NCBI GenBank assembly: GCA_027064165.1
Contig: JAMOQE010000062.1
Coordinates: 1-33,108 of the forward strand
Length of the DNA stretch: 33,108 nt
Source of the DNA: Thermodesulfatator sp.
GTDB taxonomy: Bacteria; Desulfobacterota; Thermodesulfobacteria; Thermodesulfobacteriales; Thermodesulfobacteriaceae
Direction of reading: 5' to 3'
Part shown: in pieces, positions 1 through 33,108 of the stretch
Position numbering within the stretch: position 1 is the first letter of the stretch
Layout of the letters: every line of letters starts with the position of its first letter
Notes under the pieces: generated by a model
Databases searched by the model: none
What the model was told of the DNA's origin: nothing
What the model saw: only the letters and a program-made list of their open reading frames with translations
Translations under genes and position numbers: made by a program

Positions 1-32
1 AAAAATTTAAATTTCTCTGAAAGATTTGCTTT

Positions 33-659
33 TTATGGTTCCCATTTTGAAAAATTTTTCAAAATTTGAAGGCCTGGTTTTCCGCTTTTCTCTGGATGAA
101 ACTGAACTGCCACTAAGTTTTTGAAGGCCACTGCAGAGGCAAACTCAATGCCGTAAAAAGTGACACCGCAGATAATATCTTTATTCTCTGGCTCTGGATA
201 ATAGCTGTGTACAAAGTAAAATTCATAGTCTGGATCAAGCCCGGAAAAAACAGGGTGTTCCTTCTTCCATATCACTTTATTCCAACCCATGTGAGGAACT
301 TTCAGAGCTTCTCCATTCCAGACAAGGGGATCCGGGAAGCGTCTTACCTTGCCTTTAAGAAGCCCCAGAGTGGGGGTGCCGCCATCCTCCTCACTCCACT
401 CAAAAATAATCTGGGTGCCAAGACAGATGCCAAGGATAGGCACTTTTTTAAAAAAAGCTTCTTTTAAAAATTCATCCAGCCCATATTTTTTCAAGCTTTC
501 CATGGCACTCCGTGCTGCTCCTACTCCCGGAAAAATAATTCTTTCACACTTTGAGAGTTCTTCAGGATCTGAAGAAATAGTCCATTTTTCACCCAGGTAA
601 GAAAGTGCCCTTGCCACACTTGTAAGGTTTCCTGCCTCGTAATCAACTATCCCTATCAC
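33..659 (-). CDS. hisH: Imidazole glycerol phosphate synthase, glutamine amidotransferase subunit
   Basis: Class I glutamine amidotransferase that hydrolyses glutamine and passes ammonia to HisF, which makes imidazole glycerol phosphate and AICAR in histidine biosynthesis; it is cytosolic. The 208-aa length is normal for HisH. The nucleophile lies in GICLGTQ (Cys79), the His188/Glu190 pair is in QFHPEKSG, and the N-terminus IVDYEAGNL is typical. It starts with GTG at 659; an AGGAG lies 8 bases upstream, which supports this start. It is the last gene of the radical SAM-scpB-hisH unit, 65 bases after scpB. The partner hisF is not seen and would have to lie beyond the left edge or elsewhere. Identification is firm. 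Confidence 0.96.
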   Translation of the reverse strand: MIGIVDYEAGNLTSVARALSYLGEKWTISSDPEELSKCERIIFPGVGAARSAMESLKKYGLDEFLKEAFFKKVPILGICLGTQIIFEWSEEDGGTPTLGLLKGKVRRFPDPLVWNGEALKVPHMGWNKVIWKKEHPVFSGLDPDYEFYFVHSYYPEPENKDIICGVTFYGIEFASAVAFKNLVAVQFHPEKSGKPGLQILKNFSKWEP

Positions 660-724
660 TGAAACTTCTCCTCTTGCTTTTTATTTTCTCAAAAAGCTTA
701 CTCTAATTTCGCTTTTATTCAAGC

Positions 725-1264
725 TCAAGTTTCTGCAAGTTTTTTAAGTTCCTCAAGGGGAGGTAGATCTTTTAAAGAATTTAAGCCAAAGTACTCAAGA
801 AAAAATTGAGTTGTACCATACAAAAGTGGCCTTCCTGGAATGTCCTTCTTCCCCACTATTTTTATAAATCCCCTTTCTATCAAAGTCCTAATTGAACCAC
901 TTGGATCAACTCCTCCTCTTTTAGCAGCTATTTCAGCCCTGGTAATAGGTTGGAAATAAGCTATTATTGCAAGGGTTTCCAGAAGAGATTTCGTCCACTT
1001 AAATCCCTTCTTTGCCAAAAATTTCTTTAAATAGGGAGATACTTCCTCTACCGTTTCCATTCTAAAACCACCAGCTACTCTGTTTATCCTTATACCTCCC
1101 TGGGAATACTTCTCCTGCAAACTTTCAAAAATTTCTCTTGCCTCTTTAAGGCTTAAACCTTCACAAATTTTTGCCAGCTCTTCGGGTTTAACAGCCCTTC
1201 CAGCACAAAAGAGCATTGCTTCTGCTACTTTTGTGTAAAGCTCTTTATCCGGGTTATGCGACAT
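725..1264 (-). CDS. scpB: Segregation and condensation protein B
   Basis: Winged-helix kleisin-associated subunit of the SMC-ScpA-ScpB condensin, which compacts and segregates the chromosome. The 179-aa length and the tandem winged-helix layout fit the family. Recognisable segments are the N-terminal EAMLFCAGRAVKPEELA, the central LLETLAIIAYFQPITRAEI and the second-helix region RTLIERGFIKIVGKKDIPGRP followed by LYGTTQFFLEYFGL. The ATG at 1264 lies inside the 3' end of the radical SAM gene (11-base overlap), so translation is probably coupled. scpA, usually adjacent, is not in this window. The downstream neighbour hisH is functionally unrelated. Confidence 0.94.
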   Translation of the reverse strand: MSHNPDKELYTKVAEAMLFCAGRAVKPEELAKICEGLSLKEAREIFESLQEKYSQGGIRINRVAGGFRMETVEEVSPYLKKFLAKKGFKWTKSLLETLAIIAYFQPITRAEIAAKRGGVDPSGSIRTLIERGFIKIVGKKDIPGRPLLYGTTQFFLEYFGLNSLKDLPPLEELKKLAET

Positions 1265-2180
1265 AATAGGCTTTATCTTGATGAAAAACTGTTTTTATGC
1301 GACCCTGAGAGAGCAGTTTCTCTATCACACTGTTCATAAAATTTTTGGCTGAAGGAAAGGCTCTGGCAAGTTCATCTGCAGGTGCAGGCCTTCTTTTTAA
1401 ATACTCAATTATTCTGGGTATAAGTTCTTCCTCGGAAAGCTCTGAATCTTCCTGAGGCACTGCAGAAGATGAGACAATCACCTCTGCAGGCACTTCCAGA
1501 CTTTCTGCCACTTTTTGCAGAAAAGAAAAACTTACTGGCCCCACCCCTTTTTCTGCTGGAGGCCTTACCACAGTATTGAGCTGCACCTTATGAGGATTAA
1601 TATAAATCAATGTTTTGTTTAAAACTTCTATATCCTCTTCAGAGTCATTCACTCCTTTTACAAAAAGCACCTCCAGAAGAAGCTTGCCCTGCATTTTCTC
1701 CCTGAGAAGCTTCAACCCTTCCACAATTTTATTTAAAGGCACCCCGGGATGAGGCCGGTTCACTTTAATAAAACTCTCTTTACGGACAGAATCAAGGGAT
1801 GCAAGCACAAAATCCACTTTCTCAAGGGCCTTTCTCACCGAAGAAAGCCATACAAAAGAGCTATTTGTTAACACTGCAATTGGCTTTTGTATTATCTTTC
1901 TGGCCTCGCTCACCACCTTTTCAAAATAGATATTCAAGGTAGGCTCTCCGCTTCCACTGAAAGTCAGTACATCAAAGCTTCTTTCCATTTCTGCTGCTTC
2001 TTTAAGTGCTTTCTTTATTTTGTCCCAGCTCACATAGGCAGCCCTTTCCACAGTAAGAAAAGTTGTCCTTCCTACCTCGCAGTAAATACAATTCATACTG
2101 CAAATTTTATAAGGCACGAGATCAAAACCCAGTGATCTCCCAAGTCTTCTTGAAAATACTGGACCAAAAAGGAGAGACAT
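1254..2180 (-). CDS. Radical SAM protein with C-terminal winged-helix domain
   Basis: Radical SAM enzyme of 308 aa. The cluster ligands CxxxCxxC are Cys27, Cys31 and Cys34 (ICSMNCIYCEVG), followed by the SAM-binding GSGEPTLN motif. The first ~230 residues resemble the COG0731-type 'Fe-S oxidoreductase' group, which also contains wyosine-type enzymes, but the substrate cannot be assigned. The last ~60 residues (from about 245) have the look of a winged helix: LIPRIIEYLKRRPAPADELA followed by a hydrophobic helix and a beta wing ending in KAYYVA. ATG at 2180 has no Shine-Dalgarno sequence; a TGGTATAAT element ends six bases before it, so the mRNA may be leaderless. It overlaps scpB by 11 bases. 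Confidence 0.85.
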   Translation of the reverse strand: MSLLFGPVFSRRLGRSLGFDLVPYKICSMNCIYCEVGRTTFLTVERAAYVSWDKIKKALKEAAEMERSFDVLTFSGSGEPTLNIYFEKVVSEARKIIQKPIAVLTNSSFVWLSSVRKALEKVDFVLASLDSVRKESFIKVNRPHPGVPLNKIVEGLKLLREKMQGKLLLEVLFVKGVNDSEEDIEVLNKTLIYINPHKVQLNTVVRPPAEKGVGPVSFSFLQKVAESLEVPAEVIVSSSAVPQEDSELSEEELIPRIIEYLKRRPAPADELARAFPSAKNFMNSVIEKLLSQGRIKTVFHQDKAYYVA

Positions 2181-2186
2181 GGTTAA

Positions 2187-2195
2187 ATTATACCA
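2187..2195 (-). promoter_or_regulatory. Extended -10 promoter of the radical SAM-scpB-hisH unit
   Basis: The minus strand reads TGGTATAAT, a perfect extended -10 (TGn plus TATAAT). The hexamer ends at 2187 and the ATG begins at 2180, so transcription would start on or next to the initiation codon. No convincing -35 is seen; a T-run occupies that place. Confidence 0.6.
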
Positions 2196-2199
2196 CTTC

Positions 2200-2227
2200 T
2201 TGAAATGAAAAAAAAGTGAAGTATTTT
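2200..2227 (+). promoter_or_regulatory. Possible promoter of the CDP-alcohol phosphatidyltransferase gene
   Basis: TTGAAA at 2200-2205 and TATTTT at 2222-2227 are separated by 16 bases and stand 24 bases before the ATG at 2252. The match is moderate in an AT-rich stretch, so this is tentative. Confidence 0.35.
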
Positions 2228-2251
2228 TTAAATTTGAAAAAAGGATGAAAA

Positions 2252-3124
2252 ATGCTTTTATCAGCTAAGTTCAAAGTAACTCCTAACAGGCTTACTTTAT
2301 TAAGAATCCTTTTGCTTCCTCTGCCCTGTGCCCTCCTTTTTCTGGAATCCTGTTCTGCCAAAATTGCTGCACTTGGGCTTGGCTCTCTTCTTGGAATTAC
2401 TGATTATCTTGATGGAGTTCTGGCAAGGAGAGCAAGAAAAATTTCACCTATAGGCACCCTGCTTGATCCTGTGGCAGATAAAATATTTATCACTGCTGTA
2501 TATTTTACCCTAGTCTATCTTCATTACTTTTCTTTTCTTCCTGTAGCACTTATCCTTAGCCGGGAAGTAATTGTCTCTTATTTAAGAAGCTGGTTCCCGG
2601 AAGAAACCCGGGTAATTACTATAACCAAGTTAAAAACCACCTTTCAAATGTTAATTGCTGGCATATCAGTGGTAATAAAAACTTATCTTCCTTATTATTC
2701 CTGGATCATTGACTACTTTTTGTGGTTTTTAGCATTTTTTTCTTTTTTCAGTGCTGCTCCTTACTTTTATAGAGTGGGCAGACATTTAAAAAAAATGAAA
2801 GACTCTTTCACCCGGTTTTTTTATTCTTCTTTTTCCATTTTTTATCCCCTTATTCTTATACTCACTTTCCCTTTTACAGGAAAGCTCTTCTGGATAAACA
2901 TTCTTGCTCTTTCTTTTTATTTCTTTAGAAAAGGTCTTGCCAGAAGCTCTCCTAAATTTGCCCAAAAAGAATCTTTACTTATTTTCTTTGTGCTTTCTGG
3001 AATACTTTTAGAGTATATATTATTCAAAAAATTGGAATTTTCTCTATGGGGAGTTCTCACATTTAGTCTGTTCAGAGACGGAATAAAAAGCTTTGAAATT
3101 ATGTGGAATATTTTAAAGCTTTAA
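2252..3124 (+). CDS. CDP-alcohol phosphatidyltransferase (PgsA-like) with extra C-terminal membrane region
   Basis: Integral membrane enzyme that transfers a phosphatidyl group from CDP-diacylglycerol to an alcohol; glycerol-3-phosphate (PgsA activity) is the likeliest acceptor. The family signature is complete: Asp51, Asp54-Gly55, Ala58-Arg59, Gly68, Asp72 and Asp76, inside [13 protein letters not shown] and [11 protein letters not shown]. Bacterial PgsA is usually about 180-200 aa; this protein has 290. Residues from about 185 onward add several hydrophobic segments (for example [12 protein letters not shown] and [17 protein letters not shown]) not expected in the family. ATG at 2252 follows AAGGA with a 6-base spacer. 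Its 3' end overlaps the convergent rpe by 26 bases. The acceptor alcohol is not proven by sequence. Confidence 0.85.
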
Positions 3125-3761
3125 TAGCCTTAACATAATCCGCTTTACCAAACACAGCTGAACCTGCTACCAGAACATGTGCACCTGCCTTTATAACAGA
3201 GGGAGCTGTCTCTCTATTAATACCTCCATCCACCTCTATAAGACAATCAGGGTTTCTGTCCTCTATCCACCCTTTTAACTTTTTAATTTTGGGAAGGCAC
3301 AAAGGAATAAACTTTTGCCCACCGAAACCAGGATTTACTGTCATAACAAGCACAAAGTCAAGCTCCTCAATAAGATACTCCACCACCTCTGGAGGAGTAT
3401 GGGGATTTAAAGCAACGCCTGCCTTTTTCCCGAGCTCTTTTATCCTGTGCACCACCCGGTGAAGGTGGGGGCAGGCTTCTGCATGCACAGAAATCCAATC
3501 TGCCCCTGCCCTGGCAAACTCCTCAATATACTTCTCAGGTTCTAATATCATAAGATGTACATCAAAAATAAGCTTGCTTTTAGGTCTTAAGGCAGAAACA
3601 ACCAAAGGGCCAAAGGTTATGTTTGGTACAAATCTACCATCCATTACATCAAGGTGAAGGACATCAGCCCCTGCCTCTTCTACTGCCTTTACCTCTTCTC
3701 CAAGCTTTGAAAAATCAGCAGAAAGAAGAGAAGGCGCTATAAGGAGTTTATTCCTCTTCAC
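3099..3761 (-). CDS. rpe: Ribulose-phosphate 3-epimerase
   Basis: TIM-barrel metal-dependent enzyme interconverting D-ribulose 5-phosphate and D-xylulose 5-phosphate in the pentose phosphate pathway. The 220-aa length is standard. Characteristic pieces in order are [54 protein letters not shown] and IEVDGGIN, which carry the metal-binding His and Asp residues and the phosphate loop (VAGSAVFG). The ATG at 3761 lies 14 bases inside the end of the upstream 132-aa gene, so the two are probably translated together. The 3' end overlaps the convergent phosphatidyltransferase gene. Confidence 0.97.
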
Positions 3762-4146
3762 GACCTCTCTCCTTCCGCAGAGGAAAAGGCACTATTTTGC
3801 CTGAACTTTTTAAGTCTTTTTTTAGCTCTTCTTTTCTTAATACCCCTCCTGAAAATGCGTGAGGCACAAAGGCTTTATAAGTATTCAAAAGGTTTTCAGG
3901 GATCTCCAGAGTATACCACAAAATTTGAGCTCTCTGCACAGTAAAATATGGTATGCCAAGTAGCACCGGGAAAAGTCCTTTTTGCTCTGAAGCTACAAGA
4001 GCAGGCCACTCCACATCAAAAAAGTCCTTTTTTTCAAGCACAAATTTCAAAGTCTCAAACACAGGGTTAAAACACACCAGTCCAAGAAAAAGACCTGTGG
4101 GAAGCTGAAAAAGAACCGGTTGTCTAACCACCTTTTGCTGGCTCAT
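3748..4146 (-). CDS. Hypothetical protein, 132 aa, upstream of rpe
   Basis: I do not recognise this protein. It has 132 residues, no signal peptide or clear membrane helix, and a beta-rich aromatic first half ([20 protein letters not shown], then [20 protein letters not shown]), followed by a charged tail rich in Lys, Arg and Glu. There are no Cys clusters or nucleotide-binding loops. It overlaps rpe by 14 bases, so co-translation is likely. The ATG at 4146 has no Shine-Dalgarno sequence, and a good promoter ends only ten bases upstream, implying a very short or absent leader. That the ORF is real is supported by the promoter and the coupling, not by recognised homology. Confidence 0.6.
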
Positions 4147-4156
4147 AGCACATGCA

Positions 4157-4185
4157 ATTTTAACCCAATTCTAAAGCTTTGACAA
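4157..4185 (-). promoter_or_regulatory. Promoter of the 132-aa gene and rpe
   Basis: The minus strand carries TTGTCA (4185-4180), a 17-base spacer and TAAAAT (4162-4157). The start codon at 4146 is ten bases after the -10, leaving a leader of only about four bases. The -35 overlaps a TTGACA in the opposite direction. Confidence 0.55.
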
Positions 4186-4197
4186 CAAAGATTTTGC

Positions 4198-4225
4198 TTG
4201 AAAAAATTTTTTATGCTTATATTGT
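4198..4225 (+). promoter_or_regulatory. Possible promoter of the glycosyltransferase-recG unit
   Basis: TTGAAA at 4198-4203 and TATTGT at 4220-4225 are 16 bases apart, upstream of the ATG at 4244. An alternative reading is TTGCTT (4194-4199) with TATATT (4218-4223), 18 bases apart. A promoter is expected here because the flanking genes diverge, but the exact hexamers are uncertain. Confidence 0.4.
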
Positions 4226-4243
4226 ATTTTGGAGAGTAAAAAA

Positions 4244-5119
4244 ATGCCGCTTGTAAGTGTAATAATACCCACCTATAACAGGGTTTACATTCTTCATAAA
4301 GCCATAGAGAGCGTGCTCTCTCAGACTTTTAAGGATATTGAGCTTATTGTAATTGACGATGCCTCAACAGATGGCACTTCAGAGCTTGTAAAGAGTTATG
4401 CTAAAAAAAGTAAAATTCCTGTCATTTATTGGAAAAACAAAAAAAGACTCGGGCCTGCAGCTTCAAGAAACAAAGGAATAAAACTTGCCAAGGGGAGATT
4501 TATAGCCTTCCTTGACAGTGACGACTGGTTTCTCCCTGAAAAGCTTGAAAAACAGGTGAAATTTTTCCAGCAAAATCTTTCGTATTACCTGGTTCAAACA
4601 GAGGAGAGGTGGTATAAGCAGGGAAAAAGGATTTTCCCAAAAAGAATCCACCGCAAGGCAAAGGGCTATTTTTTTCACAGGGCAGTGAGGCTTTGTGTGG
4701 TATCCATGTCCACTGTGATGATAAAGAGGGAGCTTTTTAAAGAGGTTGGACTTTTTGATCCCACCTTTCCTGTGTGTGAAGATTACGAATTCTGGCTAAG
4801 GGTGTCCCTAAAATTTCCAGTAGGGCTGATTGAAGAAGAGCTTGTGGAAAAAGACGGAGGAAGGCCTGATCAACTCTCAGCCACAAAAGGGCTTGACTAT
4901 TACCGCACCCTGGCACTTATAAAAATTTTTAAAAATTGTTTTTCTGAGCTCACTCCTGAGCAGAAACTTCTCCTTTATAGAGAGGCCTGCAGAAAATTTA
5001 GGATTTTTTTCAAAGGTGCCCTTAAGTATGGTAATCTTGCCAAGGCCTTTGAACTTAAAAAAATTTTTGAAGAAACCTTTTCTCATTCAATACTTTCACC
5101 AGAAAAGGAGCTCTTGTAA
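4244..5119 (+). CDS. Family 2 glycosyltransferase
   Basis: Cytosolic GT-A fold enzyme that moves a sugar from a nucleotide-sugar donor to an unknown acceptor, perhaps in surface polysaccharide or lipopolysaccharide synthesis. The N-terminus VSVIIPTYNR, the IDDASTDGT segment, the metal-binding DSDD in AFLDSDDWF and the acceptor-side CEDYEFWLRVS are all classical GT2 motifs. I use ATG 4244 (291 aa) instead of TTG 4229, because GGAG at 4231-4234 sits nine bases before 4244 and lies inside the longer reading. The stop codon overlaps the recG ATG (TAATG), so the two are coupled. No other polysaccharide genes are nearby, so its pathway is open. Confidence 0.88.
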   Translation: MPLVSVIIPTYNRVYILHKAIESVLSQTFKDIELIVIDDASTDGTSELVKSYAKKSKIPVIYWKNKKRLGPAASRNKGIKLAKGRFIAFLDSDDWFLPEKLEKQVKFFQQNLSYYLVQTEERWYKQGKRIFPKRIHRKAKGYFFHRAVRLCVVSMSTVMIKRELFKEVGLFDPTFPVCEDYEFWLRVSLKFPVGLIEEELVEKDGGRPDQLSATKGLDYYRTLALIKIFKNCFSELTPEQKLLLYREACRKFRIFFKGALKYGNLAKAFELKKIFEETFSHSILSPEKELL

Positions 5120-7527
5120 TGGTGGCAGAAGAGAAACTTACATGGCTTAATACATTCGTTAAACCCCTTTATTCAGTTTCTAAGAACTTCTCTCTGCTTT
5201 CCAAGACAAAAGGACTTGAGCTCACTTTAAAAAAAATTCTTGAAAAAGCTCCTCCTGAAATTGACAAAAACTCCAAAGAAAAACTTTATTCCCTGATAAA
5301 TGGCCTTGATAAACTTCCCCTTGAAGAAAAAAAGGAAAGAATAAAAGCTCTCCTCAACCTGTGCGAATCTTTAAACTTGGAAGAATCTTCTTTTTTTTCT
5401 CCTCCGAATAGGAATGAATTTATAAAAAACAAAGAAATCCTGAAACTTCCTGTGGAAACTGTGAAGGGCATAGGCAAAAAGAGGGCAAAAATATTTGCCA
5501 GAAAAGGCATTAATACCATAGAAGAGCTTCTTTTTTTCTTTCCTAAAGATTACGAAGATAGAAGAAGTATCACTCCCATTGCCTATCTCAGAGAGGGAAT
5601 TACTGCAGTGGTTAAGGGAGAAATTCTTGAAAGCAAGCCTGTTTTCTATTCCAGAAAAAAAGTCTTTGAAGCCCTGATTACTGATGGCACTGGCAATTTA
5701 GTTTTAAAATGGTTTCACTTTAAAGAAAAACTCTGGAGGTCCATGTATTTCCCTGGGAAAGAGATTTGCGTGATTGGAGAAGTATCCCGATTCGGCAGGC
5801 AGCTTGAGATGATTCATCCAGAAGTAATAGACCCTGAGAAGGCAAAAGAGAGCGGGGAAATAGGAAGAATTGTGCCTGTCTATCCCTCAGTAGAAGGCAT
5901 AAAACAAAAGGCATTGCGAGGGATAATAAAAGAAGTAGTTGAAAAGTATGCGGAGTGTGCAGAGACTTATCTTCCAGAAAAATTACTTCGCAAAAGAAAG
6001 CTCTTGCCTCTAAGTAAGGCCCTTAAAGAAATTCACCTCCCCTCAGACACTGTGAAATTGAAAGAAATGAAAGAGCAAGCCTCTGTCTTTCACAAGAGCA
6101 TTGCCTATGATGAGTTTTTTTTTCTTGAGCTTGCAATGGCATTGAGAAAAGGCAAAACAAAAAAAGAGGCAGGAATTTGTTTTAAACTCCCTTCTCGGCT
6201 TGTGGAAGAATTTTTAAAAAGACTTCCTTTTGAGCTTACAGACGCACAAAAAAAGGTGGTGGAAGAGATAAAAAGAGATATGGCAAAGCCCATTCCTATG
6301 AACAGGCTTATTCAGGGAGATGTGGGAAGTGGAAAGACAGTGGTGGCTTTTATTGCAGCTCTTATTGCCATTAACAATGGCTATCAGGTAGCTCTTATGG
6401 CACCTACAGAAATCCTTGCCCAGCAGCACTATCAAAATTTCAGAAACTATGCCCAGCTTATGAACATCCACACAGCCCTGCTCACTGGAAGCACCACCCC
6501 TGCAAGGAGAAGGGAAATATATCATGGCCTTAAGGCAGGATATATAAATTTTGTAATAGGCACCCATGCCCTGTTTCAGGAAAGTGTGGAATTTAAAAGG
6601 CTGGGGCTTGTAATCATAGATGAGCAGCACAGATTTGGGGTCCTCCAAAAGGCAGCTCTAAGGGAAAAGGCAAAAGGAGTGATTCCTGATACACTGGTTA
6701 TGACAGCAACTCCCATACCCCGCACACTTGCCCTCACTATCTACGGAGACCTTGATGTTTCCATCATAAATGAAATGCCAAAAGGCAGAAAGCCTGTTAA
6801 AACTGAGCTTTTCTGGGAAAAAAATAAGCACAAAGCCTATCAAAAAGTGAAAGAGGAGCTGGAAAAAGGGCATCAGGCTTATGTAATCCTTCCCCTGGTT
6901 GAGGAGTCAGAAAAAATGGATCTGCTTTCAGTAAAAACTTACGGAGAATACCTGCAGAAAGAGGTATTTCCTGATTATCAGGTGGGAATACTTCACGGCA
7001 AGCTCTCTTCTTCTGAAAAAGAAACCATTATGAGAAAATTCAAGCAGGGGGAAATACATGTGCTTGTTTCTACAACTGTTGTGGAGGTAGGAGTGGATGT
7101 ACCAAATGCCACGGTAATGGTAATTGAGCACGCAGAAAGATTTGGCTTATCTCAAATTCATCAGCTAAGAGGAAGAGTGGGAAGAAGTGAGCTTCAGTCC
7201 TATTGCTTTCTCATTGCTTACAAAGTATCTCCCCAGAGTGAAGCTTACAAGAGGCTTAAAATCCTTTGTGAAACCACAGACGGTTTTCGTATTGCAGAAG
7301 AGGATTTAAAGCTGAGAGGCCCCGGTGAGTTTCTTGGTACAAAGCAATCAGGCTTTTTTGAATTTAAAAAGGCGGACATGGTAAGAGACTATCAAATACT
7401 TCTCTGGGCAAGGGAGGATGCCTTTGCAATAATAAAGGAAGATCCCGAGCTGAAAAAATATTACTGGCTAAAAGACGAACTCTGGCGAAGATGGGAAGAA
7501 AGACTAAAACTCTCAGAAGTGGCTTAA
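5119..7527 (+). CDS. recG: ATP-dependent DNA helicase RecG
   Basis: Superfamily 2 double-strand DNA translocase that reverses stalled replication forks and processes recombination intermediates. At 802 aa it is about 110 residues longer than the E. coli protein; the surplus is an N-terminal, mostly helical region (residues 1 to about 110), as also seen in Thermotoga-type RecG. It is followed by the wedge/OB domain (VKGIGKKRAKIF, then AVVKGEILESK), the Walker A loop GDVGSGKT (400-407), the DEQH box (501-504), TATPIPRTLAL and the helicase C-terminal motifs VVEVGVDVPNA and QLRGRVGRS. The start is ATG 5119 with GGAG at 5107-5110, overlapping the glycosyltransferase stop by one base. Confidence 0.97.
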   Translation: MVAEEKLTWLNTFVKPLYSVSKNFSLLSKTKGLELTLKKILEKAPPEIDKNSKEKLYSLINGLDKLPLEEKKERIKALLNLCESLNLEESSFFSPPNRNEFIKNKEILKLPVETVKGIGKKRAKIFARKGINTIEELLFFFPKDYEDRRSITPIAYLREGITAVVKGEILESKPVFYSRKKVFEALITDGTGNLVLKWFHFKEKLWRSMYFPGKEICVIGEVSRFGRQLEMIHPEVIDPEKAKESGEIGRIVPVYPSVEGIKQKALRGIIKEVVEKYAECAETYLPEKLLRKRKLLPLSKALKEIHLPSDTVKLKEMKEQASVFHKSIAYDEFFFLELAMALRKGKTKKEAGICFKLPSRLVEEFLKRLPFELTDAQKKVVEEIKRDMAKPIPMNRLIQGDVGSGKTVVAFIAALIAINNGYQVALMAPTEILAQQHYQNFRNYAQLMNIHTALLTGSTTPARRREIYHGLKAGYINFVIGTHALFQESVEFKRLGLVIIDEQHRFGVLQKAALREKAKGVIPDTLVMTATPIPRTLALTIYGDLDVSIINEMPKGRKPVKTELFWEKNKHKAYQKVKEELEKGHQAYVILPLVEESEKMDLLSVKTYGEYLQKEVFPDYQVGILHGKLSSSEKETIMRKFKQGEIHVLVSTTVVEVGVDVPNATVMVIEHAERFGLSQIHQLRGRVGRSELQSYCFLIAYKVSPQSEAYKRLKILCETTDGFRIAEEDLKLRGPGEFLGTKQSGFFEFKKADMVRDYQILLWAREDAFAIIKEDPELKKYYWLKDELWRRWEERLKLSEVA

Positions 7528-7537
7528 CTCTCCTGCC

Positions 7538-7566
7538 TTGATTTTTTAAAATTGACAAGGTAATAT
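7538..7566 (+). promoter_or_regulatory. Possible promoter upstream of the archaeal-type ATPase
   Basis: TTGATT at 7538-7543 and TAATAT at 7561-7566 are 17 bases apart in the 63-base gap after recG. A strong ribosome binding site (AGGAGG, 7577-7582) follows. No terminator is visible after recG, so this may add to read-through. Confidence 0.45.
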
Positions 7567-7590
7567 AAAACAAATTAGGAGGATAAAACT

Positions 7591-8655
7591 ATGCAGTTTA
7601 TAAACAGAGAAACGGATCTCGCAAAGCTTAGAGGAATTCTTTCTGAAGAGCCAAGTGTTATCTGGTTTATTTACGGGCCCATTAACAGCGGGAAAACCGC
7701 CCTTATTACAAAAGTTATTGAAGACCTCCCGGAGAATTACCGGATATTTTACATAAATTTCAGAGGCTTTGAAGGAGGATATGAAAAGTTTATAAAAACA
7801 ATGTTTGAAATGGGAGACGAAAATCTTTGGCGAAAGTTTAAAACAAAAGCTCCTCTTATCTCTGCAGCTATTGAATATGTAGAAAAAGTAGCAAAAAAAG
7901 TAAATAGCAGTATTGAACTTCCAGCCGAAGTAATAAAAATGCTTCATACCGGTGGAATGAAAGCCAGAAAAATAGATGTATTTTCCTATCTTGAAAAGCT
8001 TATGAAAAGATTTAAAGAAAAGGGATTTAAACCTGTTCTTATATTTGACGAGCTCCAGGTAATAAAGGACGAAATAAATGCAACTGGTATGCCACTTCTT
8101 GCAAGGCTTTTTAACTTCCTTGTGCGAATGACAAAAGAAACCCACCTCTGCCACTCACTCTGTGCAACAAGTGATTGTCTTTTTATAGAAGAAATCTATT
8201 CAAATGCCCGCCTTGAAGGCAGAGCAGAATATTTTCTGGTGGATGATTTAAACAAAGAGGAAGCTTTTAAATTTTATGAGGCCTTCCAGCTCAAAGAAAA
8301 AGAACTCCTCTGGCAATATGTGGGTGGGAAAATAGGAGATATCATCCGTGTAAGAGAAAGAAAAAAACTTGGAGAAACCGAACCAGAAATAATTGAAAAA
8401 TTGAAAAGAGACGCCATTCAGAAACTTCTCTGGATAAAAGTACGCCTTATGAAAGAACACCCCGAGTGGAAACCCTTTTGGCATTATCTAAAAAAAATGA
8501 AAGAAACCGAAGAGCTAAGCTTTTCTCCAGATGAGGCTGAGCTTGCTACTTTCTGGATAAGGGAAAATATACTCTTCTTTAATCCTACTACCGGAATTCT
8601 TAGACCACAAAGTAAACTCATTTCCCATGCTATAAAAGAAGTTATGGATTACTAA
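7591..8655 (+). CDS. Archaeal-type P-loop ATPase (ATPase_2/STAND-like)
   Basis: ATP-binding protein of 354 aa of the kind common in archaea and thermophilic bacteria (ATPase_2, pfam01637 style). It opens with a short FINRETDLAKL segment, then Walker A GPINSGKT (29-36) and Walker B LIFDELQ (Asp153-Glu154). The C-terminal part, from about residue 210, is helical and charged and may hold a winged helix, but no nuclease motif is evident. The cellular role of these ATPases is unknown. ATG 7591 follows a perfect AGGAGG with an 8-base spacer. One base separates its stop from the deacetylase gene. The antisense strand carries a long spurious ORF. Confidence 0.8.
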   Translation: MQFINRETDLAKLRGILSEEPSVIWFIYGPINSGKTALITKVIEDLPENYRIFYINFRGFEGGYEKFIKTMFEMGDENLWRKFKTKAPLISAAIEYVEKVAKKVNSSIELPAEVIKMLHTGGMKARKIDVFSYLEKLMKRFKEKGFKPVLIFDELQVIKDEINATGMPLLARLFNFLVRMTKETHLCHSLCATSDCLFIEEIYSNARLEGRAEYFLVDDLNKEEAFKFYEAFQLKEKELLWQYVGGKIGDIIRVRERKKLGETEPEIIEKLKRDAIQKLLWIKVRLMKEHPEWKPFWHYLKKMKETEELSFSPDEAELATFWIRENILFFNPTTGILRPQSKLISHAIKEVMDY

Positions 8656-8656
8656 A

Positions 8657-9712
8657 ATGAAAAAAATAGGGATAATTTTTGACGAAGTTTTTTTAAAGCA
8701 TAGTGCAGGAGAACACCACCCAGAATCTCCTGAGAGACTTAAAGCAATCCTCAATAGATTAAGTGAGGAAGATCTCAAGCCTTTAATAAAATTTTTTACT
8801 CCCTCCCCTGCTTCAAAAGAAGAAATTCTCTGGAATCATAGCCCTCAGCTTTATGAAGAGATTGCAGCAACTCAGAATAGAGAATTCACCCAGCTTGATC
8901 CTAACACAGGAGCAAACAAATATTCCTTTGAAGCTGCTATTAAGGCAGTAGGTGCTCAAAAAACTGCCTTAAATCTACTTTTTGACGAAGGATACAACAC
9001 GGTTTTTGCTTTAGTAAGGCCTCCCGGGCATCATGCAGAAAAAAATAAAGCCATGGGCTTCTGTCTTTTCAATAATGTTGCCCTTGCAGCTTACTATGCT
9101 AAACACCTCTATGGCTTAAAAAGGCTTCTTATTCTTGACTGGGATGTGCATCACGGAAATGGCACCCAAAAAAGTTTTTACGAAGATCCAGAGGTGCTTT
9201 ACTTTTCTATTCATCAGTATCCATATTACCCTGGGACAGGGCACTATACGGAACTTGGAAGAGGCATTGGAAGAGGTTTTACCATAAATGTTCCCTTAAG
9301 TGCTGGAAAAGGAGATGAAGCCTATGTGTATGTGTTTGAAAAGCTATTTTATCCCATAGCCATGCAATTTAAACCAGAGCTAATAATTGTTTCCGCAGGA
9401 TTTGATCTGTGTAAGGACGATCCCCTTGCAGACATGGAGGTTTCTCCAGATACAGGCATAGGCTGCATGACGCAGATTGTTAAAGAGGTGGCAGAAAAGT
9501 GCTCTCAGGGCAAAATTCTCTTTTCCCTTGAAGGAGGATATAATTTAAGCAATTTGAAAAAAGCCGTTGAGACAATAATTTTTGTATGCTCTGAGACAAA
9601 GGCTTACTCATGGAATAAAGAGTTTTCTGAAGAGGCAGAAACTGTGGAGAAAGAAGTACTCACCCCTCTAAGGGATCTTCTGACCTACTACAATTACTGG
9701 AGCTTTTATTAA
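8657..9712 (+). CDS. Histone deacetylase-family (AcuC-like) amide hydrolase
   Basis: Zinc-dependent deacetylase of the arginase/HDAC fold; bacterial relatives act on acetyl-CoA synthetase (AcuC), acetylpolyamines or other acetylated amides. The full active site is visible: HHPESPERL near the N-terminus, the His125-His126 charge-relay pair in RPPGHHAEKN, zinc ligands Asp163 and His165 in DWDVHHGNGT, the third Asp in SAGFDLCKDDPLADM and the catalytic Tyr in LEGGYN. The 351-aa length is typical. No acetoin or acetyl-CoA genes are adjacent, so the substrate is undecided. It starts one base after the ATPase stop and its own stop overlaps the tyrA start (TAATG). Confidence 0.92.
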   Translation: MKKIGIIFDEVFLKHSAGEHHPESPERLKAILNRLSEEDLKPLIKFFTPSPASKEEILWNHSPQLYEEIAATQNREFTQLDPNTGANKYSFEAAIKAVGAQKTALNLLFDEGYNTVFALVRPPGHHAEKNKAMGFCLFNNVALAAYYAKHLYGLKRLLILDWDVHHGNGTQKSFYEDPEVLYFSIHQYPYYPGTGHYTELGRGIGRGFTINVPLSAGKGDEAYVYVFEKLFYPIAMQFKPELIIVSAGFDLCKDDPLADMEVSPDTGIGCMTQIVKEVAEKCSQGKILFSLEGGYNLSNLKKAVETIIFVCSETKAYSWNKEFSEEAETVEKEVLTPLRDLLTYYNYWSFY

Positions 9713-10527
9713 TGGCTGATACCCTTGAAAACTTTACAATTGGCATAGTTGGTGGCTGTGGAAAAATGGGAAAGCTCTTTGAAAAATTTTTTAAAAATTT
9801 AGGCTATGAGGTGCTTATCTCTGACCTTTCCTGCGGAATTCCTCTTGAAGAGCTGATCTCAAAAGCAAAAGTTATTATAATCTCTGTGCCTATGGACTGC
9901 TTTGAGGCAGTAATAAAAGAAATAAGCCCCCTTGTAAATGAAAGCCACTGGGTAATGGACATCTGCTCTTTAAAAAAAGAACCTATAGAAATTATGAAGT
10001 CCCATTTAAAGTGTACAGAGATCCTTGGTACCCATCCACTTTTCGGTCCTTATGAAAAGGATCTAAAAGGAAAAATTATGGCCCTTTGTCCTGTAAAAGG
10101 AAAAAATCTTTTAAATTGGGCTAAAAAAACATTTTCTGAAGAGGGCCTTAAAGTGGTAGAAGTCTCCCCGGAAAAGCACGATGAAATTATGGGTGTTGTG
10201 CAAACACTAAATCACTTCTGGCTTGTGCTGCTGGCAAACTTGATTAAAGAGCTTGACTTAAATATTGAGGATCTGGTAAATCTCTCCACTCCAAGCTTTC
10301 TTAAACAGCTCCTTATCCTGAAAAGGCTTGCAAGGCAGGACGAAAATCTTTATGCCAGAATCCAGTTTGACAATCCTGCAGGGAATAAAATAAGGGAGAA
10401 ATTGTGCAATCTCTGTGAGAAACTTGTTTCAGAATTTCAGGGGACTGAAAAGGAAGAAGCTTTTAAAAAATATTTTCTTCAGGCAAAAGAAATTGCTAAA
10501 GAACTTGAAAAACTTCTAAAAATCTAA
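9712..10527 (+). CDS. tyrA: Prephenate dehydrogenase
   Basis: NAD(P)-dependent oxidative decarboxylase converting prephenate to 4-hydroxyphenylpyruvate in tyrosine biosynthesis. It has 271 aa: an N-terminal Rossmann domain with IGIVGGCGKMGKLF (residues about 10-23) and a helical dimerisation domain with the family motifs GTHPLFGP and HDEIMGVVQTLNHFW. There is no fused chorismate mutase or ACT domain. An arogenate-specific variant is possible. Its ATG overlaps the deacetylase stop by one base, and it ends convergently, overlapping the radical SAM gene on the other strand by 12 bases. No other aromatic pathway genes are nearby. Confidence 0.9.
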   Translation: MADTLENFTIGIVGGCGKMGKLFEKFFKNLGYEVLISDLSCGIPLEELISKAKVIIISVPMDCFEAVIKEISPLVNESHWVMDICSLKKEPIEIMKSHLKCTEILGTHPLFGPYEKDLKGKIMALCPVKGKNLLNWAKKTFSEEGLKVVEVSPEKHDEIMGVVQTLNHFWLVLLANLIKELDLNIEDLVNLSTPSFLKQLLILKRLARQDENLYARIQFDNPAGNKIREKLCNLCEKLVSEFQGTEKEEAFKKYFLQAKEIAKELEKLLKI

Positions 10528-11532
10528 TGTTACCTCTTTTAAACGAGGTTTATAACAGGCCTGACAAAAAGAATAATCCTTAAAATCTCTTCTAAATCTT
10601 TTAAATTTTTCTTTTTTCCAGATTGATTTTAAACTGGTTTCTTCGTATACATTGCCAAAGCTTAAATGAGAATAAGAAATGCTTTCTCCTTCAAAAAAAT
10701 AAGCCGGATTCCCTTTCACAGGAAGATACAAAAGCACACAGGGAGATACTTCTCCTGAGGAGGCAATAAAAAGTGCGTCTTCTATGTATTCCGGACACTT
10801 TTCTGCATAATAATCTTTGCAGGGCAAAAAAACGCGCATTTCCATCCCCAATTCTTTTGCCTTACAAATTGCTTCTTTAGCAATACTCAAAGCCCCTTCT
10901 TCAAAGTAAATTACTTCAGACTGGAGTTTTGAAGAAGGTACAAAGGTTAAAGTGTGGACTACAATTTGCCTTACCCCCAGGCTTTTTAAGTAATCAGGTA
11001 ATTTAAGTAAATCCTCCATAGCAGACCTAAGCCACATATAAGCAATGTGAACATAAGGCCTGGAAGTTTTATTAAATTCTTTCTGTTTTTTCAAGGTTTC
11101 TATGCACCAGAGCACTTTTTTAAAGCTCGTGCCTTCACGAATTTCATCGTTTTTTTTATCAACCCCTGCAAGGGAAAAGGCAATTAGATCAAGCCTTTCC
11201 TCAATAAGCCTTTTTACTGTGTCCTCTTTCCAGACCGTGCCATTTGTAGTTGTTCCTACAAACAGTCCATCTTCTTTTGCTATACGCAAAAATTCAAAAA
11301 ATTGAGGATGTAAAAAAGGCTCTCCCCATCCCTGCAAATGTAGCATTCGGGTGGAAGAAAAGTCTTTTAATAAGGAGGAAAATCTTCCCAGAGAAAAATG
11401 AACAGGCTTCCAGAAAGTAGCATATACCCTGTGAGGACAGTAAATACACCTTCCATTGCAAAACGAAGTAACCTCAAGCTGAATCCAGCGCCAGAGATAA
11501 AATAAACGGGAAAAGCATTTAAAAAGATTCAT
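10516..11532 (-). CDS. Radical SAM/SPASM-like protein
   Basis: Radical SAM enzyme of 338 aa. The 4Fe-4S ligands are Cys25, Cys29 and Cys32 in FCNGRCIYCPHR, followed by HLQGWGEPFLHPQF (the GGE-type SAM motif). The C-terminal third carries further cysteines in a SPASM-like arrangement: FLPCKDYYAEKCPEY, SGEVSPCVLLY and YSFCQACYKPR near the end. Such auxiliary-cluster enzymes modify peptides or proteins or act as maturases; the substrate is unknown. Its ATG overlaps the stop of the small Cys-rich gene (ATGA), so the two are translationally coupled. No transporter or second biosynthetic gene is adjacent. Confidence 0.85.
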   Translation of the reverse strand: MNLFKCFSRLFYLWRWIQLEVTSFCNGRCIYCPHRVYATFWKPVHFSLGRFSSLLKDFSSTRMLHLQGWGEPFLHPQFFEFLRIAKEDGLFVGTTTNGTVWKEDTVKRLIEERLDLIAFSLAGVDKKNDEIREGTSFKKVLWCIETLKKQKEFNKTSRPYVHIAYMWLRSAMEDLLKLPDYLKSLGVRQIVVHTLTFVPSSKLQSEVIYFEEGALSIAKEAICKAKELGMEMRVFLPCKDYYAEKCPEYIEDALFIASSGEVSPCVLLYLPVKGNPAYFFEGESISYSHLSFGNVYEETSLKSIWKKEKFKRFRRDFKDYSFCQACYKPRLKEVTLDF

Positions 11533-11741
11533 GACGAAACTTTAGGTGTATAATCTTTGCAGACATTATATCCCGAAAGGTAAACATTTTTGCGAATACA
11601 CAGGCCATCATCTTTTCTGGTGGAGCCATAAGCAGAACTTAAAACATTATAACCAGGAAATACTTCTTCAAGAAACTTGGGATCATTTTTGAAATATTTA
11701 CAGGTATAGCAGCACTTTTTATTTTTTGAATTGAATTTCAA
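11529..11741 (-). CDS. Small Cys-rich protein coupled to the radical SAM gene
   Basis: Unrecognised small protein with five cysteines: an N-terminal CCYTCKYF, a central DDGLC and a C-terminal YNVCKDY. The CxxC...C...C arrangement with aromatic neighbours suggests a bound Fe-S cluster or zinc rather than disulfides; this is inference. A longer reading begins at GTG 11750, but AGGAGG at 11756-11751 abuts that codon. TTG 11741, nine bases downstream of AGGAGG, is the better start and gives 70 aa. The stop overlaps the ATG of the radical SAM gene, suggesting a fixed partnership as accessory protein or substrate. Confidence 0.65.
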   Translation of the reverse strand: MKFNSKNKKCCYTCKYFKNDPKFLEEVFPGYNVLSSAYGSTRKDDGLCIRKNVYLSGYNVCKDYTPKVSS

Positions 11742-11757
11742 CTTCAGCACCCTCCTT

Positions 11758-11790
11758 AAAATAAAAGGGGGAGAGCTTTTGCTCTCCCCC
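11758..11790 (-). terminator. Intrinsic terminator after yeiH
   Basis: A perfect 10-bp stem (GGGGGAGAGC, 11767-11776, with GCTCTCCCCC, 11781-11790) closes a four-base loop. Read on the minus strand, it is followed by TTTTATTTT. It lies 17 bases after the yeiH stop and directly before the ribosome binding site of the Cys-rich gene. Confidence 0.92.
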
Positions 11791-11806
11791 CTTCTTTTAA
11801 AGAATC

Positions 11807-13210
11807 CTATTTAGCCATATGAAGGTGTGTCCAGTAATTAACAAATACTTTGGTAGAAAGAATAAATCCAAGAATCACATTGACAATGACACCAATAGTG
11901 AATGCCCAGAAAGGTCTGGCCCCAACCTTGGCAAGCTCACGGAATCTGGTGGTAAGACCGATACTAAAGAAGCAAAAGATGAATGACCAGGTTCTCATGG
12001 TCTTAATTGGCCCAACAAGATTGGGCTTGATTACATTTTTATAGGTAAGAAGGTCTGCACTTGCAGTTACAGCAGTCATGAAAAGAGATGCTACAAAGAA
12101 ACCGAGAACGAACTTAGGAAATCTCCACCAGATCTCAGCAGGGCTGGGTTTTACTCCAGACTCCTCAACTTCCCACTTCATGGTGGAGATAAGAGCCATT
12201 ACGAATGCCCACACACCAATCCAGATGTCACGACCAACGACCTTCATCAAAGTAAATGCCCAGATAGCATCTTCTTCTGTTCCAGGAATAGAAGGCAAAT
12301 GTTCAGCCAGCATTCCATAAGCCTGGGCGGCTGCAAAACCAGCAGCATCAGCAAACTCAGAAGTTCCAATCCATGCACCGGCAACTCCTGCATGAAGGTG
12401 AAGTGCTCTTGATATGAGAGGTAAGAAGAAAATCATAATAATTGCCCAGATAATCACCATGGTGATAGCAATTGAGGGATATTCTTTTTTTGCCTTTACA
12501 GCTCCTGCAATAGCAATTGAGGCAGACACACCACAAACTGCTCCACCTGCACCAAGGGTTGCACCTAAACGACGATCAAGACCAAAAAGCTTAGTGGCAG
12601 CAAAATAAATGGTAAGGAAGGTAGTTACTGCCACAATGGTTGCTTGAATAAAAGCAACAGGACCTGCCCAGATAATCAGGGTGAAAGGTAAAGTAGCACC
12701 CAGAAGCACGATACCTGTCTTAATATAGTACTCAACACGGAAACCAGTGTCCATCCACTTGGGAAGCCTGAAGATGTTAGAAATGAGCATTCCCAAGGCC
12801 AGAGCTACAAGGGGAGGCTCAAGGTTGTAGTGGTGAGCCTTATCCCAGGCACCAATGTAAAAAATAATTACTGAAAAAATGTAAACGAAAATAAAAGACG
12901 GAATGTACTCAGAAAGTTTAAAACCCATAATGCTTACACTAATAGAGAAGAGAACCAACCAGATTATAAAGTTCACTACATAAGCCCCAAGATGAGCAGT
13001 AAAATTGGAAAATGCCTGGCCCAATGTGTGCCACTTGGCAGGTTTAATAGCAATAAACTTCATAATGTTCGCGTTACCACTTTTAAAAAAGAAATAGGCT
13101 GCCAAAATAATAAGAAAAGACAACCAAACCGCCCACCAGTCCTCCTTCAAGTATAGCTCCTTCCACCCCATGTGGGAGGAGCCAGGGCTGTTAGTTCTTT
13201 CTGCACTCAT
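11807..13210 (-). CDS. YeiH-family putative sulfate exporter (UPF0324)
   Basis: Polytopic inner-membrane protein of the family annotated 'putative sulfate exporter'; the transported solute is not established for most members. The family core is clear from about residue 130: LEPPLVALALGMLISN, YIKTGIVLLGATLPF, the glycine-rich GATLGAGGAVCGVSASIAIAG, WIGTSEFADAAGFAAA and the C-terminal FCFFSIGLTTRF. At 467 aa it exceeds the usual ~340 by an N-terminal section with about three extra hydrophobic segments. ATG 13210 follows AAGGAGGTG. It has its own promoter and a strong terminator, so it looks mono-cistronic. An exporter of this kind fits a sulfur-metabolising organism, but that is inference. Confidence 0.88.
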   Translation of the reverse strand: MSAERTNSPGSSHMGWKELYLKEDWWAVWLSFLIILAAYFFFKSGNANIMKFIAIKPAKWHTLGQAFSNFTAHLGAYVVNFIIWLVLFSISVSIMGFKLSEYIPSFIFVYIFSVIIFYIGAWDKAHHYNLEPPLVALALGMLISNIFRLPKWMDTGFRVEYYIKTGIVLLGATLPFTLIIWAGPVAFIQATIVAVTTFLTIYFAATKLFGLDRRLGATLGAGGAVCGVSASIAIAGAVKAKKEYPSIAITMVIIWAIIMIFFLPLISRALHLHAGVAGAWIGTSEFADAAGFAAAQAYGMLAEHLPSIPGTEEDAIWAFTLMKVVGRDIWIGVWAFVMALISTMKWEVEESGVKPSPAEIWWRFPKFVLGFFVASLFMTAVTASADLLTYKNVIKPNLVGPIKTMRTWSFIFCFFSIGLTTRFRELAKVGARPFWAFTIGVIVNVILGFILSTKVFVNYWTHLHMAK

Positions 13211-13240
13211 AGCCCCACCTCCTTTTTATTTTTTTTTAAT

Positions 13241-13268
13241 ATTTTATAAAAATTGAATATAAAGTCAA
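13241..13268 (-). promoter_or_regulatory. Promoter of yeiH
   Basis: TTGACT (13268-13263), a 16-base spacer and TAAAAT (13246-13241) on the minus strand, 30 bases before the ATG. No terminator of the upstream dcw unit is visible between the Memo stop and this promoter, so some read-through is possible. Confidence 0.6.
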
Positions 13269-13290
13269 GTTCTGTTTTTCTTATCAAATT

Positions 13291-14478
13291 TTAAAAATAT
13301 ATTCCAGCTGAAGCCACAGAAACCACTGAGCCCTGGCCAAATGGAAGGGCATCCTGATAATAAATCTCCCCTTTACATTTTTTACCCAGTTTTTTCATAA
13401 TCAAAGAAAGAAGATAAAGACAGGAAAAACCGCACACTTTCATTTTCTCTGCTTTCGGAGCAAGCTCTTCTATTCTTTCTGAAGCCCCCTCAAAGGCACT
13501 TTCCATAAGCTCTTTATCAAGTTCAAGAGCCTCTTTTCTCTCCTTTTCTGTTACAGCAAAAGGATCTCCGTACCTTAAACCCAGATGACAGAAGTCAATA
13601 CCCAGCACAAGATAGGTTCTTTCATCAAAAAGCTCTACTATAGCCTGAGCAAAGTCTTCTACAAGCTTTTTATGTTCTTTAAACAACAAAAATGGCCCTA
13701 CAAGAAAAGGCAGCACAACAAATTCTTCTCCAAGGAGATAGTGAAGAAAAAGCATCTGAAATTCAAGCGAATGTTCCATCCTATGTGCCATGTGATCAGG
13801 GAATAAGTTGAGTTTTCTACTTTGAGTAAGAAAAAATAACCCACCCTTATCGTTTTTAACCACTCCAAATGGCGTAGCAAAATCCTTTGTAAGCACAGAA
13901 ATAGGGAAATCCAGATGATGTCCTACTCCCAGAAGGATTATCCTTGCTCCTTTCTCAGGCTTAAATCTGGCATAGCTCTCTGCAAATCCCCTTGCACCTA
14001 CCCTTAAGTCTATATGAGGAGCAATGAGCACTCTGGGAGTCTTTTCTTGAACCACTCCCTCTGCCAGTTTTAAAATATCCTCTACAAAAAATTTCGCCTC
14101 AGCAGGAGAAACAGGATAAGCCTGCATGGCATGAGCCATGGGACGCACTTTGACCTTAAGCCATTTTTCGTAAGCCCTCTTCTTTATCTCCTCAAACCTT
14201 TCACTCCAGAGAAGCCCCTTCTCATCAAGAAATTCCACAAGTTTTTTTATGTCTTCAATTGGAACTACCTGCCCCAGTCTCTTGGTAGCCTCTGCCTGAA
14301 GATCTCTCAAGTCATGTTTCCCATCCATCAAGGCAAGCAAAAATCCCATATATTGAGGCACAACCACAATCTCATTTATAAAAGCAAGTGGATCTCTTAA
14401 AAGAAAAACCGGTTTCCCTTGATGATTGGAAGGAATTACATCTACATATCTCAAAATAGGCTTAAAACTTTCCTCCAT
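13291..14478 (-). CDS. amrB: AmmeMemoRadiSam system protein B (Memo family)
   Basis: Memo-family metal-binding protein, the B component of the AmmeMemoRadiSam set (AMMECR1, Memo, radical SAM) whose biochemical role is not settled. The N-terminal ~130 residues form a helical, PqqD/winged-helix-like domain often seen in bacterial members (MGFLLALMDGKHDLRDLQAE). The Memo domain follows: APHIDLRVGARGF and LLGVGHHLDF supply the metal His residues, and VCGFSCLYLL supplies the Cys. I prefer ATG 14478 (395 aa) to TTG 14490, because GGAGG lies five bases before the ATG and overlaps the TTG. It is one base after the ParB-like stop, so it is the last gene of the dcw unit. Partners A and radical SAM are not seen adjacent. 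Confidence 0.88.
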   Translation of the reverse strand: MEESFKPILRYVDVIPSNHQGKPVFLLRDPLAFINEIVVVPQYMGFLLALMDGKHDLRDLQAEATKRLGQVVPIEDIKKLVEFLDEKGLLWSERFEEIKKRAYEKWLKVKVRPMAHAMQAYPVSPAEAKFFVEDILKLAEGVVQEKTPRVLIAPHIDLRVGARGFAESYARFKPEKGARIILLGVGHHLDFPISVLTKDFATPFGVVKNDKGGLFFLTQSRKLNLFPDHMAHRMEHSLEFQMLFLHYLLGEEFVVLPFLVGPFLLFKEHKKLVEDFAQAIVELFDERTYLVLGIDFCHLGLRYGDPFAVTEKERKEALELDKELMESAFEGASERIEELAPKAEKMKVCGFSCLYLLSLIMKKLGKKCKGEIYYQDALPFGQGSVVSVASAGIYF

Positions 14479-14479
14479 T

Positions 14480-15256
14480 CTACCCTCCAAAATCCTCTAT
14501 ACTTAATTCTTTACAGGCTTCTTTAACCCTTTCAATAGCCTGATAAAACTCCTCCTCTATCACCCTCACCCTTAAACCAAAGGCCCTTTGCACAGCCTTT
14601 CTCACAATCTCTCCCTTTTGCAGGGCGTTCTCAAAGCCCAGCTCTGCAAATTTATCATTTACTACCTGATTCAGTTCCACAAGGGCATCTGCCCTTCTCC
14701 TTCTTTCCTCAATAGCACTCTCCAGCGGCTCATCCAGAAATTCGTCTATCTTGGACACAAAACTTTCATAAAAACTGGCTGGAAATCTCTTCTCTTTTTC
14801 TTCAAGCACAAATCCAAAAGTGATGTAAACCGGGTCTTTAAAATAGGTAAAAAGATCTGCCTCTATAAGAGAGGCATCCTCTTCAAAAAGATCCATATAT
14901 AACCTGTAAGCCTGCCTTGACTTTTCCTTTACATTAGGGGGTTTTTCTGTGTTAAATTCCAGAATATGATGGTAAAGGCTTTCATCCGCCACAATGGCCA
15001 GAATTTCTCGCGCTCCAAGATCCTTCATGGCCTCAAGCCTGTGCTGGCCATCCACCACAAAAAACTTTCCTTCCTTTTCCACCACCACAATGGGAGTCAA
15101 AAAGCCCAGCTTTTCAATAGCCATTTCAAGATGCTTCTTTAAACTCTCGGAAATATCCCTTTGAAAAGGCGGCCGATGCACCTCCTCCAGTTTCAAAACT
15201 ACAAGCTTGAGAGGCTGCTTTTTTACTGGATCCTCAAATACTGCTATCTCTTTCAT
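14480..15256 (-). CDS. ParB/Srx-fold protein with DGQHR motif
   Basis: Protein of 258 aa with an N-terminal ParB-like domain: VHRPPFQRDISESL, LGFLTPIVVVEKEG and VDGQHRLEAMKDLGAREI. The signature is DGQHR, as in DndB/DGQHR-type members, not the GERR of true chromosomal ParB that binds CTP. No ParB-type helix-turn-helix or dimerisation domain is obvious; the C-terminal 150 residues are helical and strongly charged (AIEERRRRADALVELNQ). No parA is nearby. The start is ATG 15256 with AGGGGTG just upstream; a GTG at 15265 is less likely. It begins 12 bases after ftsZ and is followed at once by the Memo gene. Function unknown; DNA or nucleotide binding is plausible. Confidence 0.75.
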   Translation of the reverse strand: MKEIAVFEDPVKKQPLKLVVLKLEEVHRPPFQRDISESLKKHLEMAIEKLGFLTPIVVVEKEGKFFVVDGQHRLEAMKDLGAREILAIVADESLYHHILEFNTEKPPNVKEKSRQAYRLYMDLFEEDASLIEADLFTYFKDPVYITFGFVLEEKEKRFPASFYESFVSKIDEFLDEPLESAIEERRRRADALVELNQVVNDKFAELGFENALQKGEIVRKAVQRAFGLRVRVIEEEFYQAIERVKEACKELSIEDFGG

Positions 15257-15268
15257 TTTTATCACCCC

Positions 15269-16387
15269 TTAATCAGCATTTCTTCTAAGGAAAGCAGGAA
15301 TCTCAAGCTCCTCCTCTGTAATCTCAAAAATACTTTTTATTCTGCGTTTTTCTTCCCTCTTTTTCTTTGCCTCCTCAAGCTGAATAATCCCTTCCTCTTC
15401 TTCTTTCTTTTCTTCTTTTTCAAGCCCTGTAGCAATTACCGTAACCCTTAAGGTATCCCCCATATTTTCGTCAAATACAACGCCCCAGTAAACCTTGGCA
15501 TCAGGATGCAATTCCTTGGCAACTGTTCCGGTAATAATCTGGGTTTCTTCCAGAGTAAATGTATCAGGATTGGCACTTATATTTAAAATCAATCCCTTTG
15601 CTCCAGAAATAGAAAGATCTTCTAAAAACGGGCTTGAGATAGCAAGCTGGGTAGCAACTTCAGCCCTTGTTTCTCCTTCTGCCTCTCCCATTCCCATAAG
15701 GGCAAGCCCTCCGCTTTCCCTCATCACTGCCCTTACATCTGCAAAATCAAGATTGATAAAACCCGGAAATAAAATCAAATCAGAAATACCTTTTACTCCG
15801 TAATATAATACATCATCTGCTTTTTTAAACATGTTTACCAGCTTTTCCTGGGGAGAACCAAGACTTATTAGCCTGTCATTGGGTATGGTAATGAGGGTAT
15901 CCACATGTTTTTTTAGCTCTGAAAGCCCGAGTTCAGCTATTTTCATTCTCATTTTTCCTTCAAAGGAAAAGGGCTTTGTTACAACAGCTACTGTGAGAAT
16001 ATCCATTTCTTTACAGATTTGAGCAACTACTGGGGCAGCACCAGTGCCTGTACCTCCTCCCATTCCAGCAGCAATAAATACCATATCTGCATCTTTTAAC
16101 ACATCCCTTATCTCTTTTTCACTTTCTTCTGCTGCTCTCCTTCCTATCTCAGGATCTCCTCCTGCCCCAAGACCTCTTGTAAGATTTCTTCCAAGCTGTA
16201 TTTTTTGAGGAGCAGGATTCAGGGCAAGCACTTTATAATCTGTATTGGCTGCTATAAACTCTACTCCCTTTAATCCATGTGAAATCATGTGGGCAATGGC
16301 ATTTCCACCAGCCCCGCCAAGCCCTATTACCTTAATAATAGGCTGGACTTTTACCTCTTCTTCAACCAATTCAAATGGGAGAGTCAT
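15269..16387 (-). CDS. ftsZ: Cell division protein FtsZ
   Basis: Tubulin-like GTPase that forms the cytokinetic ring. The 372 aa contain [12 protein letters not shown] (nucleotide binding, residues about 20-31), AANTD, the tubulin signature [15 protein letters not shown], the synergy region [11 protein letters not shown] with the Asp needed for GTP hydrolysis, a charged glutamate/lysine-rich linker (about 325-355) and the C-terminal FtsA/ZipA-binding peptide [14 protein letters not shown] 16387 is preceded by AAAGGAGGAG. It lies 11 bases after ftsA. The ParB-like and Memo genes follow without a terminator, so FtsZ does not end the transcription unit here as it often does elsewhere. Confidence 0.98.
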
Positions 16388-16398
16388 TTTCTCCTCCT

Positions 16399-17598
16399 TT
16401 ATCTAAAAAGTTTTTTTATTTTCTCCCAGAAACTGCTTTTCTTTTCCTTGGGCTGGATTTCTCTTCCTTTAAAAACTTCTATAAGCATTCCCACAGCAGT
16501 AGCATATTGAGGAAGATTTACATCTTCTGTCAATCCAGGAAATTTAATAGGATAACCAATCCTCGTGGGCACATCCAGAATCTGGTCAGCAAGTAATGTA
16601 AGCCCTGGAATAAGGGAAGAACCTCCTGTAAATACCACTCCTGCTGTAATCTTGGGCCTGAGATTGAGTTCTTCTATCTTCAATTCTATAATCTCAAGAA
16701 GCTCTCTTACCCTGGGCTCAAGAATCTCTGCAATAATTTTTTGACTAACATTCTTTGGAGGTCTATTCCCTATACCAGGCACTTCAAAAAAGTCTTCCTC
16801 TTCTGCAAGGTCTCTAAGGCAAACTCCTTTTTCTATTTTTAACCTGTCTGCCACTTTTTTTGAAGTACGAAGCCCCACGGCAAGATCCTGAGTAAGATGT
16901 TCTCCTCCTACAGGAATGGAAAATACATCTCTCAATACCCCTTCCCAATAAATAACCCCATCAGTAGTGCCCCCTCCAAAGTCAATAAGCAAAACTCCCA
17001 GATCTTTCTCCTCCTCTGTTAACACGGCCTCTGCAGAGGCAAGCCCCTGAAAAATTACATTATCCACTTCCAAACCAAGTATTTCAAAACACTTTAATAG
17101 GTTCTGCAAAGCACTACGATGTACAGTAATAAGCTGCACGTAAGCCTCCAGCCTCACTCCAGCCATACCAACAGGCTGAAGAATGCCTCTTTGATTATCT
17201 ATTACAAATTCCTGTGGCACTTCATGAAGAATCTCTCTATCCTCAGGAATTTCCACTGCCCTCGCTGCCTCAAGCACTTTATCCACATCTATAGGAGTCA
17301 CCTGCCTTTCCCTTAAAGCCACAACTCCCATTCCCTTCATGGTATTTACATGTGTGCCAGAAATACTACTATATATCTCTGCTACATCACACTCTGCCTG
17401 CTGAACAGCCTGATCCACAGCCTCTTTAATACTCGCTGCCGCCTCTTCAATATTCACTATGGCACCTTTTTTAAGGCCTCTTGAAGAAGAAAGCCCTTTG
17501 CCTGTAATCCAAAGCTCTCCCTCCCTTTCCTCCCCTATCAAAGCACATACCTTGGTGGTGCCCACATCTACCACCAGAATGCCTTTATTTTTAGCCAT
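16399..17598 (-). CDS. ftsA: Cell division protein FtsA
   Basis: Actin-like ATPase that anchors FtsZ to the membrane and recruits later division proteins. The 399 aa include the phosphate-1 loop VVDVGTTKVCALIGE, the 1C-subdomain region with SISGTHVNTMKGMGVV, the phosphate-2 loop LLIDFGGGTTDGVIYW and the adenosine loop FTGGSSLIPGL. The C-terminus SSFWEKIKKLFR is the expected amphipathic membrane-targeting helix. ATG 17598 has AGGAG eight bases upstream and overlaps ftsQ by 8 bases. Confidence 0.97.
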   Translation of the reverse strand: MAKNKGILVVDVGTTKVCALIGEEREGELWITGKGLSSSRGLKKGAIVNIEEAAASIKEAVDQAVQQAECDVAEIYSSISGTHVNTMKGMGVVALRERQVTPIDVDKVLEAARAVEIPEDREILHEVPQEFVIDNQRGILQPVGMAGVRLEAYVQLITVHRSALQNLLKCFEILGLEVDNVIFQGLASAEAVLTEEEKDLGVLLIDFGGGTTDGVIYWEGVLRDVFSIPVGGEHLTQDLAVGLRTSKKVADRLKIEKGVCLRDLAEEEDFFEVPGIGNRPPKNVSQKIIAEILEPRVRELLEIIELKIEELNLRPKITAGVVFTGGSSLIPGLTLLADQILDVPTRIGYPIKFPGLTEDVNLPQYATAVGMLIEVFKGREIQPKEKKSSFWEKIKKLFR

Positions 17599-18337
17599 TT
17601 CTGTATCTCCTGAACTTTATTAATGCTTCGCCCAGAGGATAATCCATCCTTATAAGCTCTATTTTATCGTCAAGGTTCTTTGCGTAAATATAAGTCAATA
17701 CCCTATCAAGATTTTTATACAAATACTCCCAGGACTTTTCGCACACAAGAGGAAAATAAATGACAAATCCTTTTCTGGTATAAAAACAAATTTTGTCCTC
17801 TCCAAGCACCACTCTGGAAAAATTTGCATATACAGGGAGATAACGGGTATTGTTTTTTATCCATTGCAAAAATTGTAAAAATTTTTTTTCAAAATCTTTA
17901 TTCTTTATCTCAACCACAGGATACAAATTTTTGTCCTGTGGTAAAGATTCTCCTATTATAACACCCTTTGCATCCACAAGATAAAGCCTTCCTTTTGACT
18001 TTAACAAAGCAAGCGGTTCCCTTTCCTTAACTATTATCTCAAGAGTATCAGGGAGCCTCCTTGCCACTATTACATCTTCAATATAACTATTGGTTAAAAT
18101 TCTATTTCTAATCTTTTTTAAGGGTATCCTGAAAAGCCTCTCCCCTCCTTTTAACTGAGTAAGTTCTATAATTTCTCTCGTCTCAACTCTCCTGTTCCCT
18201 TTTACCACAATTTTCTGAAGGACAAAAAAGTTCGTAAAATAAAGTACATATATTGTGCCTGACAAAAGTCCAAGTAGAAGCCCCACTATAAACACAAACT
18301 TCAATTTGTTCAAAAGTCTTTTCAATTTATCCCGCAT
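17591..18337 (-). CDS. ftsQ: Cell division protein FtsQ/DivIB
   Basis: Bitopic membrane protein linking cytoplasmic and periplasmic parts of the divisome. It has a short basic N-terminus (RDKLKRLLNKLKF), one transmembrane segment (about 14-36), a POTRA domain (FVLQKIVVKGNRRVETREII, residues about 38-57, to IVKEREPLALL) and a beta domain with YLVDAKGVII. The 248-aa length is typical. The ATG at 18337 overlaps murB by 16 bases. ddl, which often separates murB and ftsQ, is absent here. Confidence 0.92.
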   Translation of the reverse strand: MRDKLKRLLNKLKFVFIVGLLLGLLSGTIYVLYFTNFFVLQKIVVKGNRRVETREIIELTQLKGGERLFRIPLKKIRNRILTNSYIEDVIVARRLPDTLEIIVKEREPLALLKSKGRLYLVDAKGVIIGESLPQDKNLYPVVEIKNKDFEKKFLQFLQWIKNNTRYLPVYANFSRVVLGEDKICFYTRKGFVIYFPLVCEKSWEYLYKNLDRVLTYIYAKNLDDKIELIRMDYPLGEALIKFRRYRNG

Positions 18338-19248
18338 GCCAGAAACCTTACCTCAGGCTCAAGAAGCACTCCAAAATTTTTAAATACACTTTCTCTGGCA
18401 AGAGCCATAAGCTCAAGCACATGAGCTGCTCTTGCTTTCCCAAGATTTTCTATAAAATTTGCATGTTTTTCTGAAATACGCGCATCTCCTATCCTTTTGC
18501 CTTTTAACCCACACTTTTCTATGAGCCTTCCAGCAAAATCTCCCTCTGGATTTTTAAAAACAGAACCAAATGTCCTTTTTCCAAGAGGTTGCTTTAAAAT
18601 CCTCTCCTTAAGAAAGTCACACACTCTATGTCTCAAAGCCTCTTTACCTACTTTCTTTAGCTCAAGCTCCACTTCAAGAATTACTCCCTCCTGTTTAAAA
18701 TTTCTATATTCCCAATCCTCCTCCTGAGGAACAAGCCAGAAAATCCTGCCATTTCTCCAGAGTCTTACTTTTTTTACAATCTCTGCCATTTTCCTTCCAA
18801 AGGCACCTGCATTCATTTTTACTGCTCCGCCCAGACTTGCAGGCACACCTGCCAGAAATTCAGGACCAGACAGTCCCCTTTTTAGACCAAAACTTATTAC
18901 CTGATTTATCATTGTACCTGCCATTACTCTCAATTTACAGATATCTTTTCCTTCTTCAACCACTTTTATTCCTTTTAACTTCCTCAAATTAAGCACCATC
19001 CCTTCAAAATCATTATCTCCCGCAAGAAGATTGCTTCCCCCTCCAATAACAAAAGGCTCTAAGGCCTTTTCAAAACAGGCATTTAGCACACAAATGGCCT
19101 CTTCTATAGTCTCTGGAAATATCATAAGGCTCACTCTTCCACCTATTTTTATGGTGGTATATTCAGCAAGGCCCTCCCACTCCTTTAGTTCAATGTTCCG
19201 TTCTTCAAGCAGTTTCTTCACTCCTTCTATTTTATGCTGCAACAGCAT
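18322..19248 (-). CDS. murB: UDP-N-acetylenolpyruvoylglucosamine reductase
   Basis: FAD-dependent enzyme reducing UDP-GlcNAc-enolpyruvate to UDP-MurNAc with NADPH, in the cytosol. Visible motifs are AEYTTIKIGGR and VIGGGSNLLAGD (FAD binding), GVPASLGGAVKMNAGAFG, the catalytic-Ser segment RTFGSVFKNPEGDFAGRLIE and the C-terminal Glu in LLEPEVRFL. At 308 aa it resembles type II MurB. The start is uncertain: ATG 19248 is used; TTG 19266 upstream is in frame but has no better ribosome site. Both lie within the 3' end of murC, so translation is coupled. The gene ends 16 bases inside ftsQ. Confidence 0.94.
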   Translation of the reverse strand: MLLQHKIEGVKKLLEERNIELKEWEGLAEYTTIKIGGRVSLMIFPETIEEAICVLNACFEKALEPFVIGGGSNLLAGDNDFEGMVLNLRKLKGIKVVEEGKDICKLRVMAGTMINQVISFGLKRGLSGPEFLAGVPASLGGAVKMNAGAFGRKMAEIVKKVRLWRNGRIFWLVPQEEDWEYRNFKQEGVILEVELELKKVGKEALRHRVCDFLKERILKQPLGKRTFGSVFKNPEGDFAGRLIEKCGLKGKRIGDARISEKHANFIENLGKARAAHVLELMALARESVFKNFGVLLEPEVRFLACGIN

Positions 19249-20623
19249 CCTTTTCTTCTTTCTCAAAAAACAGGTGGTTTAATTTATAAATATCTCCTGC
19301 ACCCATGGTAATAATCACTTCTCTGCCTTCAACAAGCTCTTTTAAAATTTCAAAAAGACCAGATAAATCCCTGGCAAAAAAGGTGGGTTTATTTCCTCTT
19401 ATCATTTTCAAACTCTCAAAAAGATGTTCTCCAGAGATGCCGGCAATAGGGGCCTCACTTGCAGGATAAATCTCCGTTAAAAGTAATACCTCTGGCTCTT
19501 TTAAAACCAGTAGAAATTCCTCCCAGAGAGCCTTTGTTCTGGTATATCTATGGGGCTGAAAGGCAAGAAAAAGCCTTTTTTCTGGATGAAGCTCTCTTAT
19601 AGCTTCAAGGCTTGCCTTTATTTCTCTTGGATGATGGGCATAATCATCATAAATCAAGGCACCCCTCCAGATACCTTTAAACTCAAGCCTTCTTGCAGCC
19701 CCCCTGAACTTTGAAAGAAGCTTTAGCACCTCTCTTACAGGAAGCCCAAGGGAGATGGCAACCCCTACAGCACCCAAAGCATTTAATATGTTGTGTCTTC
19801 CAGGAATATTGAGCCTTAAAATTCCAAGGTATTCACCTTTATAAAATACTTCAGCCTGCGGATAAGCCCCGTTCTTTCTTAACACGGCTCTCAGATGATT
19901 TTCCGGCTCAAATCCATAAAATAAAAAGGGGCCTGAAATTTCGTATGCTACCTCTCTTACCCCTCTATCGTCTCCACACATCACCACCTGGCCAGAGGGA
20001 GCACAACGATTTATAAAATTTACAAAAGCCTTTTTTACTGCATCAAAATTTGCATAAAAATCAAGATGTTCCCTATCAATGTTTGTAATTACCTCTATAT
20101 AAGGCTTATAACATAAAAATGAACCATCACTTTCATCAGCCTCTGCCACAAGATACTCCCCTGATCCCAAAAACGAGTGGCCTTTAAGATTGTTTACTAT
20201 CCCACCCACTATAATGGTTGGATTCTTTTTTAAACCAAGCAGCACCTCCGCAATCATGGAGGTAGTGGTGGTTTTCCCATGAGAACCTGCAACCACTATG
20301 CTTTTGGGATGAAGGCTCATTATTTCAGCAAGCATCTGCGCCCTGGGAATTACCCAGAGCCCTCTTTTTTTAGCTTCAAAAAGCTCTGGATTATCCTTTG
20401 GCACAGCCGAGGAATAAACAACAACTTCCACCCCTTCCAAATGAGAAGGACTATGTCCTTTAAACACCTTTATGCCTTCCTTTTCAAGCATATTGGTATA
20501 TTTATTCCTGGCAAGATCACAGCCTGAAACATAATGGCCAAGCTCTTTTAAAATCAGGGCAAGACCACTCATCCCCACTCCACCAATTCCCACAAAATGA
20601 ATTCTCTTTTTTTCCTTCAGCAT
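19232..20623 (-). CDS. murC: UDP-N-acetylmuramate--L-alanine ligase
   Basis: ATP-dependent Mur ligase adding the first residue, L-alanine, to UDP-MurNAc. The 463 aa show the N-terminal UDP-binding HFVGIGGVGMSGLA, the ATP loop VVAGSHGKTTTTSMIAE (about residues 110-126), the central VAEADESDGSFL with its metal-binding Glu/Asp, TNIDREHLDFY and the C-terminal FRGAARRLEFKG and DDYAHHPREIKASL typical of MurC. ATG 20623 is preceded by GGAGGGG and overlaps murG by 7 bases. The 3' end overlaps the start of murB. Confidence 0.98.
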   Translation of the reverse strand: MLKEKKRIHFVGIGGVGMSGLALILKELGHYVSGCDLARNKYTNMLEKEGIKVFKGHSPSHLEGVEVVVYSSAVPKDNPELFEAKKRGLWVIPRAQMLAEIMSLHPKSIVVAGSHGKTTTTSMIAEVLLGLKKNPTIIVGGIVNNLKGHSFLGSGEYLVAEADESDGSFLCYKPYIEVITNIDREHLDFYANFDAVKKAFVNFINRCAPSGQVVMCGDDRGVREVAYEISGPFLFYGFEPENHLRAVLRKNGAYPQAEVFYKGEYLGILRLNIPGRHNILNALGAVGVAISLGLPVREVLKLLSKFRGAARRLEFKGIWRGALIYDDYAHHPREIKASLEAIRELHPEKRLFLAFQPHRYTRTKALWEEFLLVLKEPEVLLLTEIYPASEAPIAGISGEHLFESLKMIRGNKPTFFARDLSGLFEILKELVEGREVIITMGAGDIYKLNHLFFEKEEKDAVAA

Positions 20624-21699
20624 ACCAGCCCCTCCAGAGTATCAATAATCACTTTTTCTGGTTCTTTTAGAAATAGCTCCCCCATAACTTCAGACATCTT
20701 TTCAAGTCGTTGAGGGGAGGAAAAAAGCCCTGTTATAAGAGAAAGTACTTTTTCTGGGGCAGCTTCTTTTTCTGGTAAGCAAAAAGCTCCTCCCCTTTCA
20801 CTAACTGCCCTTGCATTTTTCTCCTGATGATTGTGGGTGGCGTAAGGAAATGGGATAAGAACTGCCGGAGTTCTTGTGGCAAAAAGCTCTGCAAGAGTGG
20901 TTGCCCCTGCCCTTCCCACCACCAGATCCACTTCTGAATAAGCCCAGGCCATGTCCCTTATAAAAGGCAAAACCTTAAGCCTCCTCTTTTCTTCCCCTGC
21001 AAGCAAGCTTTCATAGGCTTCTTTCACTTCCCTTTCTTCAAAAAGTCCTGTCTGATGAATCACCACAAGGTCTTCAAACCTCTTCAAAAGTTCCGGTACC
21101 ACCTTAAGGGCAAGATGGTTTATAAACCTTGCTCCCTGACTTCCTCCCATAAAAAGAATTCCTCTGTGTGTCTTTGCCTTTCTTCTCTCTGGCACAGAAA
21201 GAAGCTCTTTTCTCACAGGGTTTCCTGAAAAAACCACTTTCTCATTGGGGAAATACTTTTCACTTCCCTTTATACTCAAAAATATTTTGTCCACCCATCT
21301 TCCAAGAAGCTTATTTGCAACCCCGGGTTCAATGTTTTGCTCGTGAAGCCCAAGCACCTTTCCAGAAAGCCTTGCTGCAAGCACAACGGGAATAGCTGTA
21401 TAACCTCCAGTTGCAAGCACTACATCTGGATCAAAATTTTTTAAAATTTTTCTTGCCTTAAAAAAGGCTCTACCCATTTTAAAAAGACTCCTTGCCTTAT
21501 CTCTTGGAGAGCGGCCTACAAATCCCTCCACATCAAGCCTCTCCACAGGGAAAGGCCTATCTTTTAAAATCTCCATTTCCACCTTTCTTGTGCCAGAAAC
21601 AAAAAGCACCTCTTTCCCCTGTTCAAGAAGTGCTTCTGCCACGGCAATTCCGGGAAAAAGATGTCCCCCAGTTCCTCCAGCCACTATAAGCCACCTCAA
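20617..21699 (-). CDS. murG: UDP-GlcNAc:lipid I N-acetylglucosamine transferase
   Basis: Peripheral membrane GT-B glycosyltransferase converting lipid I to lipid II on the cytosolic face. The 360 aa contain the lipid-side G loop VAGGTGGHLFPGIAVAE, ATGGYTAIPVVLAA, LHEQNIEPG, the second glycine loop LFMGGSQGARFIN and the donor-binding VGRAGATTLAEL. The initiation codon is TTG at 21699, in a TTGA overlap with the murD stop; AAAGGG lies seven bases upstream. In most dcw clusters ftsW stands between murD and murG; here there is no space for it. Confidence 0.97.
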   Translation of the reverse strand: MRWLIVAGGTGGHLFPGIAVAEALLEQGKEVLFVSGTRKVEMEILKDRPFPVERLDVEGFVGRSPRDKARSLFKMGRAFFKARKILKNFDPDVVLATGGYTAIPVVLAARLSGKVLGLHEQNIEPGVANKLLGRWVDKIFLSIKGSEKYFPNEKVVFSGNPVRKELLSVPERRKAKTHRGILFMGGSQGARFINHLALKVVPELLKRFEDLVVIHQTGLFEEREVKEAYESLLAGEEKRRLKVLPFIRDMAWAYSEVDLVVGRAGATTLAELFATRTPAVLIPFPYATHNHQEKNARAVSERGGAFCLPEKEAAPEKVLSLITGLFSSPQRLEKMSEVMGELFLKEPEKVIIDTLEGLVC

Positions 21700-23102
21700 T
21701 GGTAAACCCTTTGGCTTTTTTCCTCTCCATAAAATCGGGGAGCCTCTTCTAAAACAAGCCTTCTAAAGGCCTCTCCCCTCTCCTCATAGTTCTTAAATTC
21801 ATCAAAGCTTGCACATCCCGGGGAAAGAAGAATCACATCTCCTGGTTTTGAAGCCTTTAAAGCAAGCTGAAAAGCCTCTTTTAAGTTCTTAGCATACTTT
21901 GTCTCCACCACTCCTTCAAGCTCCTCTCCAAGCCTCTCTCTTGCCTCACCCATAAGAATGAGAGTTTTTACCTTGGCTTTTATCTGAGGCCTTAAAACCT
22001 CATATTTTCCTCCCTTAAATCTTCCACCCATAATCAAAATCACAGAACCGCTCAAACTTTCCAGTGCTTTAAGAGTGGCATCCACATTGGTTGCCTTGGA
22101 GTCATTGATAAAATCAACCCCAGCAAAGCTTGCAATGTATTCCATTCTGTGGGAAAACCCCACAAATGTATCTATAAGCTCTGAAACAGCTTCTTTTCTG
22201 GCACCAATAAGCCTTGCAGAAAGGGCTGCAGCAGCACAGTTAAGCCTATTGTGCATTCCGCACAGCTTAAAAGAGGTAAAGTCATACACCTCTTCGTCAT
22301 CAAGTCTTATCACAAGCTCCTTTTCCTCTTTCAAAAAAGCTCCTTTTCCAGGAAAAGGCTCCTCTGCAAAGTAAATAATTTTTCCTCTCACAAGTGGCCT
22401 GTATTTGTGAAACCATGCCTCTCTTAAAGGCAAAATACTGAAATCTTCTCTGCCTTGATATTCAAAAAGCCTGTACTTATAATAGGCATATTCCTCAAAA
22501 GAGGAGTATCTGTCAAGATGGTCAGGGGTTATATTCAAAAGCACCCCGATCCTGGGCGAAAAAGTTTCAATGGTTTCCAGTTGAAAACTTGAGACTTCAA
22601 GCACCACTTTTTCCACTTTTGCCCCTTTTACCACCAGGTCTGAAAGAGGGATGCCGTAATTTCCTCCAATAAAAGTTTTATATCCAGAAAGCCTCAGCAT
22701 TTCTCCGCACATAGCAGTGGTGGTGGTTTTTCCGTTTGTCCCGGTTATGGCAACTGTGTTTTCTTTTAGCTCCTGAGGAAGACACTGCCAGGCAAGCTCA
22801 AGCTCTCCAATTACAGGAATGTCTTTTCTGATACAAATTTTGTAAACTTCTTTTGGTACTCCGGGACTTACCACCACAAGATCCGCTGAAGAAAGAAGGG
22901 CCTCTGCGTGCCCCACTTCAAAAGCCACACCATCCCTTACAAAGCTGTTTATCAGTTCTTCTGCAAAGTATTCAAGAGGCTTGCTTTCAGAAACAATCAC
23001 CCTTGCACCGCACTTAAGAAGAAGCTTTACTGCTGCCTGCCCGCTCCTTCCAAATCCAATTACCACAACCCTTTTTTCTTTTAAAAATTCCCTTAAATTC
23101 AC
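21696..23102 (-). CDS. murD: UDP-N-acetylmuramoyl-L-alanine--D-glutamate ligase
   Basis: Mur ligase adding D-glutamate to UDP-MurNAc-L-Ala. The 468 aa carry VVVIGFGRSGQAAVKLL at the N-terminus, the P-loop VAITGTNGKTTTTAMCGE, LEVSSFQLETI, NITPDHLDRY, and DFINDSKATNVDATLKAL with IMGGRFKGG near the C-terminal domain. GTG 23102 follows AGGAGG with a short 4-5 base spacer. There are ten bases between mraY and this gene, one of the few gaps in the cluster. The stop overlaps the murG start. Confidence 0.97.
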   Translation of the reverse strand: MNLREFLKEKRVVVIGFGRSGQAAVKLLLKCGARVIVSESKPLEYFAEELINSFVRDGVAFEVGHAEALLSSADLVVVSPGVPKEVYKICIRKDIPVIGELELAWQCLPQELKENTVAITGTNGKTTTTAMCGEMLRLSGYKTFIGGNYGIPLSDLVVKGAKVEKVVLEVSSFQLETIETFSPRIGVLLNITPDHLDRYSSFEEYAYYKYRLFEYQGREDFSILPLREAWFHKYRPLVRGKIIYFAEEPFPGKGAFLKEEKELVIRLDDEEVYDFTSFKLCGMHNRLNCAAAALSARLIGARKEAVSELIDTFVGFSHRMEYIASFAGVDFINDSKATNVDATLKALESLSGSVILIMGGRFKGGKYEVLRPQIKAKVKTLILMGEARERLGEELEGVVETKYAKNLKEAFQLALKASKPGDVILLSPGCASFDEFKNYEERGEAFRRLVLEEAPRFYGEEKSQRVYH

Positions 23103-23112
23103 CCTGCCTCCT

Positions 23113-24162
23113 TTATCTTATTTTTAGTGTACTAACGGCAACTACACCCAAAATAAGGGATATTATCCAGAATCTAATCACCACCTTTGTCTCTGACCAG
23201 CCTTTAAGCTCAAAGTGATGATGAAGCGGAGCCATTCTAAAAAGCCTTTTTCCCCCTGTGGCTTTAAAGTAAGCCACCTGAAGAATTACTGAAAGTGCCT
23301 CTGCAACGAAAATACCACCTGCTATGGGAAGAAGCAGCTCCTGTTTTATCATAAGAGCTATAGCTCCAAGAGTTGCTCCCAGGGAAAGGGAACCCACATC
23401 TCCCATAAAGATTTCTGCTGGATGAGCATTATACCACAAAAATCCCATTCCTGCTCCCACAAGTATGGCACAAAACACCGCAAGCTCTCCAGCCCCGGGA
23501 ACATAAGGTATGTAGAGATATCTCGCAAACTCAACATGCCCTGCCACATAGCTAAATATTGCATAAACCCCTGCCACCACACCAAAAGGCACTATGGCAA
23601 GCCCATCCAGACCATCCGTAAGGTTCATGGCATTTGAACTGCCAAGAATAACAAGCATTGCAAACAGAAGATAACCCCAGGAAAGACAAATCACCAGTTG
23701 TTTAAAAAAAGGAAAATAAAGCTCAAAAGAATAGTCCGTGCACTTTTTCAGAAGTAAGACAAAACTTATTGCCAGAAGCCCCTGAAACACAAGTTTCTGT
23801 CTTGCCTTCAAACCAAGATTGTGTTTTCTTTTGATTTTTAAATAATCGTCTATAAATCCCAGAACTCCAAAAGAAATAAGCACAAAAAGAGCAAGCCATA
23901 CAAAAGGCACCTTTAAATTACACCAGAGCAGGGTGGATAATATTACAGAAAGAATAATAATCACTCCTCCCATAGTGGGAGTTCCGCTTTTCTTTTTATG
24001 ATGGGAAGGCCCTTCTTCTCTTATCACCTGGCCAAATTGCTTTCTTTGCATAAAAGCTATAAAATAAGGCATGAGAAAATACACTAAAAAAAATCCCGTA
24101 AGGCTTCCACAAAACATCCGAAAGGTGATATATTTAAATATGTTTAATAAATTATAAAGCAC
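23113..24162 (-). CDS. mraY: Phospho-N-acetylmuramoyl-pentapeptide transferase
   Basis: Polytopic membrane enzyme coupling UDP-MurNAc-pentapeptide to undecaprenyl phosphate, forming lipid I. Motifs are KKKSGTPTMGGVIII, DDYLKIKRKHNLGL, NAMNLTDGLDGLA, NAHPAEIFMGDVGSLSLGA and the C-terminal MAPLHHHFELKGW with the catalytic histidines. I place the start at GTG 24162 (349 aa), because the resulting N-terminus VLYNLLNIFKYITFR matches the usual start of MraY and AGGAG lies ten bases upstream. An in-frame TTG at 24180 would add six unlikely residues. It begins inside the 3' end of murF. Confidence 0.96.
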   Translation of the reverse strand: MLYNLLNIFKYITFRMFCGSLTGFFLVYFLMPYFIAFMQRKQFGQVIREEGPSHHKKKSGTPTMGGVIIILSVILSTLLWCNLKVPFVWLALFVLISFGVLGFIDDYLKIKRKHNLGLKARQKLVFQGLLAISFVLLLKKCTDYSFELYFPFFKQLVICLSWGYLLFAMLVILGSSNAMNLTDGLDGLAIVPFGVVAGVYAIFSYVAGHVEFARYLYIPYVPGAGELAVFCAILVGAGMGFLWYNAHPAEIFMGDVGSLSLGATLGAIALMIKQELLLPIAGGIFVAEALSVILQVAYFKATGGKRLFRMAPLHHHFELKGWSETKVVIRFWIISLILGVVAVSTLKIR

Positions 24163-25579
24163 CTTCTCCGTACTCCTCAAGAAACTTCCGGGTTATCCTT
24201 TCCATAGCAAGTGCTCTTGAGCCTTTAATGAGAAAAATACTTCCCTCTGGAGAAAAATCCTCTTTAAAAAGGGTAGAAAAATTCTCAAGAAACTCTTCCA
24301 CGCTTTTAAAACACTTCCAGGGCTTACCTATTTCTTTGAATCCCTCTGCATATTCTTCAGCAAAGTCCCCTATAAATATGGCAGAAGCACAAAATTTTCC
24401 TGCCTCAGCTCCAACCTCTCTATGAAGCTGGGAGGAAGCTGCTCCAAGCTCTTTCATATCTCCAAGAATTGCTACCAATTTCTTTTCTTTTTGCTTTGCC
24501 AGAGAAGCTGCCCATTCAAGGGCTGCTTTTACAGAAGCAGGATTGGCATTATAAGTATCATCAATCACAAAAAAGGAAGAAAGCTCATAAATCTTAGCTC
24601 TTGTGAAAAGCCCCTCTTTTACATCATCAACCACGGAAAAAAGCTTTTCTATCTCCACTCCTGCAGCAACACAGGCTCCCATAGCAAGCCCGAGATTCAA
24701 CAGATTATGTTTCCCCAGGTATGGAAGTTCAAACTCCTTTTCTTTTCCAGAAAAAATCACTTTTAATTTAAGGCTGTCTTTTTCTTCTTTGCAAAAAAGC
24801 CTTAAGTCAGCCCCTTCCTCAAACCCCACAGAAATTTTTTTCTGAGAAAAGTTTTTCACCTTCTCCCTAAGCAAGGTATCATCAAAATTATATACCAAAG
24901 TACCGGAAGAATCTGTCTTTTCAAAAAGGCTAAGTTCTTCTTTAAGCACACCTTCCATATCACCTAAGCCTTCCAGATGTTCCGGGGCAATGCAGGTAAG
25001 CACAGAAGTCTGCGGATAAACAATCTCAGCAAGTCTTTTTATTTCTCCTGGAATATTTGTACCAAGCTCAAGCACTCCCACCTCTATTCCTTCTTTGAAA
25101 GAAAGAATGGACAAAGGTAGGCCTATTAGATTGTTATAATTTTCTTTGCTTTTTTCAGCTCTGTAAAATTTTGAAATCAGAGAATGAATTATTTCCTTGG
25201 TGGTTGTTTTTCCACATGAGCCAGCCACAGCTATGGCATGGAAGTTAAGTTTTTTTCTCCAGAAAGCAGCAAAATCTCCCAGAGCAGAAAGGGTATCCCT
25301 TACCAAGATAATGGAAATTGTCTTGGGAAGTTCTTCTGGCTTTAATCCTGTGGGAATTCTTGAAAGCACAAGGCCTTTTGCCCCTTTTTCTATGGCTTCT
25401 TTCCAAAAGTCGTGCCCATCAAATCTTTCTCCTTTTAAAGCCCAGAAAAGATAACCGGGTTTTATAATCCTTGTATCTGTAGATATACCTCTAAAGCGAA
25501 TGCCCATATCTCCATTTATCAAGATACCTGAAGTTGCTCTTACAATCTCTTCTGTAATAAATCTGTTTTCCACATTCAT
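24152..25579 (-). CDS. murF: UDP-N-acetylmuramoyl-tripeptide--D-alanyl-D-alanine ligase
   Basis: Mur ligase adding the D-Ala-D-Ala dipeptide to complete the pentapeptide precursor. The 475 aa show the MurE/F-type N-terminal GISTDTRIIKPGYLFWALKG, the ATP loop AVAGSCGKTTTKEIIHSL, LELGTNIPGEI, CIAPEHLEGLG and VIDDTYNANPASVKAAL, then ILGDMKELG in the C-terminal domain. ATG 25579 overlaps the murE stop (ATGA). ddl, which makes its dipeptide substrate, is not in the window. Confidence 0.97.
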   Translation of the reverse strand: MNVENRFITEEIVRATSGILINGDMGIRFRGISTDTRIIKPGYLFWALKGERFDGHDFWKEAIEKGAKGLVLSRIPTGLKPEELPKTISIILVRDTLSALGDFAAFWRKKLNFHAIAVAGSCGKTTTKEIIHSLISKFYRAEKSKENYNNLIGLPLSILSFKEGIEVGVLELGTNIPGEIKRLAEIVYPQTSVLTCIAPEHLEGLGDMEGVLKEELSLFEKTDSSGTLVYNFDDTLLREKVKNFSQKKISVGFEEGADLRLFCKEEKDSLKLKVIFSGKEKEFELPYLGKHNLLNLGLAMGACVAAGVEIEKLFSVVDDVKEGLFTRAKIYELSSFFVIDDTYNANPASVKAALEWAASLAKQKEKKLVAILGDMKELGAASSQLHREVGAEAGKFCASAIFIGDFAEEYAEGFKEIGKPWKCFKSVEEFLENFSTLFKEDFSPEGSIFLIKGSRALAMERITRKFLEEYGEGAL

Positions 25580-27051
25580 TTTTCTTTATCCTCCTGAAAT
25601 TTTTTTACTGCCCGCAAAAGTTCTTCTTTATCAGAAAAAGGGACCCTTCTTCCCTTTATTTCCTGATAGTCTTCGTGTCCCTTTCCTGCAACAAGAAGTA
25701 CATCTCCTTCTTCAAGAAGGGTTACAGCCTGTTTTATAGCTTCTCTTCTGTCAGGAATAACAAGAGGCTTTTTCTTTTTAAAACCTTTAAGTATGTCTTC
25801 AATAATAGCCTGAGGGTCCTCTGAGCGGGGATTGTCAGAAGTAACTATGACAAGATCTGCAAGCCCTTCTGCTACAGCTCCCATAAGCGCTCTCTTGCCT
25901 TTGTCCCTGTCTCCACCGCAGCCAAATACCAGAATAAGTCTGTTTTTAACCCAGGGTCTTATTCCAAGAAGAGCTGCCTTAAGGGCTGAAGGAGTATGAG
26001 CATAGTCCACAACGAGAAGGGCACCGTTAAAGCTTCCCACAACTTCAAGCCTTCCCGGAGGAGAAACTGCCCCTGAAAAGGCATCCGGCAAAAGGCTTTC
26101 TTCTATGCCTAAGCAAACAAGTAAGCCCCAGGCGACCCCTAAGTTAAACCTCTGAAAGTCTCCTATAGCGCTTAAATGGAGCTTATATTCTGCTTCTTTC
26201 CTCTCTATGAGAAGTGTAATCCCTTCTTTTCTCCCCAGCACTTCTACTTTAAAACTATCTGTATTTACAGGGAAAAGCCTTACATGAAGACACTCACTTA
26301 AGAGCTCTTCCAAAAGCCTTTTTCCCCATTTTGTTTCAAAAGAAATAACAGCTCCCCCTTTTTCTATAAGGTGCTCTGTAAAAAGAAGTTTTTTGCTCTG
26401 ATAATAACTTTCCATGTCTTTATGATAGTCAAGGTGATCTCTTGAAAGATTGGTAAAGCCAGCTACATCAAATTTTAGTTCTGAAAGCCGTCTTTGCTCA
26501 AGGGCATGGGAAGATACCTCAAGCACACAGGCCTCAAAGCCCCTTTTTACAAGCAGATTAAAAAGTTCAGCAAGCTTAATAATGGATGGGGTTGTCTCCT
26601 TTGCAGGAAGTTTTTCTCCCACATCATAAAACACCGTGCCAATGTAACCTGTCTTTACTCCAAGTTTTTCAAGGGCCTGTCTTGCAAAAAAAGCTGTGGA
26701 AGTTTTTCCATTTGTGCCAGTAATGCCAATAAGTTTTAATTTTTTCTGAGGATTATCAAAAAAATTTAAGGCAACTTTTCCCATTTCTCTTTTGCTATCT
26801 TTTACTATTACCTGGGTAACACTTTTTTCAGGCAAAACAGGTGGTTCTTTCAGTATAGCAACAGCTCCCTTTTTTATTGCGTCCTCAATAAACTCCTCTC
26901 CACTTTTTTGCGTCCCTTTTCGTGCAATAAATAAATACCCCGGCCTTACCTCCCTGGAATCCTCTGTAACTCCAGTTATAAAAATATCCAAATCTCCACA
27001 GAATTCTGTTATATCAACCCCCTTTAGCACCTCTTTTAAAGCTTTCTTCAT
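25576..27051 (-). CDS. murE: UDP-N-acetylmuramoyl-L-alanyl-D-glutamate--2,6-diaminopimelate ligase
   Basis: Mur ligase adding the third stem-peptide residue. The 491 aa include GVTEDSREVRPGYLFIARKG, the P-loop IGITGTNGKTSTAFFA, CVLEVSSHALEQRRL, TNLSRDHLDYHKDMESY, VVDYAHTPSALKAAL and VFGCGGDRDKGKR. The DNPR motif in TSDNPRSEDP is the marker for meso-diaminopimelate specificity (lysine enzymes differ here), so the cell wall is predicted to be of the mDAP type. ATG 27051 overlaps the stop of the truncated ftsI-like gene (ATGA). Confidence 0.97.
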   Translation of the reverse strand: MKKALKEVLKGVDITEFCGDLDIFITGVTEDSREVRPGYLFIARKGTQKSGEEFIEDAIKKGAVAILKEPPVLPEKSVTQVIVKDSKREMGKVALNFFDNPQKKLKLIGITGTNGKTSTAFFARQALEKLGVKTGYIGTVFYDVGEKLPAKETTPSIIKLAELFNLLVKRGFEACVLEVSSHALEQRRLSELKFDVAGFTNLSRDHLDYHKDMESYYQSKKLLFTEHLIEKGGAVISFETKWGKRLLEELLSECLHVRLFPVNTDSFKVEVLGRKEGITLLIERKEAEYKLHLSAIGDFQRFNLGVAWGLLVCLGIEESLLPDAFSGAVSPPGRLEVVGSFNGALLVVDYAHTPSALKAALLGIRPWVKNRLILVFGCGGDRDKGKRALMGAVAEGLADLVIVTSDNPRSEDPQAIIEDILKGFKKKKPLVIPDRREAIKQAVTLLEEGDVLLVAGKGHEDYQEIKGRRVPFSDKEELLRAVKKFQEDKEK

Positions 27052-27923
27052 AGGAGAGCTATTAATTCTTTTCCCAAGATTTTCAACTTTTCTTTATCTC
27101 CATTCACCTTCAAGGCAAGTAAGTATAACTTTTTATGTTTTATTTTCAGCCAGCAAATCACCTCTCCCATATCATACCAGCCGGGATTGTGCTGAATCAA
27201 AGAGAAATCAGGAACACATACCTTTTGGGGATGATAAAGAGGAGTTATAGCAGAATCTTTCCCACAAAGCTTTGTATAAACATCTCTGACAAGTCTCCAC
27301 ACTTTGTCCCTTTTTTTAAAGGAAAAGGGTGGAGAGGCAAGAAAGCTTAAAATTTCTCCTGTATTAAGGTCTATCACTGCTATTTCATAGGGTACATTAA
27401 TATGCTTTGTCAGAAGATAAAGCCTTTTTTCTGTTTTTATGTTTAAGGAAAGCCTCAGGGCCTGGCCTTTTTTTAATATTTCATTAAATTCTTTTTCCAC
27501 TCCGGATATTCCTATGTTATTAAAGCACTTCCCTACAAAGGATTCCAGATATGGATAAAGAAGCTTCCTCTGATAATGCTTCTGAAGAATTACATTTTCA
27601 ATTCCCTTTAACCGCTCAAATTCATCGGGAGAAAGGTTCTGCGAGAGAAGAATAAGCCCTTTTTCAGGGAGGTTAAGGGTAGTAGGCAGGTATTTCCTTA
27701 CTTCTTCGGGTATTCTTTCCCTAAAGAATCTACCTTTTTTTAAAAGATAGTAAGCTCTGTATTTCTCAAAAGAAATAACTAGGGGCTCTCCATTTCTATC
27801 AAGAATGTAACCTCTTTTAATAATAGGCGGGGTTGTGCCACTTACTTTTTGCGAAAAATCAAAAATTACAGCTATTAAAACAAGGATTGCAGAAAAAATA
27901 ACACAAAAATAACACTTCTTCAT
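27048..27923 (-). CDS. Truncated FtsI-like protein lacking the transpeptidase domain
   Basis: Occupies the ftsI position between ftsL and murE. One membrane segment (about 4-24) is followed by class B PBP N-terminal features: KRGYILDRNGEPL (36-48), the RKLLYPYLESFVG block (119-131), GISGVEKEFNEIL (138-150), LRLSLNIKTEKRLYLL (156-171) and AVIDLNTGEILSFLASPPF (182-200), which is where a transpeptidase domain would begin. Normal FtsI has about 550-600 aa; this has 291. No SxxK, SxN and KTG set occurs in usable order or spacing. The ORF is open, coupled by ATGA on both sides, and there is no space for the missing domain, so it looks like a stable shortened protein. Probably structural; a recent assembly-independent deletion is possible. 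Confidence 0.8.
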   Translation of the reverse strand: MKKCYFCVIFSAILVLIAVIFDFSQKVSGTTPPIIKRGYILDRNGEPLVISFEKYRAYYLLKKGRFFRERIPEEVRKYLPTTLNLPEKGLILLSQNLSPDEFERLKGIENVILQKHYQRKLLYPYLESFVGKCFNNIGISGVEKEFNEILKKGQALRLSLNIKTEKRLYLLTKHINVPYEIAVIDLNTGEILSFLASPPFSFKKRDKVWRLVRDVYTKLCGKDSAITPLYHPQKVCVPDFSLIQHNPGWYDMGEVICWLKIKHKKLYLLALKVNGDKEKLKILGKELIALL

Positions 27924-28261
27924 TTCCCGCCTCCGTTTATAAAATCTTCCCTCTGAGGAGGCCTCAGACCAAGTTTTTTGGCCTTTCTTAAAAGCACACT
28001 CCGTGCAGTAAGAGATTTATATTTTGTAAGAAGCTGGCTATGCTCAGCAAGCAGTTCCTGTTTAATTGTCCTCAATTTGAGCCACTGATATCCTCTATAA
28101 AAAACCCCTCCTGCAAAAAAAAGGATTCCACTTAATAAAACTCCCATAAGCAGCTTTTCTGCAAAATTTTTCACTATCTGTTTTACATCAATTTTTTTAC
28201 TAACCTTGCTTCTTCTATAGGAGGCTGCATAGCTTCCATAAATAAGTGTTTTGTGGGCCAT
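27920..28261 (-). CDS. ftsL: FtsL-like division protein
   Basis: Small bitopic membrane protein in the ftsL position. Its 113 aa have a basic cytosolic N-terminus (about 1-36), one membrane segment (LLMGVLLSGILFFAGGVFY, about 37-55), then a leucine-rich periplasmic helix likely to form a coiled coil (LRTIKQELLAEHSQLLTKYKS without interruption in heptads) and the LGLRPPQ end typical of FtsL, which would pair with FtsB/DivIC and FtsQ. Identification rests on position and architecture, as FtsL sequences diverge strongly. ATG 28261 is three bases after rsmH; the stop overlaps the next ATG. Confidence 0.8.
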   Translation of the reverse strand: MAHKTLIYGSYAASYRRSKVSKKIDVKQIVKNFAEKLLMGVLLSGILFFAGGVFYRGYQWLKLRTIKQELLAEHSQLLTKYKSLTARSVLLRKAKKLGLRPPQREDFINGGGK

Positions 28262-28264
28262 AGC

Positions 28265-29155
28265 TCACACCCTCTCTGCTATTCTTAGCTTGGCACTCCT
28301 TGCCCTTGAATTTTTTCTTATCTCCTCTTCTGAAGGCACAATAGGCTTGCGGGTAAGGGGCTTTAGCCTGGGATCTCCCTTAAAAGCCCTCTTTACAAGC
28401 CTGTCCTCAAGGGAGTGAAAAGAAATTACCAGAAATCTCCCCCCCTTCCTTAGTACTTGTGGAATGCTCTGCAAAGCCTTTTCCAAATTTTGCATTTCTT
28501 GATTAACTTCTATCCTGAGGGCCTGAAAAACTACAGCCAGCAGCTCCTTTTCCCTTCTTCCAGGACGATAAAATTCTCTTACTGCCTGCACCAGATCTCC
28601 TGTAGTTTCAAAAGTCTTATTTTTCCTTTTTTCAAGAATAAACTTGGCAAACTTTTTTGAAGCAGGCACTTCACCATAGCTAAAAACCCTTTCTAAATTC
28701 AAAAAATCATAATGATTAAGCACTTCTTTTGCTGTAAGCCTTGCATAAGAGTAGCTCATGCGCATGTCAAGAGGCTCGTCTTTTTGAAAGGTAAATCCCC
28801 TTTCTGAGTCTTCAAGCAAAAAAGAGGAAAGCCCTAAGTCAAGAAGCACAGCCTTTGCCAGAACTCCTTCTTTCTCCAAAGTTTCTGGTATTTCTGTAAA
28901 ACTTTTATTGAAAAGCCTCACCCTGTCTCCAAACCTTGCAAGCCTTTTTTTGGCTATTAAAAAAGAATCCTCATTCCACTCAAAGCCGTAAAGCAAGTCC
29001 TTCGCAGAAGTAGTTTCAAGAATTGCCTCACTATGTCCCCCCATGCCTACTGTCCCATCCACAAAAACTCCTTCTCCTTCCACTTTCATCCACTCAAGCA
29101 CCTCTTTTAAAAGTACCGGAATATGCCTAAATGGCTGCTGGTTTCTCCTGCACAC
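28265..29155 (-). CDS. rsmH: 16S rRNA (cytosine-1402-N4)-methyltransferase
   Basis: SAM-dependent methyltransferase (MraW) that N4-methylates C1402 of 16S rRNA in the decoding centre. The 296 aa begin with RHIPVLLKEVLEW and show the SAM loop VDGTVGMGGHSEAIL, VLLDLGLSSFLLEDSERGF, the substrate-domain MRMSYS and NHYDFLNLERVFSYGE, and ISFHSLEDRLVKRAF. The initiation codon is GTG 29155, 29 bases inside mraZ; no clear ribosome site precedes it, so coupling is assumed and the exact start is open. Confidence 0.96.
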   Translation of the reverse strand: MCRRNQQPFRHIPVLLKEVLEWMKVEGEGVFVDGTVGMGGHSEAILETTSAKDLLYGFEWNEDSFLIAKKRLARFGDRVRLFNKSFTEIPETLEKEGVLAKAVLLDLGLSSFLLEDSERGFTFQKDEPLDMRMSYSYARLTAKEVLNHYDFLNLERVFSYGEVPASKKFAKFILEKRKNKTFETTGDLVQAVREFYRPGRREKELLAVVFQALRIEVNQEMQNLEKALQSIPQVLRKGGRFLVISFHSLEDRLVKRAFKGDPRLKPLTRKPIVPSEEEIRKNSRARSAKLRIAERV

Positions 29156-29597
29156 CGGTTAAATAAGGATTAATCACTTTCATAAGCTGAGCAAAGTTTT
29201 GCTTGGTTTGTTTGAACTTCTCTTCAAGATCCCGGGGATTCCAGATTTCAAAATGGTTGAGCATTCCCAAAAGCACCACCTCTTTTTCAAGGCCAATTTC
29301 TTCTCTCAGAGACTGTGGAAGAAGAAGTCTTCCCTGTCTGTCTGGCTGGCACTCTTCCGCAGAACCCAGAAAATAACGCAAATATTCTCTCACCTCGGGC
29401 ATCTCCCAGGGAAGTTTGAGAAGTTTTTCCTCAATTTTTTTCCACTCCTCCCAGGGATAAGCCACCAGGCAATCCGGGTAATTTGTCACCACCAGGGCCT
29501 CACTTCCGTACTTGACACGTAATACCTCCCGAAACTTAGAGGGAAGCGCAAACCTTCCTTTTGCATCCAGATTGTGTTTAAACTTCCCTCTAAACAT
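29127..29597 (-). CDS. mraZ: Transcriptional regulator MraZ
   Basis: DNA-binding regulator at the head of the dcw cluster, known in other bacteria to repress its own promoter by binding repeated short boxes. The 156 aa carry the two SpoVT/AbrB-like halves, each with a DxxGR motif: FKHNLDAKGRFALPSKFREV (about 7-26) and CQPDRQGRLLLPQSLREEI (about 88-106). The length is normal. ATG 29597 follows GGAAGAA, a weak ribosome site that is itself part of the third operator repeat, so bound MraZ would block both transcription and initiation. It overlaps rsmH by 29 bases. Confidence 0.96.
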   Translation of the reverse strand: MFRGKFKHNLDAKGRFALPSKFREVLRVKYGSEALVVTNYPDCLVAYPWEEWKKIEEKLLKLPWEMPEVREYLRYFLGSAEECQPDRQGRLLLPQSLREEIGLEKEVVLLGMLNHFEIWNPRDLEEKFKQTKQNFAQLMKVINPYLTGVQEKPAAI

Positions 29598-29600
29598 TTT

Positions 29601-29630
29601 CTTCCACTTTCTTCCACTTTATACCACTTA
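29601..29630 (-). promoter_or_regulatory. MraZ operator: three tandem 10-bp boxes
   Basis: On the minus strand the last 30 bases before the mraZ start region read as three 10-base units: TAAGTGGTAT, AAAGTGGAAG and AAAGTGGAAG. The shared AAGTGG core at exact 10-bp spacing matches the repeat design of known MraZ binding sites (AAAGTGG or GTGGG boxes). Confidence 0.85.
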
Positions 29631-29659
29631 AGCTTATTTGAAAAATAAAAAAAAGTCAA
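29631..29659 (-). promoter_or_regulatory. Promoter of the dcw cluster
   Basis: TTGACT (29659-29654), a 17-base spacer and TAAGCT (29636-29631) on the minus strand. The -10 abuts the first MraZ box, so transcription would start inside the operator. The -35 is good, the -10 imperfect. Confidence 0.6.
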
Positions 29660-29705
29660 GGCAGATTCGCTCCAAATTTTTAAAAAAATGAAAAGCAAAA
29701 AAGAG

Positions 29706-30812
29706 CTAAAAAAGGAAGAAATAAACCAGAATTGAGGTAAAAATGAGATATATTAAAGAATAAATGTGAAATAATGTCCAAAATCTTTTATCTTTTGACA
29801 ATCTTAAAGTTATAAGATTGGCAAAAGAACTCAAAATTAACCCATTTCCTCCCACATTTACCCCGTAAGTAAGGGCAAGAAGATTCCCTGTAAACTTTGA
29901 AAGAAAAATACTTGCAGGGACATTGCTCATAAATTGAGAAAATACTATCCCTGCCATAAACACACCTTTTGAATTATGCATGTCAAATAGATGCACAATA
30001 AATTGGAAGAATGAAAGCTGAGAAAGCAGATGAAGATCCACAAAAATTAAGACAAATACAAAAAGAAACATCCAGTCCACATCTTTTACCACTCTTGGAT
30101 AACAGAAAGTAAAAAAGATTAGAAGAGGAACGAATAAAAAAGGCACCTTTCGGTATTCCATGGCAATAAGAAGAAGGACCAAAAGACCAAGAGATAAAAC
30201 AAACTGTTTCCTATTTCTGGAAAAAGGCATATCTTTACCAATCCCTTCTATAAAAACAAGAGGCTTTGAAGGAAAAAGTATGAAGCAAAAAAGACACAGC
30301 ACAGCAATCATCAGGGCACAGAGAGGGAAAAGATATTTTATGAAAGAGAAAAAACCTATATTCCAGAGATGCCAGAGGTATAGATTTTGGGGATTTCCAA
30401 TGGGAGTAAGAGCAGAGCCTGCATTTACTGCAATGGTAATCATTACCATTAATTTAGTAGCATCAATTTTTAGATAACTCTTTGTACTAAATACCAAAGG
30501 AAGTACTACAAACAGAGCAACATCATTTGTGAGAAAGGTAGAAAGCAGGGCTGAAAGCAGCACAAGTATAAGGGCAAAATGCCTTTCAGAACGCAAAGAA
30601 AAAGTAATCCTCCAAGTAAGACATTCAAGATATCCTGTCTCCTGAATGAAAGTGGTAATGAGCATGAGACAGGCAAGGGTAAAAATGGTATGCCAATCTA
30701 CAAAGGAAACATACTCAGGGATCTCCTGAGGGAAAAAGCAACTAAGAATCAAAAGCAAAATAAAAAATACCGCAAAAAACGGATCTTTTAAAATTTTTGT
30801 CATAGCTAACAT
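29706..30812 (-). CDS. ArsB/SLC13-type anion or Na+/H+ permease
   Basis: Polytopic membrane transporter of the ion-transporter superfamily that includes ArsB, CitT/SLC13 and NhaD. The 368 aa consist of about ten hydrophobic segments; the family fingerprint is AVNAGSALTPIGNPQNLYLW (residues about 133-152), preceded by LLSTFLTNDVALFVVLPLVF and mirrored in the second half by FSQFMSNVPASIFLSKF with GVNVGGNGLILSSFANLI. The substrate (arsenite, sulfate, dicarboxylate, sodium) cannot be decided. ATG 30812 has no ribosome site; an in-frame ATG at 30803 is equally possible. It is the second gene after the DUF4143 ATPase, 16 bases downstream. Confidence 0.82.
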   Translation of the reverse strand: MLAMTKILKDPFFAVFFILLLILSCFFPQEIPEYVSFVDWHTIFTLACLMLITTFIQETGYLECLTWRITFSLRSERHFALILVLLSALLSTFLTNDVALFVVLPLVFSTKSYLKIDATKLMVMITIAVNAGSALTPIGNPQNLYLWHLWNIGFFSFIKYLFPLCALMIAVLCLFCFILFPSKPLVFIEGIGKDMPFSRNRKQFVLSLGLLVLLLIAMEYRKVPFLFVPLLIFFTFCYPRVVKDVDWMFLFVFVLIFVDLHLLSQLSFFQFIVHLFDMHNSKGVFMAGIVFSQFMSNVPASIFLSKFTGNLLALTYGVNVGGNGLILSSFANLITLRLSKDKRFWTLFHIYSLIYLIFTSILVYFFLF

Positions 30813-30828
30813 AAAAATTTATTTTAAC

Positions 30829-32085
30829 TTAAAAATAAAAGCAAGGAAAGAAAATAATTTCTGTAGAATTTTTCGTGGTAATTTCTATTTTTGAAATATT
30901 CAAACTTACAATTGCTCCTCTTTTAGGGGTATAAGCTTTCAAAAAACTTCCAAGACTTCTTGTAATCTTAGGGCTAATTTTTGCTTCAACAGGAATTATT
31001 TTGTCTCTAAGATGCAAAATAAAATCTACCTCTGCCTTTCCTGTAGTCCTCCAGTACTTTACTTCTATCCCCCTTTTCCTCAGTTCACTGAATACAAAAT
31101 TTTCAAGAAGCGCTCCCTGATCCCCTCTGGTTTCAAATTCAGAAAAATTATTTATAAAGGCATTTCTTAGCCCCAAGTCCATAAAATAGGCTTTTTTGTT
31201 CTTTTTTAGCTCTGTTACCATGCTTTTGTAAAAAGGAGGCACAAGTTCTATAACATAAGTATGTTTTAATAAGCTTAAATATTCCTCTACAGTCCTGAAG
31301 TCCATTTTAAATTCTCTTGAAAAAGAGGAAATCTCAAGAATATTACCTATATTCAGGGCAAGAGCCTTTACTAAATTTTTAAACTTCTCCATCTGCCTTA
31401 CATTAAGAAAGAAAAAAACGTCCTTTTCAAGATAGGTATAAAGCAAATTCTTAAGAAGCTTTATTTTTATCTCCTTGTCCTCTTCTTTTACAATTGCAGG
31501 ATAGCCCCCAAAGATTGCAAATTCTTCCCAAAGGGTCTTAAACTTCTCCGGAAAAATAACAGACTTAAAAACTACCTCCTTTCCCTCTAAAAAATCCCAG
31601 AATTGAAAGGAGTATTCCTGATAAATGGAGCGTAAGTCTTCTTCCGTAAGTAAAGCTTTCCACAATAAAAACTCCTCAAAAGAAAGTGGAAGAAGCTCAA
31701 AATAAACTGCCCTTCCAACAAGATACTTTCCCAGATTTTCTTTTACCTCAAAGGAACCGGACCCAGTAATTACGAGCTTTATCTTTCCTCTAAAATGATC
31801 GTAAAGAATTTTTACATACTTTCCCACATCTTTTACATATTGAGCCTCATCCAAGTAAATAAAGCCCTCTTTGCCAAAGGTCTTACCAAAAAGTATGGGA
31901 TCTTTTTTCAAAGCCTCTGCATACTCATCTATCTCAAGAGAAATGTATTTTCCTCCATAAGTTTTTTGAAATTGAAGAAGAAGGGTGGTCTTCCCACTCT
32001 GTCTCGGACCTTTGATAAGAATAACTTCCTTTCTTTTTAGCCACTTCTTAAGTTCTTTTTCTATTTTTCTTGGAAGATACTCCAT
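30829..32085 (-). CDS. AAA_14/DUF4143 ATP-binding protein
   Basis: ATPase of the two-domain AAA_14 plus DUF4143 type, widespread in archaea and bacteria and of unknown function. The 418 aa contain Walker A KGPRQSGKTTLL (Gly26-Thr33), Walker B FIYLDEAQ, an arginine-sensor-like ITGSGSFEV, and a C-terminal restriction-endonuclease-like half with WRTTGKAEVDFILH and IPVEAKIS, which resembles a PD-(D/E)xK core. ATG 32085 has AAGG nine bases upstream. A convincing promoter precedes it. The function of its operon mate, a permease, gives no clue. Confidence 0.88.
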   Translation of the reverse strand: MEYLPRKIEKELKKWLKRKEVILIKGPRQSGKTTLLLQFQKTYGGKYISLEIDEYAEALKKDPILFGKTFGKEGFIYLDEAQYVKDVGKYVKILYDHFRGKIKLVITGSGSFEVKENLGKYLVGRAVYFELLPLSFEEFLLWKALLTEEDLRSIYQEYSFQFWDFLEGKEVVFKSVIFPEKFKTLWEEFAIFGGYPAIVKEEDKEIKIKLLKNLLYTYLEKDVFFFLNVRQMEKFKNLVKALALNIGNILEISSFSREFKMDFRTVEEYLSLLKHTYVIELVPPFYKSMVTELKKNKKAYFMDLGLRNAFINNFSEFETRGDQGALLENFVFSELRKRGIEVKYWRTTGKAEVDFILHLRDKIIPVEAKISPKITRSLGSFLKAYTPKRGAIVSLNISKIEITTKNSTEIIFFPCFYF

Positions 32086-32120
32086 AAATAATAGCCTTAA
32101 AATTGGAGTTTACTTCATAA

Positions 32121-32149
32121 ATTATAGAGGAATTTGTGTAATTTGTAAA
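32121..32149 (-). promoter_or_regulatory. Promoter of the DUF4143 ATPase-permease unit
   Basis: TTTACA (32149-32144), a 17-base spacer and a perfect TATAAT (32126-32121) on the minus strand, 35 bases before the ATG at 32085. Confidence 0.7.
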
Positions 32150-32188
32150 GATAGGAACCTCCCTTATCATTTCTCAGAAATTTTTGCC

Positions 32189-32216
32189 TTGACAAAGGCC
32201 TGCACATTTATATAAT
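32189..32216 (+). promoter_or_regulatory. Consensus sigma-70 promoter of the secreted protein gene
   Basis: Perfect TTGACA (32189-32194) and perfect TATAAT (32211-32216), 16 bases apart. It is the closest to consensus in the window and diverges from the promoter of the DUF4143 ATPase. A strong AGGAGG ribosome site follows at 32247-32252. Confidence 0.82.
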
Positions 32217-32257
32217 TTTAATTAGAAATTGAGAAAAAATTTCAAAAGGAGGTTCTT

Positions 32258-32899
32258 ATGAAAATTCTAATTTTAAGCCTGCTATCAATGTTATTAATAG
32301 GAGGATTAAGCATGAGTGAAGGGCTTGCCCAGCCGCCTATTTTAGGAAATACAATTACTTCCCCGAATTTAAGTGTTGCTCAAAATGCTGTAAACACTGC
32401 GAAAAATCTTCTTCCCTATTTAAAGCCTGGAGATGTGTGGATAATGCGTGCTCCAAGGGGAGAAATAGAGGTAAAAGGGGCTATCCTGTATCAGGGTGAA
32501 GTTGTAGGAGTGGTGCACTTTGATCCTGAAACAGGTGCTCCCATTCCCCTGGGATATCATCCCCGGGTATTTGAAATGAGGGTTTCGGTAGAGGCTATTA
32601 AGGCTGAGCTTGCAAAGGTGATAAAGGGGCTAAGAGTGCTTGAGGGAGCAGAGTATAGAGAGCGTGAAGCTTGTTGGGCTGTGCCCTTTGCTTTTGAGGG
32701 AATGCTTCTCGGGCACTTTCATATTTCCTATGATGGCACAAGAGTTATACCAGACTACAGGGCAAAGGAAGAAATGCGGGCTTTTTCAAGAGGCATAAGT
32801 GGCCCTCCTACTCCACCACCCCCTCCAGGAGCACCTGGAACCCCTCCTGGACCTCCACCAGCAGGACCACCAGGGACACCACCTCCACCAAGATTTTAA
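32258..32899 (+). CDS. Secreted protein with internal duplication and proline-rich tail
   Basis: Unrecognised exported protein of 213 aa. Residues 1-24 form a Sec signal peptide with likely cleavage after GLA (24|25). Two stretches look like repeats of one beta unit: GAILYQGEVVGVVHFDPETG (74-93) and AVPFAFEGMLLGHFHISYDG (141-160), both followed by a short segment ending in an Ile-Pro. A helix (110-128) links them. From about residue 182 to the end is almost only Pro, Gly, Ala and Thr (PPPPPGAPGTPPG, PAGPPGTPPPP). ATG 32258 follows AGGAGG; the promoter is near-consensus, so expression is probably high. No lipobox cysteine or membrane anchor is seen, so it is likely periplasmic or surface-associated. 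Confidence 0.75.
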   Translation: MKILILSLLSMLLIGGLSMSEGLAQPPILGNTITSPNLSVAQNAVNTAKNLLPYLKPGDVWIMRAPRGEIEVKGAILYQGEVVGVVHFDPETGAPIPLGYHPRVFEMRVSVEAIKAELAKVIKGLRVLEGAEYREREACWAVPFAFEGMLLGHFHISYDGTRVIPDYRAKEEMRAFSRGISGPPTPPPPPGAPGTPPGPPPAGPPGTPPPPRF

Positions 32900-32976
32900 A
32901 AATTACTTTTAAAAGCTTTAAATTGTGAAAGAAGTATTAAAATTAAAAAAAGTTTTTTTGAAGAGGTGTGAAAGTT

Positions 32977-33108
32977 ATGGGAATAACCTATACTACGATA
33001 AAAATAAGAAATCCTTTGAAACCTGAAATAGAACCTATGGAACTTACTACTAAAGTTGATACTGATGCCACATTACTTGTTATTCCTGGAAAAGTGGCTG
33101 AAATATTT
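32977..33108 (+). CDS. Retropepsin-like (clan AA) aspartyl protease-type protein, 3' truncated by window
   Basis: The first 44 codons of a gene running off the right edge. The visible N-terminus, MGITYTTIKIRNPLKP, is followed by ELTTKVDTDATLLVIPGKVA, which has the layout of the small single-domain retropepsin-like proteins found in bacteria and archaea, in which VDTGA holds the active-site Asp. Here the glycine is replaced by Asp (VDTDA), a position that is nearly always Gly in active enzymes. ATG 32977 has GAGGTG eight bases upstream. No promoter or terminator is evident in the 77 bases after the secreted protein gene. Identification from 44 residues is tentative. Confidence 0.55.
   Translation, partial: MGITYTTIKIRNPLKPEIEPMELTTKVDTDATLLVIPGKVAEIF

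Follow-up and report, generated by a model that had tools for sequence, protein, structure and literature searches.

Two genes follow ftsZ closely on the minus strand of the 33,108-nt stretch of Thermodesulfatator sp. DNA analyzed here (the window), one coding for a ParB-like protein and the other for a Memo protein, and this raised the question of whether they act beside FtsZ in cell division or belong together for another reason. The source genome (1.49 Mb, 81 contigs) has Thermodesulfobacterium and Caldimicrobium records as its close named relatives. The comparison included a class sample of 41 genomes (Thermodesulfobacterium and relatives), all of which were searched, and a wider phylum draw of 395 genomes.

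The gene pair and its surroundings

The locus comprised the following features, where RRE denotes a RiPP recognition element:

15269..16387, minus strand: ftsZ, the upstream neighbor of the pair in this lineage only and outside the conserved pair
14480..15256, minus strand: ParB-fold protein gene, 258 aa from ATG; ParB_N 26.2 bits, model residues 16-103 similar to ParB/Noc N-terminal domains
15038..15052, minus strand: codons of DGQHR at the position of the P motif (GxxR), with invariant G and R and a variable residue in the middle
13291..14478, minus strand: RRE-Memo gene, 395 aa from ATG; Memo 125.5 bits, AmmeMemoSam_B 80.1 bits
14194..14478, minus strand: predicted N-terminal RRE/PqqD-like domain, about residues 1-95, from the predicted fold, VIA-align, and the PqqD profile in relatives
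13309..14139, minus strand: Memo domain (PF01875) by Pfam profile; MEMO1 Z 27
14014..14016, minus strand: His codon equivalent to MEMO1 H49 (iron ligand), invariant in 22/22 rows, by alignment to 7kq8
13918..13920, minus strand: His codon equivalent to MEMO1 H81 (iron ligand), invariant in 22/22 rows, by alignment to 7kq8
13432..13434, minus strand: Cys codon equivalent to MEMO1 C244 (iron ligand), invariant in 22/22 rows, by alignment to 7kq8

The preliminary description had reported both open reading frames behind ftsZ with spacings of 12 and 1 bases, and the ATG starts reproduced them in the minus-strand order ftsZ, 12-nt gap, ParB-fold gene, 1-nt gap, and RRE-Memo gene; the start listed at 15265 is an upstream in-frame GTG that is a possible alternative start of the ParB-fold gene. 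FtsZ was securely assigned (TIGR00065, 413.9 bits, cut-off 295.2) and closes a dcw run. Within this run, the gene in the ftsI position (window 27048-27923) codes for a short protein of 291 aa, whose PBP_dimer match is weak and below the cut-off and which has no transpeptidase domain; its counterparts have 324-333 aa in three relatives and 451 aa in G036, and one strong transpeptidase PBP is encoded elsewhere in the same genome. The ftsW gene was absent between murD and murG (window 20617-23102) and likewise from the ORF tables of those dcw stretches of relatives that cover this place. On the other side of the pair, a radical SAM/SPASM protein is encoded at 10519-11532, separated from the Memo gene by about 1.8 kb that include a PF03601 membrane protein.

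The ParB-like protein was present in 40 of the 41 class genomes and the paired (RRE-) Memo type in 39 (72-168 bits), and the ParB-like gene was followed by RRE-Memo at a gap of -11 to +3 nt in 38/40 genomes, such that the arrangement is not due to chance. The two exceptions were a contig edge (G005) and a different gene in the next position in G008 (64% complete), which kept the ParB-like gene and in which no RRE-Memo was found; G030, rated 100% complete, contained neither the ParB-like protein nor the paired Memo. The pairing is well supported by this genome evidence, and the proposed ParB-Memo link held on both adjacency and shared absence; the two proteins are very probably functional partners of each other.

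The surroundings of the pair were more variable. At least four contexts other than ftsZ were found (at least five surroundings altogether) in the class genomes, where the flanks of the 18 genomes without an adjoining ftsZ were annotated partly by eye and partly by Pfam. A divergent flgM-like gene and an S4-domain pseudouridine synthase flanked the pair in six of the eight loci read, and other flanks included an NrdR-like gene, a B12-binding radical SAM gene, and CCG-domain or LptD-like genes. That the two genes are neighbors by operon inheritance only and serve separate processes is distinctly unlikely: this would agree with RRE-Memo lacking a ParB-like neighbor outside the class and with the different gene in G008, but the two genes remain together across at least five different sets of flanks and are both missing from G030.

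The ftsZ gene immediately preceded the pair in 22/40 genomes, all from genera g1, g2, and g6, where its end lay -4 to 29 nt from the start of the ParB match. None was seen beside the pair in the remaining 18, of which 17 had at least 336 nt of upstream DNA and G040 had none. In complete genomes or long contigs, ftsZ was far from the pair, as in G024 (493 kb vs. 242 kb), G036 (452 kb vs. 838 kb), and, on a single contig, G027 (108 kb vs. 275 kb). As the pair remains joined while its flanks change and ftsZ lies hundreds of kb away, it behaves as a moved unit for which ftsZ is one address, and its retention in nearly all relatives, including those with ftsZ at another place, points to a working pair that is probably unrelated to division. 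The position beside ftsZ gives co-transcription with wall and division genes in one lineage, nothing more. The neighborhood survey proposed in the preliminary description therefore upheld the linkage between ParB and Memo (38/40) and not the linkage to ftsZ (22/40), and the suggested connection to FtsZ or division was not supported.

A role in division or nucleoid occlusion beside FtsZ, as first suggested, would fit the ftsZ-ParB-Memo order of those 22 genomes and the presence of Noc among the nearest folds of the ParB-like model. However, it is most improbable given the 18 genomes without ftsZ beside the pair and the distances in complete genomes, a score of 31.7 bits against the Noc equivalog TIGR04285 (cut-off 315) that places the protein outside the Noc family, and another ParB encoded elsewhere in the genome; it was set aside after the survey of neighborhoods and ftsZ positions.

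Beyond the class, the ParB-like protein was rare, with matches in 23 of the 395 phylum-draw genomes comprising 16 class members and seven distant homologues (1e-17 to 1e-38). RRE-Memo spanning most of the length was found in 98/378 non-class genomes (counted from the match list) and is thus phylum-wide. Neither a ParB-like nor an FtsZ neighbor of RRE-Memo was identified in 39 sampled non-class genomes (0/39, blastp 1e-15), which argues that the ParB partner is an addition of this class and dispensable for the basic role of RRE-Memo. Clustering of these 39 regions revealed no recurring neighbor in more than 5/39, barring antisense ORFs within the Memo gene. In five of the seven loci of distant ParB-like homologues (L081-L085), comparison of ORFs with the window proteins by blastp identified no Memo nearby, with an ORF caller that missed some genes in GC-rich loci. 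A second, distant ParB-like homologue (~39% identity) was observed in G018 (L086:5862-6701) beside genes that by eye were type II secretion/pilin-like. A mobile origin of the ParB-like protein was also considered and dropped, as tblastn at 1e-5 against plasmids and phages returned nothing.

A ParB fold with a class-specific tail

The ParB-like protein scored 26.2 bits against Pfam ParB_N (PF02195), just below the cut-off of 26.3, and two of its distant homologues exceeded this cut-off. Its family profile matched structures of ParB, Noc, sulfiredoxin, SbnI, and serine kinase (hmmsearch; 3.6e-10 to 4umk), and model residues 16-103 superposed on the nucleotide domains of ParB/Noc with Z 9-10. The P motif GxxR was conserved with G73 and R76 invariant in 23/23 rows, such that the PF02195 fold and the P motif characteristic of the ParB-CTPase fold were both found. 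The model was modest (pLDDT 71, pTM 0.55) with low values at residues 30-51 and 95-107, the pocket loops. The Glu of the ENxQR box appears to be replaced by Phe in the aligned ParB-like protein. From fold and motif, we infer a putative NTP binder of the ParB/sulfiredoxin fold. ParB-fold proteins are reported to bind ATP, CTP, or GTP, with the caution that which of them is bound is not readable from sequence (PMC12704722).

The DGQHR motif noted in the preliminary description was present in the window protein and did not extend to the family, since the middle residue of DGxHR in the 20 class rows was R in 13, Q in five, L in one, and H in one, and the curated DGQHR family (TIGR03187, DndB-like) gave 16.3 bits against a cut-off of 58.85. 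A DGQHR/DndB or defense function was rejected, with DGQHR unconserved and weak PADLOC matches (best 5e-4, 17 bits). The view that this is not an ordinary partition protein was strengthened by its score of 28.8 bits against the partition profile TIGR00180 (cut-off 58.45) and by a separate canonical ParB above that cut-off in 37/41 class genomes, encoded on contig C78 in the genome studied here. The reported lack of parA also stood, with no ParA homologue recognized among the ORFs flanking the pair by eye and with some Pfam searches.

The C-terminal half of the protein was helical, with no HTH_ParB match at E<=0.1 and no clear structural match of the helical half, most Z-ranked rows covering residues 16-103 only. 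The last 50 residues were conserved only in the Memo-linked class; within residues 208-258, 19 positions were invariant in the 20 class rows and one was common to all three distant homologues. This conservation within the class, barely shared with the distant homologues, suggests that residues 208-258 are a likely docking surface.

A Memo paralogue with a predicted peptide-binding wing

The protein encoded by the second gene exceeded the cut-offs of Pfam Memo (PF01875, 125.5 bits, cut-off 27) and AmmeMemoSam_B (TIGR04336, 80.1 bits, cut-off 26), placing it in both families, and superposition of its Memo part on MEMO1 gave a Z of 27. MEMO1 binds iron through H49, H81, and C244 (PMC11081632), and the residues at all three equivalent positions were invariant in 22/22 rows. 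Memo matches were identified in 41/41 class genomes with two per genome in 36, and the ordinary Memo (AmrB) was found in 38/41 at roughly 221-267 bits; judged by sequence, the paired Memo is a diverged paralogue and not the ordinary AmrB. The preliminary description had identified both genes correctly; it noted neither the RRE-like domain nor the additional Memo of the ordinary type.

The N-terminal domain returned no confident Pfam match over the first 110 residues. In the AlphaFold2 model of RRE-Memo (mean pLDDT 79), its predicted elements were E13-19, E22-28, E38-41, H42-49, H57-68, and H74-86, consistent with three strands followed by three helices as RREs are defined in a published source (PMC12710340), which also names Memo-like proteins among the new RRE fusions of 2025. 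By VIA-align, the domain matched lasso B1 (6jx3; Z 8.8, rmsd 2.8, 82 aligned), TigE (Z 8.3), TbiB1 (8.2), and PqqD (8.1), as well as winged helices of protein-lysine methyltransferases (Z 7.0-8.2); a Z of about 8 can by itself reflect a common arrangement, yet one fold family fills the match list. The PqqD profile TIGR03859 matched the domain in 14/42 relatives (best 4.8e-7) and Pfam PqqD in 2/42 (best 0.032), with the window's own sequence outside the matches to either profile and without any NCBIfam match, and a search of PDB sequences with a profile of the domain yielded no significant match (the best was PaaA at 0.059). The domain is thus predicted to adopt a PqqD-like RRE fold, and peptide or protein binding by it is likely.

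Beside the pair, no gene for a precursor peptide was recognized. In genera g3-g5, a short ORF located upstream of the gene for the ParB-like protein was considered as a precursor peptide and rejected, as the DNA alignment of eight loci displayed indels and not coding conservation; with the conserved palindromic stretch in the same alignment, the ORF was taken for a regulatory site. This stretch, with the palindrome-like CCCTTTTAAAGGG upstream of the pair (L022-L029, g3-g5), may be an operator.

The remaining AmmeMemoRadiSam genes were widespread in the class, with AmrS above the cut-off in 41/41 genomes and AMMECR1 in 38/41. G029 (97% complete) kept AmrS and the pair without the ordinary Memo and AMMECR1, suggesting that the pair is independent of both, with an assembly gap possible. 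These patterns could agree with a role in which RRE-Memo passes a peptide on to AmrS, a radical SAM protein, much as PqqD serves PqqE, and in which the ParB-like protein acts as a switch. Such a role is very unlikely: AmrS was identified in 365/395 phylum genomes whatever the Memo type, G158, G185, G245, G254, and G266 have RRE-Memo and were listed without AmrS at the cut used, and a further three RRE-Memo genomes (G295, G314, and G386) lay outside the AmrS matched list. As AmrS is missing from some RRE-Memo genomes, it is not a required partner and the candidate of AmrS as an obligatory one was unsupported.

Possible function and known systems

A tentative scheme, carrying somewhat under an even chance as a whole, is that an NTP-binding ParB-fold protein works with an RRE-guided, iron-site Memo on a peptide or protein. 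A segment of a peptide or protein held by the RRE-like domain would be modified or metered at the adjoining metal site of Memo, and the ParB-fold protein would bind an NTP, dock via its class-specific C-terminal helices, and switch or energize the Memo step. The domain reading draws on models and profiles, and the chemistry is what we infer.

The module may instead act on a small molecule through iron or redox chemistry, with a MEMO1-like, iron-binding Memo, an N-terminal wing that is only a scaffold, and a ParB-fold protein that is a small kinase or a sulfiredoxin-type ATP enzyme. Besides the MEMO1 fold and iron ligands, this would be in line with a match to the profile of the ADP-dependent serine kinase SerK (NF053625, E 1.1e-5), the Asp of DGxHR, which is invariant in 20/20 class rows and superposes in register with a free serine kinase (model residues 13-91 to residues 13-91 of the 5x0g chain), and the GxHR shared with sulfiredoxin. 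The Cys of the sulfiredoxin GCHR is catalytic. However, it is replaced here by Q/R/L/H, the SerK match of 24.7 bits falls outside that family (cut-off 380), and across the phylum the wing retains its RRE topology and its similarity to the PqqD profile, which leaves the small-molecule explanation rather unlikely.

A more specific form of the preferred peptide or protein scheme would be a housekeeping, NTP-gated maturation machine of this thermophilic class, in which an RRE-guided Memo iron enzyme is controlled by a dedicated ParB-fold NTPase switch and acts on a cellular protein rather than a classical RiPP precursor. As a whole this is unlikely; if true, it would be the first case of an RRE enzyme with a partner of the ParB fold. 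More generally, a Memo paralogue with a domain of peptide-binding type and a co-inherited partner of nucleotide-binding fold offers a direct handle on Memo function through the peptide held by the RRE domain, the action of the metal site on it, and the controlling nucleotide, and for the ParB-fold proteins that left chromosome partition, the pair brings a further type of partner. In the literature searches made, no published record of a ParB-fold partner of RRE-Memo was found.

Compared to AmrB (TIGR04336), the protein has the same Memo domain above the curated cut-off, whereas it is a second, diverged copy with an extra N-terminal domain in genomes that mostly (38/41) encode an ordinary AmrB elsewhere. 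Human MEMO1 (7KQ8; PMC11081632) has the same fold and H49/H81/C244 ligand positions, but lacks the RRE-like domain, and the host here is a bacterial anaerobe. The free serine kinases SerK/SbnI and sulfiredoxin share the ParB/Srx fold and a DGxHR-like phosphate motif with the ParB-like protein, which lies far below the curated SerK cut-off and has no catalytic Cys as in sulfiredoxin. An MNIO with its RRE-type partner (MbnB/MbnC and relatives) provides a working analogy, as there too a peptide-binding domain of RRE type guides a protein with an iron site, although its iron fold is unrelated, it is not known to have a ParB partner, and no precursor peptide was found here. The orphans of the ParB-CTPase fold likewise combine the ParB_N fold and GxxR P motif with no parA recognized alongside (PMC12704722); the protein studied here differs in its helical C-terminal domain without a Pfam HTH match and in a dedicated Memo neighbor, which that source does not name. 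The fusion of RRE and Memo is itself already known from one sentence in print (PMC12710340), and the window Memo looks like one of these fusions with the same domain pair and predicted RRE topology. The word ParB is absent from the main text of that account, whereas here a ParB-fold gene is joined to the Memo gene class-wide.

Follow-up and report, generated by a model that had tools for sequence, protein, structure and literature searches.

The window, the whole 33,108-nucleotide stretch of DNA that was analyzed, comes from Thermodesulfatator sp., a thermophilic sulfate reducer, and its minus strand contains a dcw cluster. Its genes are ordered mraZ (29127..29597), rsmH (mraW; 28265..29155), ftsL-like (27920..28261), a truncated ftsI (27048..27923), murE (25576..27051), murF (24152..25579), mraY (23113..24180), murD (468 aa; 21696..23102), murG (360 aa, TTG start; 20617..21699), murC (19232..20623), murB (18322..19266), ftsQ (with a POTRA domain; 17591..18337), ftsA (16399..17598), and ftsZ (15269..16387). 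The ftsL-like gene encodes 113 residues with a membrane segment and a coiled coil. It has no Pfam match, and we assigned it by its position between rsmH and ftsI and by similarity among relatives. Directly downstream of ftsZ is a gene for a 261-residue ParB/Srx-like protein (14480-15265, minus strand), and upstream of the cluster is one for a AAA+ ATPase of the DUF4143 type (30829-32085, minus strand), both named by eye. A transporter-like gene (29706-30812) lies between the ATPase gene and the cluster.

FtsW is the glycosyltransferase partner of FtsI, and in the standard dcw order ftsW stands between murD and murG. In the window, murD and murG overlap by four bases at this place (TTGA, 21699-21696, minus strand), so there is no room for ftsW, and no SEDS gene lies between them. 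This confirms the sequence-only reading, which had held that ftsW is absent rather than unrecognized. Nearly all other loci that we examined, across phyla, had FtsW between murD and murG. The identical four-base overlap was found in 18 further loci of the window's family, which excludes an assembly error. Together with relatives assembled as a single contig, these loci rule out an assembly artifact as the cause of the missing ftsW.

An FtsW and a full FtsI located elsewhere in the genome would make this a simple relocation, so all SEDS proteins and their neighbors were considered. A whole-assembly search of the window's genome (G000; 1.49 Mb, 81 contigs, 99.7% complete) found a single SEDS protein and a single full class B penicillin-binding protein (PBP) of the transpeptidase type. 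They are side by side in an mreC-mreD-pbp2-rodA operon (G000:C24), and the PBP2 has SxxK and KTG motifs. In a maximum-likelihood tree of SEDS proteins, dcw FtsW formed its own clade (100/100), and the SEDS protein of the window's genome fell with RodA on the other side (100/100); none in this genome grouped with FtsW. Its best match among solved structures was MrdB/RodA (3e-36, versus 1e-23 for FtsW), with the catalytic Asp aligned. The only pair is therefore RodA-PBP2 by neighborhood, phylogeny, and structure match, with the mreCD linkage and intact catalytic motifs of an elongasome pair, and FtsW has been lost and not relocated. Among 60 relatives, those of the window's family (30 genomes) and order had one SEDS protein per genome, except for fragmented genes in incomplete drafts, and MreB was found throughout the relatives examined. 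That a true FtsW-FtsI pair was overlooked through an assembly gap or extreme divergence is very improbable and largely refuted: although the assembly comprises 81 contigs and lacks at least one region (LSU rRNA was not found), the murD-murG junction is contiguous sequence, all seven single-contig relatives have exactly one SEDS protein, always beside PBP2 where the neighborhood was read, and PF01098 and TIGR02614 searches found no SEDS beyond RodA in this genome and its relatives.

Three further observations were made during these searches. A weak second PF00905 match in the window's genome (L005:4448-5521, minus strand; G000:C2) resembles a D-alanyl-D-alanine carboxypeptidase (low-molecular-weight PBP) and has a basic His/Tyr-rich tail. 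The rodA gene of a single-contig f17 genome (L173, G054:C1:137697-138757) is in two same-strand pieces, from a frameshift or a sequencing error. In the RodA tree, the window's family and its sister family share a very long stem branch (0.99 changes per site), and the FtsW-less families f2 and f20 have no long stem.

The sequence-only reading had also stated that the FtsI-like gene of the cluster has lost its transpeptidase domain, and in substance this was right. The protein, which we refer to as pseudo-FtsI, has 291 residues. After a membrane segment and an RGxIxDRNG pedestal start come the opening strands of the transpeptidase fold (IAVIDLNTGEILSF), and the protein closes with a short tail. 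Motif inspection found no SxxK, SxN, or KTG in it. Pfam applied to this protein alone returned only a subthreshold piece of PBP_dimer (the PBP dimerization domain), and an AlphaFold model (two sequences) had a pLDDT of 38, too low for use. A profile of 22 relatives (A4) aligned with solved FtsI/PBP structures (best, 3e-15) across the pedestal and the initial transpeptidase strands, with no match at the active site. Therefore, pseudo-FtsI has the N-terminal membrane segment, the pedestal, and the dcw position between ftsL and murE of an FtsI, and it lacks a transpeptidase domain with the three catalytic motifs.

Such a protein could be a decaying relic without function, and FtsI does shorten progressively from the outgroup to the window (643, 522, ~450, ~385, ~330, and 291 residues). 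However, the dN/dS of the truncated FtsI was 0.09 to 0.25 in the seven pairs of related loci that were scored, which is near the values for ftsL and the adjoining mur genes. In addition, nearly all FtsW-less loci, from approximately 20 families, have the gene at its usual position with an open reading frame. These findings indicate that pseudo-FtsI is not a dying pseudogene, and we regard the relic explanation as improbable. In the window's genus, the dcw FtsI is a protein without catalytic motifs that has retained its membrane segment and pedestal and is under purifying selection.

We extended the analysis to 394 genomes of the phylum by using a TIGR02614 (FtsW) search. In many families there was one SEDS protein, and it scored like RodA. 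The dcw clusters were then read in 40 genomes with a single or borderline SEDS; single-SEDS genomes without MurG (G212, G315, G319, G387, G407, and G418) were treated as gaps and excluded. Where FtsW was missing, the protein at the FtsI position was either full-length without an active site or truncated. Over all loci (approximately 120), 70 had no FtsW and none of these had an intact FtsI, whereas FtsI was intact or near-intact in the 49 with FtsW (frameshifted in one). Six SxxK-like regular expression matches in FtsW-less loci were false positives, mostly in PASTA domains (PGTPLK and similar), and motifs were therefore recounted on an alignment. For dcw FtsI proteins of at least 500 residues, SxxK was found in 48 of 48 encoded beside FtsW and in 0 of 28 from loci without it. 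All of these counts contain loci that are related to one another, and one contig enters twice (L038 and L076), so that they are not independent.

When six other dcw proteins were used to build a tree (a quick method with SH-aLRT support only), the FtsW-less loci fell into three groups. The first is a large clade with the window's order plus roughly a dozen further families, the second is f20, and the third is f26 with f50 and f112. The state of missing FtsW and dead FtsI thus occurs in approximately 20 families of the phylum with at least three origins, and the FtsW loss is ancient and lineage-wide. Three independent pairs are too few for significance in a sign test, and all three agree. In every one of the three separate events that we found, FtsW loss was accompanied by loss of FtsI catalysis, the FtsI being either catalytically dead or truncated, and there was no exception in either direction in the approximately 120 loci. 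This bears out the earlier suggestion that the two changes are linked.

Some FtsW-less loci have other genes between murD and murG. In families f26, f50, and f112, the ftsW slot holds a polytopic membrane protein of approximately 262 residues with no Pfam match (L208:10305-11093; L209:2092-2883, minus strand; L211; L212; L213; L214; L216; and L218:11085-11870). Its alignment to FtsW by hhalign was weak and colinear over the full length (E value of 0.0017, versus 0.54 for RodA and 0.17 for MraY). This protein may be a shortened, noncatalytic FtsW. Several FtsW-less loci encode a small cysteine-rich protein (CCVCxx...GYCPxC, approximately 60 to 67 residues) between murD and murG (L183:11413-11601; L184:11665-11847; L192:2166-2369, minus strand; and L189:2083-2400, minus strand).

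With FtsW lost and FtsI kept only in an inactive form, division must use other wall-building enzymes. One candidate is a bifunctional class A PBP. Of 45 well-assembled relatives, 44 encode one, and a search of the window's own assembly found none. However, the class A PBP gene adjoins an rRNA operon in each of the four congeners that were inspected, and the window's assembly has no LSU rRNA. The gene was therefore probably lost with this region in assembly. We did not accept a true absence from the species, because the neighboring gene and the LSU rRNA are likewise missing, and an assembly gap is the likely explanation. The context next to reverse gyrase, the other neighbor of the class A PBP gene, differs in the window's genome.

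The probable makers of the septal wall are the class A PBP, RodA-PBP2, or both. Because RodA-PBP2 is as universally kept as the class A PBP, the genomes do not tell which of them builds the septum. Our preference for the class A PBP comes from two other systems. Clostridioides difficile divides by using a class A PBP, without FtsW or FtsI (PMC10693644, PMC12539705), and PMC6325244 describes repression of the polymerase activity of the Escherichia coli class A enzyme PBP1b by FtsBLQ. The main alternative is that RodA-PBP2, as the sole pair of a SEDS protein and a class B PBP, makes the side wall as well as the septum and is brought to the Z-ring through FtsL, FtsQ, and pseudo-FtsI. It is the only SEDS pair in every complete genome, its PBP2 has SxxK and KTG, the long RodA stem in the window's and sister families is what a changed role might give, and the class A PBP was not seen in the window's assembly. 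However, f2 and f20 are FtsW-less without such a stem, thermophily could explain the stem, and the only FtsW-less divisome studied experimentally uses a class A PBP (PMC10693644). We consider this alternative possible but the less probable of the two.

The reading that we favor, with the class A PBP as the main septal synthase, also has a place for pseudo-FtsI. In the solved divisome, the membrane segment and pedestal are the parts of FtsI that touch its SEDS partner and FtsQLB. That complex, FtsWIQBL, has been described (PMC7614612). Pseudo-FtsI keeps these contact parts, which suggests that it could be a noncatalytic adaptor. We propose that FtsW disappeared in an ancestor shared by Thermodesulfobacteria and several related classes, and that FtsI lost its transpeptidase activity along with it. 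The membrane segment and pedestal of pseudo-FtsI, together with FtsL and FtsQ, would then pass the Z-ring signal to a different synthase. This would most likely be the bifunctional class A PBP, with RodA-PBP2 possibly contributing. We would put the probability of this overall account at about one half. The broader version is that the septal SEDS protein disappeared on at least three occasions within one phylum and that FtsI became a conserved noncatalytic adaptor that passes the Z-ring signal to another synthase, with FtsW perhaps surviving as a shortened noncatalytic protein in f26, f50, and f112. We hold this broader version with the same evenly balanced confidence.

The absence of ftsW alone is already published. 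PMC8871954 states in one line that the Thermodesulfobacteria dcw cluster has lost ftsW, and PMC7873302 reports its absence from four Desulfobulbaceae genomes. In the literature searched, with subscription papers mostly outside it, we found no report of the linked death of FtsI, of selection on it, or of repeated co-loss. Within that literature, the linked and repeated conversion of FtsI to a conserved nonenzyme appears to be new. FtsW-FtsI has been regarded as the universal enzyme pair for septal wall synthesis, and C. difficile has been described as the first exception (PMC12539705). Our data indicate that a large and ancient Gram-negative set, including cultured genera such as Thermodesulfobacterium, does without it. 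The repeated joint loss also provides a testable statement: the FtsI transpeptidase is kept only alongside FtsW, whereas the pedestal is needed regardless. These lineages are thus a natural experiment in which the scaffold and enzyme roles of FtsI come apart. One prediction is that division in these organisms would not be blocked by FtsI-specific beta-lactams.

The same or sister lineages include the Thermodesulfobacteria of PMC8871954 and the Desulfobulbaceae and cable bacteria of PMC7873302, and ftsW is likewise absent there according to these papers. However, PMC7873302 describes cable bacterial division as driven by FtsI activity, whereas the full-length FtsI proteins of our FtsW-less loci have no SxxK. 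In Bacillus subtilis and Staphylococcus aureus, FtsI has an essential noncatalytic role and its catalysis is dispensable, as described in PMC12539705. This resembles what we propose here, but their noncatalytic role is to activate FtsW, which is absent here. The closest parallel in divisome type is C. difficile, which has no FtsW-FtsI pair in vegetative division and one RodA-PBP2 pair (PMC10693644, PMC12539705); the window's genome also has one RodA-PBP2 pair and no FtsW-FtsI pair able to build a septum. A single class A PBP builds the C. difficile septum (PMC10693644, PMC12539705), whereas here we infer such a role. C. difficile also lacks FtsA and has kept its dcw SEDS protein and class B PBP as the active sporulation enzymes SpoVE and SpoVD. 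In contrast, the organisms studied here are Gram-negative non-sporeformers in which FtsA and FtsQ are present, FtsW is gone, and FtsI is catalytically dead but kept.
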